Shown here in pieces: positions 1-64,000 of a stretch of 64,000 bases of DNA. This stretch comes from a virus. The translations under genes and the position numbers were made by a program. How positions within the stretch are numbered: position 1 is the first letter of the stretch; every line of letters begins with the position of its first letter. The stretch lies in the IMG/VR virus record IMGVR_UViG_3300010885_039075, positions 62,001 through 126,000 of that record, one strand, 5' to 3'. The notes under the pieces were generated by a model, which was not told where the DNA came from, did no database searches, and worked only from the letters and a program-made list of their open reading frames with translations.

Positions 1-393
1 GTCTTCGGCTTCACCCACTACCAGTGCGTCAACGTGATCCACCTTGGCACCCACATTGCGTATGCCTGCACCACCTAGCACTAGTTTAATATGGGGATAT
101 TCCTGTTTAATTCTACGACTGGCTGTGTCTAAGTTAGGCGGCATGCCGCCATTGTTGTTCCATATCTTACGTTCTATGTCGCGCCAGAATGTAGTACTGA
201 ATCCCAAGCATACTGTGTCCTTGGTGATAAAGTGTTTGATAGTAGCGTAGAGTTCGTCGGCTGTGAATTCCTGACAGTGATCGATTACTTGACAGGTATA
301 GCCATTCTTGGCTAACACATGTCTTAGCAAGTAAGGACCAAGACTTCTACTGGGCATCAAGTCATAGATGCCATTGACTAAAATTACATTCAT
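1..393 (-). CDS. B12-binding/radical-SAM-type protein, N-terminal part (cut by window edge)
   Basis: An open frame runs from ATG at 393 off the left edge of the window, giving 131 codons without a stop. The visible part reads like the N-terminal Rossmann domain of cobalamin-binding radical SAM enzymes. It opens with MNVILVNGIYDLMPSRSLG, has the VCLGFSTTFW strand, and ends with the glycine-rich LVLGGAGIRNV and LVVGEAED segment typical of that domain. The CxxxCxxC radical SAM motif would lie beyond the edge, so the enzyme class is inferred. Its ATG overlaps the TGA of the upstream minus-strand gene by 4 nt, so the two are translationally coupled. It could alternatively be a stand-alone B12-binding-like domain. 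Confidence 0.6.
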   Translation of the reverse strand, partial: MNVILVNGIYDLMPSRSLGPYLLRHVLAKNGYTCQVIDHCQEFTADELYATIKHFITKDTVCLGFSTTFWRDIERKIWNNNGGMPPNLDTASRRIKQEYPHIKLVLGGAGIRNVGAKVDHVDALVVGEAED

Positions 394-1034
394 TCTTTGA
401 TCAAAGGTTTAAACAATTCTACAGCATCTTCCCAGGATGAAATATTAGTTTCATCTATTCGTAGACTAATACCTGCTCTGGGAGTATAGCCTTCCTTGCC
501 AAATATAGTGCTGTGCGGCACATCTGTGCGTACCAAACTAGGACCGGGTATATAAGCCTGTTCGATTAATCTAGCATTTGGATGTACTCCGGACCTTCCT
601 CTACGTTCATAGTGTATGCCATGCAGTATATGATTTTCCGGAGTCATTGGGCCTGTGGGGTAGACAGCAGGGTATGCAGTCATGTCCCACCATTTCCATA
701 AATTTGTGCCTTCTAATTCCCAGTTAATTCCGCAATGTATACTTTTCCAAGAATTATCTTCTCTATCCCATTTAACATCGCTGTGTATCATTCTTTCTAC
801 ATCATTGGTCCTAGATTTGCCATTGGAAAAAACAACTAAATGTGTTACTGTAATTCCTGCATGGCCAAGTGTATCTAAAACTTCTGTGGTTAGATGTTTA
901 TTGATGTCCAGCAATGAAAAACTGCCGGCAAAGTTTTTATTGCTCATGACCACATTTCTTGGCAATTTAGATTTTAGTGCGGACCAATCTATTATAGGGT
1001 TGGCCGGCAAGTTCAGTGATTTATGATAGCTCAT
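390..1034 (-). CDS. 2OG-Fe(II) oxygenase-like (DSBH) protein, family A
   Basis: This 214-residue protein has the sparse signature of a double-stranded beta-helix dioxygenase: an H-x-D pair in MIHSDVKW (about residue 83), a distal His in RTDVPHSTIF and an Arg-bearing last strand, RAGISLRIDE. Those residues would bind Fe(II) and 2-oxoglutarate in the superfamily. The substrate is unknown. It is a clear paralogue of the next upstream gene (1021-1644) and of the protein at 13516-14070, sharing the INWE/WWDM segment and the VRT-(D/E)-x-PH motif. It overlaps both neighbours on the minus strand, so the three genes form one transcript. The superfamily call is a motif-level inference. Confidence 0.6.
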   Translation of the reverse strand: MSYHKSLNLPANPIIDWSALKSKLPRNVVMSNKNFAGSFSLLDINKHLTTEVLDTLGHAGITVTHLVVFSNGKSRTNDVERMIHSDVKWDREDNSWKSIHCGINWELEGTNLWKWWDMTAYPAVYPTGPMTPENHILHGIHYERRGRSGVHPNARLIEQAYIPGPSLVRTDVPHSTIFGKEGYTPRAGISLRIDETNISSWEDAVELFKPLIKE

Positions 1035-1644
1035 GGGGTTTTAATAATTCAACAACGTCCGCCCAGGAATTAAATTTAGATTCGTCAAATCTTACACTGA
1101 TTCCCAGTCTTTTATAAGTGGGACTGGTATACAAGGTCATATGTGGAATTTCTGTACGCACCGCAGTGGGTCCAGAGATCACAGTTTCATCTAGTTTAAC
1201 TGCTAGGTCAGGTATACCTAAAAATCCTCGATTTACATAGTGTATACCATTTAGTATTTTATATTTACTGAATTCACCGAGCTGTTCGTCGGGCCAGCAT
1301 TCTTTTAATTTAGACATGTCCCACCAAGAAAATATATTTTCGCTTTGTTCTATTTCCCAATTAATGCCAAATATTAACTTACGCCACGTGGCGCCGTCGC
1401 GATTCATAGCCACGTCAGTGTGTATCATGCGGTCTTCTATTTTACTGTCCTGATCGTTGCGGCCAAACAAGCTGACAAATTTTGGAGTCAATGACCACGT
1501 GGCAAAAGTGTCCATGACTTGGTCATTGAGTATTTCCTCAGGTTTGACAATATTATATCCGCCGGTGATTTTTCTTAGACTTTCTCTGGCTGCTCCGAAT
1601 TTAAATGGATCGGCCGGCAATTTTAATTTCATGTAGTAGCTCAC
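1021..1644 (-). CDS. 2OG-Fe(II) oxygenase-like (DSBH) protein, family A
   Basis: This 207-residue paralogue of the downstream gene shares its N-terminus (SYYMKLKLPADPF here, SYHKSLNLPANPI there), the H-T-D metal pair in MIHTDVAMNRDG, FGINWEIEQ, WWDMSK and the second His in RTEIPHMTLY. I take GTG at 1644 as the start because it aligns with the paralogue start and an AAGGA sequence lies just upstream. A late-type box, CTAAATAAT, lies 20-27 nt before the start codon. The gene ends inside the first codons of the next gene, a 14-nt overlap. The activity is inferred from the metal-binding pattern only. Confidence 0.6.
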   Translation of the reverse strand: MSYYMKLKLPADPFKFGAARESLRKITGGYNIVKPEEILNDQVMDTFATWSLTPKFVSLFGRNDQDSKIEDRMIHTDVAMNRDGATWRKLIFGINWEIEQSENIFSWWDMSKLKECWPDEQLGEFSKYKILNGIHYVNRGFLGIPDLAVKLDETVISGPTAVRTEIPHMTLYTSPTYKRLGISVRFDESKFNSWADVVELLKPHELS

Positions 1645-1662
1645 GCTTGTTCCTTGCTTTTG

Positions 1663-1671
1663 ATTATTTAG
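1663..1671 (-). promoter_or_regulatory. Late-type promoter box (CTAAATAAT) for minus-strand oxygenase operon
   Basis: Read on the minus strand, CTAAATAAT precedes the GTG at 1644. It resembles the CTAAATA/TATAAATA late boxes of T4-like phages and matches other boxes in this window. Assigned by pattern and position only. Confidence 0.35.
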
Positions 1672-1675
1672 TACC

Positions 1676-1704
1676 TAGGCAATAAATAATTGAGGTGCTA
1701 TAAT
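1676..1704 (+). promoter_or_regulatory. Candidate sigma70-type promoter upstream of speD
   Basis: TAGGCA (4 of 6 matches to TTGACA) is followed after 17 nt by a perfect TATAAT at 1699-1704. The speD start lies 27 nt beyond the -10, with AAAGGA as ribosome binding site. A late-type AATAAATA at 1681-1688 overlaps the spacer, so the gene may be read by two classes of polymerase. Confidence 0.5.
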
Positions 1705-1730
1705 ATACATACATAACTAAAGGAATAAAA

Positions 1731-2093
1731 ATGGAATACTGGGGCTATCATCTAATCATTGACTGTGGCGGTTGCAACGCAGAATTAATGTCGGACTACA
1801 AAAATGTAGACGCTTGGATTCGAAATTTGGTCAAGGACATAGATATGAAACCCATTGGCGAACCCAGAATCGAATATACTGCCGGTGAATTTCCAGACAA
1901 AGCAGGATTCACTGTGGTACAGGTCATTGTTACTTCCAGCATTGTAGCTCACTTTGTTGATGGCCTGGGCCAAATTTATCTAGACGTTTTTAGTTGCAAG
2001 CCCTTTGATTCTGCCACTGTTGAAGCTAGTATGCACAAACACTTTGGCGCAGAAAAGCTACGCAAATATTATCTAACTAGACAGGCAGATTAA
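1731..2093 (+). CDS. speD: S-adenosylmethionine decarboxylase-like protein
   Basis: This 120-residue protein matches the short bacterial and phage AdoMet decarboxylase family, whose members make the aminopropyl donor for spermidine. It starts EYWGYHLIIDCGGC. The core FTVVQVIVTSSIVAHF carries serines at the place where SpeD self-cleaves to form its pyruvoyl group, followed by YLDVFSCKPFD with the conserved Cys. The length equals that of other small SpeD proteins, so it is probably a complete enzyme. speD homologues are known in T4-like cyanophages. It has its own promoter and ends TTAA-to-TTAA with the convergent oxygenase gene, a 4-nt overlap of stop codons. Product identity is fairly secure; activity is inferred. 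Confidence 0.8.
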   Translation: MEYWGYHLIIDCGGCNAELMSDYKNVDAWIRNLVKDIDMKPIGEPRIEYTAGEFPDKAGFTVVQVIVTSSIVAHFVDGLGQIYLDVFSCKPFDSATVEASMHKHFGAEKLRKYYLTRQAD

Positions 2094-2734
2094 CGATAGG
2101 TTAAAAAGTCCACAACTAAATGACTGCGATCAGTGTCACCATTTATCACAGCATGACTCATTTTATTATTGAAAATAAACACAGCGCCCTGCGGACAGTG
2201 GCGCGATTCACGTCCACAGAACATACGTGCGCCTGGGTTAGTTTCCAGTACTAAGTGAACTCTGTGTGTTTCCTCAACTCGAGGATGTTTGTCAATATGA
2301 GTTTCAATTCTAGAATTAGGCGGCATAATGTTTATTTCTATGCCCATGGGAAAATGTCGTCGACCGGTAAATTTAGACAAACTTTCGCACATTGATGTAA
2401 TTGCTGGCCTTAGCTTAAATTTAAGTTCTTCATATATTCTTTCTCGGTCTGGATTCTTGGGTAATTGGGCCCAGCGCCAAAAACTATCCCAAGTTGGCTG
2501 TGGAATTATATCTTCATAAAGAATCCTGTCAGGTAATCGTAAAAACGTACTGCCATAAAAATGATTACCACGTGTACCTTGGCCCATGGTTAAAAAATCT
2601 AAGTCTAATGTGTGGATATAGTCAATTAACTCCTGAACTTCTTTTTGGTCCAGATCACTGTCTAAGTCCTGAAAACCCACGGGCAACTTTGCATTTTCCA
2701 TGGAGAATGTTTCTTTAAATTTATTACTATGCAT
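2090..2734 (-). CDS. Aspartyl/asparaginyl beta-hydroxylase-like oxygenase
   Basis: The C-terminal half reads as an Asp/Asn beta-hydroxylase domain: SRIETHIDKHPRVEETHRVH with the first metal His, LVLETNPGARM, then FNNKMSHAVINGDTDRSHLV with the second His and the 2OG-binding Arg. I chose ATG at 2734 (214 aa). The frame stays open upstream, but that extension would run antisense through tRNA-Gly. A second ATG at 2701 is also possible. The target protein or small molecule is unknown. It is one of eight DSBH oxygenase-like genes in the window and the one closest to a named family. Confidence 0.7.
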   Translation of the reverse strand: MHSNKFKETFSMENAKLPVGFQDLDSDLDQKEVQELIDYIHTLDLDFLTMGQGTRGNHFYGSTFLRLPDRILYEDIIPQPTWDSFWRWAQLPKNPDRERIYEELKFKLRPAITSMCESLSKFTGRRHFPMGIEINIMPPNSRIETHIDKHPRVEETHRVHLVLETNPGARMFCGRESRHCPQGAVFIFNNKMSHAVINGDTDRSHLVVDFLTYR

Positions 2735-2757
2735 AAATCTATTTATTTGACATTGAA

Positions 2758-2765
2758 TATAAATA
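2758..2765 (+). promoter_or_regulatory. T4-type late promoter box (TATAAATA) upstream of tRNA-Gly
   Basis: A perfect TATAAATA octamer on the plus strand lies 44 nt before tRNA-Gly and the following plus-strand genes. An imperfect hairpin (GAAAGATC at 2774-2781, GATCTTTTC at 2789-2797) lies between box and tRNA. Confidence 0.4.
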
Positions 2766-2809
2766 AATCGCAGGAAAGATCTCCGAAAGATCTTTTCATA
2801 TATGAAAAT

Positions 2810-2885
2810 GCGGGCGTAGCTCAGTTGGTAGAGCATTACCTTGCCAAGGTAAATGTCGAGAGTTCGAACCTCTTCGCCCGCTCCA
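2810..2885 (+). tRNA. tRNA-Gly (anticodon GCC)
   Basis: It has a 7-bp acceptor stem (GCGGGCG / CGCCCGC), a D-arm, the anticodon loop TTGCCAA within TTACC/GGTAA, a T-loop containing TTCGAAC, discriminator T and an encoded CCA end. It reads GGC codons. Confidence 0.95.
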
Positions 2886-2924
2886 ATTATAGTTGGCAAT
2901 TACTATAAATTGCTGTCTTATCTT

Positions 2925-3131
2925 ATGAAGAAAAACAATAGTACCGTGCGAGCACGATTGTTAAAAAACGATCTAACTGGCGATGTTTGGTACTGTGAAA
3001 ATTATACTCAGGTTAAAAATATTGACGGTGTAGAGTTTATCACTGTATGCAAACAGCCCGGTGAGCGCACATTTTTAATGGCTAAACACAGCCTCAAGCC
3101 CTGGTCCGCGGCCTCCGAATGGAAAAGTTAA
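2925..3131 (+). CDS. Small basic protein, function unknown
   Basis: This 68-residue protein starts at the ATG following the tRNA-Gly (MKKNNSTVRARLLKNDLTGD). The frame is open further upstream, but that stretch is the tRNA, so I reject the longer form. Predicted strands (DVWYCENYTQV, VEFITVCKQP) suggest a small beta-rich fold. It is followed after 1 nt by the TTG of the next oxygenase gene, so the two are probably co-expressed. No family recognised. Confidence 0.55.
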   Translation: MKKNNSTVRARLLKNDLTGDVWYCENYTQVKNIDGVEFITVCKQPGERTFLMAKHSLKPWSAASEWKS

Positions 3132-3132
3132 A

Positions 3133-3882
3133 TTGATCACAGAACGATCTCAGTTTACCATCAACCGCAGCCGTCAATTGGAAAAATATCCTAGACTGGC
3201 AGAGTTGGAAATTTTTGGAGAATATTCTTATGTTCCCTTGGCCGTGCCGGTGTACAACTATCCAGAAATTAATCAATGGTTTGCGAACCATGCTGTGCCA
3301 AATAAAAAAATCAAGGCCGATATTGCCAGTCCTGTGATAGGTGTAACAAACTACGACGTAGTAGATGTGTTTCCCACGGGGAATACAAATAAATTTGATC
3401 ACTGGACCACAAATCCAAAACAAGAGTTTTTAACTCTATTTCCTTTTTTCATGGAACGTGTCATGGAAGAATTTCCTTTTACTGTGGTACCACATATAAA
3501 GCTGTGGTCCAGTAATCGGCCAGTTAGGCCGCACAGAGATCAAACTGAATTCACTGATTATCCCAGTAGTTTTAGAATAATGCTGTTTGACAACAATCCC
3601 CAGCAGACTCTTTATACAGCGGAAAAATTACCAGACAGCAAAATGAATGACAGATTTTTTATACCTAGACTAGAAGAAACAAATTCTTTTGTTTGGAATA
3701 ATTTGAGAACAGTACATGGCAGTTTGTACAATCCTGAATTTAGAAAACTAGTTTTAATATTTGATGAATGCGGCATCGACATTAAAAAATATCATGATTT
3801 GCTGGAACGTAGTGTATCTAAATACAAACAGCAGGCCTTGATCAGCCAGTATAAAAAATCAGATTACTTAGACATTGTGTAG
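3133..3882 (+). CDS. 2OG-Fe(II) oxygenase-like protein, family B
   Basis: This 249-residue protein starts at TTG 1 nt after the upstream stop. The metal and co-substrate pattern is clear: H-R-D in PVRPHRDQTEF, the distal His in WNNLRTVHGSLYN, and Arg in EFRKLVLIFDE. The last 30 residues (ERSVSKYKQQALIS) resemble the tail of the minus-strand protein at 8466-9233 (KRSAEKYKEQAILW), so these two are paralogues. It would hydroxylate an unknown substrate. The 3' end overlaps the convergent gene by 15 nt. Confidence 0.65.
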   Translation: MITERSQFTINRSRQLEKYPRLAELEIFGEYSYVPLAVPVYNYPEINQWFANHAVPNKKIKADIASPVIGVTNYDVVDVFPTGNTNKFDHWTTNPKQEFLTLFPFFMERVMEEFPFTVVPHIKLWSSNRPVRPHRDQTEFTDYPSSFRIMLFDNNPQQTLYTAEKLPDSKMNDRFFIPRLEETNSFVWNNLRTVHGSLYNPEFRKLVLIFDECGIDIKKYHDLLERSVSKYKQQALISQYKKSDYLDIV

Positions 3883-4302
3883 ATACAAGTCTCTGGTATA
3901 TCTAAGCACACGACTTACCATGGTGAAATTTTCCGCGGCAGCATCCAGTAAATCATCTGCAGGGTCAGTGGCTACGCTGGCATAGCCAAAGGCAATCTTG
4001 CCCATGTCTTCAAAGTATTTAGGTGCTGGCCAACGTGGTTGCTTGATCTGCCAAGCGTCAATGAACAGACATTCCTCACCTATGTTTCTCAGTGCTATCT
4101 GTCTTTGATACTGTGGTAACTGCTGTGCAGTCATTAGTTTAATTGCCACAGGCTCTGTCCATAGATCTGTGCGTTCAAATGTTCTAGCAACAACATGAAC
4201 TAGAAATGCTTCCAAGTCTTGATCCAAATAGACTTTGTTAGTACCTTGTGCTAATACTACTAATTCCCAACCGGCTTTGACATATTCTGCCCAGTATCTC
4301 AT
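3868..4302 (-). CDS. Conserved-looking phage protein, function unknown
   Basis: This 144-residue protein starts MRYWAEYVKAGWELVVL, with several amphipathic helices and no Cys/His metal motif. It is transcribed divergently from the superoxide dismutase gene. Its ATG sits 5 nt downstream of one face of a palindromic late promoter box, implying a leaderless late mRNA. I do not recognise a family. Confidence 0.6.
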   Translation of the reverse strand: MRYWAEYVKAGWELVVLAQGTNKVYLDQDLEAFLVHVVARTFERTDLWTEPVAIKLMTAQQLPQYQRQIALRNIGEECLFIDAWQIKQPRWPAPKYFEDMGKIAFGYASVATDPADDLLDAAAENFTMVSRVLRYTRDLYLHNV

Positions 4303-4305
4303 GTA

Positions 4306-4321
4306 ATTATTTATAAATAAT
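4306..4321. promoter_or_regulatory. Palindromic bidirectional late promoter
   Basis: The perfect 16-nt palindrome ATTATTTATAAATAAT contains TATAAATA on the plus strand (4312-4319) and on the minus strand (4315-4308). Each octamer ends exactly 5 nt from the ATG of the gene it faces (4325 plus, 4302 minus). The symmetry suggests one site that fires in both directions and makes two leaderless transcripts. Confidence 0.55.
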
Positions 4322-4324
4322 CAT

Positions 4325-4885
4325 ATGCAATACGATATTAGAAGATATATCATGGTGGTTGAAGGCACTAAGTTGACTCTTAGCCTTAACAAACTGCCCT
4401 ATAAAAGAACAGACTTGGCACCCGTGATGAGCGAAGCTACCCTAGACTATCACTACGGCACCTTGGCCAAGGCCTATGTAGATCGTTATAACTCAGGCGA
4501 AGGTGACGCCAAGTTCAATAAGAATGGTGCAGACTTGCACAATATATTCTTTCCACAGCTACAAGCACCCAAGTCCGGCAATCAACCTACTGGAAATTCC
4601 AAGGACTTTATCACTCGTAATTTTAAAAGCTTTGATGAATTTAAAGATCAAGTCAGTGCCAAGGCCATGGCCATACAGGGCAGTGGTTGGATCTTTTTAG
4701 ATCGCGCAGGTCGTATACAGACCATTGCCAACCACAGCATCACAGGCAACACAGATAGAATTGTACTGTTAATTGATTGGTGGGAACACGCCTGGGCCCT
4801 AGACTATCAAGCTGACAAGAAAAAGTATCTAGAAAATATTTGGCGCATCATCAATTGGGATGTGGTCAATCAAAGATTAATTTGA
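4325..4885 (+). CDS. Iron/manganese superoxide dismutase
   Basis: This 186-residue protein keeps the Fe/Mn-SOD plan in order: NKLPYKRTDLAPVMSEATLD, then HYGTLAKAYVDRYN (first metal His), GADLHNIFFPQL (second His), GSGWIFLDRAGR, and LIDWWEHAWALDYQ with the Asp and third His ligand, ending in the family hallmark ENIWRIINWD. All four metal ligands are present, so a catalytic enzyme (superoxide to peroxide and oxygen) is likely. Fe or Mn preference cannot be read from the sequence. An internal ATG at 4352 gives a more typical N-terminus and may be the real start. SOD in a phage fits the iron-rich gene set around it. Confidence 0.88.
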   Translation: MQYDIRRYIMVVEGTKLTLSLNKLPYKRTDLAPVMSEATLDYHYGTLAKAYVDRYNSGEGDAKFNKNGADLHNIFFPQLQAPKSGNQPTGNSKDFITRNFKSFDEFKDQVSAKAMAIQGSGWIFLDRAGRIQTIANHSITGNTDRIVLLIDWWEHAWALDYQADKKKYLENIWRIINWDVVNQRLI

Positions 4886-4992
4886 ATTTGGCAAGATTAG
4901 TCATTGACTAGAGATAAATAAACTGCTACAATAATTCTTTTGTAGACTTCCACTGTAATACTTTTATTTTAAGAAATGATAATTCTGTTTTA

Positions 4993-5021
4993 TTGACAGT
5001 AAATCTGTTTCTGTGTATAAT
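4993..5021 (+). promoter_or_regulatory. Consensus sigma70 promoter of the tRNA cluster
   Basis: TTGACA (4993-4998), a 17-nt spacer and TATAAT (5016-5021) form a perfect match, 46 nt before tRNA-Leu. The 4886-5067 interval also holds GATAAATA at 4914-4921 but no gene. Confidence 0.8.
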
Positions 5022-5067
5022 ACGTTATTGTAGAAAAATTGTTCTTTAAAAATTTGTGTTGGTATTT

Positions 5068-5151
5068 GCCCCGGTGGCGGAATGGTAGACGCGGTGGTCT
5101 TAGAAGCCACTATCGAGAGGTGTAGGAGTTCGAGTCTCCTCTGGGGCACCA
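5068..5151 (+). tRNA. tRNA-Leu (anticodon TAG)
   Basis: This class II tRNA has a long variable arm, acceptor GCCCCGG / CTGGGGC, anticodon loop CTTAGAA in GTGGT/GCCAC, T-arm TTCGAGT and encoded ACCA. Confidence 0.95.
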
Positions 5152-5275
5152 TATAAAAACTTTCTGTAGTAGCTACAGTGGAACACCGAAACACCGGTCA
5201 ATGTCGACCATGTACCGGGACCGGCCATGAAGAGCAGGGCTACCGTGGATTCAAGCGCCGCAGAGAGTTTTTATA
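5152..5275 (+). ncRNA. Unidentified structured RNA, closed by a 15-bp helix
   Basis: It starts directly after the tRNA-Leu CCA. Its first 15 nt (TATAAAAACTTTCTG) pair with its last 15 nt (CAGAGAGTTTTTATA) with a single G-U. Inside are short hairpins: GTAG-TAG-CTAC, GGTC-AATGTC-GACC, and a CATG...CATG stem enclosing CCG-GGAC-CGG. There is no open reading frame of note. It does not fold as a tRNA (no T-loop). It would be released by the same tRNA-processing steps that cut the flanking tRNAs. The RNA family is unknown to me. Confidence 0.5.
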
Positions 5276-5277
5276 TG

Positions 5278-5347
5278 GTTTCAAATTTGAAACTACATCG
5301 CCTGGATACTTCCTCGAAAGAGCATTAGGTCCTGCAACCGTAGTTTC
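5278..5347 (+). ncRNA. Second small structured RNA between tRNA-Leu and tRNA-Gly
   Basis: A 59-nt element (5289-5347) is closed by GAAACTAC / GTAGTTTC, 8 bp. It is preceded by and overlaps a perfect 14-nt palindrome (TTTCAAATTTGAAA), so two alternative foldings compete. It sits 11 nt before tRNA-Gly. No coding potential seen. Confidence 0.4.
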
Positions 5348-5358
5348 TCCCTTTTAGT

Positions 5359-5432
5359 GCGGGATTAGTTTAGTGGTAAAACGAGATCCTTCCAAGTTCA
5401 AGTCAGCGGTTCGATTCCGCTATCCCGCTCCA
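5359..5432 (+). tRNA. tRNA-Gly (anticodon TCC)
   Basis: It has acceptor GCGGGAT / ATCCCGC, D-arm GTTTAGTGGTAAAAC, anticodon loop CTTCCAA, T-loop TTCGATT, discriminator T and encoded CCA. The anticodon stem has two mismatches (outer A-A and an internal T-T), which is unusual; the rest is canonical. Confidence 0.88.
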
Positions 5433-5464
5433 AATTTTGAATAGCAAAAATAAGTAATAATATT

Positions 5465-5540
5465 GCCCTTATAGCTCAGCTGGTAGAGCAACTGATTTGT
5501 AATCAGTAGGTCCCGTGTTCGAATCATGGTGGGGGCACCA
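5465..5540 (+). tRNA. tRNA-Thr (anticodon TGT)
   Basis: It has acceptor GCCCTTA / TGGGGGC with two G-U pairs, anticodon loop TTTGTAA within ACTGA/TCAGT, T-loop TTCGAAT and encoded ACCA. Confidence 0.93.
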
Positions 5541-5771
5541 AGAAACCCGGTTTACTCTTTTACGTTATAATAAGAGCGTCCCTTGAACGATAGACTAGGG
5601 GGTACACTAGGACCTGACCTTACGGTCCCGCTATATGGGATACCGAAAACTGCCTAGGGTGAGGAACGTTAACCTTTACCAAAAGAAGAAATACGTGGAC
5701 AGAGTAACTGCTCAGTTCAGGGCTCGTGTGGTGCGAGTAGCTGGACAACTAATAACAGGAACATCGATAAC
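5541..5771 (+). ncRNA. Structured non-coding region (RNA domain 5577-5668 plus leader)
   Basis: These 231 nt lie between tRNA-Thr and the next gene and have no plausible ORF. Nested helices can be drawn: CGTCC 5577-5581 with GGAACG 5663-5668, CTAGG 5595-5599 with CCTAG 5653-5657, GGTA 5601-5604 with TACC 5641-5644, and GGACC 5610-5614 with GGTCC 5624-5628. Smaller hairpins follow (CTCTT/AAGAG before it, AACT-GCTC-AGTT and CTCG/CGAG after it). The last 20 nt carry the AGGA ribosome site of the downstream gene. It is either a stand-alone RNA or a long structured leader. Not a family I recognise. Confidence 0.45.
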
Positions 5772-6620
5772 ATGTATTTTAAAAATTTTGCATTTGCCAA
5801 ATTGAATGTAGACTTTGGAAATCAGCAAGATACATTCATCGATGAGTACGACCGATATATTGCTCCTATAGGAGTTACTATATGTAATTCGTGTGATGGA
5901 CTGACTGCAACTAAGAAATTAAATAGTATTTGGCAAATGGCTCCGGATTCAGCCTATGATGAAGTAGATTGTTGGCAACAACCTGGAAACTTTAATACAT
6001 ATAAAACAATTACAAAAAATCGAAGAGCATGGAAGATGGCTTCTTTGGTTGAGTTAGATGCAAAAGGAATTACAGATCCGCTGTTATTGACCATGGGAAA
6101 ATACGCAGGGCCTAGTTTACGCAATGAAGGTTTTGATTTGACATTTAATGTCAAAGAAGAATTTAAAGATTTGGCCATAGTTAAATGGATAAAAGATACA
6201 TTGCCTTTTGAAAAAATAATTTGGATGCATTGTGTGCATTTAGATCCTGGTGGAATGGCAACAATTCACAGGGATATGAAGGGACTTTATGATGGAAAGT
6301 CCAGTGCAGGTGTCAACAAAGTTTTTTCAAAAGGTTTTATAACACTTAATATTAATATTTCCAACGGAGGAGTTCCGTTGTATTGGGCACTAGACGGCAA
6401 AGAATTGGTCAATTATAAATTGGCAGATGATCCCGTTTATATAACCAATGATTATTTTTATCACGGAGTGCCTGTTGTTACAAGTCGTCGTAGACAGATA
6501 CGTATATCAGGTATACCCGGTGCAGGAATGATTGACTTATTAGATAGAAACAGCGTTATTGAACTTCCCGAGGATTACGAATTTGATCCTAGTATACCCA
6601 CAGAAGGAATTCATTATTAA
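5772..6620 (+). CDS. 2OG-Fe(II) oxygenase-like protein
   Basis: This 282-residue protein shows H-R-D in MATIHRDMKGLYDG (about residue 170), a second His in DYFYHGVPVVTSRRRQIRI with the co-substrate Arg two residues on, and beta-strands as expected for a DSBH fold (FITLNINISNGGVPLYW). Most similar in layout to the other window oxygenases but not an obvious close paralogue. It starts at ATG 5772 after ACAGGAACATCGATAAC. It precedes a GNAT-like gene by 1 nt, then a desaturase, so all three are probably one transcript. Confidence 0.6.
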   Translation: MYFKNFAFAKLNVDFGNQQDTFIDEYDRYIAPIGVTICNSCDGLTATKKLNSIWQMAPDSAYDEVDCWQQPGNFNTYKTITKNRRAWKMASLVELDAKGITDPLLLTMGKYAGPSLRNEGFDLTFNVKEEFKDLAIVKWIKDTLPFEKIIWMHCVHLDPGGMATIHRDMKGLYDGKSSAGVNKVFSKGFITLNINISNGGVPLYWALDGKELVNYKLADDPVYITNDYFYHGVPVVTSRRRQIRISGIPGAGMIDLLDRNSVIELPEDYEFDPSIPTEGIHY

Positions 6621-6621
6621 T

Positions 6622-7068
6622 ATGTTGCATCTTGTACAAAATCTCAGCGATAAGTTTGTCGTTCATTTAAATGAAGATCCGGTACGACCACATATTGCAC
6701 ACATGGATCGTGTGGGTAATAACAAAGATATTTTTGTTCTACGTGATGACGAACATAAAGCAAAAGCGATTACCTGTGTTAGTTATCAGGGTAGTATTCC
6801 CAGCAATGAATTAGAATTGTTTGAAGAATCTGAAGAACCCAATATAGCAGTATTCTACACCATATGGAGTTATAAGCCAGGCTCGGGTAGACAGTTAATT
6901 TTTGATGCAGTAAAACATATAAAACAAACTCGACCCGGTATAAGTAGATTTATAACACTGAGTCCTAGAACAGATACTGCGAGAAAATTTCATTTGCGTA
7001 ATGGTGCTGTGGTACATAGAGAAAACACTGAAACAGTGAACTACGAATATGTATTCATTAAAGAATAA
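6622..7068 (+). CDS. GNAT-like acyltransferase
   Basis: This 148-residue protein starts at ATG 1 nt after the previous stop. The central part AVFYTIWSYKPGSGRQLIFD looks like the acetyl-CoA-binding strand and pyrophosphate loop of the GNAT fold (here PGSGRQL), followed by a helix and ITLSPRTDTARKFHLRNGA, the typical C-terminal half ending in a strand with YEYVF. The substrate is unknown. The call rests on fold pattern and moderate motif agreement. It ends 1 nt before the desaturase start. Confidence 0.55.
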   Translation: MLHLVQNLSDKFVVHLNEDPVRPHIAHMDRVGNNKDIFVLRDDEHKAKAITCVSYQGSIPSNELELFEESEEPNIAVFYTIWSYKPGSGRQLIFDAVKHIKQTRPGISRFITLSPRTDTARKFHLRNGAVVHRENTETVNYEYVFIKE

Positions 7069-7069
7069 T

Positions 7070-7852
7070 ATGGTCTTAGACAGAGTTAAAATTGAACCTT
7101 GGTTGTTAAGCACCGTGGGCATCACTAGTTTGATAGTCAGTGTATATTGGATTGCAAATAATTTTAATTTTAGTTCCATTGCAATACTGTTGATTACTGT
7201 ATACGCACTAGGAATTAATCTTACTATTTTTGCACACAGAGCATGGTCGCATAGATCCTGGGTACCTAAGAAATATCTGAATATTCTAGGATTATTTTTA
7301 TTCACAATTACCATGGTTGGCACCAGCATAGGTTGGGCCGCTGTGCATAGACAACATCATAGACATGCTGACACCGAACGTGATCCGCATAGTCCTTATT
7401 TTAAATCTAGGCTGTGGATTCAGTTTTGTACGTATTTTACTCCCATTAAAATACAGTATGCGCCCGATCTAGCCAAGGACCCTACTCATGCATGGTTTGC
7501 AAGATATAGTTGGGTAATAAATGCAGTATGGTTATTGTCGCTTTATTTTATTAGTCCAGAATTGTTGTTATTTTGGATTGCTGTGTTGGGATTGACCATC
7601 AACAAGATGCATAGCATTAACGCATGGGGTCATAACACTCCTGCATGGTTATTACCTGTTGGAGGTAATAATAAAGGTAGTAACAGCCTAGTACTGGTTA
7701 TGCTGAATATTAATAACGGAGATGCTTGGCATCGAAATCATCATGATGATCCTGCGAATTATCGCTATGGAAGAAAATGGTATGAACTCGATCCAGCGGC
7801 AAGAACAATAGAATTATTGGTTAAGTTAAATTTAGCCAAGTTTAAAAATTAA
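7070..7852 (+). CDS. Acyl-CoA/acyl-lipid fatty acid desaturase 1
   Basis: This 260-residue membrane protein has the three histidine boxes of the stearoyl-CoA-desaturase-like family: HRAWSH (near residue 56), HRQHHRH with the following DPHSP, and HRNHHDDP near the C-terminus. These bind the di-iron centre that inserts a double bond into an acyl chain using oxygen and electrons from ferredoxin or cytochrome. Hydrophobic segments flank the boxes as in the family. One of three desaturases in the window. Electron supply could come from the ferredoxin at 15254. Regiospecificity cannot be read. Confidence 0.88.
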   Translation: MVLDRVKIEPWLLSTVGITSLIVSVYWIANNFNFSSIAILLITVYALGINLTIFAHRAWSHRSWVPKKYLNILGLFLFTITMVGTSIGWAAVHRQHHRHADTERDPHSPYFKSRLWIQFCTYFTPIKIQYAPDLAKDPTHAWFARYSWVINAVWLLSLYFISPELLLFWIAVLGLTINKMHSINAWGHNTPAWLLPVGGNNKGSNSLVLVMLNINNGDAWHRNHHDDPANYRYGRKWYELDPAARTIELLVKLNLAKFKN

Positions 7853-7853
7853 T

Positions 7854-7929
7854 GGGGGTGTAGCTCAATTGGGAGAGCGACTGGTTTGCAACCAGTAGGT
7901 CGCGGGTTCGATCCCTGTCACCTCCACCA
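7854..7929 (+). tRNA. tRNA-Ala (anticodon TGC)
   Basis: It has acceptor GGGGGTG / CACCTCC with one G-U, anticodon loop TTTGCAA within ACTGG/CCAGT, T-loop TTCGATC and encoded ACCA. It begins 1 nt after the desaturase stop codon. Confidence 0.95.
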
Positions 7930-7948
7930 TTTACTATAAGGAGCATAT

Positions 7949-8092
7949 ATGTCAAAGCAAGAAGATACTTTAAACAAGGCATATGGCAATATGCCCCGAG
8001 AAATAGGTTTTTGGTTTGATGCAGATTGGATCAAAACTCCACGTGGAGTTAGGTACTACTGGATCAAGATAAAAAGGTATTTTACAAGATAA
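7949..8092 (+). CDS. Small protein between tRNA genes, function unknown
   Basis: This 47-residue ORF with a strong ribosome site (AAGGAG, 8 nt before ATG) lies between tRNA-Ala and tRNA-Val. It starts MSKQEDTLNKAYGNMPREIG and ends in a basic aromatic stretch (YYWIKIKRYFTR). The good Shine-Dalgarno and exact fit between tRNAs favour a real gene. No family recognised. Confidence 0.6.
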   Translation: MSKQEDTLNKAYGNMPREIGFWFDADWIKTPRGVRYYWIKIKRYFTR

Positions 8093-8094
8093 TA

Positions 8095-8170
8095 GGAAGT
8101 TTAGCTCAGATGGTAGAGCGTCTGCCTTACACGCAGAATGTCGGCGGTTCGATCCCGTCAACTTCCACCA
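8095..8170 (+). tRNA. tRNA-Val (anticodon TAC)
   Basis: It has acceptor GGAAGTT / AACTTCC, anticodon loop CTTACAC within TCTGC/GCAGA, T-loop TTCGATC and encoded ACCA. Confidence 0.95.
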
Positions 8171-8176
8171 AATTAT

Positions 8177-8252
8177 TCCCTGATAGCTCAGTTGGTAGAG
8201 TAACGGACTGTTAATCCGCTGGTCGCTGGTTCGAACCCAGCTCGGGGAGCCA
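8177..8252 (+). tRNA. tRNA-Asn (anticodon GTT)
   Basis: It has acceptor TCCCTGA / TCGGGGA with one G-U pair, anticodon loop CTGTTAA, T-loop TTCGAAC, discriminator G and encoded CCA. This is the standard bacterial tRNA-Asn plan. Confidence 0.95.
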
Positions 8253-8271
8253 TATTTTAAAAGGAGTCGAT

Positions 8272-8469
8272 ATGATTATCAGTGACAAAGCAGGTTATAA
8301 GTTGTACTGCGAAGTTCGTAAATTAAACGTTGCCCCATATGACAACCATGTTCGAATTTTTACAACTTATGCATGGGCCCGTAATCCAGATGCAGAGCAG
8401 AACAAACTAGAATTAGTTATGTCTGACGCAGAGTTAGCGGCACTCAAACAAGCATTGACTGCTGTTTAA
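8272..8469 (+). CDS. Small protein, function unknown
   Basis: This 65-residue protein has an AAAAGGAG ribosome site. A predicted beta-rich first half (YKLYCEVRKL, VRIFTTYAWA) is followed by a terminal helix, MSDAELAALKQALTAV. It follows the tRNA cluster and ends with stop codons interlocked (TTAA) with the convergent oxygenase gene. No family recognised. Confidence 0.6.
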   Translation: MIISDKAGYKLYCEVRKLNVAPYDNHVRIFTTYAWARNPDAEQNKLELVMSDAELAALKQALTAV

Positions 8470-9233
8470 ACCGGCCATAGTATGGCCTGCTCTTTGTATT
8501 TTTCAGCACTACGTTTGATTAAATCTTCGGTGAGTTGATTAATTCTATTTGGCATGACTCTATTTAACTTGTCGCCAAACAACAATGTGAATCTTCTGCG
8601 CTCAGGTGCTTTGGTCACTGTGGCATGCAATGCTCTAATATTGTTCAGGAAGAAACATTGATTTTTACTGACAATGTTGCAGGTTAAATCTTCTTCTTGA
8701 AATCCATTTAACGGCCTAGTAATATCATACTGCCATGGCAAGGGCCATCTATCTCTGGTCACAGATCTACGCATTATTAATGTATTGTTCACTGGATCTT
8801 CGTGTTCAATGTACATACGCAGACCCGATGTATCATCATCTCTATGCCAGTATATTCCAGTATGTGATTTTTTAACAGGCAGTAATAATACTGTGCCAAA
8901 TTCATGCACTGGTATTCCAAAAGCTGAGTTAATATACTCTACTAGTTCGGGGAACTCTTTATCAAATCCGCCTAACCATCCCACGTTGCTGTTATTTTTA
9001 TTATAATATAACATAGATAGATCCCAGGGATATTGATTTTGATCTCCTTGAAAAAAAGATTTTTTCATAAACCAAGTGCGAGCATTGGACTGAAGTTCGG
9101 CCGCGCTTGCTGATTTGTTCTTGTCAAAATTATTGACTCGATCTTGTTGCCAAAGATCCAGTTTGTCCACATCTATTTTAGGCATTGGCGGACAGTCCAG
9201 GGGTGTGTATAGTATATCAAATAAGTCTTGCAT
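8466..9233 (-). CDS. 2OG-Fe(II) oxygenase-like protein, family B
   Basis: This protein of about 255 residues starts at ATG 9233; a TTG one codon earlier is less likely. It has H-R-D-D in GIYWHRDDDTSGLRMYI, the distal His in NNIRALHATVTKAPERRRF and Arg in the last strand (FTLLFGD). The C-terminal tail KRSAEKYKEQAILW resembles that of the plus-strand gene at 3133, marking a paralogous pair. A minus-strand TATAAATA box ends 5 nt before the ATG, so the late mRNA would be leaderless. Substrate unknown. Confidence 0.65.
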   Translation of the reverse strand: MQDLFDILYTPLDCPPMPKIDVDKLDLWQQDRVNNFDKNKSASAAELQSNARTWFMKKSFFQGDQNQYPWDLSMLYYNKNNSNVGWLGGFDKEFPELVEYINSAFGIPVHEFGTVLLLPVKKSHTGIYWHRDDDTSGLRMYIEHEDPVNNTLIMRRSVTRDRWPLPWQYDITRPLNGFQEEDLTCNIVSKNQCFFLNNIRALHATVTKAPERRRFTLLFGDKLNRVMPNRINQLTEDLIKRSAEKYKEQAILWPV

Positions 9234-9238
9234 CAAAA

Positions 9239-9246
9239 TATTTATA
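9239..9246 (-). promoter_or_regulatory. T4-type late promoter box (TATAAATA)
   Basis: A perfect TATAAATA octamer on the minus strand lies 5 nt upstream of the ATG at 9233. Together with the boxes at 4306-4321 it suggests leaderless late transcripts. Confidence 0.5.
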
Positions 9247-9305
9247 GTGTGTTGTCAACGACAGACTAAGTTCATGCGTTATATATTATATACCTGGAGA
9301 TTAGT

Positions 9306-9446
9306 ATGTCGCGTCTTATACTTGCAGAAATTAGATCCTATTTAGAACTTAGGCTTAGTGCATTTGAAATAGCACAGAGATTATGTATCAATGTCAATGA
9401 TGTAAAATTGGCAATAGATAATTTAAAAAAGTTAAAAACTGCTTGA
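9306..9446 (+). CDS. Small HTH-like protein
   Basis: This 46-residue ORF starts at ATG 9306 after GGAG. The sequence LRLSAFEIAQRLCINVNDVK has the spacing of a helix-turn-helix unit (a helix with A-x-R, a turn, then a recognition helix VNDVKLAIDNL). It could be a tiny DNA-binding regulator, but a fold this short may need a partner. It is followed immediately by a perfect sigma70 promoter that overlaps its stop codon. Confidence 0.5.
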   Translation: MSRLILAEIRSYLELRLSAFEIAQRLCINVNDVKLAIDNLKKLKTA

Positions 9447-9471
9447 CTGCCTGCAGGATCTATTGTATAAT
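9443..9471 (+). promoter_or_regulatory. Consensus sigma70 promoter
   Basis: TTGACT (9443-9448), a 17-nt spacer and TATAAT (9466-9471) lie 38 nt upstream of the next start codon. The -35 overlaps the stop codon of the small HTH-like gene. Confidence 0.75.
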
Positions 9472-9508
9472 CTATGAATAAGTAATTATACAATTTTGAG
9501 GAATTACT

Positions 9509-9793
9509 ATGAGTGATGGCGGCAAAGGTAGCTCACCTCGTCCATTTAGCATTGGTGCAGAAACTTATGCATCCAATTGGGACAGAATTTTTAATAAAAA
9601 TAAGGAACAGGCTATGCAGGTAAGAGTAAAAGAAAACGCAGAAGAATTTGGCAAGTGTGGTTGCGGCCGTAGCCCAACAGGCAAGTGTATCGGCTGGCAC
9701 GGACTCAGCGAAGAAATGTATCAGCATCGAAAAATGTTGTGGATGGAAGATGAGTTCCGTCGGGACGCTGAAGAATCAAATAAAACAGAATAA
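9509..9793 (+). CDS. Small Cys/His motif protein (CDGSH-like motif)
   Basis: This 94-residue protein has one striking motif in its middle, [18 protein letters not shown]. Three Cys and one His are arranged much like the CDGSH iron-sulfur motif (C-x-C-...-C-x-G-x-H), although the spacing between the second and third Cys is one residue shorter than the textbook motif and the Asp is replaced. It may bind a [2Fe-2S] cluster or zinc. Charged helices flank the motif. It is driven by a perfect sigma70 promoter and followed at 1 nt by a QueC-like gene. Confidence 0.6.
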
Positions 9794-9794
9794 C

Positions 9795-10424
9795 ATGCAG
9801 ACGTTGACAATTAATAATGTTAACATTGACATTCATGATGGACCGATCGGTGTTAGTGTCAGCGGAGGAGCCGACAGTTCAATATTGCTGTATATTTTAA
9901 TGAAATATGCAAAAGGTGCTGTGCATGTTTATACATGTGCCAATAAAGCAAAAAGTAGAACAGCACCGCATTATGCATTAAAAGTAATTGGCAAATGTAT
10001 AGATATGTTAAATAGAAATAATGTCTATCATCATGTTGTGTTTGTCGATGAACAAACAGAAAGTAATATGTTAACGCATGGTATTGCAGATCTTAACTCG
10101 GGAAAAATAAATTATTTGTACACAGGGGTAACAGCAAATCCTCCGGTAGAAGTAACAGATAAATTTACAGATAATAGTCGTACTCGATCAGAACGCAATC
10201 CCTATGATATTAAACCATTTTACACAGGGAATAACAATAGGAATTATAGACCTTTTATAAACGTTGATAAAAAAGTAATTTCGGGTATATATAAGGAATT
10301 GAATGTATTAGACGATATATTTCCCTTGACAAGGTCCTGCGAAGATCTTATACTAACTAGTGGCCACTGCGGTCACTGTTGGTGGTGTGAAGAACGTCAA
10401 TGGGGATTTAGCAGACTAGAATAA
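9795..10424 (+). CDS. QueC-like PP-loop ATPase (7-deazaguanine pathway)
   Basis: This 209-residue protein starts at ATG 9795. It has the PP-loop pyrophosphatase signature [17 protein letters not shown] and, at the end, [20 protein letters not shown], a C-x9-C-x2-C-x2-C zinc site as in QueC (7-cyano-7-deazaguanine synthase). QueC converts CDG to preQ0 with ATP and ammonia. QueD, an earlier enzyme of the same route, is encoded at 20514. Phages use preQ0 derivatives either to alter tRNA or to modify their DNA. Some PP-loop enzymes act on other substrates, so the exact role is inferred. Confidence 0.65.
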
Positions 10425-10506
10425 TTTTTTCCACCGAGATTGAATCACAGTTAGAGTCGAGAATTTAACCGGTAGCCTAACCGTTCTAATAAGGCAAGAT
10501 TTTATT
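10425..10506 (+). other. Spacer upstream of tRNA-Pro
   Basis: This is an 82-nt non-coding stretch with a short hairpin (CGGT-AGCCTA-ACCG) and a T6 run directly after the QueC-like stop, but no stem before that run strong enough to call a terminator. Confidence 0.4.
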
Positions 10507-10583
10507 CGGAGTGTGGCGCAGTCTGGTAGCGCACCTGGTTTGGGACCAGGGGGTCCAAGGTTCGAATCCTTGTACTCCGACCA
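10507..10583 (+). tRNA. tRNA-Pro (anticodon TGG)
   Basis: It has acceptor CGGAGTG / TACTCCG, anticodon loop TTTGGGA within CCTGG/CCAGG, T-loop TTCGAAT and encoded ACCA. Confidence 0.95.
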
Positions 10584-10816
10584 ATTTACCAACACAGATT
10601 TATAGTTTTGGTAGTAGCGAAAGCGAACTACCCGGAGAAAAGAAAGAGATGAGAACTGACACTCGTTATCGCTACATGCGATTACGAACATAACTCCAAT
10701 GGCAGGCGCCTTGAAAACGCCCCGCACTTGTGTGAACTGGTCCGAACTTTATCGACTTTGTGATTTGCTAACCAGACATATACAAGTCTCTGTGCTTTGT
10801 GCATTGTGACTTGTTG
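10584..10816 (+). ncRNA. Structured non-coding region downstream of tRNA-Pro
   Basis: There is no convincing gene for 337 nt after tRNA-Pro. Clear RNA-like structure includes a 23-nt hairpin (10610-10632) of GGTAGT/ACTACC with an inner GC stem capped by a GAAA tetraloop, an alternative pairing TACCAA 10587-10592 with TTGGTA 10608-10613 that would exclude it, GGCG/CGCC at 10705-10721, and ACAAGTC 10782-10788 with GACTTGT 10808-10814. Competing helices may mean a switch or just coincidence. It is probably co-transcribed with tRNA-Pro. Confidence 0.4.
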
Positions 10817-10847
10817 GAAATTAAGAAATTAATTTCACTGTTTTTTG
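10817..10847 (+). terminator. Candidate weak intrinsic terminator
   Basis: A perfect 8-bp stem, GAAATTAA-GAAA-TTAATTTC (10817-10836), with a stable GAAA tetraloop is followed by ACTG and six T. The stem is AT-rich, so termination may be partial. It lies just before the next promoter, where the end of the tRNA-Pro transcript would be expected. Confidence 0.45.
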
Positions 10848-10868
10848 TCCAGTTGGTTACTTGCTTTC

Positions 10869-10897
10869 TTGACTCTGTTTTAATTTTGTTGTATAAT
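10869..10897 (+). promoter_or_regulatory. Consensus sigma70 promoter
   Basis: TTGACT, a 17-nt spacer and TATAAT (10892-10897) lie 23 nt before the ATG of the next small gene, which also has an AAAGGA ribosome site. Confidence 0.75.
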
Positions 10898-10920
10898 ATT
10901 GTTAACTTAAAGGAAATAAA

Positions 10921-11094
10921 ATGACATGTAGAGGATATGATCCCAAGGCCGTTAAAATCGGTAGTTTGGTAAAAATGGCGGCATCAACTATCAGTGATCC
11001 GCACAAGCGTGGTGCTTTTATGCGTAGCTATGTGGCTATTGCAGAAGCTGAAAGTCGTCAGCGCACCGGTCGAAATAACAAAGACAAAAAGTAA
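10921..11094 (+). CDS. Small basic protein, function unknown
   Basis: This 57-residue ORF has a strong promoter and ribosome site. It starts MTCRGYDPKAVKIGSLVKMA, with predicted helices and a lysine/arginine-rich end (RQRTGRNNKDKK), as in small nucleic-acid-associated phage proteins. It lies 9 nt before the next gene, which also has an AGGAATAAAA ribosome site. No family recognised. Confidence 0.6.
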   Translation: MTCRGYDPKAVKIGSLVKMAASTISDPHKRGAFMRSYVAIAEAESRQRTGRNNKDKK

Positions 11095-11103
11095 GGAATA
11101 AAA

Positions 11104-11673
11104 ATGAACATTAGTTTACGTAAAGCTTCTGTACTGCAAAATAGCATCAATGACGCGATCAAGTCTATTAATTTGGTCACTGAAGTCAGTCTCAATGAAT
11201 TTCAAACTGTTGAACCAGAACTAGCCAAAGCAGTTATGAAATTCAAAGAAGATCTTGCACGTAAAGACACTTTGGTGTCTGCGGTCTATGAAATTCGCAA
11301 AGCCACTAGTGCGGCCAATAATCAAGTGGGTGTTGACATGCGCTTGGCAGACATTGCACACTTGGATAAACAAATCCAAAGTTATACCGCATTCATGGCC
11401 AAGGCAGTTCGAGAAGATCCCACACACATCGAAGGTAAATTGGCAAAAATTAGAAATCGTAAAGAAGACAGTCGCAGTATCTACGGCTTCGAAAACACAG
11501 TTTCTACCAGTATCTTCCAAGAAGAAGATATCAAAGGTTTTAAAATCTTGGTCAGTTTAGTAAAAAAATCTAAACAAAAATTGCAAGACGAATTGCTTGA
11601 GTTAAATGTACGCACAGAGATTGCACTCAGCGATCGTACTGTACAAATATTAACGCAAGAAGGCTTACTATAA
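11104..11673 (+). CDS. Helical/coiled-coil phage protein, function unknown
   Basis: This 189-residue protein is almost entirely helical by composition, with heptad-like stretches (DIAHLDKQIQSYTAFMAKAV, FKILVSLVKKSKQKLQDELL). No Cys or metal motif. It is downstream of a sigma70 promoter and so probably expressed early. Its stop codon is embedded in a TATAAATA box that precedes the initiator tRNA. Function unknown. Confidence 0.65.
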   Translation: MNISLRKASVLQNSINDAIKSINLVTEVSLNEFQTVEPELAKAVMKFKEDLARKDTLVSAVYEIRKATSAANNQVGVDMRLADIAHLDKQIQSYTAFMAKAVREDPTHIEGKLAKIRNRKEDSRSIYGFENTVSTSIFQEEDIKGFKILVSLVKKSKQKLQDELLELNVRTEIALSDRTVQILTQEGLL

Positions 11674-11676
11674 ATA
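11669..11676 (+). promoter_or_regulatory. T4-type late promoter box (TATAAATA) before initiator tRNA
   Basis: A perfect octamer overlaps the stop codon of the preceding gene, 6 nt before tRNA-fMet. This would allow late expression of the initiator tRNA and the gene after it. Confidence 0.45.
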
Positions 11677-11682
11677 GCATAC

Positions 11683-11758
11683 CGCGGGTTACGTCAGTGG
11701 TCAGACTGTCAGGCTCATAACCTGGAGGACGGAGGTTCGAATCCTTCACCCGCAACCA
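11683..11758 (+). tRNA. Initiator-type tRNA-Met (anticodon CAT)
   Basis: It has acceptor CGCGGGT / ACCCGCA, in which the first base C cannot pair with A at position 72. The C1xA72 mismatch is the hallmark of bacterial initiator tRNA and is required for formylation. The anticodon loop is CTCATAA within TCAGG/CCTGG (two of the three G-C pairs of cellular tRNA-fMet), and the T-loop is TTCGAAT with encoded ACCA. An initiator tRNA in a phage goes together with the IF-1 homologue at 48991. Confidence 0.9.
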
Positions 11759-11774
11759 ATTATATAGGACAGCA

Positions 11775-12404
11775 ATGATACGTTTATTAAACCCTGATGA
11801 CGAAAACGACATTGTACTTTTTAGGCAATGTCTCGATCAAATATTATTTGAAAAATCAAAGTCATATTCCACCGAAGGATTGAGTTTGACCTTTGATTGG
11901 TACATTAAATGGTGGACCAGCAGAGAATCCGATCCGCATAAAAATTTTTTTATTTCGGCGGAAATCGACAATGATAAAATCGTTAGGTTCGTTGTAACCA
12001 GTAGTTTGAATAAATTATGGAGCAAACCTGTTAGAGTTGTTCCATATTTTTGTTTATTGTTTGTGTACACCGCTCCGGGGTATACTCCAGCAAGCAATAA
12101 TATCTGGGAAAATGACATGGGCTATTTGGCATTTGATCCATTTATCAACCAAGGTATCTATTATTTCTTTTCAATAACACAGGGCCCACGTACCAAGGAA
12201 GGTATTAAGATTTGGCAAGAACAAATATATAAAAAAGTCAAACGCATTAACTTTTATATTGATCGCTATATCGATACTCAGGAAAAATTGGATCAGCTCA
12301 AAGAAGACTACAAAGGATTCTATGTAGTATTGCCAAGTAAACTTCAAAGTCCCTTGCTGTTGCAGACAGGGGTTATTAAACCAGAATTTCGACCCATAAT
12401 ATAG
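11775..12404 (+). CDS. Hypothetical protein, possibly GNAT-like
   Basis: This 209-residue protein starts MIRLLNPDDENDIVLFRQCL, as GNAT proteins often do (an N-terminal beta strand followed by a helix), and has later strands FFISAEIDNDKIVRFVV and MGYLAFDPF. I see no clear Q/R-x-x-G-x-G/A acetyl-CoA loop, so the assignment is weak. It lies directly after the initiator tRNA and upstream of another phage hypothetical. Confidence 0.5.
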   Translation: MIRLLNPDDENDIVLFRQCLDQILFEKSKSYSTEGLSLTFDWYIKWWTSRESDPHKNFFISAEIDNDKIVRFVVTSSLNKLWSKPVRVVPYFCLLFVYTAPGYTPASNNIWENDMGYLAFDPFINQGIYYFFSITQGPRTKEGIKIWQEQIYKKVKRINFYIDRYIDTQEKLDQLKEDYKGFYVVLPSKLQSPLLLQTGVIKPEFRPII

Positions 12405-12410
12405 ACTAAT

Positions 12411-12992
12411 ATGCTGTCAAACAGTCCACAAAGAAATACTTTTCAAAAAGAAAACTTCCTAAAACGACGAGCCGAAGATGGCCGGACTCCGGAAAATGAC
12501 GAGGACACCAAGGCCATGGCCGAATATTACGATAGTTGGGATATTGATAAACAACAACGGGAAGCCGATCCCGCTTGGCAAGAAAATAACATGGAGTATG
12601 ATCTACGCAGTACTCCGTGGATATTGGAAAAAGTTCGCGACAACGACGTCTATGCACAAAACCTTTACGCGGCCATTTGCAATAATACTTTTCAAAAAAA
12701 TGAATTCATACCCAGATTGGCTGGCCAGACTTGGAGTGCCAGCTGGCGCTATGCCGGTGGCATCATTGCTGACATGCAGGAAAAGGGCGACTACATTGAT
12801 TGGTACTGTAGTGGTATAAAAAATAATGACGAATTGTCTCCTGAAGAATTTAATGCACTAACAGAAGAACAGCAAGTTAGATATAAAGAAGCACAGGCAT
12901 TTGTTTCGGAAATGGTGGTCACGGATGAGATCCGAGCAGACCTTAAAAAATTAGGCTGGTATGTACTAGAAGATTACCAAGATGCTTACTAG
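12411..12992 (+). CDS. Acidic helical phage protein, function unknown
   Basis: This 193-residue protein is strongly charged and rich in Glu, Asp, Gln and Trp. The N-terminal 60 residues look disordered (AEDGRTPENDEDTKAMAEYY); the rest looks helical, with the tryptophan-bearing segment GQTWSASWRYAGG. It lies 6 nt after the previous stop. No family recognised. Confidence 0.6.
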   Translation: MLSNSPQRNTFQKENFLKRRAEDGRTPENDEDTKAMAEYYDSWDIDKQQREADPAWQENNMEYDLRSTPWILEKVRDNDVYAQNLYAAICNNTFQKNEFIPRLAGQTWSASWRYAGGIIADMQEKGDYIDWYCSGIKNNDELSPEEFNALTEEQQVRYKEAQAFVSEMVVTDEIRADLKKLGWYVLEDYQDAY

Positions 12993-13004
12993 GTAAATAT
13001 TATA

Positions 13005-13514
13005 ATGATAATAAACGAATGCTTTTACGAACTTAAGACTCCGTGCAGTATATATGATCAAATTGCAGGGTGTATTGACATGCCTGATGCTAAATGGTTT
13101 AATCAATACAGTTTCGACATACTGGTATTACCAGAAATGTTGATACGCAGTGATCCAGTCATGGCGGCGCTGTATAACGAATTTGATATAAAATCCACGT
13201 CGCCTGTTTTTCTTAAAATGGGATCTAATCTGCACTATAAATTTCACAAAGATACTGTGAGAACCTGTGCTATTAATATGTTAATGACAGGCTGGGACAG
13301 TCATTCGTTTTGGGGACGACCATATGAAACAGGCGAAGACCTGCATCATATCAAAGAGTTAAAATATAAACCACGACATTATTATCTAATTGACACAAAA
13401 ACTGAACATGCAGTTTTGAACTTCAATGAACCGCGTGTTGTTTTTACTCTGGGTTTCAATCCTCCATATACCTTTGACATAGTCAAAGAGTTTATCATGG
13501 ATAACAATTTGTAA
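13005..13514 (+). CDS. 2OG-Fe(II) oxygenase-like (DSBH) protein
   Basis: This 169-residue protein carries the DSBH pattern H-K-D in NLHYKFHKDTVRTCA, a second His in DTKTEHAVLNFNEP and Arg in PRVVFTLGFNPP. It is shorter than typical prolyl-hydroxylase-like enzymes, so it may be a minimal core. It is preceded by GTAAATATTATA, which looks like a late box close to the ATG. The following gene, 1 nt away, encodes another oxygenase-like protein, so they form a tandem pair. Substrate unknown. Confidence 0.55.
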   Translation: MIINECFYELKTPCSIYDQIAGCIDMPDAKWFNQYSFDILVLPEMLIRSDPVMAALYNEFDIKSTSPVFLKMGSNLHYKFHKDTVRTCAINMLMTGWDSHSFWGRPYETGEDLHHIKELKYKPRHYYLIDTKTEHAVLNFNEPRVVFTLGFNPPYTFDIVKEFIMDNNL

Positions 13515-13515
13515 T

Positions 13516-14070
13516 ATGAGCGATGATCTTCATTATAAAATTTCCATACCCGAATGGCAAGCGTGGCCTTTTATCCCAGATCTAACACCCGAACTAACAC
13601 TCAAGACTGACGGACAATTACTATATTACAAAGACGAAACTATTCTTAGACCAGAATTAGTTAAATCATATAAAGGCATGGGCCTCAAATTGAGAGAGGT
13701 ACAAATTTTTGTTATCCCTCCTGCACCTTATTATATGACTATACATGTTGATGGTTCATATGATTTAGGCGACCGTGCCGCAATAAATTGGATACGCTGT
13801 GATAGTCCATGGACAATGAATTGGTATAAAGAAAAATCTTTACCTAGTTGGGACGGGCCGGCACGTACAGGAACAAACTCATACGTGGGATTTGATTTAA
13901 AAGACTGTGATTTAATAGAAAGCTATGCATGGTCCGACGGACCTTGTTTAGTAAAAACAACAGTACCACATAATGTTACCATTAATGGAAATAGCCATAG
14001 GATATGTGCTAGTATAAGGTTTCAGGGAAATGATTTTTCCAATTACCTCTCGTTGTTTAAAAGGAATTAA
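13516..14070 (+). CDS. 2OG-Fe(II) oxygenase-like (DSBH) protein, family A
   Basis: This 184-residue protein resembles the pair at 390-1644. It has H-x-D in [13 protein letters not shown], the shared AINWIRCD, a second His in [14 protein letters not shown] and a last strand with Arg (HRICASIRF). It starts 1 nt after the previous oxygenase-like gene and ends 2 nt before an A-type Fe-S carrier gene. This places an iron-dependent enzyme and an iron-cluster carrier in one transcript. Confidence 0.58.
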
Positions 14071-14072
14071 CA

Positions 14073-14393
14073 ATGATTACAATTACCGATGCAACTGCAA
14101 AACAAGTAAAATATTTACTTGAAGAAGAAGAACCTAACACAGGCCTGAGAATATTTGTTCAAGGCGGAGGCTGTAGTGGAATGAGTTATGGGTTTACTTT
14201 TGAAACTAGTCAAGAAGATGACGATTTTGTCATCGAACAAGAGGGAGTAAAATTTTTAGTAGATTCGATGAGTATGCAATATTTAACCGGTGCCGAAATT
14301 GATTTTGTAGTAGATTTTGCCGGTGCAAATTTTGTAATCAAAAATCCCAATGCTCAGACTAGTTGCGGTTGCGGTAGTTCATTCAGTGTATGA
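14073..14393 (+). CDS. A-type iron-sulfur carrier protein (IscA/ErpA/SufA family)
   Basis: This 106-residue protein has the three conserved cysteines of the family: one in [14 protein letters not shown] and the C-G-C pair near the end in [10 protein letters not shown]. The start ([18 protein letters not shown]) and length are typical. A-type carriers pass [4Fe-4S] or [2Fe-2S] clusters from a scaffold to client proteins. A second copy lies inside the SUF operon at 40126. Being next to oxygenases and close to ferredoxin, it may serve local client proteins. Confidence 0.9.
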
Positions 14394-14635
14394 TGGTTAG
14401 TAAAATTACCGAAGCAGTGATCTACGAAAGTCCAGATGGCGGCGAAACTATCTATGTCAGGGAAGCCGGTAGTAATCAACGCCAACTTCACAGCCAAAGT
14501 CCCAGAGCCTTTGATCTTCATGAACAGATAAAGGAAGATCAACTTTGGGGACAAATTCGCAGGGCCGCCAAAACCAATCCCACACTAAAACAGGCCTTAG
14601 ACGAAGCTGTTTTGATATATCAACTATCAAAATAA
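14390..14635 (+). CDS. Small phage protein, function unknown
   Basis: This 81-residue protein starts at ATG 14390, overlapping the upstream stop by 4 nt (ATGA). The first half is beta-like ([19 protein letters not shown]) and the second helical ([20 protein letters not shown]). Small proteins of this build, with a DGG-E-T-x-Y-x-R core, are often seen in T4-like phages, but I cannot name a function. Confidence 0.6.
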
Positions 14636-14636
14636 C

Positions 14637-14665
14637 TTGACAATTAATTAGATTTATATTATAAT
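14637..14665 (+). promoter_or_regulatory. Consensus sigma70 promoter
   Basis: TTGACA (14637-14642), a 17-nt spacer and TATAAT (14660-14665) are followed by a 25-nt leader with CTGGAG ribosome site before the ATG at 14691. Confidence 0.8.
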
Positions 14666-14690
14666 ATTAGCATAATTACTGGAGTAATCT

Positions 14691-15083
14691 ATGAGTATGC
14701 ACTTACATCATCCTGCACTTAGCTATAACGGCAAGAAAAAAGGCAAGGTCAAATTCCGCAATGCCGACGAAGCCCGCAAAGCTAGAGAATTAGACGAGTC
14801 TTGGAAGGCCCTGCAAAAGCAATGGGGTGTAGATGCCGAAGATAAGAAACGTCGCCGTGCTATGTCGGCTGAACCGCTGACTTATAAATTAGAAGTACCT
14901 GCGGGAAGATCGACCAGTCATATCCCTTCGCGCAACACCGGCGAAGTTGGTGTAGCAACTTATAAACCCAATCCCGTGTACACAGGTACCAAGGTCAAAG
15001 GTATCGGTACCATGCATAAATCAAATGCTGTGCCTATTTTTACCGACGACGAAGCCAAGGAAATTTCAAGTATGCGTCGATAA
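14691..15083 (+). CDS. Basic phage protein, function unknown
   Basis: This 130-residue lysine/arginine-rich protein begins MSMHLHHPALSYNGKKKGKV, has a helical middle (ARKARELDESWKALQKQWGV) and an extended glycine/proline-rich C-terminal half. It is strongly promoted and so likely an early protein. No catalytic motif. Confidence 0.65.
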   Translation: MSMHLHHPALSYNGKKKGKVKFRNADEARKARELDESWKALQKQWGVDAEDKKRRRAMSAEPLTYKLEVPAGRSTSHIPSRNTGEVGVATYKPNPVYTGTKVKGIGTMHKSNAVPIFTDDEAKEISSMRR

Positions 15084-15086
15084 ATA
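15079..15086 (+). promoter_or_regulatory. Late-type box (GATAAATA)
   Basis: It overlaps the stop codon of the preceding gene and lies 7 nt before the ATG of the zinc-ribbon gene. Matched by pattern and position only. Confidence 0.35.
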
Positions 15087-15093
15087 TTCGACC

Positions 15094-15273
15094 ATGCAAC
15101 CAAACTCTAAATGGCTACTACATTGTACACAATGCTATTCTTCCTTTGATCAACATCGAATGGAACCTGATGTTATCTGTCAAAGATGTGGCGGCCGTGT
15201 TGAAATTACAGAACAAATAATTTATAACGAAAAAATAGAAGGTAATATTAATAATGACATACGTAGTCACTGA
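15094..15273 (+). CDS. Small zinc-ribbon protein
   Basis: This 59-residue protein has two C-x2-C knuckles (HCTQC near residue 11 and CQRC near residue 31), an arrangement fit to bind one zinc. The start is ATG 15094, since a longer frame would overlap the previous gene. It overlaps the ferredoxin start by 20 nt. It might act as a transcription or translation factor accessory, but that is speculation. Confidence 0.65.
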
Positions 15274-15577
15274 ATCGTGTATTAAATGTAAGTATACAGA
15301 CTGTGTGTCTGTATGTCCTGTGGATTGTTTTAAAGAAGGTCCAAACTTTCTTGTAATCGATCCAGACGAATGTATTGACTGTGGTGTATGTGTGCCGGAG
15401 TGTCCAGTAGATGCTATTGTTGCTGACACTGACATAGATATCAGTCAACATCCTTATATTGCAATCAATGCAGAGCTTAGTAAAATTTGGCCAACTATAA
15501 TAAAAAAGAAACCCGAGCTACCCACAGCCGAGGAATTCAAAGACATCAAAAATAAATTAAATCTACTTGAAAGGTAA
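15254..15577 (+). CDS. fdxA: 7Fe ferredoxin ([3Fe-4S][4Fe-4S], FdxA type)
   Basis: This 107-residue protein matches the Azotobacter FdI/FdxA family. It opens with [18 protein letters not shown], then [16 protein letters not shown], giving the cysteines for one 3Fe and one 4Fe cluster, followed by the helical C-terminal extension typical of this family. It is a low-potential electron carrier. Inference: it could feed the three desaturases or other redox enzymes encoded nearby, and the phage SUF operon could load it. It ends 5 nt before the membrane protein gene. Confidence 0.92.
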
Positions 15578-15582
15578 TCAAA

Positions 15583-16257
15583 ATGGAATATGTAACTTAT
15601 CGCTCCGCAGGAGAAATTAATCAAGCCATGGGTCGTGTCTATGGCTACATGGGTCTGGCCACACTGGTAAGTATGTTGGTTAGTTATTTTGTTGGAACTA
15701 CGCCAGAACTTGTCAAGTTTTTCTTTACAGGTGCAATGCATTGGGTAGTGATGCTGGCACCGCTTGCGGCCGTGTTCGGTATTACTATTGCACTCAACGC
15801 TAATCCGCCAAAAGAAACTGCGGTACTATTGCTGGCAGGTTTTGCGGCTATTATGGGCTTGAGCTTTGCTGTAATCTTTGCTGTGTATACAATGAGCAGT
15901 ATCTTTAGTGCGTTCATGGGTGCTAGTGTTCTATTTGGTACAATGAGTTTTTACGGATACTTTACCAAGAAAGATTTGGACAGTCTAGGCAAGTTCATGT
16001 TTGTTGGACTAATTGCTATTATCATCGCCAGCATTATCAATATCTTTATTGGTAGCTCAGTTATGCAAATGGTTATCTCAGCACTGGCCATTGTGATCTT
16101 CATGGGCTTGACTGCCTATGACACACAACAGATCCGTGAGATGGTCAGTACTGACTCCAGTCCGGCTGCAGAAGTGTGTGGTGCGCTGACATTGTACTTG
16201 GACTTTATCAATATCTTCTTAAGCTTGCTACAGTTATTTGGCGACAAGAAAGATTAA
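15583..16257 (+). CDS. Bax inhibitor-1 (BI-1/YccA) family membrane protein
   Basis: This 224-residue protein has about seven hydrophobic helices and the family's C-terminal signature ALTLYLDFINIFLSLLQLFG, with the conserved aspartates that gate calcium or protons in BI-1 proteins. In bacteria YccA-type members bind and restrain the FtsH protease. In a phage it might therefore protect against host proteolysis or modulate ion leak; this is inference. It is located between ferredoxin and the peroxiredoxin-like gene. Ribosome site GGTAATCAAA is weak. Confidence 0.88.
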   Translation: MEYVTYRSAGEINQAMGRVYGYMGLATLVSMLVSYFVGTTPELVKFFFTGAMHWVVMLAPLAAVFGITIALNANPPKETAVLLLAGFAAIMGLSFAVIFAVYTMSSIFSAFMGASVLFGTMSFYGYFTKKDLDSLGKFMFVGLIAIIIASIINIFIGSSVMQMVISALAIVIFMGLTAYDTQQIREMVSTDSSPAAEVCGALTLYLDFINIFLSLLQLFGDKKD

Positions 16258-16280
16258 ATATATCCTATAGGAGATAATAT

Positions 16281-16787
16281 ATGGATATCGACAATCTTCC
16301 CAAAATCGGCGAAAGCTTAGATTTGGGTGTAGTATATAGGATCAACTCGGATGGTGTTGCTGTCAGTCTTAAATTAAAAGATATCACAGATAATAGTCGA
16401 GTTGTATTTTTTGGAGGACCGGCACCGTTTAGTAGACTGGACACCGAACAGGCTATCATGTATGCTAACATGACTAAAGAAATGCTGGAGTATGTTGATC
16501 ATGTTTATGCAATTTATGCCCAAGACTTTTTTGTTTGTAAAGAATTTGAAAAGAAAATCTTAGCAACAACAAACACCAATGATTTGATTATTTTGGCAGA
16601 CGGAGATGGTTTCTTTATAAGAAATGCACGTCTAGACTATGACTTCACTTATCAAGGTCTAGGAGTGCGTAGTCAAAGATGGTCCGCTGTTGTAAATAAT
16701 GGCGTCATAGAATACTTTGCGTTAGATGATTTTTCCGAAATCAACGTGACTAAACCAGAAGACGTTCTAGACTATCTCAAAGGTTAA
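16281..16787 (+). CDS. Peroxiredoxin-5-like protein lacking the peroxidatic cysteine
   Basis: This 168-residue protein aligns by eye with the Prx5/redoxin family: GGPAPFSRLDTEQA replaces the usual PGAFTPTCS loop, then DHVYAIYAQDFFVCKEF, ILADGDGFFIRNARLDYD, and GVRSQRWSAVVNNGVIEYFA. The catalytic Cys of the loop has become Asp, so peroxide reduction by the usual chemistry should be lost. The only cysteine lies in the helix after the ND-x-FV position. It might be a structural or regulatory relic, or use that other cysteine. Good ribosome site (AGGAG). Confidence 0.75.
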   Translation: MDIDNLPKIGESLDLGVVYRINSDGVAVSLKLKDITDNSRVVFFGGPAPFSRLDTEQAIMYANMTKEMLEYVDHVYAIYAQDFFVCKEFEKKILATTNTNDLIILADGDGFFIRNARLDYDFTYQGLGVRSQRWSAVVNNGVIEYFALDDFSEINVTKPEDVLDYLKG

Positions 16788-16788
16788 A

Positions 16789-17664
16789 ATGAACACCGAA
16801 ACTAGAAAAAAAGTAACAATAGATCGATTACTTGCTAAGAAGAAAAATAAACAGCCGATAACTCAACTGGCTGTTTATGACTACGAAAATGCTATCATTG
16901 CAGATCGTTTGGGCATAGATATTCTCTGTGTCAGTGATACTGGCGGTATGGTATTATTTGGACACGAAAGCACAACAACTGTGACCTTCGAAGAAGTCAT
17001 GTTCATGGCGCAGGCTGTCAAGCGTGGCAGTCAATATGGCCTACGCATGGTAGACATGCCTTACATGAGTTATCACTACAGCGAAGCACAGGCTATTGAA
17101 AATGCCGCTATGTACGTTGCTCGTGGCGGCGCAGAAGTAATGAAGTGTGAAGGCAATCAGTATCACGCTAAAAATATACAGGCAATTATACGTGCTGGTA
17201 TTCCAGTGCAAGGACATATTGGAATTTGTCCAATGCGTAATGCACAACAAAGTGGTTTTAAAGCTCAGGGAAAAACCGCAGTTGATGCAATGTCATTGCT
17301 AGATGATGCGTTGGCTTTTTATGAAGCAGGCTGTTTTAGTATCATGGCAGAAGTTGTTACATCCGAAGTTGTCGAGTACCTACAAGAAAAACTACCTATC
17401 CCTATTATTAGTTTGGGATCGGGTAACCGAGGCGACGGTGTGCATATTATTGGAGCAGACTTATTTAAGATGTATGAAAAACATACACCTCGTCACAGCA
17501 AAGTCTACGTAGACTTAGTACCTATTATAGAAAAGGGTTATGAGCAATATATAGATGATGTTGTTAATCGTGCTTACCCTGGTACAGAACATACTGTTTT
17601 TATGAAACCCGACGAGTTCGAGCAGTTTCAAATTTTAGCAGAACAAAAATTAACTAGGAAATAA
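16789..17664 (+). CDS. panB: Ketopantoate hydroxymethyltransferase
   Basis: This 291-residue protein has full-length PanB features: ITQLAVYDYENAIIADRLGI, the SDTGGMVLFGHESTT loop, VDMPYMSY, the metal/substrate region VMKCEGNQ, IPVQGHIGICP, then FKAQGKTAVDA and a glycine-rich ISLGSGNRGDG. PanB adds a hydroxymethyl group from methylene-THF to ketoisovalerate, the first committed step to pantothenate and CoA. Several residues differ from cellular enzymes (SDTGG for GDSLG), so a related aldolase-type activity cannot be excluded. No other pantothenate gene is seen in the window. It starts 1 nt after the previous stop. Confidence 0.78.
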   Translation: MNTETRKKVTIDRLLAKKKNKQPITQLAVYDYENAIIADRLGIDILCVSDTGGMVLFGHESTTTVTFEEVMFMAQAVKRGSQYGLRMVDMPYMSYHYSEAQAIENAAMYVARGGAEVMKCEGNQYHAKNIQAIIRAGIPVQGHIGICPMRNAQQSGFKAQGKTAVDAMSLLDDALAFYEAGCFSIMAEVVTSEVVEYLQEKLPIPIISLGSGNRGDGVHIIGADLFKMYEKHTPRHSKVYVDLVPIIEKGYEQYIDDVVNRAYPGTEHTVFMKPDEFEQFQILAEQKLTRK

Positions 17665-17665
17665 A

Positions 17666-18289
17666 ATGAGCAAATTACCTCAAAGAATATTCTGTACCGG
17701 AGGTATAGGCAGTCGCTGGAGTTACATTATTCAAATGTTAGAAACTATGCCAGGTGCTAACATCAGTGACCGTAAAGAAGAAAGAGAATGGCATAATACT
17801 CATTTGGAAAGTATTGATGCAGAACGTAATCCGGATAAAATTAAATTTACTGGACACACAGGTACTTACTTTGGTCGGGGCATGGAATATCCAGCAGAAT
17901 TAGATCAAACCAACGTAGATGCACCATGGCCAGTAAAAGAAGGCACACAGTTTATTAAAAGTCATGAGTGGGCCTATCACTTAGATGCTATTAAGGCTCA
18001 ATATCCAGATGCATGGATCATGATGATCTATCGTCCGGACTTAGACAGCTTTGCTTGGTGGCATCAAGTTGGCGGCTTTAGCATCGAGTATCCTCGCTAT
18101 GACGCCTTTGAAGATCATACAACAATCTTCACTGAAGTAATTCAACAAAACAAAAAGCTATTGCAGTTCAGTACCAAATATGATTGCACATGGAACCATT
18201 TTACCAATCATTGGGTAAAAGAAAATTTTGGTGTAGACTGCGATCCTATAACTACACCGGTTGGCATACTTGTTACTTTGGTTAAGTAA
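17666..18289 (+). CDS. Sulfotransferase-like P-loop protein
   Basis: This 207-residue protein starts with FCTGGIGSRWSYIIQML, resembling the PAPS 5'-phosphosulfate loop, and later has FIKSHEWAYHLDAI and WIMMIYRPDLDSFAWW, which resemble the 3'-phosphate-binding strand and helix of sulfotransferases. The acceptor would be unknown. A different nucleotide-kinase-like fold is possible. It lies between panB and the promoter of the deaminase gene. Confidence 0.5.
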   Translation: MSKLPQRIFCTGGIGSRWSYIIQMLETMPGANISDRKEEREWHNTHLESIDAERNPDKIKFTGHTGTYFGRGMEYPAELDQTNVDAPWPVKEGTQFIKSHEWAYHLDAIKAQYPDAWIMMIYRPDLDSFAWWHQVGGFSIEYPRYDAFEDHTTIFTEVIQQNKKLLQFSTKYDCTWNHFTNHWVKENFGVDCDPITTPVGILVTLVK

Positions 18290-18292
18290 GTA

Positions 18293-18321
18293 TTGACAAC
18301 GTCAAGGCTTTATAGTACAAT
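18293..18321 (+). promoter_or_regulatory. Sigma70 promoter with palindrome over the -35; leaderless
   Basis: TTGACA (18293-18298), 17 nt, TACAAT (18316-18321), then only 6 nt to the ATG at 18328, so transcription would start at or next to the start codon. TTGAC-AAC-GTCAA (18293-18305) is an inverted repeat over the -35 and may be an operator. Confidence 0.7.
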
Positions 18322-18327
18322 CTTGCT

Positions 18328-18840
18328 ATGAAGCCTAAATTCCAAAAACTATATAACAATATTGCCCACGAAGTAGCTAAAATGAGTCATGCTCGTAGAC
18401 TACAAGTGGGCGCAGTCATTGTCAAAGACGACAGAGTTATCAGCATGGGCTACAATGGCATGCCTGCAGGCTGGGAAAATAACTGTGAAGATAAAGTCTG
18501 GGATAAAGGTGCCGGAGGCTGGTTAGATCCCGACGAATTTGATACACAGTATCCTTTTGAAGGTTGGCATGAAACAGCACAGCGAAATGTTCGTTACGGG
18601 TTAAAAACTAAACCAGAAGTATTACATGCAGAATCAAATGCTATTGCAAAATTGGCGAAGTCTAATGACAGTGGTCTTGGCGCTGATTTATTTGTTACTC
18701 ACGCTCCTTGTATGGAATGCAGTAAACTTATTTTTCAGTCAGGTATTAGCCGTGTATTTTATAGTGAAGACTATAGAGATGATAGTGGTATCAAATTCCT
18801 TAAAAAAAGTGGAGTAGAGGTAATCAAACATGACGAATAA
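18328..18840 (+). CDS. dCMP deaminase
   Basis: This 170-residue zinc deaminase has KMSHARRLQVGAVIVKDDR, HAESNAIAKLA (zinc His and catalytic Glu) and THAPCMECSKLIF (PCxxC zinc site). An insertion of about 40 residues between the substrate loop and the H-A-E motif resembles that of T4 dCMP deaminase. It supplies dUMP for thymidylate synthesis during phage replication. The mRNA would be leaderless (promoter 6 nt upstream of ATG). It overlaps the next small gene by 11 nt. Confidence 0.9.
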   Translation: MKPKFQKLYNNIAHEVAKMSHARRLQVGAVIVKDDRVISMGYNGMPAGWENNCEDKVWDKGAGGWLDPDEFDTQYPFEGWHETAQRNVRYGLKTKPEVLHAESNAIAKLAKSNDSGLGADLFVTHAPCMECSKLIFQSGISRVFYSEDYRDDSGIKFLKKSGVEVIKHDE

Positions 18841-19009
18841 ATCGTGGATATTGAATGTAGAAGAAGACCCTGCAACCGGAGACTGTATTTTGACATTTCC
18901 CCCAGATATGCTCGAAGAAGCAGGTTGGCAAGAGGGCGATGTATTAGAATGGACTGATAACAAAGACGGCACTTGGTCACTGAAAAAGAAAGACAGCAAT
19001 GGCCAATGA
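18830..19009 (+). CDS. Small AbrB-like (swapped-hairpin) protein
   Basis: This 59-residue protein has the segment CILTFPPDMLEEAGWQEGD followed by a strand pair ending WSLKKK, a pattern of AbrB/SpoVT antitoxin-like DNA-binding domains. A likely paralogue with LGWKEGDYFKIEKVNGRM lies on the minus strand at 23682. Overlaps with both neighbours (11 nt each) indicate translational coupling with the deaminase and the exonuclease. Function unknown. Confidence 0.65.
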   Translation: MTNKSWILNVEEDPATGDCILTFPPDMLEEAGWQEGDVLEWTDNKDGTWSLKKKDSNGQ

Positions 19010-19565
19010 TATCATGTTGGACATCGAAACATTGGCAACTACGCCTAACAGCGTGGTAATTACCATTGGTGCTATTCGTTTCGACCCGTTTGGTGATGAC
19101 AGGGAAAGTTACGAAGGCGATAAGATCCTCATGGATACATTTTATCGTAGAATTGACCCTGCTAGTTTTACATGGCCCGAAGCACATATAGATGATAACA
19201 CTTTGGCTTGGTGGGGACAACAAAAACCCGAAGTTCAATTTGAAGCATTTACAGATGATGACAGACACCCTATTCAACAGGTAATGCTAGACTTTCATAG
19301 ATGGTGTAAAAGTTTTGATAACATGTGGGCCAACGGTCCTGCATTTGATATTGTTATTCTTGAACAAGTGTGCAAACATTTGGGCAGAGGATTTCCTTGG
19401 AAGTATTGGCAAGTTCGAGACGCTAGAACAGTATATGGCTTGATCGAACATGAACGTCCTAATCCTAGACTGCATCATGCCGCTTGGGACTGCTGGAGTC
19501 AGATTGTGGCACTACAAAGTTGTTTCAGGAATCTAAATATGACAAAATACCCTGAAAGAAAATAA
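18999..19565 (+). CDS. DEDDh 3'-5' exonuclease (Rv2179c-like)
   Basis: This 188-residue protein has motif I in IMLDIETLATTPNSVVITIG (Asp and Glu), motif II around MWANGPAFDIVIL (Asp) and motif III in LHHAAWDCWSQIVAL (His and Asp), which together define a DEDDh nuclease. It is similar in plan to the Rv2179c-like family found in many phages, which degrades RNA or single-stranded DNA from the 3' end. It sits in the nucleotide-metabolism block after dCMP deaminase. Confidence 0.85.
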   Translation: MANDIMLDIETLATTPNSVVITIGAIRFDPFGDDRESYEGDKILMDTFYRRIDPASFTWPEAHIDDNTLAWWGQQKPEVQFEAFTDDDRHPIQQVMLDFHRWCKSFDNMWANGPAFDIVILEQVCKHLGRGFPWKYWQVRDARTVYGLIEHERPNPRLHHAAWDCWSQIVALQSCFRNLNMTKYPERK

Positions 19566-20404
19566 TGGAATCGGGCACTGGATCTTTACATTGGTTACAC
19601 GGACTAGAAGAATACTTTGGTTTTATGCAAGAAGACCAAGCCAGGAATTATATACTTTTTGTGCTTAAACTTCTCTATGCAAATAATCCAACAATTAAAT
19701 CAGAATCTGATGGAAGTGCGGAAGAGTTTATCGGTACTGTTAGAAAATTTGCACCAAACAAACACCTTGATATCTTTCACAAATATTTTAGATATCAAGG
19801 AGATGGTGCAGTATTGTGTGATGCATATAGCCGAGGTCAAGTACAAAGTAAAATTTGGTTATCAACAGAACTTAGTAAAATTAATCTTGATAAACCAAAC
19901 GTATTGATATTGGCCGGCTGGTTCGGACAGTTAGTGGATTATTTTAAATTTGATTATAATAAAATTAGAATAGTCGACATGGATAGAACTGCATGTACCT
20001 TTTCAGATAATATTTTTAATTTAGACAAACTCACAGACTTTAAGGTCAAAAGTGTCTGCACTGACTTAAACGATATTATCTTACAAAAAACAGGATATGT
20101 CTTGCCCGTGGAAGATTTTAAAAAGGAAAAAGTTTTTGAAGAAAAATTCCTTCCCAACTTGATCATTAACACCAGTGCAGAACACATGGATGATAGCTGG
20201 TACAATCAAATACGTTTCAAAGAACTTGAATCCGATCCCATCGTAGTTATACAAAGTAATAATTTATTTGACATCGATGAACATATTAATTGTGTACACA
20301 CAGTTGATCATATGAAGAAGAAATTCCCAATGAAAGAAGTTTTATATGAAGGTGAACTTCAATTAAAAGGATACAAAAGGTTTATGCTTATCGGTAGACC
20401 TTAA
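19565..20404 (+). CDS. SAM-dependent methyltransferase-like protein
   Basis: This 279-residue protein has a Rossmann-like core: VLILAGWFGQLVDYF (motif I with a degenerate glycine loop), IRIVDMDRTACTFSDNIF (an acidic residue at the end of strand 2), and LIINTSAEHMDDSWY as the strand-4 active-site region. The N-terminal 100 residues are helical. The substrate is unknown; small-molecule or RNA methylation are both possible. It is coupled to the exonuclease by a 1-nt overlap. Confidence 0.6.
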   Translation: MESGTGSLHWLHGLEEYFGFMQEDQARNYILFVLKLLYANNPTIKSESDGSAEEFIGTVRKFAPNKHLDIFHKYFRYQGDGAVLCDAYSRGQVQSKIWLSTELSKINLDKPNVLILAGWFGQLVDYFKFDYNKIRIVDMDRTACTFSDNIFNLDKLTDFKVKSVCTDLNDIILQKTGYVLPVEDFKKEKVFEEKFLPNLIINTSAEHMDDSWYNQIRFKELESDPIVVIQSNNLFDIDEHINCVHTVDHMKKKFPMKEVLYEGELQLKGYKRFMLIGRP

Positions 20405-20405
20405 C

Positions 20406-20435
20406 TTGACAGACACACAGAGATAAGTATATAAT
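20406..20435 (+). promoter_or_regulatory. Sigma70 promoter upstream of queD
   Basis: TTGACA (20406-20411), 18-nt spacer, TATAAT (20430-20435). It starts a transcript with a leader of about 70 nt before queD. Confidence 0.75.
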
Positions 20436-20443
20436 CGCAAGAT

Positions 20444-20490
20444 AGAGGACTTTTACGACGCTCATCCCTCTTTAAATACTCTGCGTGTCA
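20444..20490 (+). promoter_or_regulatory. Pseudoknot-like leader element upstream of queD (possible preQ1-type riboswitch)
   Basis: In the queD leader, AGAGG (20444-20448) pairs with CCTCT (20467-20471), enclosing an 18-nt loop. ACGC in that loop (20458-20461) can pair with GCGT in the tail (20483-20486), giving an H-type pseudoknot with an A/T-rich connecting stretch. PreQ1-I riboswitches are short H-type pseudoknots placed before queuosine genes and often start AGAGG and end CCTCT. The diagnostic A-rich tail is only partly matched and the ribosome site (20501-20506) lies outside the knot, so this is a candidate only. Confidence 0.3.
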
Positions 20491-20513
20491 TTGCTAATCT
20501 AAAGGAGATAACA

Positions 20514-21020
20514 ATGGCAAATTTTCAACCAGTATACTACAAGTATACATCAACAAAAGAATATCACGATGCATTTCCCTGCGCCTACAGGCAATGGCGG
20601 GCTGATAGTCACTGTAATCTAATACATGGTTACAGTTTTTCAATGAAGTTTTATTTCGGTACCAATAACTTGGACGTTCGTAACTGGGCGGCTGATTATG
20701 GAGGCCTAAAAGAACTTAAAAAGATCTTAGAAGATCAATTCGATCACACTTTAATTGTGGCACAAGATGATCCAGAGATGGAGACATACAAACTGTTACA
20801 AGAAAAGAAAATGGCTAAGATTGTCGTACTACCTAAACTAGGCTGTGAAGGTCTCAGCGACATGTTGTATAAATATGTTAATGGCGTATATATTCCCGAA
20901 ATGTGGGGCCCAGGCGAAGCAGAACGTTTATGGTGCTACAGGGTTGAAGTACGTGAAACTCAAAGCAACATGGCCTTCAGAGAAGGGCATCGTGAGTGGA
21001 ATGAAGATCTTCTCAGTTAA
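20514..21020 (+). CDS. queD: 6-carboxytetrahydropterin synthase / PTPS family
   Basis: This 168-residue protein has HCNLIHGYSFSMKFYF (the zinc-binding H-x-H-G-type segment), DVRNWAADYGGLKELKKIL, DQFDHTLIV and a cysteine in LGCEGLSDMLYKYV, all expected for the PTPS/QueD fold. QueD makes 6-carboxytetrahydropterin on the way to 7-deazaguanine. With the QueC-like enzyme at 9795 it suggests a phage preQ0 route; QueE and GTP cyclohydrolase are not in this window. Strong ribosome site AAAGGAG. It is coupled to the next gene by a 1-nt overlap. Confidence 0.8.
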   Translation: MANFQPVYYKYTSTKEYHDAFPCAYRQWRADSHCNLIHGYSFSMKFYFGTNNLDVRNWAADYGGLKELKKILEDQFDHTLIVAQDDPEMETYKLLQEKKMAKIVVLPKLGCEGLSDMLYKYVNGVYIPEMWGPGEAERLWCYRVEVRETQSNMAFREGHREWNEDLLS

Positions 21021-21784
21021 TGTTTACTATCAAACAACAACAAATATTTAAATTTTTAATTTTATGTTTGTTGTCCTTCATCGGCCTTTTTGTATATTTC
21101 GACAATGGTGGAACCGTACTAAAGGCCGTTGTTGTATTTTTAGTATTTGATATTATAACTAAAATTGCCAACTTTGCTTATCATCGTTGGCTGGCACATA
21201 AATTAGTCAGTCCCAGCAGACCTGTTGGTATATTCATGCTGTGGTGCGTAGTCTGCACCGCATTAGTTAAACCTGTAGAATATGTAGCGGGACATAGACT
21301 GCATCATAAACATCCTGATTCAGACCAAGATCCGCATAATCCCAAATTGGGATTTTGGAATTGTTTAATTGGTAACTTTAATGTACCTGAGAATATTAGA
21401 GTACCACTCAGTGATGTGTTTAAAAATAAAGATGTTATGTTTGTACAAAAACATTTTTATCTTCTATGGTTTGCAAATTTAGCAGTATTTTATCTAATAG
21501 ACACTGATTTGTTTTTTCTAAGTTTTTCTTTATTAAATCTTAGATACTTGATAGCAGTTACATCTTTTAACTATTGGTCGCATGGTGGAAAAAATGGCTC
21601 AGGCCCAGTTAATATTTCTGTTTGGATGAGTCTACTAATGGGTGGAGCAGGTGAAGGCCTGCATAAAAATCATCATGATAGGCCCTATGATTTAAATTAT
21701 GGCAGCGATTCTAAATTTAATAAAGACTATGTATATTTGATATATACAAAACTATTTGAAAACAAAAATAATGAATACATTTAG
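21020..21784 (+). CDS. Fatty acid desaturase 2
   Basis: This 254-residue membrane protein has His boxes HRWLAH, HRLHHKH followed by DQDPHNP, and HKNHHDRP near the C-terminus. The layout is that of acyl-CoA delta-9-like desaturases, with two hydrophobic pairs between boxes. It differs clearly from desaturase 1 in sequence, so it is not a recent duplicate. Its end overlaps the next desaturase by 14 nt. Needs iron and an electron donor. Confidence 0.87.
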   Translation: MFTIKQQQIFKFLILCLLSFIGLFVYFDNGGTVLKAVVVFLVFDIITKIANFAYHRWLAHKLVSPSRPVGIFMLWCVVCTALVKPVEYVAGHRLHHKHPDSDQDPHNPKLGFWNCLIGNFNVPENIRVPLSDVFKNKDVMFVQKHFYLLWFANLAVFYLIDTDLFFLSFSLLNLRYLIAVTSFNYWSHGGKNGSGPVNISVWMSLLMGGAGEGLHKNHHDRPYDLNYGSDSKFNKDYVYLIYTKLFENKNNEYI

Positions 21785-22535
21785 AAATTATACACTTAAA
21801 ACTATTGTTGTTCAGTATGTGCTAGCGGCCATAGCTATAGTTGTTTTATGTACGGAAACAAATTTTTATTGGCTCTACTTTACAGCATTTTCTTGGTTCT
21901 TTTATTATGTGGTAGGTGAAGGTATTTTCTTACATAGATATTTTGCACACGAAGCATTTAAATGTAGACCTACCGTGGCGAAGGTAGGAGCAGTATTGCC
22001 CATGTTAGGTGCATTTGGAACTCCTATTGCTTGGCGCATATATCATTTAACTCATCATGGCCATGCTGACAAGCCTAGAGATCCGCATAGTCCAGTACAA
22101 AATGGATTTTGGCATGCCTTCATGGGTTGGCAATTAGAAAAAGAAACTCCTAATATGTCAGTGTCTTTGGCAAAAAAGTTATGGATGGTTCCTTATTATA
22201 AATTTTTAGAAATCCATAGTATTAAAATATGGTATATAGGAATGATTTTGCCAGCTTTAATAGATTGGCACATTCCGTTATTTTTAGCACTGGGATCTAG
22301 TCTAGGTATGATACTATCAGGATTTACTAATAGTGCCGGACACCTATGGGGTACACGTAGATTTGACACCAAAGATAACAGCAGAAATATCACATGGTAT
22401 AGTTGGATAACCTGGCAGGGATCAGGAGCATTACACAATAATCATCATGCATTTCCCAGTCGGGAACATGACAGTCACGCATGGTATGAATTTGATGTTG
22501 CTAAGTGGATTGTACCTATTCTTAAAAAACTTTAA
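21771..22535 (+). CDS. Fatty acid desaturase 3
   Basis: This protein of about 254 residues starts at ATG 21771 inside the end of desaturase 2. His boxes are HRYFAHEAF, YHLTHHGHADKPRDPHSP and HNNHHAFPS. Transmembrane stretches flank them. Two desaturases in tandem plus a third at 7070 suggest stepwise or position-specific unsaturation. The stop codon shares a TTAA with the convergent holin-like gene. Confidence 0.87.
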   Translation: MNTFRNYTLKTIVVQYVLAAIAIVVLCTETNFYWLYFTAFSWFFYYVVGEGIFLHRYFAHEAFKCRPTVAKVGAVLPMLGAFGTPIAWRIYHLTHHGHADKPRDPHSPVQNGFWHAFMGWQLEKETPNMSVSLAKKLWMVPYYKFLEIHSIKIWYIGMILPALIDWHIPLFLALGSSLGMILSGFTNSAGHLWGTRRFDTKDNSRNITWYSWITWQGSGALHNNHHAFPSREHDSHAWYEFDVAKWIVPILKKL

Positions 22536-22876
22536 GATTTTTTATTTTTATTGCTGATATTATCAGCTTCATCCATGGCGTCGTGAAACTTGACATTGGC
22601 CTGTGCTTCTACAATAGCAGTTTCCATAACACGATCACTTTCAATCATCTTGCCACGAATAGTTAACACAGTATTAACCTTTTGATTTAGTCGAATTAAA
22701 TCATTGTCCAGCATACGGATACGATCGATTAGAGCAATAAGCACAGTATTGGCATCACTGATCACTGGCTTGACTTCTTTGGTGGCCCATTCCCACACGT
22801 ATTTGATAATAAATCCCATGCCAACAGCCATGACTATTGGAAATCCATATTTGTTTACTAGTTCTACTACATCCAT
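22532..22876 (-). CDS. Holin-like small membrane protein
   Basis: This 114-residue protein has one N-terminal membrane helix (YGFPIVMAVGMGFIIKYVWE) followed by a long helical, coiled-coil-like region. The same architecture (G-F-P-x-x-x-A, then a helix, then LDNRV/IDRI repeats) occurs in the gene at 24480, so the two are paralogues. It resembles BhlA-type bacteriocin/holin proteins. Being in the endolysin operon supports a lysis role. It is the last gene of the minus-strand operon. Confidence 0.6.
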   Translation of the reverse strand: MDVVELVNKYGFPIVMAVGMGFIIKYVWEWATKEVKPVISDANTVLIALIDRIRMLDNDLIRLNQKVNTVLTIRGKMIESDRVMETAIVEAQANVKFHDAMDEADNISNKNKKS

Positions 22877-22895
22877 TATTTGCTCCTCTTTTTAT

Positions 22896-23669
22896 TTACC
22901 TGCCCACATAGATCTGAGGTTGAGCTTCTAATCGTCGCTGTTTTTCACTTTTTGGGAACAACTCATCTCCATATTGAGGATATTTTTGTTGACGATCATA
23001 TGCCACCCACATAAACATACCGCCCATGGCCAATATTATTATTAAAATACAAATACCATATATGGCTTCATCTCTTAGCTTTTTCATACGTGCCGCATGT
23101 CTTGCGTCTTGTACAGCCTGTTTTTGTATTTGTCTAGTTAGTAAAGTTTTTTGTTCCTTACCCATGATTTTCATCATCTCTTCGACTTCAGTATACAGCG
23201 CACCTAGTTCAGGCGGACTTTGATAAATCATTAGTTCACGTAGCTCGGTACCCATTTGTTCTAATTGTTTTTTCATTAGAACACGTTGTAGTGCCCGTTT
23301 GCCTAGGCTAGCATCACCGGTGTATACTTCAGTTCGACTTCGACGTTCTTCTTCTTCAAAAATAGCCATACACTTGTTTAAGTTATCGTAGTATGTGCCT
23401 AGATGTTCACCTATTTCTGTATAGATGCCTGCTGTTTCGCCGCCACGTTTGTTTAGTTCTATTACACGATTTTTTTCTTCTATGTAAGCGTTGCGTTGCG
23501 TAACTGTGGCAGGCTTGTCTTTATGATTGTTATGAAACTGTTCGTCAAGGTCTTTGAGTACGGCCTTAACATCTCCGGCAGCACCTTTGATATCTTTGTA
23601 TAATTGGCATCCTTTTTTTACTGCCGCTACAGCAGTATTAGCCATGGCGAATAGGGTAATTGGATCCAT
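22896..23669 (-). CDS. Coiled-coil protein with C-terminal membrane anchor
   Basis: This 257-residue protein has an N-terminal hydrophobic/helical start (MDPITLFAMANTAVAAVKKG), a long charged helical body and one clear transmembrane helix near residue 210 (ICILIIILAMGGMFMWVAY), then a short soluble tail. It sits within the lysis operon and could act as a spanin-like or membrane-organising factor, but no family is recognised. Confidence 0.6.
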   Translation of the reverse strand: MDPITLFAMANTAVAAVKKGCQLYKDIKGAAGDVKAVLKDLDEQFHNNHKDKPATVTQRNAYIEEKNRVIELNKRGGETAGIYTEIGEHLGTYYDNLNKCMAIFEEEERRSRTEVYTGDASLGKRALQRVLMKKQLEQMGTELRELMIYQSPPELGALYTEVEEMMKIMGKEQKTLLTRQIQKQAVQDARHAARMKKLRDEAIYGICILIIILAMGGMFMWVAYDRQQKYPQYGDELFPKSEKQRRLEAQPQIYVGR

Positions 23670-23681
23670 TACCCTACACCT

Positions 23682-23864
23682 TTATTCATTCCCGCATATT
23701 AAGAATGCTTCAATTTTTTCTACTTTACGTAGCATCATACGACCATTTACCTTTTCAATTTTAAAGTAATCGCCTTCTTTCCATCCCAGGCCGCCAATGT
23801 TTAATTCTTCATCTAATAACATATAGTTTGGATATAGATCCCAGATGTAGTCGTAGTGTATCAT
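23682..23864 (-). CDS. Small AbrB-like protein
   Basis: This 60-residue protein contains the segment NIGGLGWKEGDYFKIEKVNG followed by a strand, like the swapped-hairpin protein at 18830. It is unusual in a lysis operon, where it may be an accessory regulator. Function unknown. Confidence 0.55.
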   Translation of the reverse strand: MIHYDYIWDLYPNYMLLDEELNIGGLGWKEGDYFKIEKVNGRMMLRKVEKIEAFLICGNE

Positions 23865-23867
23865 GTA

Positions 23868-24050
23868 TCATCCCACCAAGTACCTTGCACAGTCTACAAC
23901 AGGGCGCCATGCCCATTCGTAGCCAATTAATGTGCCTACAAAAATTCCAAAACCAAATGCAACCATACAATGTTTACGTAGATCTTTGTTGCTCCATATC
24001 CACTGCTCGGAATTTTGTTCTGTTGTTTCTTCTACAATCATTTTATTCAT
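23868..24050 (-). CDS. Small single-pass membrane protein
   Basis: This 60-residue protein has one hydrophobic helix (HCMVAFGFGIFVGTLIGYEW) after an acidic N-terminal segment. It overlaps the upstream gene start by 4 nt. Part of the minus-strand lysis operon. Possible pinholin or antiholin, but unproven. Confidence 0.55.
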   Translation of the reverse strand: MNKMIVEETTEQNSEQWIWSNKDLRKHCMVAFGFGIFVGTLIGYEWAWRPVVDCARYLVG

Positions 24051-24268
24051 AGTTCGATATATCCATATCCAGTAACAAGGTCTTCGTTTGGAGATACTTC
24101 TCCAACATTATTACCCCATTTTAATAACAACATCAATTCTACTTCTTTATTAGATATCCAAAATCTTGTTCGATTTATATGTGCTTCAAATTCTAGTTTA
24201 TGTTCTTTAATAAATTTAAGTACAGATAAAAATTCTGGATTCTGTGTTAAAACATAGTATTGTTTCAT
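24047..24268 (-). CDS. Small protein, function unknown
   Basis: This 73-residue soluble protein (MKQYYVLTQNPEFLSVLKFI) ends in acidic GYGYIEL. It overlaps both neighbours by 4 nt in the lysis operon, so it is probably translated by coupling. No family recognised. Confidence 0.55.
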   Translation of the reverse strand: MKQYYVLTQNPEFLSVLKFIKEHKLEFEAHINRTRFWISNKEVELMLLLKWGNNVGEVSPNEDLVTGYGYIEL

Positions 24269-24480
24269 GATCGTCTATAAGTATTATTCCAACTTGCCTT
24301 CTTGGCCTTTTGTTTATTCTGTTCAGCTAACATGCCAAACCATTCTTTTCTCATTTCAACGTCATGACGCATTTGAGTTAGGCGATCGTCGCTGTTGTCG
24401 TTTATATAGATATAAAATAATATGACTACAGCCAATGCCCATAATACGTAGACTAGATTAATTGTAATAGTATATTCCAT
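24265..24480 (-). CDS. Small membrane protein with basic tail
   Basis: This 71-residue protein has an N-terminal transmembrane helix (INLVYVLWALAVVILFYIYI) followed by a charged helix ending in a Lys/Arg-rich segment. The single TM plus charged periplasmic or cytoplasmic helix is the plan of an inner-membrane spanin or holin accessory. It overlaps the upstream gene by 1 nt. Confidence 0.55.
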   Translation of the reverse strand: MEYTITINLVYVLWALAVVILFYIYINDNSDDRLTQMRHDVEMRKEWFGMLAEQNKQKAKKASWNNTYRRS

Positions 24481-24761
24481 TAGTCACGCCTTGCATCATT
24501 TTTGCCGTCTGCTCGAGCAATACGGTCTACATCGGGTCTCAAGCCCAGTGCGTTGGATACAATAGTATCAATACGAATCACGTCGTGGTTCATAGTTTTT
24601 ACACGATTGTCAAGGGCTGTAATAATACCAGCCATACCTTTGATACTACCTAATACACCTTGTAGTAACAGTTTAATAGTTAGATATACAAAGTAGCCGC
24701 CGGCCAGTGCGGCAGCTACAGGAAATCCTAGATCACCGATAATCTTGAATACATCTGACAT
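24480..24761 (-). CDS. Holin-like small membrane protein
   Basis: This 93-residue protein begins MSDVFKIIGDLGFPVAAALAGG and continues with a membrane helix, then an amphipathic helix containing ITALDNRVKTMNHDVIRIDT. It is a paralogue of 22532-22876. It lies 1 nt downstream of the endolysin gene. A holin role is inferred from size, topology and location. Confidence 0.62.
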   Translation of the reverse strand: MSDVFKIIGDLGFPVAAALAGGYFVYLTIKLLLQGVLGSIKGMAGIITALDNRVKTMNHDVIRIDTIVSNALGLRPDVDRIARADGKNDARRD

Positions 24762-24762
24762 C

Positions 24763-25398
24763 TCATTGACTTTCGAAAGAATGTAAACACTGGTTCCAGT
24801 GATGTATACGATCTTCTAAGCCAATGGTACCACCATTGATTCGTTTGCTGAGTAGCACTACATCGCCTTTGTCGCAGATATCGTTTAATCTATTTTTGTG
24901 CCAGAACCAGCAGGCACTTAAAATAGCGTATTCTGGTTCAGTTAACAAATCTGGATTGTCAGCTAGAGTATCGTCGCCGAATAAGTCTCTACTACATTGT
25001 GTATAGTTACTGCGGCCTGTAATTTGTAATATGCCACGACCTCTAAATTTAAATCCGTCTCCGGTAGCTTCTGGCCCATTGCCCATTCTGCCGCTGTAAA
25101 TTTTGTTGGCAATTAACTGTGGCTTGCGCTCGTACTGCTTGGCAAGATCGTCATTGGGAAAATATTTTCCAAATAGGCCGCGTAGGCCTTTCCATCCATA
25201 ATTTAAATTTTCTTCTAGTATAGTAAAATCAGCACTTTCGTGTTGGCATTGACTGATAAAACCTGCAACCCTTGCAGGTGTAACTATATAAAATTTAGGC
25301 AGTTGTTCTGCCAATGCTTCATACCAACTGTGTGGATCTTTATTCTTGCTTATACATTTTGCAAGTTTTTCATCTGTGAAATCAAAAAGAAATTCCAT
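24763..25398 (-). CDS. GH19 endolysin (chitinase-like lysozyme)
   Basis: This 211-residue protein is a glycoside hydrolase family 19 muramidase/endolysin by its motifs: FISQCQHESADFTILEENLN (catalytic Glu in HES), IANKIYSGRMGNGPEATGDG, FKFRGRGILQITGRSNY, and ACWFWHKNRLNDICDKGD. It cuts the glycan strands of peptidoglycan. No signal peptide is seen, so release would depend on a holin. Start at ATG 25398 with AGGAGA ribosome site. First gene of the minus-strand lysis operon, read from a CTAAATAG late box. Confidence 0.9.
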   Translation of the reverse strand: MEFLFDFTDEKLAKCISKNKDPHSWYEALAEQLPKFYIVTPARVAGFISQCQHESADFTILEENLNYGWKGLRGLFGKYFPNDDLAKQYERKPQLIANKIYSGRMGNGPEATGDGFKFRGRGILQITGRSNYTQCSRDLFGDDTLADNPDLLTEPEYAILSACWFWHKNRLNDICDKGDVVLLSKRINGGTIGLEDRIHHWNQCLHSFESQ

Positions 25399-25421
25399 GG
25401 CTGTCTCCTAGTTAACTATAG

Positions 25422-25429
25422 CTATTTAG
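25422..25429 (-). promoter_or_regulatory. Late-type promoter box (CTAAATAG) for the lysis operon
   Basis: On the minus strand CTAAATAG lies 23 nt upstream of the endolysin ATG. It is in the divergent region shared with the curli operon, whose plus-strand leader carries GTAAATATAAT near 25514. Confidence 0.45.
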
Positions 25430-25539
25430 ATGTTTTTTGAAATCAATAAACTGAGTACTTAATACTAAGGGTTGTAATGATTAAACTTGTGTATTACACC
25501 ACTAACTAAGACTGTAAATATAATTAAGGAGTGTCTCGT

Positions 25540-26022
25540 ATGAAAAAGTCTATGATTCTAATAGGTATTTTGTCAATTTTAACAAATGCGTATTCAGCTG
25601 AATTGCAACATAGTTTTAATAGTCCAGCGTTTAGTGGCGTTGGATATAGTAGTCATGTGCTGACTATTAAACAACTAGAAGATCAGCAAAAAGAAAAAAA
25701 TAAGGCAGCGGCAGATGCTTTAAAAGCGGCCGCTGAAAGAGATGCCGCAAACACCCCACAGGCAAGATTTCAAGCTAGTTTAGAAACAAGAATTTACAGT
25801 GAACTAGCAAAACGTATCAGTGACAGTTTGTTTGGATCAACTACTAGTGCTCCAACTTGTACCCCATTGAGTGTTGGAGGTCCTTGCGGAGATATTGACA
25901 TCGGTGGACAAAACATTACTTGGAGTATTGTTGGAAATAACATTGTTGTTCGAATAGTAGATATGAATAATCCAAACAATTACACAGAATTAACAATGCC
26001 ATATGCGGCATTTAAGATATGA
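25540..26022 (+). CDS. csgF: Curli assembly factor CsgF
   Basis: This 160-residue secreted protein starts at ATG 25540; an in-frame GTG at 25531 abuts the AAGGAG ribosome site and is too close to it. It has a signal peptide (MKKSMILIGILSILTNAYSA), then the CsgF-type beginning ELQHSFNSPAFSG with the S-x-x-F pattern that binds CsgG in the E. coli complex, a helical Ala/Lys-rich linker, and a C-terminal domain with RIYSELAKRISDSLFG, ITWSIVGNNIVVRI and D-x-x-N-x-x-x-T-E-L. CsgF forms the second constriction of the CsgG pore and anchors the nucleator. Followed at 10 nt by csgG. Confidence 0.85.
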   Translation: MKKSMILIGILSILTNAYSAELQHSFNSPAFSGVGYSSHVLTIKQLEDQQKEKNKAAADALKAAAERDAANTPQARFQASLETRIYSELAKRISDSLFGSTTSAPTCTPLSVGGPCGDIDIGGQNITWSIVGNNIVVRIVDMNNPNNYTELTMPYAAFKI

Positions 26023-26032
26023 AAAGATATAA

Positions 26033-27145
26033 ATGATGAAAAGAACAGTTTTATCCTTGGCCGTAGTAGCAATTTTAACCGGGTGTGCCACTGGGTCCGC
26101 AGTTAGAGAAAAAATGACTGGTAATCAGTTTGATGAACCCGTTATAGAAACTAGTAAGTTTTTGAAAAAGGAACAGAATAAATTAGCACCCCCTGCTGGC
26201 GGACCAATCGCTGTGGCTGTTTATGGATTTACAGATAAGACAGGCCAACGCAAGTCAATGCCTAACATTGCCAGTTTAAGTTCAGCAGTTACACAGGGTG
26301 CTGAAAGTTATCTTATTAGGGCACTACAAGAAGCCGGTGATGCAAGATGGTTCATGGTATTGGAACGTGTTGGCTTGGATAACCTAATCAAAGAGCGTCA
26401 AATGATTAGACAAGCCCGTGAACAATATCAAGGTAAAGATGCTAAACCTTTACCACCAATGGTGTTTGCAGGTATCATCATTGAAGGCGGCATAGTTGGC
26501 TATGATAGCAATACATTAACAGGTGGATCAGGTGTTCGTATATTCGGCATAGGAGCCAGCACACAATATCAAAGTGATACTGTCACAGTTACATTGCGTA
26601 CAGTCAGTGTGGCCACAGGAGAAATTTTAACAACAACCACGGTAACTAAAACTGTATTAAGCTATATGGATAAAATTACATTATTAAGATTTATAGGTGA
26701 CGGAACAGATTTAGGTGCAAATGCCACTGCTCTTGAAGGAGAAATTGGCGGTAGCATTAATGAAAGTATAAACAAAGCAATTGATGTAGCAGTTCAAGCC
26801 GCGGTGATTAATACCATACAAGAAGGTGTGAGAAAAGGCCACTGGGCTTTCCAGGAAGAAAAACCTGCGGTAAAAATGCCGCCATTACCAGAGCATATTG
26901 AAAGACCTGTGACAATTTCTAACACAGAAGATGTTCCGTTAATCAAGGAGAAGAAAAATGAGTTGGTTCAAACACAAACCTCAAAAACATCCGCCACCGT
27001 TGCAGAGCCCACTGATTCATCCGCACAGAGCGAGCCCAGCAAGCCAAAAGATGATGGAAGAAACAAAACAGAAAGTTCGGCCGTTGACAACAAAAAAGAT
27101 AAAGGGTCAGAATTAAAAAGGTATTTAAAAGATGGTTCTAAGTAA
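26033..27145 (+). CDS. csgG: Curli secretion channel lipoprotein CsgG, with C-terminal extension
   Basis: This 370-residue protein has a lipobox (AILTGC, Cys18) and a full CsgG domain: IAVAVYGFTDKTGQRKSMPN, AVTQGAESYLIRALQEAG, RWFMVLERVGLDNLIKERQM, the IIIEGGIVGYDSNTLTGGSG loop, RIFGIGASTQYQSDTVTV and VATGEILTTTTVTKTVLSY. In E. coli nine CsgG copies form an outer-membrane pore that exports unfolded curli subunits. Residues from about 285 on are an extra hydrophilic, low-complexity tail (Ser/Lys/Thr-rich) not present in E. coli CsgG. Strong family assignment. Finding it in a phage is unusual. Confidence 0.93.
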   Translation: MMKRTVLSLAVVAILTGCATGSAVREKMTGNQFDEPVIETSKFLKKEQNKLAPPAGGPIAVAVYGFTDKTGQRKSMPNIASLSSAVTQGAESYLIRALQEAGDARWFMVLERVGLDNLIKERQMIRQAREQYQGKDAKPLPPMVFAGIIIEGGIVGYDSNTLTGGSGVRIFGIGASTQYQSDTVTVTLRTVSVATGEILTTTTVTKTVLSYMDKITLLRFIGDGTDLGANATALEGEIGGSINESINKAIDVAVQAAVINTIQEGVRKGHWAFQEEKPAVKMPPLPEHIERPVTISNTEDVPLIKEKKNELVQTQTSKTSATVAEPTDSSAQSEPSKPKDDGRNKTESSAVDNKKDKGSELKRYLKDGSK

Positions 27146-27188
27146 GCATGGATTTAAGAAAAATTCTTGCATGGATCTTGCTTGTGTA

Positions 27189-27212
27189 GTGTGTGGTACG
27201 AAAATCACACAC
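27189..27212 (+). promoter_or_regulatory. Leader hairpin upstream of the first curlin gene
   Basis: The 148-nt gap between csgG and the curlin gene contains GTGTGTG (27189-27195) / CACACAC (27206-27212) with a 10-nt loop, plus GGGTTTAACCC further on. There is no T-run, so it is more likely a leader or attenuating structure than a terminator. The gap may also hold a promoter for the amyloid subunits, but I cannot identify one confidently. Confidence 0.35.
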
Positions 27213-27293
27213 CCTGGCAAAATAAACAGGGTAAGTAACAGGGTTTAACCCAGGGGCTTAGGTAGAGAAAAAATAATCTATCTATGTTATAAA

Positions 27294-28100
27294 ATGAAAA
27301 AAGCGACAAAGATGTTATCAATGACTTTAGTTGGCCTTGCACTTTCTACTGCAACTGCGTATGCTATTGCACAATCTGCAACAGGCCCAAATAAAGTTTA
27401 TATCGAACAAGTCGGTAATAGTAATACGGTTACTATTGAACAAGTCGGTGGCACCAACAACGTTGGAGGAACAGCATCAACTGCCACAAATTCGATATCC
27501 GCCAGCGGCATTACAACTGTTGCACCGGCAGCACCTAGCTCAACTAACTATGCTACAATTACAGGCAGTTCTAATACGCTGTCATTGATACAACATGGCA
27601 ATGGTAATGGAGCACAATATAATATCCAAGGTAATAACAATTCATATTCTAGTACTGTCACTGGGATCAACAATTTAACTAGACTCTCTATTGGAGACAC
27701 TAATAATGCTAGTAATTTGCGTAACACAGTGACAGAAACAATAACTGGAGATACCAATTTAGTACTTCAACAGTTAGTAGGCAATGATATTACAAGTACT
27801 ATATCGATAACTGGAAATTTAAATCAAATCACTAAAGAATTGAAAAGTTCAAATGGTGTAAGTGATATTAGTATCACAGGTAACAGCAACGTATTAAATA
27901 TTCAACAGATTGACTCAGCTGGTGCCAATGGTCATAATTTAAAGGAAGTTATTGCTGGTAGTTTTAACAGCATTACAACTCAACAACAGGGTATGAATGA
28001 TACTACTGTGGATATTCGAACAACAGGTAGCAATAATACTATAACAGTTAGAACAAGTAGTACTGCTATTGTCGGAGCGGCAACTGCCATTGTGAGGTAA
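27294..28100 (+). CDS. Curlin-repeat amyloid subunit (CsgA/CsgB-like) 1
   Basis: This 268-residue secreted protein has signal peptide MKKATKMLSMTLVGLALSTA with cleavage near residue 25. The mature part is made of about nine imperfect 20-25-residue curlin-type repeats of the form beta-strand, turn G-N/S-x-N, strand ending Q-x-G: KVYIEQVGNSNTVTIEQVGG, ITGSSNTLSLIQHGNGNG, ISITGNSNVLNIQQ, TGSNNTITVRTSS. Such repeats stack as cross-beta amyloid. It is much longer than E. coli CsgA (about 150 aa). It would be secreted through the CsgG encoded just upstream. Whether it is the major fibre or the nucleator cannot be told. Confidence 0.85.
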   Translation: MKKATKMLSMTLVGLALSTATAYAIAQSATGPNKVYIEQVGNSNTVTIEQVGGTNNVGGTASTATNSISASGITTVAPAAPSSTNYATITGSSNTLSLIQHGNGNGAQYNIQGNNNSYSSTVTGINNLTRLSIGDTNNASNLRNTVTETITGDTNLVLQQLVGNDITSTISITGNLNQITKELKSSNGVSDISITGNSNVLNIQQIDSAGANGHNLKEVIAGSFNSITTQQQGMNDTTVDIRTTGSNNTITVRTSSTAIVGAATAIVR

Positions 28101-28103
28101 TTC

Positions 28104-29204
28104 ATGTGGCGATTATTTCTCTTTCTTTTAGTGTTACAAAATACTATCGCCATTGCCGGCGATAGTATTGGTGTTGTAGCAGACAATAAAGGATCTGCCT
28201 GTGAAGTGCTAAGAGGAAAAAATAAATCTCCAGGACTTAAAGGTGCAAGCATAGAAAGTATGGACACATATTTGACACAGGCTTGTTCTAGTAATATTAC
28301 ATTCAAAGACGATACCAAAGTTAAAATAACCGAAAACTCTAAATTAGTCATTGACGACTTTGTCTACGATCCTAAAAAATCAGATGCCGGCAAACTGGCC
28401 ATGAAAGTAACCATGGGCACAGTACGTTATGCCAGTGGACAAATTGCTAAAAATAATCCGCAACAAGTTGCAGTTAACACACCCACTGCTAACATTGCTG
28501 TTCGTGGCACAGACTTTTCAATGACAGTGGACGAAACGGGACAGAGCCTAGTTGTTCTTTTACCTAGTTGTAAAGACGAAAGCCAGCAAAAGAAATACGA
28601 ATTAGAAGAAAATCTTTGTAAAGTAGGAGCTATCGTTGTTTCTAATGGCGCAGGTGTAGTTACATTAGACAAAGCATTTGAAGCAACTTATATTACCAGC
28701 TTTGACAGTAGACCAACAGCACCTGTGGTTATCAATACACTAGAAAGTAAAATTAATAATAACTTAATTCTTGTTAGGCCACACGAAGTTGAACGTGCTA
28801 TACGTGATAATACTGGTCGCACAAAGAAAGAAGAGCTAGATGCAGAAATTGAATCAGAAGCCGCAAGGCGACTAGCGCAGAGAGTTAAAGAATCTGCAGA
28901 TGACATCGAACGTGCTAGAATCTTAGCATTACTTGAGGCCGCAGGAAAAACAGGCTGTAATCCAAGTACTGGCATCTGTATAAGTTGGACAAATCCAGAT
29001 GCCAGTGACATTCAGTTAAAAGGTAAAGGTATCGCCTTTCGTTCTAACACAGATCATTATGCCGAAGTAAAAACACAGGGCTATGAATCTAATACATCAA
29101 TAACTATTGTACATGATGATGCCAGTGCCAGTGAATTAATTGGAGCAGGTGGTGGTGGGAATAGTGTTTATATAAAACAAAATAACGGTGTATTAAGAAG
29201 ATGA
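28104..29204 (+). CDS. FecR-domain secreted protein in the curli operon
   Basis: This 366-residue protein has a signal peptide (LFLFLLVLQNTIAIAG) and a FecR-like beta domain (residues 30-180), recognised by ITFKDDTKVKITENSKLVID, MKVTMGTVRYASGQ and TPTANIAVRGTDFSM. A coiled-coil helix with EELDAEIESEAARRLAQRV follows. The C-terminal 90 residues are strand-rich and end GGNSVYIKQNNGVLRR, which echoes the curlin repeat (NxVYIxQ). FecR domains act as periplasmic or surface scaffolds and sensors. It starts 3 nt after the curlin stop. Confidence 0.72.
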   Translation: MWRLFLFLLVLQNTIAIAGDSIGVVADNKGSACEVLRGKNKSPGLKGASIESMDTYLTQACSSNITFKDDTKVKITENSKLVIDDFVYDPKKSDAGKLAMKVTMGTVRYASGQIAKNNPQQVAVNTPTANIAVRGTDFSMTVDETGQSLVVLLPSCKDESQQKKYELEENLCKVGAIVVSNGAGVVTLDKAFEATYITSFDSRPTAPVVINTLESKINNNLILVRPHEVERAIRDNTGRTKKEELDAEIESEAARRLAQRVKESADDIERARILALLEAAGKTGCNPSTGICISWTNPDASDIQLKGKGIAFRSNTDHYAEVKTQGYESNTSITIVHDDASASELIGAGGGGNSVYIKQNNGVLRR

Positions 29205-30337
29205 CAAGATTTTTATCAATATTTTTTTTATTATTTGCACTATGCTCCACTGGACAAGCAACAGGGCTTGTTGATTTAAAGTTTGGCCAAGCACAAATTG
29301 CAGACAGTCAGTGGAATGTCAGTGCTTGTATGTACACTACCACTTGTCAAATCTACAGTAAGAATCCAGGCACAGCATACAAAATTCCCTGGACCAGCGG
29401 CCGCATAACTTGGGCCGCAGGCGACTACATAGCATTCATTGATAACTCGCAAAAGGACGCTGGCAATCCTTGGCTGGCTGTACACTACAGAAGTAACGGT
29501 ACTGCCATAGACAACATGGGTACTGGGCATATTATTAACATGGGCAACGACTTTTTCTTTTTTGTAGGCAACGATAATAACACTGGTCAACTATTCAGTA
29601 TGACCACTGGACTATCTGGATCAGCCGGGGTTACGTGGACTGGTACATTGAATCCAACAGCCGCTCAGGTCAATGCGTATGCCGCCAATGGTAGTACCAC
29701 TCCCTTGGCCGCTGGTCAAACAGCACAGCCGGCCGGGCCGCCACCTTTATGTTGCGGAGGTAGTGCTTCACCGTTTAATGCAACTACTGCAAATATGTCT
29801 AAGGTTTTAGGATTCTCTTCTCGCACAACTAATGATAGTAAAGTATATATTGATCAAATAGGCAATGCAAATACTATTACAGTAGAACAGTCGGGAACCA
29901 AGCAAAATTATGTTGAATACAACGGCAACGGCTCTTCTAATAATACTACTATTACCCAACGAGGAAATTCATCCACTCAAATAAACTATACAGAAACAAA
30001 TATATCGGGTAATAATAATACTGTTAACATTATTCAGCAAAGTACCGGCGGCGGTAAAGGTGCCTTTGTTAATATTCAAGACAGTAACAACACAGTTGCT
30101 ATCCAGCAAAAGGATAGTGGCAGTCACTATGCCGAAGTTACACTAAGTGGAGGCAATAAAAATGTTGACATTACTCAACAGGGAAGTGCTGGTCATATGG
30201 CCAAGGTTAGTCTGTCAGGGCTAGCACAAGACTTGAGTTTAACCCAAAGCGGTAATACACAACAATTTTATTCGATTACCAGTAACTGTGCTTCGGCCGG
30301 CGGATGTGCTAAGATTACTGTGAATCAAGGGCAATAA
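29201..30337 (+). CDS. Curlin-repeat amyloid subunit (CsgA/CsgB-like) 2, with N-terminal domain
   Basis: This 378-residue secreted protein has a signal peptide (FLSIFFLLFALCSTGQATG), a globular N-terminal domain of about 180 residues rich in Trp/Gly/Cys, then at least six curlin-like repeats: KVYIDQIGNANTITVEQSG, NNTTITQRGNSS, ISGNNNTVNIIQQS, DSNNTVAIQQKDSG, LSGGNKNVDITQQG. The first repeat is nearly the same as that of curlin 1, so the two subunits could co-polymerise. The extra domain might dock the fibre to the cell or serve as nucleator. It overlaps the FecR gene by 4 nt. Confidence 0.82.
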   Translation: MTRFLSIFFLLFALCSTGQATGLVDLKFGQAQIADSQWNVSACMYTTTCQIYSKNPGTAYKIPWTSGRITWAAGDYIAFIDNSQKDAGNPWLAVHYRSNGTAIDNMGTGHIINMGNDFFFFVGNDNNTGQLFSMTTGLSGSAGVTWTGTLNPTAAQVNAYAANGSTTPLAAGQTAQPAGPPPLCCGGSASPFNATTANMSKVLGFSSRTTNDSKVYIDQIGNANTITVEQSGTKQNYVEYNGNGSSNNTTITQRGNSSTQINYTETNISGNNNTVNIIQQSTGGGKGAFVNIQDSNNTVAIQQKDSGSHYAEVTLSGGNKNVDITQQGSAGHMAKVSLSGLAQDLSLTQSGNTQQFYSITSNCASAGGCAKITVNQGQ

Positions 30338-30340
30338 ATA
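30333..30340 (+). promoter_or_regulatory. Late-type box (AATAAATA)
   Basis: It overlaps the stop codon of curlin 2 and lies about 20 nt before the next gene's start, with an AAGGAG ribosome site in between. Confidence 0.3.
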
Positions 30341-30359
30341 CTTTTCTAAGGAGAACACA

Positions 30360-30662
30360 ATGAAACAATTATTAGCTTGTGTTCTACTATTACCTGTTTT
30401 GGCTTACCCAAACCCCGTAACAGTAGATAAAGAATTGATATGTGATACGCCTACCAATATTATTGGACCTCTTACTACAACATACGGAGAATTTCCAATT
30501 TGGACCGGACAGGACACCGTTAGTAAATATGCACTATTGGTCAATGAAGAGACCAAGTCTTGGACTCTGATTCAGTTCAATGAATCTGCGGCCTGCGTAC
30601 TAGGTGCAGGGAATAACAGTAAAACTACGAAAAAAGAGCCAAAAGCCAATGTTAAGCTGTAG
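30360..30662 (+). CDS. Small secreted protein of the curli operon
   Basis: This 100-residue protein has a signal peptide (MKQLLACVLLLPVLAYPNP) and a mature part with two cysteines (ICDTPTN, ESAACVLG) that may form a disulfide, then strands YALLVNEETKSWTLIQF and a Lys-rich tail. The size and position would suit a periplasmic accessory such as CsgE, but I see no CsgE motif and do not claim it. AAGGAG ribosome site. Confidence 0.6.
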   Translation: MKQLLACVLLLPVLAYPNPVTVDKELICDTPTNIIGPLTTTYGEFPIWTGQDTVSKYALLVNEETKSWTLIQFNESAACVLGAGNNSKTTKKEPKANVKL

Positions 30663-30709
30663 TCAAATAAGTTTTTGGTAAATATTTTATATTTTAGGGA
30701 GGTACAATT

Positions 30710-30826
30710 ATGTTAGAAACATTATTTTGGTTAGCACTGGGTGCTTTTATAGGTTGGAATTTTCCTCAGCCACAGTTTGCAAAAAACATTCAGGCAAAAG
30801 TATTGGCCGCATTTAAAAAGGATTAA
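30710..30826 (+). CDS. Very small membrane protein
   Basis: This 38-residue ORF has a strong ribosome site (AGGGAGG, about 8 nt before ATG). The protein is one hydrophobic helix (MLETLFWLALGAFIGWNFPQ) and a basic amphipathic end. It is preceded by GTAAATATT, a possible late box. Its position 2 nt before the next membrane gene supports translation. Confidence 0.6.
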   Translation: MLETLFWLALGAFIGWNFPQPQFAKNIQAKVLAAFKKD

Positions 30827-30828
30827 TC

Positions 30829-31377
30829 ATGTCAGAAGTAAAATTAGATAAACCGTTGTCTCGTAGCGAACGCGAAGCATTAATTAAAGATAAAGCCGGA
30901 TTAGTCATTGTTATTATGGCGTTGTTCATGGCTATTACTACTTACTTTGCTAATAGTTTCAGTGGTGCTGTATTAAAGAATACACTAAAAGCCACAGACA
31001 CATACGCATTTTTTCAATCCAAATCTATCAAACAGGCCATTGCCGAGGGTCAGCGTGATGACTATATAACTCGCGGTGAACGAGTCAAGGCTGAAAAACT
31101 ACAGGCAAAAATTGATCGCTATGAAACTGATCCTGAAAAAGGTGAAGGTAAAAAAGAATTATTGGCCAAGGCCCAGGGCTATGAAAAGGCCAGAGATGAA
31201 GCTAGTAAACACAGCCCATGGTTAACATTTGCCAGCATGGCATTCCAACTAGCAATCGTTTTATTATCTGCCAGTATTCTTGCAGTTAACAATAAGATGT
31301 ATAAGGTAAGTTTATATGTTGCTGTTGTGGGTATTCTTTTGTTAGGTCAAGGAATTTGGTTACCTTTTAGCCTATGA
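30829..31377 (+). CDS. DUF4337-type membrane protein
   Basis: This 182-residue protein has a first transmembrane helix after an N-terminal charged part (LVIVIMALFMAITTYFANSF), the family-like sequence LKATDTYAFFQSKSIKQA, a charged middle coil and two C-terminal helices (FASMAFQLAIVLLSASILAV, YVAVVGILLLGQGIWL). The DUF4337 family is of unknown function. It overlaps the cyclase gene by 4 nt, so the two proteins may act together at the inner membrane. Confidence 0.7.
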   Translation: MSEVKLDKPLSRSEREALIKDKAGLVIVIMALFMAITTYFANSFSGAVLKNTLKATDTYAFFQSKSIKQAIAEGQRDDYITRGERVKAEKLQAKIDRYETDPEKGEGKKELLAKAQGYEKARDEASKHSPWLTFASMAFQLAIVLLSASILAVNNKMYKVSLYVAVVGILLLGQGIWLPFSL

Positions 31378-33425
31378 AAAAAATATTGCTAAGTCCGTGG
31401 ACAGCACTAATAACCCTTGTGCTGGTGTTAGGTATAAGAATCGCAGATCCTACATTTGTTGAAAGTGTAAGACTGCGTTATTTCGATACATTGATCGCTG
31501 GAAAAACACAAACAGAAAACAATATCTATACAGTGAATATAGATGAAGCGGCACTGGATAAATTAGGCCAATGGCCGTTACCGAGGGTTAACTATGCTGA
31601 AATTATTGAAGACCTGTATCATCGCAACGCTGGCCTTGTTGTTCTCAATGTGCTTATGGCTGAGCCTGATCGTACTGGTGGAGATAGGGATCTTGGCGCC
31701 ATACTTAAAAACTATCCTGTTGTCTTAGTCAGTATACCTAATTCTAAAAATAAAAATAATCCACGTGTGCCAGGTAGTGCTGTATTAAATCCCGAATGGT
31801 TGGATCAAATAGTCACATATCCTGGATTGATTGCCAACATACCGCAATTAGAAAATAATGCCGCAGGTGTGGGCATAGTAAACACATTACCGGAAGTAGA
31901 TGGTGTTAATCGTCGTGTACCCCTGGTGGTTGCTGTCAACGAAAAGTTATACCCAGGATTAAGCCTAGAGACGTTGCGTGTTGCCGCTGGGGATTCTACT
32001 TTTCAAGTCAAGCTATTTGAAGGTGGTGTTGAAAAAATGCGTATTCCAAAGTTTGGTCCTATAGCCACAGACAATTTAGGCCGCGTATGGATTGATTGGA
32101 GTCAGCAAAGTAAATCTGTGTCATTGACTGATTTGCCCAAAGACTTTGGTGGTGCCATTGTTGTAGTAGGACCAACAGCCGCAGGCATTAGTAATCCTTT
32201 GCCAACGAGCATAGGTGCGGTATTTCCGCATCATGTGCAGGCCGCGGTTATAGCAACTTTGGCCAACGGTGTTATAATACAAAGACCCGACTGGGCAGAT
32301 GGCGCAGAAATAATTGCTATATTAATAGCGGGTATTATTTTATTATTTTTAACAAGGTGGACTTATCTTGGACTTGCTAGTACTGTTGCTATTGTTGCTC
32401 TTTCTATTGTCGGCAGTAAGTTTGCTTATTCAAATTATCTTTATCTTCTTGATTCCACTTTGTTGGTCAGCGGCATTATTTTGGTTGCTTTACATGCTTA
32501 CGGGGTCAAGTTTGTAAGTGAGTTTTTACAAAAACAACAGATTAAAAAACAGTTTGGAACTTACCTAAGTCCAGATCTTGTAGCACAACTACAACGTCAG
32601 CCTGAGTTATTAAAGCTGGGCGGCGAGAGTAGAGAGCTAAGTATTATGTTCACTGATGTTCGTGGCTTTACCACAATTAGTGAACACTATGGCAAGGATG
32701 TACAAGGACTTACTAAAATTATGAATCGTTATATGACTGCTATGACAAAAAAGATTTTAGAAAATAAAGGTACATTAGACAAATATATAGGCGATGCACA
32801 AATGGCATTTTGGAATGCACCATTAGACAATGGCAACCATGCTAAAGATGCAGTACGCACAGGCCTGCAGATGTTGGAGAGTTTGGATGAATTTAATCGA
32901 GAAGTTACAGCAGAAGGCATACCAGCTTTTGGTATGGGTCTTGGAATTAATAGTGATACTGTTGTGGTGGGTAATATGGGAAGTGATCAGCGTTTTGACT
33001 ATACTTGCCTCGGTGACGGTGTTAATTTGGCTTCCAGACTGGAGGGCCAGAGTAAACCGTACGGTGTACGAATCGTACTTGGTACGAAAACTGCTGAATA
33101 TGTAAAGGATGAATTCTTTACTTTAGAATTAGATTGTATTGCCGTTAAAGGCAAGAAAGAAGGAGTTAATATACACACCGTGTTGATAACAGATGCCGGC
33201 GCGATGCCAGGTTATCTAATAGCCAGAGAAACTCACAATGCAATGTTGTCTGAGTATCGAACACAACGATTCGATGCGGCTATCGAACTTTGCAACAACC
33301 TAATGGAAGAATTTGACGGACAAATGAACCATTATTATGAAAATTGGATAGAGCGTTGCAAAGAAATGAAGTCAGTTGATTTACCAAAAGATTGGGACGG
33401 AGTTTACCGTGCTACTAGCAAGTAA
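31374..33425 (+). CDS. CHASE2-domain class III adenylate/guanylate cyclase
   Basis: This 683-residue protein has an N-terminal TM (about 8-23), an extracytoplasmic CHASE2 sensor (about 25-300, with VNIDEAALDKLGQWPLPR), three TMs (about 305-385) and a class III cyclase domain (about 418-600). Catalytic features are intact: FTDVRGFTTI with metal Asp, DKYIGDAQMAFW with base-selecting Lys and second metal Asp, and YTCLGDGVNLASRLE with the transition-state Asn and Arg. It should convert ATP (or GTP) to the cyclic nucleotide on sensing an external signal. It ends the curli operon. A tail of about 80 residues follows the domain. Confidence 0.9.
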   Translation: MKKILLSPWTALITLVLVLGIRIADPTFVESVRLRYFDTLIAGKTQTENNIYTVNIDEAALDKLGQWPLPRVNYAEIIEDLYHRNAGLVVLNVLMAEPDRTGGDRDLGAILKNYPVVLVSIPNSKNKNNPRVPGSAVLNPEWLDQIVTYPGLIANIPQLENNAAGVGIVNTLPEVDGVNRRVPLVVAVNEKLYPGLSLETLRVAAGDSTFQVKLFEGGVEKMRIPKFGPIATDNLGRVWIDWSQQSKSVSLTDLPKDFGGAIVVVGPTAAGISNPLPTSIGAVFPHHVQAAVIATLANGVIIQRPDWADGAEIIAILIAGIILLFLTRWTYLGLASTVAIVALSIVGSKFAYSNYLYLLDSTLLVSGIILVALHAYGVKFVSEFLQKQQIKKQFGTYLSPDLVAQLQRQPELLKLGGESRELSIMFTDVRGFTTISEHYGKDVQGLTKIMNRYMTAMTKKILENKGTLDKYIGDAQMAFWNAPLDNGNHAKDAVRTGLQMLESLDEFNREVTAEGIPAFGMGLGINSDTVVVGNMGSDQRFDYTCLGDGVNLASRLEGQSKPYGVRIVLGTKTAEYVKDEFFTLELDCIAVKGKKEGVNIHTVLITDAGAMPGYLIARETHNAMLSEYRTQRFDAAIELCNNLMEEFDGQMNHYYENWIERCKEMKSVDLPKDWDGVYRATSK

Positions 33426-33435
33426 ACCGTTTTAA

Positions 33436-33464
33436 TTGACTTTCTACAAATAGGCTGTTATAAT
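33436..33464 (+). promoter_or_regulatory. Consensus sigma70 promoter with 5'-end hairpin
   Basis: TTGACT, 17 nt, TATAAT (33459-33464). Right at the predicted transcript start an 8-bp hairpin (33468-33489, ACTTTTGC-CTAGGT-GCAAAAGT) may protect the mRNA 5' end. The leader then runs to a strong AAAGGAGG site before ATG 33535. Confidence 0.78.
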
Positions 33465-33534
33465 AGTACTTTTGCCTAGGTGCAAAAGTGTTAATCGCCT
33501 ATTATATATAACTGCGTAAAGGAGGTTTAAAACT

Positions 33535-34143
33535 ATGATACGCATCATGAAACTAATAGCAGGATTGCTAGGATTGATCCTAGTATGTTGGATCATCAAT
33601 TTTACCTATGAGTATAAGATGAACAATTTACGTACTGCTGAAAAAATGAGGCCAACTAGTATAACTGCTGGAGTGAGAGAAAAGCAATTAGACTGTTTGG
33701 CACAAAACATATACCACGAAGCTGGTTATGAGCCTTTTGAAGGTAAGGCCGCTGTTGCACAAGTAACGCTGAATCGAGCCGAGAGTGGCAAGTTTCCCGG
33801 TGACATTTGCAAAGTGGTTTATCAAAAAAACATAGTCTACGACAAAGTCCTTTGTCAATTTAGTTGGTATTGCGAAGGCAAGGCCGGGATAAAACCAAAA
33901 AATAAAGAAGCATATGATCAAAGTATGGAAGCGGCAAAAAAGGTTTTACTAGAAGGATTTAGATTACCTAGTTTGCAAAATGCCATGTATTATCATGCTG
34001 AATATGTAAATCCTCAATGGAACAAAGAACGTGTGGCCAAAGTAGGTGCTCATATTTTTTACAGTGATAATCCCAGCAACTATACTAAACAGGTAGTAGT
34101 TGTAGCAACAGAAACGAAACCTAATAAAGGAAAGCAAAAATGA
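33535..34143 (+). CDS. SleB-type cell wall hydrolase, membrane anchored
   Basis: This 202-residue protein has an N-terminal TM anchor (LIAGLLGLILVCWIINFTYE) and a hydrolase_2/SleB domain: CLAQNIYHEAGYEPFEGKAA with the catalytic Glu, VAQVTLNRAESGKFPGDICK, LCQFSWYCEGKAG and NAMYYHAEYVNPQW. SleB enzymes are lytic transglycosylases that cleave peptidoglycan. With an early-type promoter it is perhaps not for lysis but for envelope remodelling during infection (inference). An internal in-frame ATG is less likely. Confidence 0.85.
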   Translation: MIRIMKLIAGLLGLILVCWIINFTYEYKMNNLRTAEKMRPTSITAGVREKQLDCLAQNIYHEAGYEPFEGKAAVAQVTLNRAESGKFPGDICKVVYQKNIVYDKVLCQFSWYCEGKAGIKPKNKEAYDQSMEAAKKVLLEGFRLPSLQNAMYYHAEYVNPQWNKERVAKVGAHIFYSDNPSNYTKQVVVVATETKPNKGKQK

Positions 34144-34460
34144 AATTTAAATTTGATCTCAATGAAATTTTGAATTCTATTCAAACAACATTCACAGAAC
34201 ATTTTACTAAAATTAGTGCAGAGACCACAGGATGGATTGCAGTAATCTTATTACACCTTGCTACTATACCTACCTTGATGGCAATCTTAACAGGACTAAC
34301 TGAAAAGACGCCGCCTGTGGATTTAGTATTACTGGCATGGTCGGGATTGTTTTTATTTTTTGTTAAATCAACAATTCAAAAAGATATCTTAAACATTGTT
34401 ACCATTGGATTTGGATTTTTTATCCAGGCCTGTTTGATGGCTTTGATTATTTTTAAATAA
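34140..34460 (+). CDS. Small polytopic membrane protein
   Basis: This 106-residue protein has three predicted membrane helices (TGWIAVILLHLATIPTLMAI, VDLVLLAWSGLFLFFV, IVTIGFGFFIQACLMALIIF). It overlaps the hydrolase gene by 4 nt and the next gene by 1 nt. No named family, but the topology resembles small phage membrane proteins of T4-like phages. Confidence 0.6.
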   Translation: MKFKFDLNEILNSIQTTFTEHFTKISAETTGWIAVILLHLATIPTLMAILTGLTEKTPPVDLVLLAWSGLFLFFVKSTIQKDILNIVTIGFGFFIQACLMALIIFK

Positions 34461-34699
34461 TGTTAGTGATAACTGTCCATACATTTATGGTTGGTGACGT
34501 AGAAGATCCGGAAATCTATGCGGCCCAACCTTTGTGGGATTGGCAAAACAGTGATGCTGGTAAATGGGTGATGGAACACGCTGTAGAAACACCTGTTTAC
34601 CATCAATCTATTGATCATATGGCCTACGGATACAGATACGCTATTCGAGCCAAGCTAACAGATCAAGATGCTTTTGTTTATAAATTAAAATGGGGCTAA
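34460..34699 (+). CDS. Small protein, function unknown
   Basis: This 79-residue protein has a beta strand at the N-terminus (MLVITVHTFMVGDVEDPEIY) and several Trp and His residues. It is translationally coupled (1-nt overlap) to the upstream membrane gene. No family recognised; small proteins of this kind with WDWQNSDAGKWVMEHA often belong to conserved phage hypotheticals. Confidence 0.6.
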   Translation: MLVITVHTFMVGDVEDPEIYAAQPLWDWQNSDAGKWVMEHAVETPVYHQSIDHMAYGYRYAIRAKLTDQDAFVYKLKWG

Positions 34700-34700
34700 C

Positions 34701-35030
34701 TTGAACCCCTATGCTTATTTTAATTCTAGTAAATTGTGTTGGGAGATTTGGGTAGAAGAAGCGCAGGGCGACAGATTTGTCAAAGTACTCAAGCATGCCG
34801 ATATTGCACATAAAATGTTAAAAGATCAGGGCATAAAATTTGTTGACGCACATGCTAATTTAGGTCAAAAACCTTTGCTGTTAATCTGCGATCCAAAATT
34901 TTGGATTGATAATGAGCAAAATATATTTGACTGGTGTGCTATAAGTAGTGTACAATGTAAACTAATCGGCATGCTTCTTGAGTTTGATAGTCAAGAAGAT
35001 AAGATGATGTTTATGTTAAGGTGGCAATAA
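34701..35030 (+). CDS. Hypothetical protein (TTG start)
   Basis: This 109-residue protein starts at TTG 1 nt after the upstream stop; I see no ATG that would keep the operon spacing. It has a helical/beta mix with a central LLLICDPKFWIDN. No motif. Operon member upstream of sufB. Confidence 0.5.
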   Translation: MNPYAYFNSSKLCWEIWVEEAQGDRFVKVLKHADIAHKMLKDQGIKFVDAHANLGQKPLLLICDPKFWIDNEQNIFDWCAISSVQCKLIGMLLEFDSQEDKMMFMLRWQ

Positions 35031-35234
35031 TTGTTTGATCCTATAGGCAATGTTGCTAGAAAAATAGAAGTTATGCCCTGGGATATTTGGTTTGCTTGGA
35101 GGCCAGTTAAAACTGTCAGCGGCGAACGAGTATGGTTAAAGAAAATATATCGTAGGTGTATTAACACTTATGTAGATATGGATGATTGGACAAGATACGA
35201 ATATGGCAACATATTCGATATAATAAAACAATGA
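35031..35234 (+). CDS. Hypothetical protein (TTG start)
   Basis: This 67-residue protein starts at TTG directly abutting the preceding stop. It is rich in Trp, Arg and Tyr ([20 protein letters not shown]). Its TGA overlaps the sufB ATG (ATGA), which couples it to the SUF operon. No family recognised. Confidence 0.5.
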
Positions 35235-36646
35235 ATGAACTAGAACACGAATATTTGGCAGGGTGGGTTACTAATGTTGACACCGAATTAATCGGTAAAG
35301 GTTTGAACGAGCATACTGTTCGTATAATCAGTGCTAAAAACAATGAACCCGAATGGCTACTTGAATTCAGGCTTAATGCACTAGCCAAACTATCTACAAT
35401 GACTGAGCCTGACTGGGCCGAGTTAAAGTACACACGCCCGGACTACGACAACATTTACTATCACAGTCGACCTAAGAAACAATTTAAAAGTCTCGATGAA
35501 GTACCACAGGAAATTCTGGATGACTTTGAAAAGTTGGGTATCCCTTTAAAAGAACGTGCCAAGTTAGCAGGTGTTGCTGTTGATGCAGTCTTTGACAGCG
35601 TTAGTATTGGCACAACATACAAAGAGAAACTAGCAGAAGAAGGCATTATCTTTTGTAGTTTTAACGAAGCAGTACAACATCATCCTGATCTAGTACGACA
35701 ATATGTAGGCTCAGTTATACCTCAGGGCGATAACTGGTTTGCCTGTATTAACTCGGCAGTATTCAGTGATGGCAGTTTTGTTTATATTCCAGAAGGCAAA
35801 CGATGCCCATTAGAGTTGAGCACTTACTTTAGAATTAATAGTGCTGGTAGCGGTCAATTTGAACGCACCTTAATTATAGCAGACAAGGACAGTTATGTAT
35901 CTTACTTGGAAGGATGTACAGCACCCCAACGTGACGAGAATCAGTTACATGCCGCAGTGGTCGAACTTGTTGCCCTTGACAGGGCAGAGATTAAATATTC
36001 AACTGTACAAAACTGGTACCCAGGAGATGAGCACGGTATCGGCGGAGTCTACAACTTTGTCACCAAACGTGCCCAATGTCGTGGAGCCAAAAGCAGAGTT
36101 AGTTGGACTCAGGTGGAAACAGGATCAGCCATTACCTGGAAGTACCCCAGTTGCGTCCTTCAGGGTGATGGGTCAACAGGTGAGTTCTACTCAGTGGCTG
36201 TCACTCGTGGTAGACAACAGGCTGACACTGGTACAAAAATGATTCACATTGGCGCCAACACTCGTAGTAAAATTATCAGTAAAGGTATCAGCTTGGGTAA
36301 TAGCACGATGACATATAGAGGTCTGGTTCGTATGACTCCCGGCGCTAAAAATGCTCGTAATTTTACACAATGCGACAGTTTGATGATTGGAAATAATAGC
36401 AGATCAAATACAATCCCTTATACAGATTGTAGAAATGAAACTGCTCAAGTAGAACATGAAGCCACAACAGGCCGTGTCAGTGACGAAGAGTTATATTACT
36501 TGACGTCAAGAGGACTGGATCCAGAAAGCGCCGCAGGTGCAATCGTTAGTGGATTTTGTCGTAGTGTGTTGAACACATTGCCTTTGGAGTTTGCGGCCGA
36601 GGCAAATAAATTATTATCAGTAACAATGGAAGGGAGTATTGGATAA
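35231..36646 (+). CDS. sufB: Fe-S cluster scaffold subunit SufB
   Basis: This 471-residue protein starts at ATG 35231. It is full length compared with E. coli SufB (495 aa) and closely family-like: [56 protein letters not shown], and the C-terminal region with Cys in [10 protein letters not shown] (equivalent of Cys405) and [10 protein letters not shown] (Glu434 equivalent). Both residues are needed for cluster building. SufB receives sulfur from SufS-SufE and works with SufC and SufD. First committed gene of the SUF cluster. Confidence 0.95.
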
Positions 36647-36900
36647 TGGATATGGATCAAGCGGCAGTATTTTTAGCCGGAAGTATACTAACAGCCTTGG
36701 GCTTTATTGTGTTTGTTATTGCTATAGTTATAGTGAATAATATTGTACACAAATATTGGAAACCCGTGAGAGTTTTCACCGAAGATAGTTGGTCGGGTAT
36801 GAAAGAAGTGCGTTATGCTCACCCAGAAGAGTTGGAAAGAATTGCGCCTGTACTAGAAGAAAATAAAATTAATGTTAACAATAAAAAATCTGTCAGCTAA
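36646..36900 (+). CDS. Small membrane protein inside the SUF operon
   Basis: This 84-residue protein has one long membrane helix (LGFIVFVIAIVIVNNIVHKY) and a short cytoplasmic part with charged residues. It overlaps both sufB (1 nt) and sufC (29 nt). No such gene belongs to the standard SUF operon. It might tether the SufBCD complex to the membrane or be a bystander gene. Unknown family. Confidence 0.6.
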   Translation: MDMDQAAVFLAGSILTALGFIVFVIAIVIVNNIVHKYWKPVRVFTEDSWSGMKEVRYAHPEELERIAPVLEENKINVNNKKSVS

Positions 36901-37534
36901 AATTGGAGACAAGGAAATTATTTCCAATCTATCCGTGACTGTAAATTACGGAGAATGTCTGCTAATCACAGGATCAAACGGCAGTGGAAAAAGTACATTG
37001 TTGCACACCATCATGGGAAGACCAGACATTACAGCCACAGGCAGTATTCAACTAGGAGACAAAGAATTGTTGGACTTGCCCTGCTATGAAAGAAGCCGTG
37101 GTGGAGTTTTTATGTCTCATCAAGCGCCTCCGACTATAAATGGTGTTAATACCATGACTCTGTTTAAAGAAATACAAAAATCTCAAAACGTAGCAGGTAG
37201 CACCAGTGAATTAATTAAAATTACTAAATCAATATTCAATTGGATTGGCCTGCCCGCAGGCTGGGAGAAGCGGCCGTTCAATGACGGTGCCAGCGGCGGC
37301 GAACGTAAGAAAAACGAGTTAGCACAGGTAGTATTACTTAAAAATGGTATCAAGGTTCTTTTACTAGATGAACCAGATTCTGGCCTAGAACAATCTAGTA
37401 GAGAAAAAATTATTAATTTAGTCACAGAAATTAGAAATAACGGCTGTGTGTTATTAGTAACACATGACAAAGAACTACAAGATTTATACAGCAGTAATCA
37501 AATAGAATTAAGCAATGGGTCTATTAAACGTTAA
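36872..37534 (+). CDS. sufC: SUF ATPase SufC
   Basis: This 220-residue ABC ATPase has Walker A in LLITGSNGSGKSTLLHTIMG, Q-loop MSHQAPPTINGV, ABC signature NDGASGGERKKNEL, and Walker B KVLLLDEPDSGLE. The PDSGLE box after Walker B is the SufC-specific variant. It drives conformational changes in SufBCD during cluster assembly. It is slightly shorter than the cellular enzyme (about 248 aa). It overlaps the miniature SufD start by 20 nt. Confidence 0.93.
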   Translation: MLTIKNLSAKIGDKEIISNLSVTVNYGECLLITGSNGSGKSTLLHTIMGRPDITATGSIQLGDKELLDLPCYERSRGGVFMSHQAPPTINGVNTMTLFKEIQKSQNVAGSTSELIKITKSIFNWIGLPAGWEKRPFNDGASGGERKKNELAQVVLLKNGIKVLLLDEPDSGLEQSSREKIINLVTEIRNNGCVLLVTHDKELQDLYSSNQIELSNGSIKR

Positions 37535-37976
37535 ACGTGTCTGCGAAGACATGGAAAATATCGACATGCATTTTACTACCTTTTCCACGGAAAAGTTACA
37601 GACCATTGACATTTATATTATTCAGACTAAAGGATCGTGTACAGCTAATATCAAAATAGATCCACTGCCCTTTAGTAAAAGCAAAATAAAAATATATGTA
37701 TTTGCAGAAAATAAAGCTTCAGTGGACTGTGTTTGTAATTTAATAGTACCCAAGGATGTAGAAGGGGTTGAAACTGACATTCAAATTCGCAGTTGGCCCT
37801 TTGACAAAAGTGTTATCAAAGCAAGGCCAGAAATGTTTATTGCCAACAGTAATATCATTGCAACACATGGCAATGCACTAGGAACACTAAAAGCAGAAGA
37901 TAAGTATTACCTCAGCAGTAGAGGTATTGTTGATTACAAAGAAATGATTAAACAGAGTTTATTAGATAATGCGTGA
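37515..37976 (+). CDS. sufD: Miniature SufD-like scaffold subunit
   Basis: This 153-residue protein corresponds to only the C-terminal third of a normal SufD (about 420 aa). It keeps a short beta-helix-like stretch and the conserved end IIATHGNALGTLKAEDKYYL followed by SSRGI, including the His that lines the SufB-SufD interface in E. coli. An alternative start is ATG 37551, which has no overlap with sufC. Whether such a short subunit can pair with SufB is unclear. SufB could form homodimers instead. Position between sufC and sufS supports the identity. Confidence 0.72.
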   Translation: MGLLNVKRVCEDMENIDMHFTTFSTEKLQTIDIYIIQTKGSCTANIKIDPLPFSKSKIKIYVFAENKASVDCVCNLIVPKDVEGVETDIQIRSWPFDKSVIKARPEMFIANSNIIATHGNALGTLKAEDKYYLSSRGIVDYKEMIKQSLLDNA

Positions 37977-39156
37977 AAATTTTCCATTTTTTAAACGCAG
38001 ACCAGACATAGTATATTTGGATTCTGCGGCCACTAGTCAAACATATTATTCCGTTGCAGATGATCAGCGAGATTTTATGTTGGAATTTAAATCCAATGCT
38101 CATCGTAGTGGACACAGTATGGGTACACTAATAGACTTGGAATATTCTAAATCTAAAATTCGAATAGGCGAATGGCTGGGCATAAAAGATCCCTGTGATC
38201 GTGTTGTTTTCAACAGCGGTACCAGTCAAGGTTTATATGATGCTGTGCAACTAATTAATAATGCCATGATAGGTGGTAATATCTATCTAGGAATCGACAG
38301 TCACCATAGTTTGACATTACCTTTTAGACAATTGGCTCTGGATGCCGGACGATGGAATATCATTGACATTAACTTAGATCCCACTGGACTACTAGATTTA
38401 GACGCATTAGAACAACAGGTCAAACAAGATTCTGCAGGTTGTAAAATTATTGCAGTCAGTGCTGTCAGCAATGTATTAGGCAAAGTCAATGACTTGGATA
38501 GAATTAAAAAAATAGCACATACCTATGCCTGCACAACTGTAATCGATGCCGCACAAATTATCAGCAAACGTAACATCGACTATAATGGCTTTGATTTTGT
38601 TGCATGGTCGTGGCATAAAATATATGGGCCCACAGGATTAGGTACATTATTAATTGATCCTATATGGAAGTTGTATCCGCCTGTGCATCCGGGTGGCGGC
38701 TCTGTACTTAATGTCAGCAATACTGGTGCTACATGGACTCAGGATGCTTCTAGATTTGAAAGTGGCACACAAAATCTTGCGGCCATATATACCTTGCCTA
38801 AATTAATCGATTGGTTAATGGCCAATCAAACAGAAATAGAATCACACGATCGTACCATGGCATCATTTGTTAATGATCATATATCATCGGAGCAGTTTAT
38901 TGCAACATCACAATGTGACAGTGGCCTAATTAGTTTAATACCTAAATTTGGTCAAGTAGAGGATTATGCCATGATGCTGGATGCTAGCAATATAATGGTT
39001 CGCAGTGGTAAATTATGTGCTCAGCCATTATTAACTGCCCTGGGTACAACTGGCATGTTGAGAATTAGTTGGGCATGTTATACTACATATTCGGAAATTG
39101 AAACAGTATTCGATAAACTGGGAGGAATCTATGCTAGACTTTCGAGACATGTTTAG
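37969..39156 (+). CDS. sufS: Cysteine desulfurase SufS
   Basis: This 395-residue type II cysteine desulfurase has YLDSAATSQTYYSV, the PLP region VVFNSGTSQGLYDAV and TVIDAAQIISKRNI, the PLP lysine in WSWHKIYGPTGLG, FESGTQNLAAIYTLPK, and the persulfide cysteine in VRSGKLCAQPLL. All catalytic residues are present. It takes sulfur from cysteine and hands it to SufE. It overlaps the mini-SufD gene by 8 nt. Confidence 0.94.
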   Translation: MRENFPFFKRRPDIVYLDSAATSQTYYSVADDQRDFMLEFKSNAHRSGHSMGTLIDLEYSKSKIRIGEWLGIKDPCDRVVFNSGTSQGLYDAVQLINNAMIGGNIYLGIDSHHSLTLPFRQLALDAGRWNIIDINLDPTGLLDLDALEQQVKQDSAGCKIIAVSAVSNVLGKVNDLDRIKKIAHTYACTTVIDAAQIISKRNIDYNGFDFVAWSWHKIYGPTGLGTLLIDPIWKLYPPVHPGGGSVLNVSNTGATWTQDASRFESGTQNLAAIYTLPKLIDWLMANQTEIESHDRTMASFVNDHISSEQFIATSQCDSGLISLIPKFGQVEDYAMMLDASNIMVRSGKLCAQPLLTALGTTGMLRISWACYTTYSEIETVFDKLGGIYARLSRHV

Positions 39157-39505
39157 TGATTTATTCGACCTAGAAGAATCACTGGACAAATATGATTGGA
39201 TCATTGAATATGGAGCAATAGCTAGGCCTGCGTTCCAAGTGGAATTACTAGAATCTAATTTGGTTAAAGGATGTACTAGTAACCTATGGCTAGAGCGTAT
39301 AGATAATAATTTTTACTGCTACGGGGAAAGTTTAATCGTACAAGGTATTGCGTCGATGATCTGCGATTGGTATAATCAAGCAGACAATAATCAAAGACAA
39401 AGCTTTAGCATCAAATCACTGGAACAGATTGGACTAGCACCATTGCTGTCCATGGGTAGACAAAACGGAGTAGCCAATCTCCTGGAGAAAATGAAAACAC
39501 TATGA
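39131..39505 (+). CDS. sufE: Sulfur acceptor SufE
   Basis: This protein of about 124 residues starts at ATG 39131 preceded by GGAGGA. It contains the sulfur-relay cysteine in NLVKGCTSNLWLER and the downstream YGESLIVQGIASMICDWY core. SufE takes persulfide from SufS and passes it to SufB. It overlaps the end of sufS by 26 nt and the next gene by 4 nt. Confidence 0.92.
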   Translation: MLDFRDMFSDLFDLEESLDKYDWIIEYGAIARPAFQVELLESNLVKGCTSNLWLERIDNNFYCYGESLIVQGIASMICDWYNQADNNQRQSFSIKSLEQIGLAPLLSMGRQNGVANLLEKMKTL

Positions 39506-39867
39506 ATGATCAACTCCGAGAACAAATTATTGAAAATATAAAAACAGTTCACGATCCTGAAATTCCAGTTAATATATGGGACTTGGGACTGTTTTACGAG
39601 TTAACAGTAACCGACACCGACGTTAAAATTATAATGACATTGACCAGTGCTTTCTGTCCAAGTGCTGAAGAAATACCCGCTGAAGTACGGCTGCAGGTAG
39701 AAAATGCTTGTACGATGTTAAATACAAGTAGAACAACATCATTAGATGTAGTCTTTGATCCTGCTTGGACACCGGACAGGATCAGCGAAGAATCTAGACT
39801 AGAAATGGGAATTTATAATTATGATCAAGAAAATGATGACATGGATATTTGGCGCGAAGACCGCTGA
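39502..39867 (+). CDS. sufT: SufT/MIP18-like DUF59 Fe-S assembly factor
   Basis: This 121-residue protein matches the DUF59 (MIP18) family: ENIKTVHDPEIPVNIWDLGL, MTLTSAFCPSAEEIPAEV with the conserved Cys, VVFDPAWTPDRISEES at the end. SufT-type proteins help mature Fe-S clients in bacteria that lack ISC. It overlaps both neighbours. Adds a late-acting factor to the SUF set. Confidence 0.9.
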   Translation: MNDQLREQIIENIKTVHDPEIPVNIWDLGLFYELTVTDTDVKIIMTLTSAFCPSAEEIPAEVRLQVENACTMLNTSRTTSLDVVFDPAWTPDRISEESRLEMGIYNYDQENDDMDIWREDR

Positions 39868-40129
39868 AACACCTACGGCTCCAGAAGCACCGTATAAAGT
39901 TGAAGTTGCTGTTGTTCCAACAGCCGTTGCAGATGTACCTGTAGTTCTTCCTGTTGAAAAAGCAGAAGCGGTTACAACAACTGTACTAGAAGTTAAACCT
40001 AGTTTTAAGAAAGCAGATTTGGAAAAGAAAACCAAAGCTGAATTATTGGCACTGGCACAAGAGCGTGGACTTGAAGTTAAGGCTCGTGCAGTTAAAGCAG
40101 ATTTAATCAAAGTTCTATTAAAATCATGA
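39821..40129 (+). CDS. Protein with C-terminal SAP/Rho-N-like helix-extension-helix domain
   Basis: This 102-residue protein has an alanine/proline/valine-rich low-complexity N-terminal half (APEAPYKVEVAVVPTAVADV) and then FKKADLEKKTKAELLALAQE with GLEVKARAVKADLIKVLLKS, the pattern of SAP or Rho N-terminal domains that bind nucleic acid. It overlaps sufT by 47 nt and the A-type carrier by 4 nt. Role in an Fe-S operon unclear. Confidence 0.6.
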   Translation: MIKKMMTWIFGAKTAETPTAPEAPYKVEVAVVPTAVADVPVVLPVEKAEAVTTTVLEVKPSFKKADLEKKTKAELLALAQERGLEVKARAVKADLIKVLLKS

Positions 40130-40452
40130 TTCATCCTATTGAAGTAACCACAGCGGCCGCAAAGTATATTTCTGACATGATCAAAAATGACGGGAAGAAA
40201 CACGTTCACTTAGAGCTAGTTGATGGCGGCTGTAATGGTTATGAATATCGATGGACTACCACAGACGAAGAAACTGGTGAATTTAGTATTAGACTTACGC
40301 AGGACAATATGTTATACTTGAATAAATCCACAGCAGATAAGATGTTTGCAAGTATGATAGTTATGCAAAAAGATGGACTTAACAGTAAGTTAACTATTGT
40401 TAATCCCAACATAAAAGGATCCTGCGGTTGTGGATTAAGCGTGAATTTTTAA
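40126..40452 (+). CDS. A-type iron-sulfur carrier (SufA/IscA/ErpA family)
   Basis: This 108-residue protein has the three Cys in family positions: ELVDGGCNGYEYRW and KGSCGCGLSVNF. Start IEVTTAAAKYISDMIKND. It delivers clusters from SufBCD to apoproteins. Second A-type carrier in the window (the first is at 14073) but the two differ widely in sequence, so they probably serve different clients. It completes the SUF gene set. Confidence 0.9.
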   Translation: MIHPIEVTTAAAKYISDMIKNDGKKHVHLELVDGGCNGYEYRWTTTDEETGEFSIRLTQDNMLYLNKSTADKMFASMIVMQKDGLNSKLTIVNPNIKGSCGCGLSVNF

Positions 40453-40674
40453 ATGGCCGACGAATATCAAACTAAACTAAATTCTTTAATAGAGCAAGAA
40501 AAAACTCTTTTGAAAAAACTAAACGTTGCAATAAGAGCTGGCGCAAATCCACAAATTCTTGGCCAGTTCAACTTTATGTTAGAAGAGTGCCGTCTTGCTC
40601 AATTTGAACTCAGACAAGTACAAAATACAAATAACCCAGATGATAAATTTGACAACTTCATTAGCATCGGATAA
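40453..40674 (+). CDS. Small coiled-coil protein
   Basis: This 73-residue helical protein has heptad-like YQTKLNSLIEQEKTLLKKLN. It begins directly after the A-type carrier stop with no gap. No function inferred. Closely spaced with the DnaE-like fragment. Confidence 0.6.
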   Translation: MADEYQTKLNSLIEQEKTLLKKLNVAIRAGANPQILGQFNFMLEECRLAQFELRQVQNTNNPDDKFDNFISIG

Positions 40675-40675
40675 T

Positions 40676-41149
40676 ATGTTTCTAAATGAACAGGGATTTG
40701 CTTTTGTCAGCGACGACGACCTAGTGGAATTGTTATTAGAACAAAGGCAAGTAAAAATATTGCCCAGTAATATTTCAATGTGGAATCAGTTTGATAAAAA
40801 TTGTAAGTCTAATAAATTGACTAATCCATTTACACTGGCAGAAGATAACTTATCTTGGAATATACCCGAGCCTTATAAAAGCTTGGATATAAAACAATTT
40901 TTGCTGGATAAATGTAGTAATCAAGATCAAGTTAATCGGGTCAATGAAGAATTAGAATTATTCGAAGAAAGAGATTTGTTTGACCTATTAAGATTTTTAG
41001 CATACTTCAGCGAAGTTATTATATTAAATGATGTTATCTATGGAGTCGGACGAGGCAGTAGTGTGGCCAGTTATTGTTTGTATTTGCTGGGCATACACAG
41101 AGTCAACAGTCTTAAATATAATTTAGACATTAAGGAATTTTTAAAATGA
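40676..41149 (+). CDS. Short protein with DNA polymerase III alpha-type motif
   Basis: This 157-residue protein starts at ATG 40676. The end, YGVGRGSSVASYCLYLLGIH followed by RVNSLKYNLDIKEFL, matches the conserved GRGSxxxSxxxYxLGIxxxxPlxYxLxFERFL segment of bacterial DnaE (around the polymerase active-site region). The catalytic aspartates that follow in DnaE are absent because the gene ends there. It may be a truncated remnant or a small protein that binds clamp loader or primer. It lies close to the clamp loader gene. The function is not evident. Confidence 0.6.
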   Translation: MFLNEQGFAFVSDDDLVELLLEQRQVKILPSNISMWNQFDKNCKSNKLTNPFTLAEDNLSWNIPEPYKSLDIKQFLLDKCSNQDQVNRVNEELELFEERDLFDLLRFLAYFSEVIILNDVIYGVGRGSSVASYCLYLLGIHRVNSLKYNLDIKEFLK

Positions 41150-41490
41150 GCAAACACAGAACAGCCAAAGGGAGAGAATTTAACATGCAGGCATTCTCTG
41201 CATCCAGAGGCACAACAACCGCAGTGGGCAACGCACCTAGAAATGCACGTGGTGATATGTTAGGCGCTGGAGGAAAGATTGTAGCAACAGCGCAGGAAAT
41301 TGCAAATAAGTTCCATGATGCTAATATGACTGCATCAACAACAGTAAATTTAAATCCTTCTCAAACAGAAATAAAACGCAGAGAAGTAGTTGGCATTGAT
41401 GGGATTACTAGAACAGAAGTTACTTACAGCGACGGTAGTGTAGAATATCTCACAGAACTAGACGCAAGAAATACAAACAAGGAATTTTAA
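41146..41490 (+). CDS. Phage protein, function unknown
   Basis: This 114-residue basic protein starts MSKHRTAKGREFNMQAFSAS. The N-terminal half is Ala/Gly/Asn-rich and probably flexible. The C-terminal part has strands IKRREVVGIDGITRTEVTYS, and ends TELDARNTNKEF. It overlaps the DnaE-like gene by 4 nt and precedes the GroES-like gene without a gap. No family recognised. Confidence 0.6.
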   Translation: MSKHRTAKGREFNMQAFSASRGTTTAVGNAPRNARGDMLGAGGKIVATAQEIANKFHDANMTASTTVNLNPSQTEIKRREVVGIDGITRTEVTYSDGSVEYLTELDARNTNKEF

Positions 41491-41862
41491 ATGAAAATTA
41501 AACCATTACCAGGCAATATATTTGCTGTACTAGAACAAGGCGAGCGTGTTACCAAAAGTGGTATCATTCTCAAAGACGATAATGGTAAATTAGAAGGTAT
41601 TCGCCCACGCTGGGGTCGAGTATGGCAAGTAGCAGATGATATCACAGATGTCAAGGCCGACGATTGGATTCTCTGCGAACACGGCCGCTGGACTATGACC
41701 ATTGAAATCAAAGACGACAATGGCAAAGTATTCAAATTCCAAAAAATTGATCCCGAAGGTATCCTAGCAGTTGCTCCGGAAAAACCCGATGATACAATGT
41801 TTGGCGAAAGTTTTGACACGAGCAGTTCTGCTCATCGCCCCGAAGATTTTGGCGCTCGCTAA
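41491..41862 (+). CDS. GroES-like co-chaperonin
   Basis: This 123-residue protein has Cpn10-like features: MKIKPLPGNIFAVLEQGERV, the mobile-loop region KSGIILKDDNGK, RWGRVWQVADDI and VKADDWILCEHG. It resembles T4 gp31 in purpose (capsid folding with host GroEL) while the loop sequence is closer to GroES. The C-terminal 30 residues are an acidic tail. Similar proteins occur in T4-like cyanophages. Confidence 0.75.
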   Translation: MKIKPLPGNIFAVLEQGERVTKSGIILKDDNGKLEGIRPRWGRVWQVADDITDVKADDWILCEHGRWTMTIEIKDDNGKVFKFQKIDPEGILAVAPEKPDDTMFGESFDTSSSAHRPEDFGAR

Positions 41863-41864
41863 AA

Positions 41865-41893
41865 TTGACATTTCCCTTTAAATCCTTTATAAT
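41865..41893 (+). promoter_or_regulatory. Consensus sigma70 promoter; leaderless transcript
   Basis: TTGACA, 17-nt spacer, TATAAT (41888-41893), with the ATG of the clamp loader only 5 nt beyond. The RNA would start at about the ATG itself. Confidence 0.78.
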
Positions 41894-41898
41894 AAAAC

Positions 41899-42843
41899 AT
41901 GACTTCACAAAACTATCTCTGGGTCGAGAAATATAGACCCGCCACTATTAAAGATTACGTTTGGATTGATCCCAGCCAAAAACTCATGGTTGAGGGTTGG
42001 ATTCAAGATAAAAATATTCCTCATTTACTGTTAAGCGGCAGTCCAGGAACAGGCAAAACTACACTGGCCAAAGTTCTATGCAACGAGCTAGGTGTACAAC
42101 GTGCTGACATCATGTTCATTAATGCCAGTCACGAAACAGGAGCAGAAAATCTTCGTGACAAAGTCAGTAACTTTTGTAAGAGCATGGCCTTTGGCGATTA
42201 TCGTGTTATTATTCTAGACGAAGCAGACTATCTAAGTCCAACGGCACAGGGAGTATTGCGTGGCATGCTAGAACAATACAGCATGGTGGCACGTTTTATT
42301 CTTACCTGTAATATGCCGCATAAAATCATGCCTGCACTACACAGCAGATGTCAGGGCTTTGCATTCCATCAGCTAGATGAAACAGAATTCACTGTGCGTG
42401 TGGGACAGATTTTAGCAGACGAAGGCTGTGAGTTTGATGTAGATACTTTGACCAGTTTTGTTAAAGCAACCTATCCAGATTTACGCAAAGCAATTAACAC
42501 AGCACAACAGTATAGTCGAGGTGGCACACTGGTATTGCCTAATGCAGGCTCTGGCACTGATACCAGCGAATGGAAGCTAGAAGCTATTGCTATGTTTCAA
42601 AATGGAAATATTCGTCAAGCCAGAGAAATGATCTGTAAAAAGATTGGCCTTGAAGAATACGAAGAAGTTTTTAAATTCTTATTCCGTAATTTAAATTTCT
42701 GGAGTGACGACTTGGATGTACAAGATTTGGCTATTATCATTCTCAAAGAAGGTATGGTGAATCACAGCATGTGTTCAGATCCGGAAATTAACCTAAGTGC
42801 TACCATTGTTAAACTTGACAGACTACGTAGAGGACTAACGTGA
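41899..42843 (+). CDS. Sliding clamp loader AAA+ ATPase (T4 gp44-like)
   Basis: This 314-residue protein has LWVEKYRPATIKDYVW, Walker A LLLSGSPGTGKTTLAKVL, Walker B VIILDEADYLSPTAQGV, sensor I RFILTCNMPHKI and Arg finger HSRCQG. This is the RFC-like/gp44 subfamily that opens the replication clamp. No small subunit (gp62) or clamp (gp45) is seen nearby. Its own promoter gives a leaderless mRNA. It overlaps the HAD gene by 4 nt. Confidence 0.92.
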   Translation: MTSQNYLWVEKYRPATIKDYVWIDPSQKLMVEGWIQDKNIPHLLLSGSPGTGKTTLAKVLCNELGVQRADIMFINASHETGAENLRDKVSNFCKSMAFGDYRVIILDEADYLSPTAQGVLRGMLEQYSMVARFILTCNMPHKIMPALHSRCQGFAFHQLDETEFTVRVGQILADEGCEFDVDTLTSFVKATYPDLRKAINTAQQYSRGGTLVLPNAGSGTDTSEWKLEAIAMFQNGNIRQAREMICKKIGLEEYEEVFKFLFRNLNFWSDDLDVQDLAIIILKEGMVNHSMCSDPEINLSATIVKLDRLRRGLT

Positions 42844-43433
42844 ATAAGATTATATTAACCGATGCAGATGGCGTACTACTAGACTGGGAATATGCCTTTG
42901 ATATCTATTTACAAACACATGGTTTTAACAAAGTTCAAGGCGGAGAATTAAAATACGATATCGGACTAAGATATGGAATCGATCGAGAACAAGGTAAAAA
43001 ATTAATTAAGATCTTCAATGAATCTGCAAGTATAGGATTTCTTCCTCCTTTACGTGATGCCATGTATTATATTAAACGATTGCATGAAGAGCATGGTTAT
43101 GTATTTCATTGTATAACTAGTCTAAGCAAAGATAAAAATGCACAAGAGCTACGAAAAATGAACCTTAAGAAGCTATTTGGAAAAACTGCCTTTGACAAAT
43201 TTATCTTTTTAGACACTGGTGCTGATAAGGATGCAGTTTTGTCAAAATATCAAGATCGAGGATATTACTGGATTGAAGATAAAATAGACAATGCTGTTGC
43301 CGGCAATCGTGTAGGTTTGAAATCAATTCTAATGGAACACGGACATAACATGGACTTTGAACATCCAGAAATTCCTAGGGTAAAGAATTGGAAAGAAATC
43401 TACGAAATAGTGGTAGCTGGTCCAGTTGCCTAA
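42840..43433 (+). CDS. HAD-family phosphatase (5'-nucleotidase-like)
   Basis: This 197-residue protein has motif I in IILTDADGVLLDWEY (Asp-x-Asp), motif II CITSLSKDKN, Lys in the KKLFGKTAF region, and motif III YYWIEDKIDNAVAG with aspartates. It resembles deoxynucleotidase-type HAD hydrolases (NT5C). GTG-type start next to an overlapping stop is plausible (ATGA-like junction). Works possibly in nucleotide salvage. Confidence 0.78.
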   Translation: MNKIILTDADGVLLDWEYAFDIYLQTHGFNKVQGGELKYDIGLRYGIDREQGKKLIKIFNESASIGFLPPLRDAMYYIKRLHEEHGYVFHCITSLSKDKNAQELRKMNLKKLFGKTAFDKFIFLDTGADKDAVLSKYQDRGYYWIEDKIDNAVAGNRVGLKSILMEHGHNMDFEHPEIPRVKNWKEIYEIVVAGPVA

Positions 43434-43436
43434 TAC

Positions 43437-44159
43437 TTATTCGCCGTAAATTTTCAATACCTCGGCTACTACAGCATGACGTTCGACATCCTGCTGTTCA
43501 AACTCTACGCATCCAATCATACTAGTTCGTGAACTAGCTAATCGATGTATAAAGTCTCGTAGTCCGTTTTCTTCATAGCCTCTGTCATGTTGTGCTAGAT
43601 CGCCAGTGACGAAGATTCTACTTCCGTCTCCTATGCGTGTCAGCAACATCTTCATTTGGCTTGGGGTTGCATTCTGCATTTCGTCTGCTATGATGATGGC
43701 ATTTTTGAAAGTCCTTCCTCTCATGTAGGCCAGTGGAGCAACTTCGATGGCATTTTCCTCAATCATATTTTCAATGTGTTTGGGATTCCAATATTCTTCG
43801 AACACGTCAAAAATAGGGCGTGTCCAAGGTGCCATTTTTTCTATTAAAGTGCCTGGTAAAAATCCGTGTTGTTCATCAACACTAACTGCGGGTCTAGTGA
43901 TAACAATTTTATCTATATTACCCGCTTTAAACTCACGAATCGCAAGTAAACACGCCAGCAGGGTTTTACCCGTGCCAGCTGGGCCTATTGCAAATACTAT
44001 GTGTTTATTATTGTCCTCGAGTTCTACAAGATAGTCTTCTTGTCTGAGGTTTTTCGGAATGATCTCTACTCTGTGTAGTCTGTTTTTTCTAAATTTTTCA
44101 ATGTGCAAAACTGTAGCAGGGTCTTGCGGGGCAAGAACCTTTCGTTGCTTTTTAGTCAT
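43437..44159 (-). CDS. phoH: PhoH-like ATPase
   Basis: This protein of about 240 residues starts at ATG 44159, preceded by AAGGAG; a longer GTG start at 44207 would include the ribosome site and is rejected. Walker A FAIGPAGTGKTLLACLLAIR, KIVITRPAVSVDEQHGFLPG, Walker B IIIADEMQNATPSQMKMLLT and VTGDLAQHD are typical of the PhoH P-loop family seen in many aquatic phages. The physiological role is not known; RNA helicase/RNase-linked activity was reported for relatives. Only gene on the minus strand in this region. Confidence 0.9.
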   Translation of the reverse strand: MTKKQRKVLAPQDPATVLHIEKFRKNRLHRVEIIPKNLRQEDYLVELEDNNKHIVFAIGPAGTGKTLLACLLAIREFKAGNIDKIVITRPAVSVDEQHGFLPGTLIEKMAPWTRPIFDVFEEYWNPKHIENMIEENAIEVAPLAYMRGRTFKNAIIIADEMQNATPSQMKMLLTRIGDGSRIFVTGDLAQHDRGYEENGLRDFIHRLASSRTSMIGCVEFEQQDVERHAVVAEVLKIYGE

Positions 44160-44312
44160 CTCTGTTCTCCTTAAAGGAGTACTAGACTTGTTATGGACCA
44201 GCTTCACAAAGATATTTACACGATGATCAAAAAGAACCAGTTTTATACCTAAAATTTTGGTAAATAGTTCTATAAAGTACTTAATGTATTAATTGATAAT
44301 AAGGATAACATC

Positions 44313-46316
44313 GTGACAATTTATAACGGAACTATGGGCGATCTAAGCTGGTATGCTAATAACGGTACAGATTTATCGCCGTCAAAAAATGCTAATTCTG
44401 AGTTAAACTGGGACGTCAGGACCGGCGCATTAGTTAGTACTATAAGCATAGATGATAATATAACTACAGGCGCAACCTTATTGACTAAGAGAAGCAGGGG
44501 AACTATTGGCAATCCAAAAATACTAGAACCCAACGATGTTATTTCTTCATATATAACCAAAGGTTTTGATGGCCATCAATATCTAGGCGCTTCTTTTATT
44601 TCCACATTTATCGATGAAATAGAAGCTCCTTTGTTAGACAGTTATAATCCTGACAGACCGGGTATGATTAGATCCAGATTAGTATTTGGAGTCAATGACG
44701 GCAATGGACTAATAGGACGTGCGGCTATTGCGCCCGGCGGCGAATTAGAAATTAATGTAATAAAAAGCTTTGACAATGGTAATATATATTTAAATCCACA
44801 GGGTCGTGTTATCATCGACGATGCTTCTATGCTTGGATTGGGCGGAGGTTCGCCTGGTAATATACTAACAACCGACGGCCGGGGAAATCTACACTGGAGT
44901 GCCAGCGCACAAGGGCCACGCGGCCCGCAAGGTCCCCAAGGAGCTCCGGGACCACGCGGAGTTGCCGGTGCTAGGGGTACAGCTGGAGCAGATGGTGCTC
45001 AGGGCCCGCAGGGTATTCAAGGACCTCGAGGCATACAAGGAGAACGTGGGCCTCAAGGGGACACAGGTCCACGTGGCGAACAAGGTCAACAAGCAGTATT
45101 TGCTAGATTAGTGGGTGTTGTATATGATTACACTAATTTAAATCATTCATATACTGGTGCTATAGGTGATGCATACATTGCAGAATATAATGGACATGTA
45201 TGGATATGGACTGGAACTTTATGGGCAGATGTTGGCCCTGTAACAGGACAAAAAGGTGATACTGGTGCAACTGGTGCAACTGGTGTTCAAGGAGCTCCAG
45301 GTCCACAAGGCGTTGCCGGGCCGCGAGGTGAGCAAGGCCTCAAAGGTGACAAGGGAGATACTGGGCCAAAAGGCGATCAAGGCGATATTGGTCCAAAAGG
45401 AGATCGAGGCGATATTGGTCCAAAAGGGGATACAGGTAATACTGGCCCACAAGGTATTCAAGGACCTGCTGGCCCACAAGGAGCCACTGGCGCAAAAGGA
45501 GATACAGGTGATGCTGGTCCTGCAGGAACAACAGATTATAATAATTTAAGCAATAAACCGGTTGTTGCAGATACATCAAAACTTGCGCCAGGCGATTTCT
45601 TTATTCTCAAGGATGATACTACAGTATCGTTTGGACAAGTTGCGGCGCAAAACATAACCATTGGTAGTAGTGGAATTCAAATTGCTAGCACCGGCGATGT
45701 ACACATAATGGGTGCGGCAGGATCTACAGTTGTACTTGGTGGTGACTCAACTGGCGGAATTACATTTAGCAGTCCAACAGCTGGTATTAATTACAATAAC
45801 TTAACAAATAAACCAACTATTCCATCAGTATTAGATGAATTATTAGATGTAACACTTACACAAGTAGCCGATGGACAATATTTAACATACAACGGCAATA
45901 CACAGCAATGGGTTAATACTACTCGTTCAAATAACTTATTAAGTAGAAGAACTGTGTCGTATGCCTCACCAAGTCTTGCTCCTGGAGCCAGTTATAGTAC
46001 ATTAGTGACCGCTGCCACTGGTTATGCTTTGTATAGCATACAAGTCACTGCTGGGGCATGGGTCACTGTATATTCTAGTCTAGCCGCAAGAACAGCAGAT
46101 GCTAGTAGAACTATATCAACAGATCCAACTCCAGGTAGTGGTGTTCTAGCAGAAACAATTTCAACGACAGCTACTACAACATATTTCACTCCAGCTGTAA
46201 TAGGGTTTAACAATGACCCAATACCAAACGCTAGTGCATATTTAAAAATTACCAACAACAGCAATAGCACTACTGCTATTACAGTGGCAATAACATACCT
46301 ACCATTAGAGGCTTAA
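44313..46316 (+). CDS. Collagen-like tail fibre protein 1
   Basis: This 667-residue protein starts at GTG 44313 after AAGGATAACATC. The N-terminal 190 residues are globular. A first Gly-X-Y collagen-like run (about residues 197-260) and a second run (about 311-408, interrupted at a few points) follow. A short beta region between them includes TGALYADVG-like WTGTLWADVGPV. C-terminal domain about 260 residues with Ser/Thr repeats (ALYSIQVTAGAWVTVYSSLA). Probably a trimeric fibre. The leader carries a GTAAATAG late-type box at 44260-44267. Confidence 0.85.
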   Translation: MTIYNGTMGDLSWYANNGTDLSPSKNANSELNWDVRTGALVSTISIDDNITTGATLLTKRSRGTIGNPKILEPNDVISSYITKGFDGHQYLGASFISTFIDEIEAPLLDSYNPDRPGMIRSRLVFGVNDGNGLIGRAAIAPGGELEINVIKSFDNGNIYLNPQGRVIIDDASMLGLGGGSPGNILTTDGRGNLHWSASAQGPRGPQGPQGAPGPRGVAGARGTAGADGAQGPQGIQGPRGIQGERGPQGDTGPRGEQGQQAVFARLVGVVYDYTNLNHSYTGAIGDAYIAEYNGHVWIWTGTLWADVGPVTGQKGDTGATGATGVQGAPGPQGVAGPRGEQGLKGDKGDTGPKGDQGDIGPKGDRGDIGPKGDTGNTGPQGIQGPAGPQGATGAKGDTGDAGPAGTTDYNNLSNKPVVADTSKLAPGDFFILKDDTTVSFGQVAAQNITIGSSGIQIASTGDVHIMGAAGSTVVLGGDSTGGITFSSPTAGINYNNLTNKPTIPSVLDELLDVTLTQVADGQYLTYNGNTQQWVNTTRSNNLLSRRTVSYASPSLAPGASYSTLVTAATGYALYSIQVTAGAWVTVYSSLAARTADASRTISTDPTPGSGVLAETISTTATTTYFTPAVIGFNNDPIPNASAYLKITNNSNSTTAITVAITYLPLEA

Positions 46317-46317
46317 T

Positions 46318-47940
46318 GTGCAATCTATTCTAGCAGACTTAAATGAAAAAATAATTATCAGTGTGTATCTTCGAAGGGATAAACATGAAAACGGAATGAC
46401 TCTTAAAGAATATACAGACGGTGTTATTGCAGGTACACAGCCGGTATTAGATCATGATCAATATGTTTATCAATTTGGTGCGCTTGAAGATGAAATTGAA
46501 TTAGTAGAGCAGTGGGCAAGGTCTAATTTATTACTGGTTGTTGAATCCGATAAAGGTATGGCTGTGGTGAAAATAGAAGGTAGTGTTAAACAGTTCAATA
46601 CATTTTTCAAAATTCAATTATTAACAGTCACCGATGGTCCAAGAACATATCTTACTCATGAAGACACTATAACTGTTCCCTTAGAAATCGATGCTGTTGT
46701 AGAATTAGTATTAGGATTTGATGAATCTCTTACTGTACAACCAAGAATTAGAAATTTTTCTGTCAGTGATGCAGATCCTAGTCCGGCTCCAAACACGTAT
46801 CCTAGCAAATATCCAGTGACCCCGCTTCAAGTTGCCACTGCATATCGAGTTCCTGCAGGGGACGGCGCAGGCCAAACTATTGCAATCATAGAATTCCAAG
46901 GTAGCGGATGGAATCAATCCGATGTGAATAGAACATTTACACAAGTAGGACTAACACCTCCCACAGTTACAAACTATTCTGTAGATGGTGCAACATTTAC
47001 CACAGTCAGCGATGCTGAAACAATGATGGATATTTATTGTGCAGGCGCCGTTGCGCCAAAAGCAAAAATAGTAGTTTATTATGCTCCGAATACTAGTCAA
47101 GGTTTCTACGACATGGTAAATGCCATTGCCAATGACAATGTAAACAATCCCAGTGTGTTAACTGTTAGCTGGGGATATGGTGGAGATATCAGCGACTATC
47201 TGGCCGTGCCATTTCAGTCTTGTATTGCTAAAGGTATTTTAACATTTTTTTCCTCGGGCGATGATGGCGGGAATAATTGGCAGGCAGAATATCCCGCTAG
47301 TAGTCAGTATGTAATTGCCAGCGGCGGGACCAGTATTTTTTTAAATAATGATAACACATTAAACACAGAAACTGTATGGTCTGGCAGCGGTGGTGGTATC
47401 AGCACTTATAGCTCTAGGCCAACTTGGCAAGCAAGTCCTACTTTATATTACACAACATATAATAAATCTGGACAAACAGGCAGTCCCACAGTAGTTACCA
47501 GAAGAGGTGTTCCAGATATATCAGCACCTGCAGATCCTTATACTGGATATACTTTTTATGTAAATGGAAGTTTAAATCAAAATGGCGGTACCAGCGCGGC
47601 TGCGCCATTTCTTGCTGGAGTATTTGCTAGATTAAATCAATTGTTAGGAAGAAGAATACAGTTCGGTGAATTAATGACTTTATTATATGGAAATAGCAAT
47701 ACAGTAACAGATATTACTACGGGCTATAATAACTATTCATGGCATGGTTTAGGTAGCGTTAATGGCTATGCGGCCACAACAGGCTGGGATGCGGCCACAG
47801 GTTTGGGTAGCCCAAGAGCGGATATAATCTACAATTTATTATCGTCAACACGTATAGGTGCTACATTTCCTAAACAAAACTATGGCACTAGACCCGCAAC
47901 TGGGGCGGTTTATCCTAGATTAAAGTCCACAGTAAGATAA
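46318..47940 (+). CDS. Sedolisin (S53) family serine protease
   Basis: This 540-residue protein starts at GTG directly after the fibre stop. A pro-kumamolisin-like prodomain is at residues 1-130. The catalytic domain contains the Glu/Asp pair in SDAETMMDIYCAGAVAPKAK, the oxyanion-hole region SSGDDGGNNWQAEYPAS, and the Ser in NGGTSAAAPFLAGVFARL. Sedolisins are acid-acting endopeptidases, usually extracellular. In a phage structural module it could process a fibre or digest host surface proteins. No signal peptide is seen. Confidence 0.87.
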   Translation: MQSILADLNEKIIISVYLRRDKHENGMTLKEYTDGVIAGTQPVLDHDQYVYQFGALEDEIELVEQWARSNLLLVVESDKGMAVVKIEGSVKQFNTFFKIQLLTVTDGPRTYLTHEDTITVPLEIDAVVELVLGFDESLTVQPRIRNFSVSDADPSPAPNTYPSKYPVTPLQVATAYRVPAGDGAGQTIAIIEFQGSGWNQSDVNRTFTQVGLTPPTVTNYSVDGATFTTVSDAETMMDIYCAGAVAPKAKIVVYYAPNTSQGFYDMVNAIANDNVNNPSVLTVSWGYGGDISDYLAVPFQSCIAKGILTFFSSGDDGGNNWQAEYPASSQYVIASGGTSIFLNNDNTLNTETVWSGSGGGISTYSSRPTWQASPTLYYTTYNKSGQTGSPTVVTRRGVPDISAPADPYTGYTFYVNGSLNQNGGTSAAAPFLAGVFARLNQLLGRRIQFGELMTLLYGNSNTVTDITTGYNNYSWHGLGSVNGYAATTGWDAATGLGSPRADIIYNLLSSTRIGATFPKQNYGTRPATGAVYPRLKSTVR

Positions 47941-47952
47941 TTAAATCTGCGG

Positions 47953-47960
47953 CTAAATAT
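47953..47960 (+). promoter_or_regulatory. Late-type promoter box (CTAAATAT)
   Basis: It lies 4 nt before the ATG at 47965, so the late mRNA would again be leaderless or nearly so. Same motif as at 52972. Confidence 0.5.
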
Positions 47961-47964
47961 ATGC

Positions 47965-48507
47965 ATGATTGATATCGACACAATATATACCACTTTGGAC
48001 ACGGCTTTTAGCAGTGATAATGTCTTGGACATTCTCATGGAATTTGAGCGTACATTAGATAATTTAGATCTTTATGTATTTGACAATTGGCTAAAAGGCG
48101 AAATTGTCGATGGTCCAAAAATTGACAGATATTGGATCACTGTTACACTAATGTATCCCTACAAAATGATGCCAGATCCTGCAGGTGCTGAACGTCTCGT
48201 TGACCACGGCTGTAAAGTTTGGTACGGCAAAGAAATTCTAAAATACGTGGGTAAAATTAAAGGCGATGACGACTACGAAGTAGATGACCGCGGCAGATTA
48301 AAAGCTAAGATTTTAGAAGCTCCTGTATGGGTTGTTAAAATAACTATGCCACGTCACTTTGTAGACGAAATGCAAACCGACAAAGTAGATACAAGTAGCG
48401 GAAAAGTAGACATGGAAGATGTATCCAATGCCTATGACGAAAACTTAAACGACGACGAAGCCGCAAAAGGTAATGCCAATGACGAGAACAAAGAACAACA
48501 AACTTAA
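47965..48507 (+). CDS. Acidic phage protein, function unknown
   Basis: This 180-residue protein has a folded part of about 145 residues with YWITVTLMYPYKMMPDPAGA, WVVKITMPRHFVDE and an acidic tail ([20 protein letters not shown]). T4-like phages have a similar acidic gene near structural blocks. It overlaps the next gene by 35 nt or less. No family recognised. Confidence 0.6.
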   Translation: MIDIDTIYTTLDTAFSSDNVLDILMEFERTLDNLDLYVFDNWLKGEIVDGPKIDRYWITVTLMYPYKMMPDPAGAERLVDHGCKVWYGKEILKYVGKIKGDDDYEVDDRGRLKAKILEAPVWVVKITMPRHFVDEMQTDKVDTSSGKVDMEDVSNAYDENLNDDEAAKGNANDENKEQQT

Positions 48508-48991
48508 TGAAAGCCTTCACGAAGGTGATCTACAATGGTTAGTCTATGACGAAGTCATGATTGACATGCATAAAACAAAACTAGGTGAAGATCGAGATTA
48601 TATTGTTTTAGCCATACCGGTTAAGGATCAAAAACCTGCCAATGATCTTGCACTATTCATCGAACATGGTGTGGCAGAATTTGAAGATGTTGAAGTCAGT
48701 CCTGCCACCGACGACAAAGGCAGATACTTAATTTATGTCGAACTAAAAAGAGATCCAAATGCATTTACCAGCATACAAGATATTTTGAATGACAGCAAAA
48801 GATTAAGTGCCATCAAAAATTGGAAATTTATCACAAGTGACTTGCAGAATGCTTTACCTTTCGATGAAGAAACATTTGCCGCGCACATTAATGTTGACCC
48901 CACAACTTACGGCCAAACGCCAGAAGAACTAGAACAAAAGGCAGTAGAAGAGTCGATTAAATCTAGGTTCAAATTTTTATTAAATTACTGA
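48479..48991 (+). CDS. Phage protein, function unknown
   Basis: This protein of about 170 residues starts at ATG 48479 (or 48473 in the same frame), overlapping the acidic tail of the upstream gene. It is rich in Asp/Glu/Lys with a core [20 protein letters not shown]. It probably works with the upstream gene, since the reading frames are interlocked. Its TGA overlaps the infA start. Confidence 0.58.
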
Positions 48992-49215
48992 TGAGCAAAG
49001 AAGAATTAATTAAACTGGAAGGTCAAGTAATTGAATGTTTGCCCAACGCAACATTTAGGGTTAAACTAAAAGATGCAGGTGTAGTAATAACCGCAGTGAT
49101 CAGCGGTAAGATAAGAAAACACAATATCAATATATTAAATCTTGATAGAGTGGAAGTGGAAATGAGCCCATATGATCTAACCAAGGGCAGAATAACTTTT
49201 AGATACAAAGGATAA
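48991..49215 (+). CDS. infA: Translation initiation factor IF-1 homologue
   Basis: This 74-residue protein is a full-length S1/OB-fold IF-1: [59 protein letters not shown]. The length (E. coli IF-1 is 72 aa) and the C-terminal [10 protein letters not shown]-x-(F/Y)R-x-K are strongly conserved. IF-1 sits in the ribosomal A site during initiation. With the phage initiator tRNA at 11683 it points to control of translation start. It overlaps the upstream stop by 1 nt and precedes a spanin-like gene. Confidence 0.93.
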
Positions 49216-49218
49216 CGT

Positions 49219-49662
49219 ATGTGGATATTATCTATATTGCCTAACTGGGCAATTCATTTAGTAGTAATTGCCGGCATATTAGGAATAATTGTTGGATTTG
49301 TTTTGACATTTATTCCTCAAATTGCGCCATATAGATTGGCTATTCAGGTCTGTAGTATTCTTATATTATCTTTAGGAGTATATCTCGAAGGCGGACTTGC
49401 AGACTATGATGCTTGGCAACTTAAAGTAAAAGAAGTAGAAACTAAGTTAGCAAAAGCAGAGGCCGAAAGTCAAAAACAAAATGTAAAAATTGTAGAACGA
49501 GTTGTTAAAAAATTAGAACTAGTTCGAATCCCTGGCAGTGAAGTTGTTAAATATGTTGATAGAGAAATTACAAAACTTGACAATACCTGTCCTGTACCTG
49601 CTCCTGTGGTCAAGGCGCATAATGCGGCCGCATTAAATAAAACTGTAGAGGAAGCAAAATGA
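49219..49662 (+). CDS. Inner-membrane spanin-like protein (Rz-like)
   Basis: This 147-residue protein has two hydrophobic helices at the start (AIHLVVIAGILGIIVGFVLT, LAIQVCSILILSLGVYLEG), then a long periplasmic coiled coil (VKEVETKLAKAEAESQKQNV). It is followed by an overlapping lipoprotein gene, a classical Rz/Rz1 arrangement. A single TM is usual in Rz; the second helix is odd. Spanins fuse the inner and outer membranes at lysis. Confidence 0.65.
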   Translation: MWILSILPNWAIHLVVIAGILGIIVGFVLTFIPQIAPYRLAIQVCSILILSLGVYLEGGLADYDAWQLKVKEVETKLAKAEAESQKQNVKIVERVVKKLELVRIPGSEVVKYVDREITKLDNTCPVPAPVVKAHNAAALNKTVEEAK

Positions 49663-49925
49663 AATATTCTTTATTATTAGTTCTTGCGTTGGCGGGTTGT
49701 GCTAGTCCTGTTCCTGTGACTACTAAATTTCCAGATGCACCCGATGTTATCAAAGTAAAATGTCCACAGTTACAGACTATACCAACCGAAACAACGGTGT
49801 TCAGTGAACTAACCAAAACTGTGGTAAACAATTATACTGCCTACTACGAATGTGCTGTTAAATTAGATACTTGGATTGAATGGTATGGCATTCAAAAAGA
49901 AATTTTTGATAAAGCTGGCAAGTAA
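49659..49925 (+). CDS. Outer-membrane lipoprotein, spanin (Rz1-like)
   Basis: This 88-residue lipoprotein has lipobox LALAGC (Cys13 or 14 after MKYSLLLVLALAGC) and a mature part of about 75 residues with a Pro-rich start (ASPVPVTTKFPDAPDVI). It overlaps the spanin-like gene by 4 nt. The two would bridge the cell envelope. Confident as lipoprotein, moderately as o-spanin. Confidence 0.7.
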   Translation: MKYSLLLVLALAGCASPVPVTTKFPDAPDVIKVKCPQLQTIPTETTVFSELTKTVVNNYTAYYECAVKLDTWIEWYGIQKEIFDKAGK

Positions 49926-49951
49926 TTAACTACTAACTCAAAGAATAAGTC

Positions 49952-49987
49952 TTGACAGTTAAATATCTGTAGTGTTACAATACACTA
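49952..49987 (+). promoter_or_regulatory. Promoter and operator-like palindrome upstream of clpA
   Basis: TTGACA (49952-49957), 18 nt, TACAAT (49976-49981). The -10 sits in the middle of a perfect inverted repeat TAGTGT-TACAAT-ACACTA (49970-49987). The nearly identical palindrome occurs over the -10 of the uvsE promoter (62534-62550), suggesting a shared regulator. Confidence 0.7.
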
Positions 49988-50008
49988 TAAATTTTAGACT
50001 GAAGGCCT

Positions 50009-52201
50009 ATGGAAGAAGATAAACAACAAATTAACGAAATTGTCGAAAAAGCATTTCGCTTGGCATTAAACAAAGAACACGAATATGTTACTTTGGAACA
50101 TTTAACTTTGGTTCTATTAGAACACAAAGATATCCAAGAGTCATTGTCAGTCATGAGCGTTGCCCCAGAACCAATAGTAGAAGACTTGACAAATTTCTTA
50201 GAAGGCATTGAGGATCTAGTTGTCCCAGGACTGACTAAACCCAGAAAAACACAGACGTTAGAACGCTCATTCAATCGTGCGTTTACCCAGGCTATTTTTA
50301 ATGGAAGAGCTTCTATTAGTCCGCCTGATATGCTGTTAAGTATTCTCAGTGAAAAACATAGTCATGCATATTTTTATCTGCACGAACACGGCGTTACCAA
50401 AGACACTTTCCTGGAAAGTATTGGTAAAATGGAACGTGTGGAAACTAAAAAATCTAAATTAGAAGAAAAAGTTCTAGAAGAATATTGTATCAATTTAAAC
50501 AAAGATGCCGAAGCAGGAGAAATAGACATGCTGATCGGCCGCAGTGAGGAAGTTGAAAAACTTGTACAAATTCTAGCTAGACGTAAAAAGAAAAATGCAA
50601 TCCTAGTAGGAGATCCAGGGGTAGGTAAAACTGCCATTGTTGAAGGCTTGGCTAGACGTATCGTTGAAGATGATGTTCCTGGTACAATTAAAGAACATAT
50701 TATCTATAATCTAGACATGGGCGCATTAATGGCCGGTACTAAGTATCGAGGAGATTTTGAAGAACGTGTCAAACAAGTATTTGATATACTAGAAAATAGA
50801 GACAATGTCATTTTATTCATTGACGAAATACACACCATTGTTGGCGCAGGTGCCGCAGGATCAAGCAGTACAGACATGGCAAACTTGATCAAACCAGCAT
50901 TAACCAAGGGAAAAATTCAAATCATTGGCAGTACTACCTATGAAGAATACAGGGAATCAATTGAACCGGATCGTGCGTTGGCTCGTCGTTTTACTAAATT
51001 AGACATAGATGAAATGAGTCCTGAAGACTGTAAAAATATGCTACATTGCAGTATTCATCAATATGAATTTTATCATGGAGTTGAAGTAGATACCCTGGCC
51101 ATCGATGCCTGTGTGGATTTAACTGTTAAACACATGCACGACAAATATTTGCCCGATAAAGCACTGGATGTTTTAGATAGTGCCATGGCCAAGATAAAAA
51201 TAGATGCCTTAGATAAATTCCTAACTGTTGACCAGGTCAAGAAAGAAGTAAGCGAACAAGCCAGGGTACCCATCGAACAAATGGAAGTGCTCAACGAATA
51301 CAAGCCGGTGAACTATGAACACGACATTAAGACCAAAGTTTTCGGGCAGGACAAGGCCGTGGAAAAACTATTAGATGCTGTTTATATCAGTAAAGCAGGT
51401 TTAAAGGAGCTAACCAAACCCTTGGGAAGTTATTTGTTTGTTGGTCCAACAGGTGTTGGTAAAACTGAACTAGCGCAACAACTGGCCAATGTATTGGGCA
51501 TGGAACTATTACGCTATGACATGAGTGAATACATAGAAAGTCATAAAGTTGCCAGCTTGATTGGTGCACCTCCTGGCTATGTGGGCTACGGTGAAGGCGG
51601 CAGCGGCGCAGGCAAATTAATCAATGACTTAGAACAAACACCCAATGCTGTATTGCTCTTAGACGAGGTTGAAAAAGCTCACCCTGATGTGCTTAATATC
51701 TTATTGGGCATTATGGACAATGGTATGCTGACCAGTAGCAGTGGAAAAACTGTTAGTTGCAGAAACATTATTTTAATCCTAACTTCTAACTTGGGCGCAA
51801 GAGAAGGTGAAAGAAATAAAATTGGCTTTGATAACAGTACTAACAGCAATGCCAGCATCGAAGCAGTTAATAAACACTTTACTCCGGAATTTAGAAATCG
51901 ATTAGATTCTATCATCGAATTTAATAAACTTGATAAACCGATGATTCGTCCGATTGTAATTAAATTTATCAACGAAATTAACGAATTGTTAGAACCCAAG
52001 AATATTTCATTGGAACTAGATGATGGTGCAATACTGAAACTTATCGAAGACGGCTTTGATGAAAAAATGGGTGCAAGACCTATGAAGCGTATTATTGCAG
52101 AAAAAATTAAAAAGCCATTGAGTAAGAAAATTGTCTTTGAAAATCTGTCGGGGGTTAACATTAAAATAACTTATAACGGTGAAGACTATGAATTCCAATG
52201 A
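50009..52201 (+). CDS. clpA: ClpA-like AAA+ unfoldase
   Basis: This 730-residue protein has an N domain (1-145), AAA1 (about 175-420) with Walker A GDPGVGKT and Walker B ILFIDEIHTIVGAGAAG, and AAA2 (about 440-730) with Walker A GPTGVGKT and Walker B VLLLDEVEKAHPD, plus NAVLLLDE and FTPEFRNRLDSII. The loop before the sensor-2 region contains IGF (NKIGFDNST), the ClpP-docking tripeptide class (IGL in E. coli ClpA). It would therefore hijack host ClpP. The regulatory palindrome upstream and the lack of a phage clpP or clpS in the window are notable. Confidence 0.93.
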   Translation: MEEDKQQINEIVEKAFRLALNKEHEYVTLEHLTLVLLEHKDIQESLSVMSVAPEPIVEDLTNFLEGIEDLVVPGLTKPRKTQTLERSFNRAFTQAIFNGRASISPPDMLLSILSEKHSHAYFYLHEHGVTKDTFLESIGKMERVETKKSKLEEKVLEEYCINLNKDAEAGEIDMLIGRSEEVEKLVQILARRKKKNAILVGDPGVGKTAIVEGLARRIVEDDVPGTIKEHIIYNLDMGALMAGTKYRGDFEERVKQVFDILENRDNVILFIDEIHTIVGAGAAGSSSTDMANLIKPALTKGKIQIIGSTTYEEYRESIEPDRALARRFTKLDIDEMSPEDCKNMLHCSIHQYEFYHGVEVDTLAIDACVDLTVKHMHDKYLPDKALDVLDSAMAKIKIDALDKFLTVDQVKKEVSEQARVPIEQMEVLNEYKPVNYEHDIKTKVFGQDKAVEKLLDAVYISKAGLKELTKPLGSYLFVGPTGVGKTELAQQLANVLGMELLRYDMSEYIESHKVASLIGAPPGYVGYGEGGSGAGKLINDLEQTPNAVLLLDEVEKAHPDVLNILLGIMDNGMLTSSSGKTVSCRNIILILTSNLGAREGERNKIGFDNSTNSNASIEAVNKHFTPEFRNRLDSIIEFNKLDKPMIRPIVIKFINEINELLEPKNISLELDDGAILKLIEDGFDEKMGARPMKRIIAEKIKKPLSKKIVFENLSGVNIKITYNGEDYEFQ

Positions 52202-52919
52202 GTTAGTGGTAATACCCAACCATATTGTAATAAGAACTCCTCAAAAGAGTTTTTATAAAAAGTATACTCATAAGCTACAGTTTGAAGCAGTCAAAGAAAA
52301 GGCCAGCACTTCGTTTATTAATAACGGTCATTACAATTGGCGGGCAAGGCGTTCTAACTATTATAATGTCAATGTTGAAATTACTAGTATTATTAGAAAT
52401 ATCCTCGACGAATATCAAGAATCTAAGCTAGACTATCGCATAAGGCAAGAAGGCTGTACTGTAAATTTGTACTTCAATGATAATCTAATCTTAGAATTGA
52501 TGCTGAGGGATCGCATCGTTTCTAATATTATAATGTTATACAGACCTTTAAATCCCAAACATGCAGAGTACATGGAAATTGACAACAAAATCCGTGTTCG
52601 AAAAAGCCTGTTTAATAAGCAGTATAGATACAAACTGTATATTAAAAATACTGCTAAATTTAGAAAAGAAGAACTGTACAATTTTAGAGTTTGGCTGGAA
52701 GATACGTATCCCGACGAGCACAGGGCTAAAACTAATGTGGGCTTAGAATTGTGCTTTGCCATGAATCTAAACACATTGAATAAAAAGCCAAGTTGGCGCA
52801 CTTCTAATACAACTCTAGCTGTGTACTTCAATGAAGATATAGATTTGATGATGGCAAAATTACGGCTAAACGAGTATGTATCCCATGTAGAAGAAGCAGT
52901 TTTAGTATCAGAATTATAA
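52188..52919 (+). CDS. Phage protein, function unknown
   Basis: This protein of about 243 residues starts at ATG 52188 inside the last codons of clpA (14-nt overlap). Basic and mixed alpha/beta, with repeats of beta-hairpins (YNVNVEITSIIRNI, YRIRQEGCTVNLYFNDN). It ends at a strong terminator. No family recognised. Confidence 0.6.
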   Translation: MNSNELVVIPNHIVIRTPQKSFYKKYTHKLQFEAVKEKASTSFINNGHYNWRARRSNYYNVNVEITSIIRNILDEYQESKLDYRIRQEGCTVNLYFNDNLILELMLRDRIVSNIIMLYRPLNPKHAEYMEIDNKIRVRKSLFNKQYRYKLYIKNTAKFRKEELYNFRVWLEDTYPDEHRAKTNVGLELCFAMNLNTLNKKPSWRTSNTTLAVYFNEDIDLMMAKLRLNEYVSHVEEAVLVSEL

Positions 52920-52937
52920 TATAATCCTCTGTTTTGC

Positions 52938-52969
52938 AAAGGCGCAATTTCGTTTGCGCCTTTCTTTTT
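52938..52969 (+). terminator. Rho-independent terminator
   Basis: A 10-bp perfect stem AAAGGCGCAA (52938-52947) / TTGCGCCTTT (52954-52963) with a 6-nt loop TTTCGT is followed by C and five T. It ends the clpA operon just before a late promoter box. Confidence 0.92.
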
Positions 52970-52971
52970 GG

Positions 52972-52979
52972 CTAAATAT
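52972..52979 (+). promoter_or_regulatory. Late-type promoter box (CTAAATAT)
   Basis: It lies immediately downstream of the terminator and 17 nt before ATG 52997. With the identical box at 47953-47960 it defines a late motif of this phage. The transcript would read the giant fibre genes. Confidence 0.55.
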
Positions 52980-52996
52980 TGTATTGGAGAGGCAAC

Positions 52997-53167
52997 ATGG
53001 CTAAGATCATAGAAGATGTAATTATCATTAAATTCAGTAAAATCGTTAAAGACAGCGATGCAGACACACACAGCGGAATCGCTGGTGCTGATATTCAACA
53101 AGCCCTAGAGCAAGTAGCTCAGGAACTAGTTGGAGATTCTGTTGTAGTAGAAGTTGAGAAAACATGA
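52997..53167 (+). CDS. Small phage structural-region protein
   Basis: This 56-residue protein (MAKIIEDVIIIKFSKIVKDS) has a TTGGAGAGG ribosome site. Acidic C-terminal end VVVEVEKT. First gene of the late tail fibre operon; overlaps the next gene by 4 nt. No family recognised. Confidence 0.6.
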   Translation: MAKIIEDVIIIKFSKIVKDSDADTHSGIAGADIQQALEQVAQELVGDSVVVEVEKT

Positions 53168-53532
53168 ATAATTTAACAGTTGCAACATTAATGTTGGGTA
53201 ACGGACAACCTGATCAAGTTAGTAATCCCCTACGAGGTGATGGTTACTATGGTTACAGAGACGGATTCCAAACGCTTGCAGTTAGTTTTAACAACTTTAT
53301 CGGAAGAATACAAATAGAAGGAACACTAGAATTAGATCCAACCGAAGCAGACTGGTTTCCTATATGGATGCATAGAAATATTCCTTACAAGGAATATACT
53401 ACTCCAAAGATAGGAACAGAAAGCTTTAGTTTTTCAGGTAATTTTGTTTTACTAAGATTTAGAAAAACCCGCAGTTATCTGTCAGACACATCATCAATAG
53501 GTGATATAACAAAAGTTATGTTGAGTATATAA
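53164..53532 (+). CDS. Structural-region protein, beta-rich
   Basis: This 122-residue protein has many strands ([31 protein letters not shown]) and a sequence [19 protein letters not shown]. It is probably a tail or baseplate component since it lies in the fibre operon. It overlaps the upstream gene by 4 nt and precedes the giant fibre by 1 nt. Confidence 0.65.
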
Positions 53533-53533
53533 T

Positions 53534-57829
<4,296 letters not shown>

Positions 57830-57838
57830 GGAATATAA

Positions 57839-60448
57839 ATGTCAATTAATGCATGGAAAACCAGTTTTATAGGCATTAATAAACCGCCTAAGGTTCTAAC
57901 TGGTTCTGCAGATAGTTTTAGGCCGGTTGCATTGTGGCCATATGCCAACGATGCCACTGATCCATATTGGAGTGGCGGCACTAACCCACAGGCTTATAAA
58001 TGGGAAGTAAGTTTTACTATAATTCCTGTGGGTCATGGCAGTAATTTAACTAGAACACCTTATAGCTTTACAGGGCATGATATCGAGGTAGGAGACTTTA
58101 TTGCCGGTTCCCAAGACGGAAAAGTACTTGAAATAATAAGCATTAATTCTAAAACCGACACTTCGTTGGTTGCTGTAGTAGAAGATAGACTTCGTTATAA
58201 TACATTTAGAGACCCAACAGGTTTTGGCTTATTCGGTACTCCGGGTACAGTGGTATTCTTCCAAATAAATGAACTAGGCTTGCCTATGTTAGATCCTATA
58301 CCTGGCGGCAGTAGTGTTAACTTTTTCAGTGATGTACAAAGTAGATTCCAATACATGAATCCACTGACCAATTATATATTAGAAAAAACTAATCATGGTT
58401 TTGTACAAGGCGATCCTATATCAATTGAAAATAAAAATTTTGAAATAACAAATGCAAATAATGTAAAAAAATTCATTGGCACAGTAGTATATGCAGGACC
58501 AGGTCCGAATCAGTTTATACTACGACCTTCCAATGGTATCATCGATTTTGCTCCAACTTTGCCGGGAGATATCGGGGACTACATTTATCCCAGTGTAGAT
58601 GGATCTGGCGTATTAACCATAGATCCGGCATCTAATAAACCAATATTCATTAAAATCTCCAATGCTGTTCCTACTATAACAACCGGCACTGGTATAGACC
58701 CCACAGGCATAGACGGTGATACTATACAGATTAATAGAATGCCTATAACATTGATGGGTTCAGGCACCGGCACGTACACATTAGACGAAGCAATAACTCA
58801 GATAAATGCTGTGACTGCAACTACACAAATAACAGCAATAAAAGTAGGTGCCGCTAACATAATTACCAGCGACATTGCAGCCAACGGTAGTGCCTTGGGT
58901 GTTATAGCTGGTTATGTTCCTTTTAGTGCAAGTATTAATGGTGTTACTGTAAATTTTATAACAACAACATCAGGTTCAGCAACATACGGAGATCCAACAG
59001 TGGCAGCGGCAGTGGACATGGTAGCAGATATCAATGCGGCCAATATACCAGATTTGGTTGCAAGTTTAGATGAAAGCGGAAATATAATTCTAAGACAGAA
59101 CGCAGGTGATGCGATTACCATAGTTAATCTAAACAATGACTTACAGGGAAATAAATTTGCAGGTTCAAACAGTATTTCTAGTTTGGCAGAAAGCGTGCCT
59201 GCCAATACAACAACCAGTGCGTTACGTTTGTACAGAGACGATGGCGGCCCAATGACATTGCTGGACACTCAGGGCATATTTTTAAGTACTGCTGGTGTGC
59301 TAAGTGGACAAAATGGTCGTTATGCAATTGGCTTAAATGTTGAACAAGGCCTACGTTCGAGTTTACTTACAATGGTGCCGACAATAGAATCTAGAGATGC
59401 ATTACACCCGCTACCAGGAGATCAAGCCTATGTATTAGACGCAGGTCATGGTGATTGGGCAATTTATGTATGGGACGGTTCTGCTTGGTTACGCCACAGT
59501 AATCAGCGCAGTGACGAAACAGACGCAAGAACTCTTGTAACTTCTATTAATCTAGCAACTAGACCCAGTGGCACAATTAATTTAGGAGCAATTAGTGCAG
59601 GAAGAAAAATATTAAACATTGGCGTTGATGTTGAAAATGCACAGCCGGCTAGAATCTCTGGTATTATTAATTCAGTTAGTGTAGCATATAACCCTAGCTT
59701 TACTGCACCAACTCCAAGTGATCCAAATTTAATTCAAGGTGCGTACGGAACTCAGCAGGGTAGTCTTTACGGTACGGCGTATCAAGCATTGATCAGTCCT
59801 CTCGTTGATACAACAGGTGATATGTTAACAAATTTTGCCAATTGGACTGTTGTTGGTGCTACGGGCGGCAGTTATACTTCTTTATTTGCACCAGGCGCAG
59901 TTCATATCACTGCTGTTCAGCAGGTGTATAGTTATGGTAATTGGTATTTAATAACATTCGACCAACCTGTATATCAACAACAACCAGGCGGTGCTTCAGG
60001 ATCTGCTTTCTTTTATCCCCCAGGAACTTATACAGTACCCACAGCAGTAACAGTAAGTTCTCCTACTTGGACCAGCGGTAATGCTACTTTCAGAGTTAGT
60101 TATGATAATCAAACATTTACATTATCTGTAATACCATTAAATGGAGGTAGTGGCCACAGTCAAGGTCAAACACTAACAATACCTGGTTCGTTTCTTGGCA
60201 CCCCGGGCCAAAATGCTGTTATAACGGTTACCGGAGTAACTTCAAAATTACAGCCCAGTACGATTAGCCTTGGAACATCTTTAAATAATGAGTTGTTTAT
60301 GCATACCTCGGATAGTCAATTATCTGGCACAGCAACATATACCATCGACCCGAATTATTTAACTGACGATTATATCGATGTAGTTGTAAATTTAAATAGT
60401 GTTTCTGGTGCCACTGGTTTAATAACTATTAAACTAACATACGTATAA
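57839..60448 (+). CDS. Large structural (tail/baseplate-fibre) protein
   Basis: This 869-residue protein begins MSINAWKTSFIGINKPPKVL. It contains beta-rich segments (PYSFTGHDIEVGDFIAGSQD, RDPTGFGLFGTPGTVVFFQI) and low-complexity Ser/Thr/Gly regions, and ends with IDVVVNLNSVSGATGLITIK. No Gly-X-Y run. In this position, after two fibre genes, it is likely a baseplate wedge-associated fibre or a hinge. No named family recognised. Confidence 0.7.
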   Translation: MSINAWKTSFIGINKPPKVLTGSADSFRPVALWPYANDATDPYWSGGTNPQAYKWEVSFTIIPVGHGSNLTRTPYSFTGHDIEVGDFIAGSQDGKVLEIISINSKTDTSLVAVVEDRLRYNTFRDPTGFGLFGTPGTVVFFQINELGLPMLDPIPGGSSVNFFSDVQSRFQYMNPLTNYILEKTNHGFVQGDPISIENKNFEITNANNVKKFIGTVVYAGPGPNQFILRPSNGIIDFAPTLPGDIGDYIYPSVDGSGVLTIDPASNKPIFIKISNAVPTITTGTGIDPTGIDGDTIQINRMPITLMGSGTGTYTLDEAITQINAVTATTQITAIKVGAANIITSDIAANGSALGVIAGYVPFSASINGVTVNFITTTSGSATYGDPTVAAAVDMVADINAANIPDLVASLDESGNIILRQNAGDAITIVNLNNDLQGNKFAGSNSISSLAESVPANTTTSALRLYRDDGGPMTLLDTQGIFLSTAGVLSGQNGRYAIGLNVEQGLRSSLLTMVPTIESRDALHPLPGDQAYVLDAGHGDWAIYVWDGSAWLRHSNQRSDETDARTLVTSINLATRPSGTINLGAISAGRKILNIGVDVENAQPARISGIINSVSVAYNPSFTAPTPSDPNLIQGAYGTQQGSLYGTAYQALISPLVDTTGDMLTNFANWTVVGATGGSYTSLFAPGAVHITAVQQVYSYGNWYLITFDQPVYQQQPGGASGSAFFYPPGTYTVPTAVTVSSPTWTSGNATFRVSYDNQTFTLSVIPLNGGSGHSQGQTLTIPGSFLGTPGQNAVITVTGVTSKLQPSTISLGTSLNNELFMHTSDSQLSGTATYTIDPNYLTDDYIDVVVNLNSVSGATGLITIKLTYV

Positions 60449-60458
60449 TGGATAACCT

Positions 60459-60863
60459 ATGACTAAACAATTTAATAATATATCAGGAACTACATCAAAT
60501 GCTTTTGAAGTTGGCGCAGGCTTTGCTACCAGCGCAAGGCAAGTTGTTCTCACTGCTGTATGCAACGGCGCAGATGCATCAGCCGGAGACAGATTTGAAG
60601 GTAATATTAAAATAGCTGGCACAGAATTTTATGATATGAAAGTACTGGCAGTTGATTCAACAGGTAAACGTTTTGCTAAACAACAACGAGGAACTATTGC
60701 TGGCAACAATATTACTAAAATAGAAGATATATTTGAAGAAGACTTTGATGGAGACATTGAACTTAGTTCAGATGGTCAATCTTTGAATATCGTTTGTAAG
60801 ATAGGTAGTGCAACTAGTGCTACATACAGTATCTATATAACATTACAACGGGTAATAGATTAA
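60459..60863 (+). CDS. Small structural-region protein
   Basis: This 134-residue beta-rich protein (MTKQFNNISGTTSNAFEVGA, LNIVCKIGSATSATYSIYIT) follows the large structural gene by 10 nt. It is likely a fibre or tail accessory by location. No family recognised. Confidence 0.6.
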   Translation: MTKQFNNISGTTSNAFEVGAGFATSARQVVLTAVCNGADASAGDRFEGNIKIAGTEFYDMKVLAVDSTGKRFAKQQRGTIAGNNITKIEDIFEEDFDGDIELSSDGQSLNIVCKIGSATSATYSIYITLQRVID

Positions 60864-60873
60864 GGAATAAAAA

Positions 60874-61542
60874 ATGGCAAGAATGAATGATGATGACAGT
60901 GATCCAAAAGATGATCCTAACTTAGATCACTCTAAGTTACCACAGATTAAACAATCTTCTTATTCGGGTACTGTTCCTACAACTGATTACAGCTCACTAG
61001 GAGGATCAAGTAATGCAACGTCAACAACACCCAGCGCACCAAGCGGCGCTTCAGCATTTGGCCAACCGTCAGCAGGAGGCTTTGGCGCTGGCACCGGCTT
61101 TGGTAATAGTACAGGAACTGGAACGTCAGCGTTTGGGTCAAGCAACTCCGGATCAACCGGTGGCTTTGGCACAGGTAGCTCCACAGGATTTGGTGGCAGC
61201 GTGGCAAACAATGGGGTACCTCAACAACAACAAAATTTAACTGCGGCCGGCAGTAATGCCGCACAGGGTGCAGATGTTTTAGTGGCCAATGACAACACAG
61301 ATTGGATCAACAAAAAATGGCGTCCAGTTATGGGTTGGATGTACATGATGGTCTGTGTCTGCGACTTTACTATATTTCCAATTTTATGGAGTGTGTTACA
61401 AGCACTAAGTCATGGTAGTGTTACCAATCAATGGCAACCACTGACCCTGCAAGGTGCCGGACTATTCCACGTGGCCATGGGTGCTGTTCTTGGTATTGCG
61501 GCTTATGGTCGTACTAAAGAGAAGGTTGCTGGTGCGGCCTAA
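60874..61542 (+). CDS. 3-TM holin-like protein with FG-repeat-like disordered head
   Basis: This 222-residue protein has residues 1-130 disordered with repeated FG/GFG dipeptides (ASAFGQPSAGGFGAGTGFGN, TSAFGSSNSGS). Residues 140-222 resemble the 3-TM phage/GTA holin family: WINKKWRPVMGWMYMMVC, FTIFPILWSVLQAL, and AGLFHVAMGAVLGIAAYGR. Membrane passage and lysis timing are the expected role. The FG-rich head is unlike known holins. Confidence 0.65.
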   Translation: MARMNDDDSDPKDDPNLDHSKLPQIKQSSYSGTVPTTDYSSLGGSSNATSTTPSAPSGASAFGQPSAGGFGAGTGFGNSTGTGTSAFGSSNSGSTGGFGTGSSTGFGGSVANNGVPQQQQNLTAAGSNAAQGADVLVANDNTDWINKKWRPVMGWMYMMVCVCDFTIFPILWSVLQALSHGSVTNQWQPLTLQGAGLFHVAMGAVLGIAAYGRTKEKVAGAA

Positions 61543-61553
61543 TAAGTACACAC

Positions 61554-62123
61554 ATGGAAATAGAAGAATTCGAACATTATTTTAGAATCTGTTTAAGTCG
61601 CGTACTTTCTTCCGAGGAAGTACGTGATTTCATTACCATGGTGGAAGAATATGCAGACGTTGAACCAGACGATGACGACGTAGTAGTTCTTTATCATTTA
61701 GATGATGAAAACAATGATGGCTATCAACATTGCTATGACATTAGACTAGAAGATGACATTACCGCAGATGTCGGAGACGAACTGGCCTTGGCCTGCGAAG
61801 AAATGTTTCCCGACGATGACTTTGACATAGAAAGTAGCATGGGTATCATTGATGAATCTTTTGAATTCGTTGATTTAAAACTCAATGGTGAAGATAGAAA
61901 ACAAATATCGGAAAATTACAACAAGTGGCAACATCAACGTTGGGTTGATACTATGGTCTCCGAAGGTTGGAATTTTGGTATGAGATTAGATGAAAGTGCT
62001 AAAACACATCCTGCACTTCGCCCTTGGGAAGCACTCAGTGGTCCCTACAAAAAGGATCACAGCAAGACAGTGGAATTCGTTCTAGAACAAATAGAACGCA
62101 TGGGCTATAAATTTATTCGTTGA
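61554..62123 (+). CDS. RyR-domain protein
   Basis: This 189-residue protein has an acidic N-terminal half (EYADVEPDDDDVVVLYHLDD). The C-terminal 75 residues carry a RyR-type repeat: HQRWVDTMVSEGWNFGMRLD, then THPALRPWEALSGPYKKDHS and VLEQIERMGYKFI. RyR domains occur as modules in several phage and bacterial proteins and may bind nucleotides. Function in phage unknown. Confidence 0.7.
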   Translation: MEIEEFEHYFRICLSRVLSSEEVRDFITMVEEYADVEPDDDDVVVLYHLDDENNDGYQHCYDIRLEDDITADVGDELALACEEMFPDDDFDIESSMGIIDESFEFVDLKLNGEDRKQISENYNKWQHQRWVDTMVSEGWNFGMRLDESAKTHPALRPWEALSGPYKKDHSKTVEFVLEQIERMGYKFIR

Positions 62124-62129
62124 TTTAAG

Positions 62130-62151
62130 AACTGTTAATTTAAATACAGTT
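62130..62151 (+). promoter_or_regulatory. Inverted repeat upstream of MaoC-like gene
   Basis: AACTGT-TAATTTAAAT-ACAGTT is a 6-bp arm palindrome ending exactly at the ATG at 62152. It could be an operator or an mRNA start structure. No -35/-10 recognised. Confidence 0.35.
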
Positions 62152-62529
62152 ATGAAGACTGCCACTGTACCCCTAAGTTTTACCAAAGAACAAGTGGATA
62201 ATTTTGGTAAATTAACCGGAGATAACGGACCTATACACAGCGTACAGGGTGTTGTTCAAGGTGGCTTCATTCTTAGTATGTTACCCCAATGGCTTACTCA
62301 AACACCAATTGGCATCGAATTTATTCAAGACTCAAAGCAGGCAATGAGTGTGATGTTGGATTCCAAGTTTAGAAATAAATTGATGGCCGGGGACCAAGCA
62401 GAAATAACTTTTACCTACGGTAATACCGAATCTATGCTGTCCAAAATAAATTGGAAAGTACACAAAGGTGCCCACGAATATTGTTCGGGAAAATGGGTTA
62501 TTTATAAATCTTTTATTGACAATAATTAA
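62152..62529 (+). CDS. MaoC-like hotdog-fold protein
   Basis: This 125-residue protein has the R-hydratase/MaoC pattern KLTGDNGPIHSVQGVVQGGF, where D and H are the catalytic pair in hydratases, then a central helix LSMLPQWL and strands KFRNKLMAGDQAEITFTYG. It probably acts on an enoyl-acyl thioester. With three desaturases in the window it hints at fatty-acid tailoring, but the substrate is unproven. Confidence 0.7.
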   Translation: MKTATVPLSFTKEQVDNFGKLTGDNGPIHSVQGVVQGGFILSMLPQWLTQTPIGIEFIQDSKQAMSVMLDSKFRNKLMAGDQAEITFTYGNTESMLSKINWKVHKGAHEYCSGKWVIYKSFIDNN

Positions 62530-62550
62530 AATATAGTGTACAATACACTA
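62516..62550 (+). promoter_or_regulatory. Promoter and operator-like palindrome upstream of uvsE; leaderless
   Basis: TTGACA (62516-62521), 17-nt spacer, TACAAT (62539-62544), then 5 nt to the ATG at 62550. TAGTGT-ACAAT-ACACTA (62534-62550) is an inverted repeat over the -10, nearly identical to that upstream of clpA. Its last base is the A of the start codon. Confidence 0.75.
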
Positions 62551-63566
62551 TGACTAAAAAAGTTGGTTTCGCTTGCAAATGGATTGATCATCCTGCACAG
62601 GTCAATGGGATTAAACCCAAGGACGATTGTAAAAAGTACAATACTGGTACGACCACTATCACATGGCTAAATAGGCAAACTAAAGAAGTTGCTGAACAAA
62701 AGCTATGGGACTTAATGGTCCAGAACATAGAAGCAACACGTTTGCTAGTTGAAAAGGTAGGAAATCTTGAAGAAAATCTTAGGATGGTTCGTCTTAGCAG
62801 TGATATTTTACCTGCTTATACCGAACCCAGTTGGAGTTATTTTTGGCGTAGGCCTGATGTTGTTGATTATTGTAGCAGAAATTTTGGCGTCATTGGCGGG
62901 AGTGCTAAGTCTAATGGCGTCAAGCTTAGTTTTCATCCTGGGCAGTTTTGCGTCTTGGCTAGCGAATCTGATCAAATAGTTGAACGTAGTATAGAGGAGT
63001 TTGAATATCATGCGGATATGGTTCGCTGGATGGGATACGGAAAGTCGTTCCAGGACTTTAAGATTAATGTACATATCGCCGGAAGACGTGGGCCAGCAGG
63101 CATTAGGGCGGCACATAAACGTCTCAGTGTAGAAGCACGTAATTGTCTTACCATTGAGAACGACGAAATTTCCTGGGGCATTGAAGATAGTTTAGAATTG
63201 GTAGATACTTGTGCCTTGGTACTTGATATTCACCATCATTGGATTAAAACTGGAGAATATATTGAAAACACTGATGATCGTATTAAAAAGGTTATTGATA
63301 GTTGGCGCGGCGTTAGGCCTACTATACACTATTCCGTTAGTAGGGAAGATGTACTTGTCGGCCATTCCGGATCACAGCTACCCGCTCTTACATCCTTGAT
63401 GGAAAGTGGCTATAAAAAAGGCAAGCTACGAGCGCACAGCAATTTTTATTGGAATGATGCTGTTAATCGTTGGGCCCTGACCCATAACGAATGGGCAGAT
63501 ATTATGTGTGAAAGTAAAGGCAAAAACCTTGCTAGTTTTAGTCTTGCAAATATGCTCAATGACTAA
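62550..63566 (+). CDS. uvsE: UV damage endonuclease (UvsE/UVDE family)
   Basis: This 338-residue TIM-barrel endonuclease has VGFACKWIDHPAQ, LRMVRLSSDILPAYTEPSWS, KLSFHPGQFCVLAS, FKINVHIAGRRGPAGIRAAH, the metal ligands LTIENDEISWG, CALVLDIHHHWIKTGEY and PTIHYSVSREDV. All metal-binding His/Glu/Asp of the family seem present. It nicks DNA 5' of UV photoproducts. Regulated by a promoter shared in design with clpA. Confidence 0.92.
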   Translation: MTKKVGFACKWIDHPAQVNGIKPKDDCKKYNTGTTTITWLNRQTKEVAEQKLWDLMVQNIEATRLLVEKVGNLEENLRMVRLSSDILPAYTEPSWSYFWRRPDVVDYCSRNFGVIGGSAKSNGVKLSFHPGQFCVLASESDQIVERSIEEFEYHADMVRWMGYGKSFQDFKINVHIAGRRGPAGIRAAHKRLSVEARNCLTIENDEISWGIEDSLELVDTCALVLDIHHHWIKTGEYIENTDDRIKKVIDSWRGVRPTIHYSVSREDVLVGHSGSQLPALTSLMESGYKKGKLRAHSNFYWNDAVNRWALTHNEWADIMCESKGKNLASFSLANMLND

Positions 63567-63711
63567 TGATGAAATATTAAAAATTTACAATGAAATGGTG
63601 GTAATGTTTGGAGACAGTTTACCCAACTTTGAGCACCACCCCCGGCAGTTCGCTTACTATGTTAAACTATATTATTTGATAAAGAAAAATGAATTTCGAT
63701 CAACTCAATAA
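63559..63711 (+). CDS. Small helical protein
   Basis: This 50-residue protein starts at ATG 63559 and overlaps the uvsE end by 8 nt (MTNDEILKIYNEMVVMFGDS). Aromatic-rich helix (FAYYVKLYYLI). Overlaps the next gene by 23 nt. No family recognised. Confidence 0.55.
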   Translation: MTNDEILKIYNEMVVMFGDSLPNFEHHPRQFAYYVKLYYLIKKNEFRSTQ

Positions 63712-64000
63712 TGCCATTGATAACTGGCTTGCCGATAACCCACATTCAACACCAAAAAGAAAACCCACCCTAGAGAACATTGTTGATGTAATATTAGAAC
63801 ATGCCGCGCCCCAATTCGGGCCGTGGATTGCAGGTGGTGCAGGCCGACAATTGGCCTTGGGCGAAAGAAATTTTGCAGACATTGATGTTTGGTTTAGTAG
63901 TCGAGCACAGTTTGAAGAACTTGAAACAAGACTCATCAAAGATTTCGGCAACGGGCTCTACGAAACTTTTGCCAGCGCAAATGCCACAACTTATCAAGTG
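63689..64000 (+). CDS. Nucleotidyltransferase-like protein, N-terminal part (cut by window edge)
   Basis: From ATG 63689, 104 codons are open to the end of the window. GPWIAGGAGRQLALGERNFA followed by DIDVWF has the GG-x-x-R and D-x-D signature of the nucleotidyltransferase fold (as in CCA-adding enzyme and MNT-type enzymes). The rest lies beyond the window. The substrate cannot be judged. Confidence 0.6.
   Translation, partial: MNFDQLNNAIDNWLADNPHSTPKRKPTLENIVDVILEHAAPQFGPWIAGGAGRQLALGERNFADIDVWFSSRAQFEELETRLIKDFGNGLYETFASANATTYQV

Follow-up and report, generated by a model that had tools for sequence, protein, structure and literature searches.

Five adjacent curli-type genes begin at position 25,540 of the 64,000-nucleotide stretch analysed here (the window), which covers positions 62,001–126,000 of the 141,699-base virus record IMGVR_UViG_3300010885_039075. 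The original prediction had read six open reading frames between 25,540 and 30,662 as CsgF, CsgG, two curlin-repeat proteins with a FecR-domain protein between them, and a small secreted protein. All six are present on the plus strand, and the five named identities are borne out by Pfam searches (Table 1). The start of the proposed unit also stands, at the csgF ATG (our scans used the start at 25,543, one residue shorter), but its end does not: the conserved unit extends to a CHASE2-adenylate cyclase, which is one of its members. The operon is real and conserved.

Table 1. Features of the curli-type unit and of other parts of the window (window coordinates)
Feature	Position	Strand	Description
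tRNA genes	2810–11758		nine genes
GH19 endolysin	24763–25398	−	upstream of csgF
TAAATA	25515–25520	+	core of T4-type late-promoter-like motif TGTAAATATAA; 25 nt before csgF ATG
csgF	25540–26022	+	secreted pore-associated curli chaperone homologue; PF10614 1.6e-7; phrog_35372 6.2e-27
csgG	26033–27145	+	predicted outer-membrane curli channel lipoprotein; PF03783 2.9e-46
Curlin-repeat protein 1	27294–28100	+	signal peptide; PF07012 4.2e-5, above cut-off; N-x-V-x-I-x-Q strands
Secreted FecR-domain protein	28104–29204	+	PF04773 5.6e-10
Curlin-repeat protein 2	29201–30337	+	PF07012 0.015, below cut-off; head and curlin solenoid in model
Small secreted protein	30360–30662	+	accessory; without Pfam match
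DUF4337 membrane protein	30829–31377	+	inside unit; PF14235 1.9e-30
CHASE2-adenylate cyclase	31374–33425	+	PF05226 1.4e-39; PF00211 9.3e-19
Cell-wall hydrolase	33535–34143		downstream of unit
Cysteine-desulfurase-like protein	37969–39156		matches SspA/DndA models of phosphorothioate systems (7e-28)
Subtilase (S8)	46318–47940		kumamolisin-type activation domain; adjoins tail-fibre-like gene
Holin-like gene	60874–61542		

The predicted products include the components of type VIII (curli) secretion: a CsgG channel lipoprotein, CsgF and secreted curlin-repeat subunits. The N-terminus of CsgF has the F..P.F.G pattern common to E. coli CsgF, and the CsgG profile matches the solved E. coli channel (2.5e-67). 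The lipobox noticed earlier in CsgG reads LTGC, and its cysteine (C18) is invariant in 15 homologues; at the other end of the protein is a charged extension of about 95 residues. The CsgG constriction has altered residues, which might have pointed to a new pore function; we discarded that idea, since bacterial CsgG proteins also vary at these positions. Curlin-repeat protein 1 (curlin 1) is the candidate main fibre subunit. The second curlin assignment holds as well: relatives of curlin 2 exceed the PF07012 cut-off, and its structural model contains 14 evenly spaced strands (residues 212–376, pLDDT mostly 80–94) and a separate β-rich N-terminal head (residues about 30–165). The best viral structure matches of this model are phage proteins named 'Curlin associated', and a fold search in the PDB gave nothing significant. 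Homologues of the small secreted protein lie near the module in some relatives only (L006, L007, L008, L017 and L020). Gene homology supports the proposal of a phage-made curli-type amyloid exporter.

CsgE, listed as missing by the original prediction, was not found in nine phage records, and neither CsgD nor CsgC was seen in the phage module. We treat CsgE as not required because the pelagiphage and alphaproteobacterial modules also lack it (PMC9599517).

The contig had been taken to be viral, and hallmark-type genes are indeed found around the operon. The record encodes a T4-type clamp loader, ClpA, tail-fibre-like proteins, a holin-like gene and endolysins, all but the endolysins lying beyond the cell-wall hydrolase. 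The closest clamp loaders (53%) are those of the PA5oct/Paride group of Pseudomonas jumbo phages; for ClpA the closest counterparts are in Phosso, Atu_ph07 and PA5oct (41–45%). A near-DNA search of 22–46 kb against phages gave a 61-base tail-fibre match in Klebsiella phages as its sole result. Related contigs link the module to virion genes: one of 280,019 bases carries the operon together with a gene for a T4-type major capsid protein, and a T4-type capsid protein is also encoded on a 44-kb contig with the module. Elsewhere the window carries tRNA genes, a cysteine-desulfurase-like protein and a subtilase (Table 1). Two phage-encoded TctC-type periplasmic substrate-binding proteins, both in the same virus record as the window (L042:9473–10453 and L039:18759–19676), hint at a possible Burkholderiales host. 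Judging by their sample numbers, several of the related contigs may come from freshwater lakes.

Many large T4-like phages of a separate lineage carry the module. A search of other viral contigs, as had been suggested, found CsgG relatives on 34 further IMG/VR contigs, with the whole module on most contigs of sufficient length. In the CsgG tree a single clade (100/100) unites the 22 phage rows from the window's lineage. CsgG of alphaproteobacteria, Burkholderiales and E. coli falls outside a wider group that takes in every phage and phage-like row; support for this group (89/97) narrowly misses the program's star. Most results of a genome scan with the CsgG alignment were small MAG contigs bearing the phage-type module; such modules (L043–L049 and L053) were binned into bacterial MAGs assigned to Pelagibacter, Rhodobacteraceae, Flavobacteriaceae and Pirellulales. 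On one 'Pelagibacter' MAG contig of the phage CsgG group a terminase adjoins the module, and we therefore regard these contigs as phage-like rather than as hosts. The analysis leaves out an unannotated csgG-bearing record of 1,499 bases labelled 'Salmonella phage' and does not count a weak curlin-like match at L042:11206–12450 (23%, without a Pfam match). Some relatives vary the arrangement. In L033 and L035 csgF–csgG lie on one strand and curlin–FecR–curlin–cyclase on the other, and CsgG is more distant (48%). CsgG of L008 (9001–10305) and L020 (9001–10215) ends in a bacterial SH3 domain, possibly a cell-wall-binding tail.

The gene identities and the exporter reading of the original prediction stand. 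It had omitted the CHASE2 cyclase, and the set is, contrary to its statement, already described in phages. The window's order of genes, csgF, csgG, curlin, FecR, curlin and cyclase, is also that of Pelagibacter phage HTVC008M and Methylophilales phage Melnitz, and the full type VIII system of marine phages was described in 2020–2022 (PMC7029224, PMC9004378, PMC9599517). CsgF and CsgG were reported in pelagimyophages with a proposal of 'sibling capture' (PMC7029224); a role in lysis was proposed and csgA and csgB were stated to be absent (PMC9004378); and curlin genes, FecR and cyclase were identified, with arguments for transfer between phage families and an alphaproteobacterial source (PMC9599517). 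Aggregation ('sibling capture'), superinfection defence and lysis are discussed across these papers as candidate functions. Searching the literature by title and abstract, we found no paper on the module in jumbo or freshwater phages, and PMC9599517 does not contain the terms promoter, PA14, discoidin, adhesin, CHASE2 or lectin.

The operon is probably expressed late in infection, judging by a motif ahead of csgF. Of 30 distinct loci, 28 have TAAATA upstream of csgF, mostly as TAAATACT, whereas permuted hexamers of the same composition occur there in a mean of 3.6 and a maximum of 9 of the 30. Related csgF loci share descent, so this count measures conservation and not 30 independent events. 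Across the record, TAAATACT is enriched 10–60 nt before genes (6 of 10 sites; permuted 8-mers, mean 0.8 and maximum 4). PMC9004378 quotes the T4 late promoter as TATAAAT, which the motif resembles.

Strong purifying selection acts on csgF, csgG, curlin 1 and fecR. Their dN/dS values are 0.02–0.16 (0.05–0.09 for curlin 1), some with saturated dS, and close pairs agree. The head of curlin 2 follows a different course. Two pairs of phages about 96% identical in curlin 1, FecR and CsgG have curlin 2 heads that are 35–50% identical and curlin arrays that are 82–91% identical. Conversely, heads match across otherwise distant phages (window and L002, 73%, against 58–59% for curlin 1 and FecR). Curlin 2 of many relatives bears F5/8 type C domains, one of which matches in sequence a GH92 mannosidase domain (7nsn) and another a domain of an alpha-N-acetylglucosaminidase family protein (4a42); HTVC008M has PA14. 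The window's own head is of a type without a recognised fold, and its weak similarity to designed 'Pizza' propellers, spanning about 50 residues, was judged to be chance. Head exchange of this kind fits an adhesin or another exposed part that binds.

The FecR-domain protein is built like a secreted protein with a curlin-type end. Its model comprises a signal-peptide-like helix (residues 2–17), a FecR domain (22–197), a coiled coil (241–279) and a C-terminal β part. We considered a classic FecR anti-sigma regulator and rejected it: neither a cytoplasmic N-terminal anti-sigma domain nor a membrane segment precedes the FecR domain, and the helix runs directly into it at residue 22. The C-terminus holds the curlin-type strand NSVYIKQ, and this tail motif occurs in 29 of 31 homologues, the remaining two ending in a similar strand in a shifted register. 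Foldseek relates the model to PupR/FecR surface-signalling domains and, weakly, to 5ix9, the cell-surface anchoring domain of an antifreeze protein (E = 0.03, 30% over 64 residues).

The CHASE2 protein has the features of a class III adenylate cyclase. Its predicted catalytic domain aligns to solved adenylate cyclases (9.8e-34), with motifs at 426, 469 and 542, and we take D428, K470, D474, T544, N551 and R555 to be the candidate catalytic residues, with metal, purine and transition-state roles. FecR and CHASE2 genes are also neighbours in bacteria: of 138 FecR matches in 240 alphaproteobacterial genomes, at least 26 have a CHASE2 cyclase no more than 5 kb away, where chance would give about 0.6 if genomes are 3.8 Mb. 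In three of eight such loci inspected the FecR domain is on an RTX adhesin; two of these three have a TolC-type gene, and one of the two also HlyD and ABC genes. By sequence, one of these adhesins matches 5ix9 (4e-4). At the true bacterial csgG loci inspected we found neither FecR nor cyclase matches. We infer that FecR and CHASE2 cyclase can form an adhesin-linked anchoring and sensing pair, which in the phage module is joined to curli. The phage records searched yielded no cAMP receptor, and cAMP would therefore act through the host.

Our best explanation, which we consider an even bet, is that the phage uses its type VIII module to make an adhesive surface fibre late in infection. A T4-type late promoter would drive the operon, CsgG and CsgF would form an outer-membrane channel, and exported curlin 1 would assemble into an amyloid fibre. 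Curlin 2, with its solenoid and exchangeable adhesive head, might cap or decorate the fibre. The FecR-domain protein could anchor or nucleate the fibre at the pore through its curlin-like tail and talk to the CHASE2 cyclase, which would signal fibre loading to the host through cAMP. As it died, the cell would turn into a sticky particle keeping neighbouring hosts or progeny close.

We favour the adhesive fibre because of homology and the presence of the module in HTVC008M, Melnitz and the 34 viral contigs; because of the late-promoter motif and purifying selection on csgF, csgG, curlin 1 and fecR; because of head exchange, the F5/8C and PA14 domains of relatives and the solenoid model; and because of the curlin-like FecR tail and the bacterial FecR/CHASE2 neighbours, some on RTX adhesins. 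It is weakened by the failure to find CsgE (nine phage records) or a cAMP receptor (phage records searched), by a window head without a recognised fold and by the weak link of phage FecR to 5ix9. Moreover, Melnitz cultures showed no clumping (PMC9004378). Tentatively, the module may go further and be an adhesive organelle, in which a late amyloid fibre bears recombining sugar-binding-type heads, a FecR–curlin plug sits in the CsgG pore, the cyclase signals fibre loading through host cAMP and lysing cells capture new hosts. If true, this would put host-targeting diversity on the surface of the infected cell as well as on the virion tail.

Several other explanations have to be weighed against a late adhesive fibre. 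One, an assembly chimera of bacterial csg genes fused to phage DNA, corresponds to the finding that the original prediction said would overturn it, a host–phage join at the operon edges. Nothing in favour of a chimera came to light. G+C is 0.38–0.40 throughout, without a shift at those edges, and the module recurs in 34 other contigs, making a chimera very unlikely, indeed close to negligible; contigs with a T4-type capsid gene carrying the module, a CsgG that falls in a phage-specific clade, the phage-type promoter motif before csgF and dN/dS far below 1 all argue the same way. Uptake of nutrients or cofactors through an ungated CsgG pore (proposed in PMC7029224 and PMC9599517) would suit the failure to find the CsgE gate in nine phage records; it leaves csgF, two curlin genes and head exchange unexplained, and we hold it decidedly improbable.

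The two remaining proposals are less favoured than a late adhesive fibre. In superinfection exclusion, fibres or the pore would coat the infected cell and block competing phages (PMC9599517). A surface coat is plausible, but it does not need exchangeable heads, and the late-promoter motif fits the end of the cycle. T4 imm, sp and like exclusion genes act early. Late motif and exchangeable heads thus favour adhesion or capture over early exclusion, which we think rather unlikely. Late expression would equally suit lysis timing, with CsgG/CsgF reused as a gated pore or pinholin (PMC9004378), and the unit is flanked by the GH19 endolysin and the cell-wall hydrolase. However, the record already has a holin-like gene and endolysins of its own, and selection constrains curlin 1 and FecR as tightly as csgG. 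Furthermore, holins work in the inner membrane and CsgG is an outer-membrane channel. We consider a role in lysis timing quite improbable. The late motif, the constraint on fibre genes, the exchangeable sugar-binding-type heads and the FecR–curlin/CHASE2 pairing separate these proposed roles and make the function of the module testable.

Known systems share parts of this module. In Sinorhizobium meliloti (S. meliloti), CHASE2 cyclases answer an outside protein via outer-membrane NsrA, and cAMP acts through Clr (PMC13001267). This NsrA, CyaD1/D2/K and Clr pathway likewise places an outer-membrane protein upstream of a CHASE2 cyclase; it differs in serving a plant signal and having no curli, and the link to the phage module is one of analogy. 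Alphaproteobacterial FecR/CHASE2 loci with RTX adhesins and type 1 secretion, like the phage module, pair a secreted FecR-domain protein with an adjacent CHASE2 cyclase, but they are chromosomal, and an RTX adhesin and TolC/HlyD replace curlin and CsgG. The csgBAC–csgDEFG genes of E. coli have the CsgG channel, CsgF and curlin repeats in common with the phage module. By contrast, the phage module adds FecR and cyclase, its curlins are longer and have heads, no CsgD or CsgC was seen in it, and CsgE was not found in the nine phage records.

The closest counterpart is the pelagiphage type VIII module (HTVC008M, Melnitz and HTVC023P-type podophages), which has the same csgF–csgG–curlin–FecR–curlin–cyclase order and a CsgG of the same phage group. 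The window belongs to a different large-phage lineage, however, with most proteins 33–47% identical, DUF4337 and small secreted genes inserted before the cyclase, a CsgG tail and different curlin 2 heads. A histidine kinase gene before csgF is a feature of the podophage form (PMC9599517), and the record of the myophage HTVC008M names none next to csgF; none was seen at the window's unit, and the GH19 endolysin on the other strand lies upstream of csgF instead. To the earlier reports we add the separate lineage, the late-promoter motif, curlin 2 head exchange, the curlin-like tail of FecR and the bacterial FecR/CHASE2 neighbours. Known from marine pelagimyophages, the module is also carried by this further lineage of large T4-like phages, in a phage-adapted form distinct from bacterial csgG.

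Follow-up and report, generated by a model that had tools for sequence, protein, structure and literature searches.

Phages of the group examined here swap the sensor and catalytic halves of a CHASE2 receptor cyclase between lineages almost freely, at the linker helix. The cyclase itself is co-inherited with csgF, csgG, curlin, and FecR in this group. That gene arrangement is already published and not new, the cyclase and FecR having been described in the phage curli (T8SS) modules of pelagiphages (Wittmers et al. 2022, PMC9599517). What is new, and worth following, is that catalytic domains are exchanged. This appears to be unreported so far: searches of a selection of journals for phage CHASE2 cyclases and for curli-FecR-cyclase modules gave no account of it.

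The DNA analyzed (the window) is a 64,000-nucleotide stretch, positions 62,001 to 126,000, of IMG/VR record IMGVR_UViG_3300010885_039075, a 141,699-base virus contig that carries clamp-loader and tail-fiber genes.

Phage cyclases exchange sensor and catalytic domains

Homologous loci were drawn from IMG/VR by two cyclase scans (the best 80 of at least 600 matches each), plus 34 csgG loci. The sample leans toward sequences resembling that of the window, and its figures describe the window's clade rather than all phage cyclases. At residues 544 and 551, the 118 distinct phage cyclases fall into types T/N (n = 60), D/S (n = 56), and S/N (n = 2); the D/S type was found in none of 31 cellular CHASE2 cyclases sampled. 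The D544/S551 type forms one clade on the catalytic-domain tree (SH-aLRT 100). On the sensor tree it requires 17 changes, at least 12 of them forced by well-supported branches, and constraining the D/S sequences together there lowers the log-likelihood by 587 units (AU p = 4.5e-73).

Pairwise identities, compared by Spearman correlation in 91 phages thinned by csgG identity, point the same way. Sensor and catalytic domain are nearly uncorrelated in the phages (rho 0.08 to 0.11) but co-vary in cellular homologues (rho 0.73), while the two halves of the phage sensor (0.86) and of the catalytic domain (0.90) track each other closely. Similarity of the sensor played a part in the choice of loci and so restricts the range; even so, the two sensor halves remain strongly correlated, and the tree test is independent of this choice. 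Between genes, csgG and FecR correlate at 0.59, and the sensor only weakly with FecR (about 0.21) and csgG (0.23 to 0.26), which argues against tight co-evolution of FecR and CHASE2.

Change points cluster in the helix preceding the catalytic domain. The window cyclase shares 82% of its sensor and 45% of its catalytic domain with locus L030, and 61% and 89%, respectively, with locus L010. The same is seen with cultured isolates: Methylophilales phage Melnitz and Pelagibacter phage HTVC008M are 53% identical in the sensor and 36% in the catalytic domain, and Melnitz and locus L118 are 33% and 81% identical. Assembly chimeras are therefore an unlikely source of the exchange. No long shared DNA runs were present at the breakpoint in the pairs checked.

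One possible, if doubtful, reading of this pattern is that the T/N and D/S domains form an interchangeable pool of cassettes for one membrane sensor, reshuffled at the linker helix because diversifying selection acts on what the catalytic domain delivers (its rate, its regulation, or its product), in hosts without a known receptor for the product. Natural chimeras of the window/L030 type make both sensor-enzyme coupling and the effect of N551S directly testable.

The cyclase and its neighbors in the window

Table 1. Features of the curli-cyclase region (window coordinates).
Feature	Position	Strand	Remarks
CsgF	25531..26022	+	Pfam E 2e-07
CsgG outer-membrane curli pore	26033..27145	+	Pfam E 2.9e-46
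Curlin1, curlin-repeat fiber protein	27294..28100	+	Pfam Curlin_rpt
Periplasmic FecR-domain protein	28104..29204	+	Signal peptide, FecR fold, helix, C-terminal beta tail
Curlin2, second curlin-like fiber protein	29201..30337	+	Positional homologue in Melnitz
100-aa secreted ORF	30360..30662	+	No Pfam/PHROG family
38-aa single-TM ORF	30710..30826	+	AGGGAGG upstream
DUF4337 membrane protein	30829..31377	+	Pfam E 1.9e-30; 4-nt cyclase overlap at ATGA
CHASE2 receptor-type class III nucleotide cyclase, predicted ATP-specific	31374..33425	+	ATG start, 683 aa
TM1 (residues 8-24) and periplasmic CHASE2 sensor (to about residue 327)	31395..32354	+	Pfam and AF2 model
Residues 360-395, last TM/signaling helix (362-394)	32451..32558	+	Exchange breakpoints cluster here
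Catalytic cassette, residues 396-600	32559..33173	+	D428/K470/D474/T544/N551/R555
Extended sigma70-like promoter match	33436..33464	+	11/12; between cyclase and SleB-like gene; consensus match only
SleB-type cell-wall hydrolase (Hydrolase_2/endolysin)	33535..34143	+	After module

The cyclase reading frame is intact, and profile searches place both of its domains above the curated Pfam cutoffs (CHASE2, residues 14 to 321, E 1.4e-39; Guanylate_cyc, residues 420 to 596, E 9.3e-19), bearing out an earlier sequence-only reading that had called it a full-length class III cyclase. An AlphaFold (AF2) monomer model built with 41 sequences (mean pLDDT 90.4) has helices at residues 8-24, 308-326, 330-355, and 362-394 and a helical C-terminal tail at 608-667. 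Profile and model together put CHASE2 between TM1 and the later TM helices, as the CHASE2 receptor family requires; the "external" CHASE2 of that reading is thus present but faces the periplasm, not the cell exterior. In the monomer model, the catalytic domain, which is of the homodimeric CyaB/CyaC type, superposes on Pseudomonas aeruginosa CyaB (3r5g) with a TMt of 0.90 and an rmsd of 1.5 Å.

Alignment to solved cyclases, including CyaB and Spirulina CyaC (1wc1), revealed no loss of any of the six catalytic residues, so the motifs are intact as first claimed. We take D428 and D474 to be metal binding, K470 and T544 substrate binding, and N551 and R555 catalytic. The protein thus has the features of a class III cyclase (two metal-binding Asp, transition-state Asn and Arg, Guanylate_cyc fold) and, by alignment with CyaB, those of a class IIIb-type adenylate cyclase (purine-specifying Lys, Thr replacing Asp). 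The K470/T544 pair predicts ATP as the substrate (in the same alignment, K470 is replaced by Glu in the guanylyl cyclase Cya2), and the enzyme probably makes cAMP. D428, K470, D474, and R555 are constant in 117 of the 118 distinct phage homologues, the remaining row having a gap; with the agreement with CyaB and CyaC, this argues that the cyclase assignment is not due to chance. The Thr is thought to predict a bicarbonate response in sAC-like enzymes (PMC3383692).

The window order is csgF-csgG-curlin-FecR-curlin, then three ORFs, then the cyclase. CsgF, CsgG, Curlin_rpt, and FecR all exceed their Pfam cutoffs (25531-29204); curlin2 has no Pfam match in the window and is the positional homologue of the Melnitz "curlin associated repeat protein." The cyclase does come after the amyloid genes, as previously noted, but not directly, since the 100-aa ORF, the 38-aa TM ORF, and the DUF4337 gene intervene. 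The 4-nt overlap of the last of these with the cyclase was confirmed, and the ATG of the cyclase is not preceded by a Shine-Dalgarno-like stretch, which suggests translational coupling of the two genes in the window. An obligate DUF4337-cyclase pair was rejected because DUF4337 occurs in a small minority of loci and at varying positions; the 100-aa ORF likewise recurs adjoining the cyclase in a minority of loci. The promoter match after the cyclase is weak, such consensus matches being frequent in the region. The T4 late promoter motif TATAAATA is not enriched (7 found versus 8.1 expected), and a search of the window for riboswitches and other Rfam elements returned only tRNAs.

The FecR-domain protein has no anti-sigma part, and its fold resembles the periplasmic cell-surface signaling domain of PupR. 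With the signal peptide, these features leave the label of iron regulator unsupported. The traits of the ferric-citrate FecR regulator, a single TM and a cytoplasmic anti-sigma segment, are absent from it, the FecR domain alone being shared, and an internal TM occurs in just 3 of 96 viral FecR proteins. Viral FecR C termini form a beta tail in which Q359 is invariant and the N...ITI.Q spacing is curlin-like; since the Pfam curlin repeat was found in 0 of 40 such tails, the likeness to curlin remains an impression.

Lysis-type genes flank the module, with a GH19-like endolysin (24763-25398) and a small TM ORF at 24480-25398 (-) and the SleB-type hydrolase and a 3-TM ORF at 33535-34460 (+). Farther downstream lie iron-sulfur cluster genes (35186-39867: SufB-like, SufC-like ABC ATPase, cysteine-desulfurase-like aminotransferase, and FeS assembly protein) and a 184-aa ORF with a partial DNA_pol3_alpha match (40595-41149), which may represent a DNA polymerase III alpha gene that is split or degraded.

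Linkage of the cyclase to curli genes in phages and cells

Among 116 distinct phage cyclase loci, csgG is in reach at 100, and the other 16 are truncated contigs; wherever a phage cyclase has sufficient sequence around it, curli genes are present. Frequent occurrence without curli genes in related phages, which would have spoken against the proposed link, was thus not seen in the sampled loci. The cultured phages Melnitz and HTVC008M share the order csgF-csgG-curlin-FecR-curlin-cyclase, with tail genes coming after the cyclase. Strand and distance are less constant. In 14 of 100 loci, curli genes and cyclase are on opposite strands. Of 94 same-strand loci, 39 have no more than 300 bp between the last curli gene and the cyclase, and 23 have over 2 kb. 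The cyclase remains within 10 kb of the curli block even where the block is inverted. The view that the cyclase closes the operon therefore does not hold generally, nor is the enzyme unusual for a phage, being standard in this group and published for pelagiphages. Catalytic-only matches occur in a few other phage records.

Several loci also encode stand-alone proteins of 100 to 130 aa homologous to the cyclase C-terminal tail (residues ~610-683), several of them directly upstream of csgF (L004:4041-4436, L005:4797-5105, L011:17431-17802(-); also L013, L016, L050, L066, and L081). They match no Pfam family, and the one checked had no match in the phage collection. A 1.5-kb unannotated "Salmonella phage" record, OR851715.1 (H26), encodes CsgG and is perhaps host DNA.

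Cellular curli loci served as a control, with PF10614 (CsgF) searches of 385 class-level, 105 family-level, and 398 phylum-level genomes. Within ~9 kb of CsgF, FecR or a CHASE2 cyclase was found in 0 of 24 alphaproteobacterial and 0 of 33 broader stretches. The only one of ~58 sampled cellular CsgF loci with both is in Hyphomonas MAG TMED17, where a phage-type block (csgF-csgG-curlin-FecR-CHASE2 cyclase; L119/G001 contig C5, 645-651 kb) sits among TonB receptors and metabolic genes on a 705-kb contig. This chromosomal block contradicts the published statement that bacterial T8SS operons lack the FecR and cyclase regulators (PMC9599517). Its copy is on a long branch, and the sensor and catalytic trees give no direction of transfer between Hyphomonas and phages. 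Ordinary bacterial curli operons were rejected as donors of the whole block (0 of ~57 loci, the Hyphomonas MAG aside). Public MAGs with the names Pelagibacter, Rhodobacteraceae, Pirellulales, and Flavobacteriaceae include short contigs with the phage module (L123 [G846], L118/L124 [G002], and L120-L122, of which L122 has the cyclase only); these contigs probably come from phages and were binned together with bacterial DNA.

Possible function and relation to known systems

The reading that we lean toward, with some confidence, is that the gene encodes an inner-membrane receptor cyclase with a periplasmic link to curli and FecR. The state of fiber secretion or of the envelope would be sensed by the periplasmic FecR-domain protein with its curlin-like-looking tail, which would signal to the periplasmic CHASE2 domain, which in turn would gate cAMP synthesis in the infected cell. 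This route is favored by the adjacency of FecR and CHASE2 genes (4 of 29 ordinary alphaproteobacterial CHASE2 loci and a Burkholderia biofilm operon pairing a FecR-domain protein with a CHASE2 receptor [PMC5192318]) and by the signal peptide and PupR-like fold of the phage FecR. A Sinorhizobium meliloti CyaD1 construct without CHASE2 produces cAMP constitutively (PMC5498481), so CHASE2 plausibly restrains the enzyme. Against the coupling, the opposite-strand and distant loci indicate that the cyclase and the curli genes are frequently transcribed apart, and Melnitz cultures did not clump (PMC9004378); nor was a candidate cAMP receptor found in the phage record or, of CRP type, in the sampled SAR11 genomes. 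Signaling that coordinates the surface state of the infected cell, as originally suggested, is plausible. Phages installing a whole amyloid-secretion system together with a second-messenger receptor in streamlined hosts would add a signaling pathway that the host lacks.

An unlikely alternative is a lysis-timing module: CsgGF would form a gated pinholin, and the moment of lysis would be set by the CHASE2 cyclase, which would monitor the periplasm. Such a role of the pore has been proposed for Melnitz (PMC9004378), and the window module lies between two sets of lysis-type genes; however, two curlin-like fiber genes are kept, which would be superfluous for a pore alone, the SleB gene was detected in very few related loci and is preceded by a promoter-like site of its own, and in Melnitz and HTVC008M it is tail genes that come after the cyclase.

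About equally improbable is that cAMP acts on CRP-like host regulators and reprograms host metabolism, the curli linkage being secondary. The ATP-type active site is intact, and cNMP-binding regulators occur in many proteobacteria (control genomes and alphaproteobacterial MAGs), but this would leave the near-constant curli linkage unexplained. In addition, 137 of 147 genomes of Pelagibacterales (SAR11, which may not be the window's host group) have no cNMP_binding domain, and the remaining 10 contain just a single weak match each, nearly all in an 870-aa open frame. No CRP-type cAMP receptor was recognizable in the sampled SAR11, the sole known host group that could be checked, and no cNMP_binding protein in the phage record. 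The only class III cyclase in the 147 genomes, in one of them, is the phage-type locus itself.

Least likely is that the cyclase was gained in one block with curli and kept without coupled function, since the order conserved from the Hyphomonas chromosome to phages and the loose recombination across the module are offset by the four residues invariant in divergent homologues, by proximity to curli kept through inversion, and by the rarity with which phage genomes keep 2-kb genes without use.

CsgF, CsgG, curlin repeat, FecR, and cyclase are co-located as in the pelagiphage T8SS/curli module, with which the window shares gene set and order, csgF-csgG-curlin-FecR-(curlin)-cyclase (PMC9599517); unlike that module, the window adds DUF4337 and two small ORFs. 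The podovirus module has a histidine kinase before csgF, whereas no HATPase_c domain was found in the 141.7-kb record, which may be incomplete; we treat the window as the myovirus version, where a kinase is not shown beside csgF either. In Melnitz and HTVC008M, as in the window, a full-length CHASE2 cyclase ends the curli genes; the two are 38 to 41% identical to the window cyclase and differ in catalytic type (D544/S551 in Melnitz, S544/N551 in HTVC008M, T544/N551 in the window).

Outside phages, CyaB and CyaC share the catalytic fold and aligned residues, but the structures compared are of other or isolated domains, whereas the window cyclase has a membrane CHASE2 sensor. The Burkholderia operon resembles the window phage in that a periplasmic FecR gene adjoins a CHASE2 receptor gene; its output, however, is a histidine kinase and no curli genes are described, while the window has a predicted cyclase and curli genes (PMC5192318). 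Alphaproteobacterial CHASE2 adenylate cyclases such as S. meliloti CyaD1 have the same domain order (PMC5498481), and similar cellular enzymes are 30 to 36% identical to that of the window. The exchange seen in phages stands in measured contrast to these cellular CHASE2 cyclases, whose halves evolve together.
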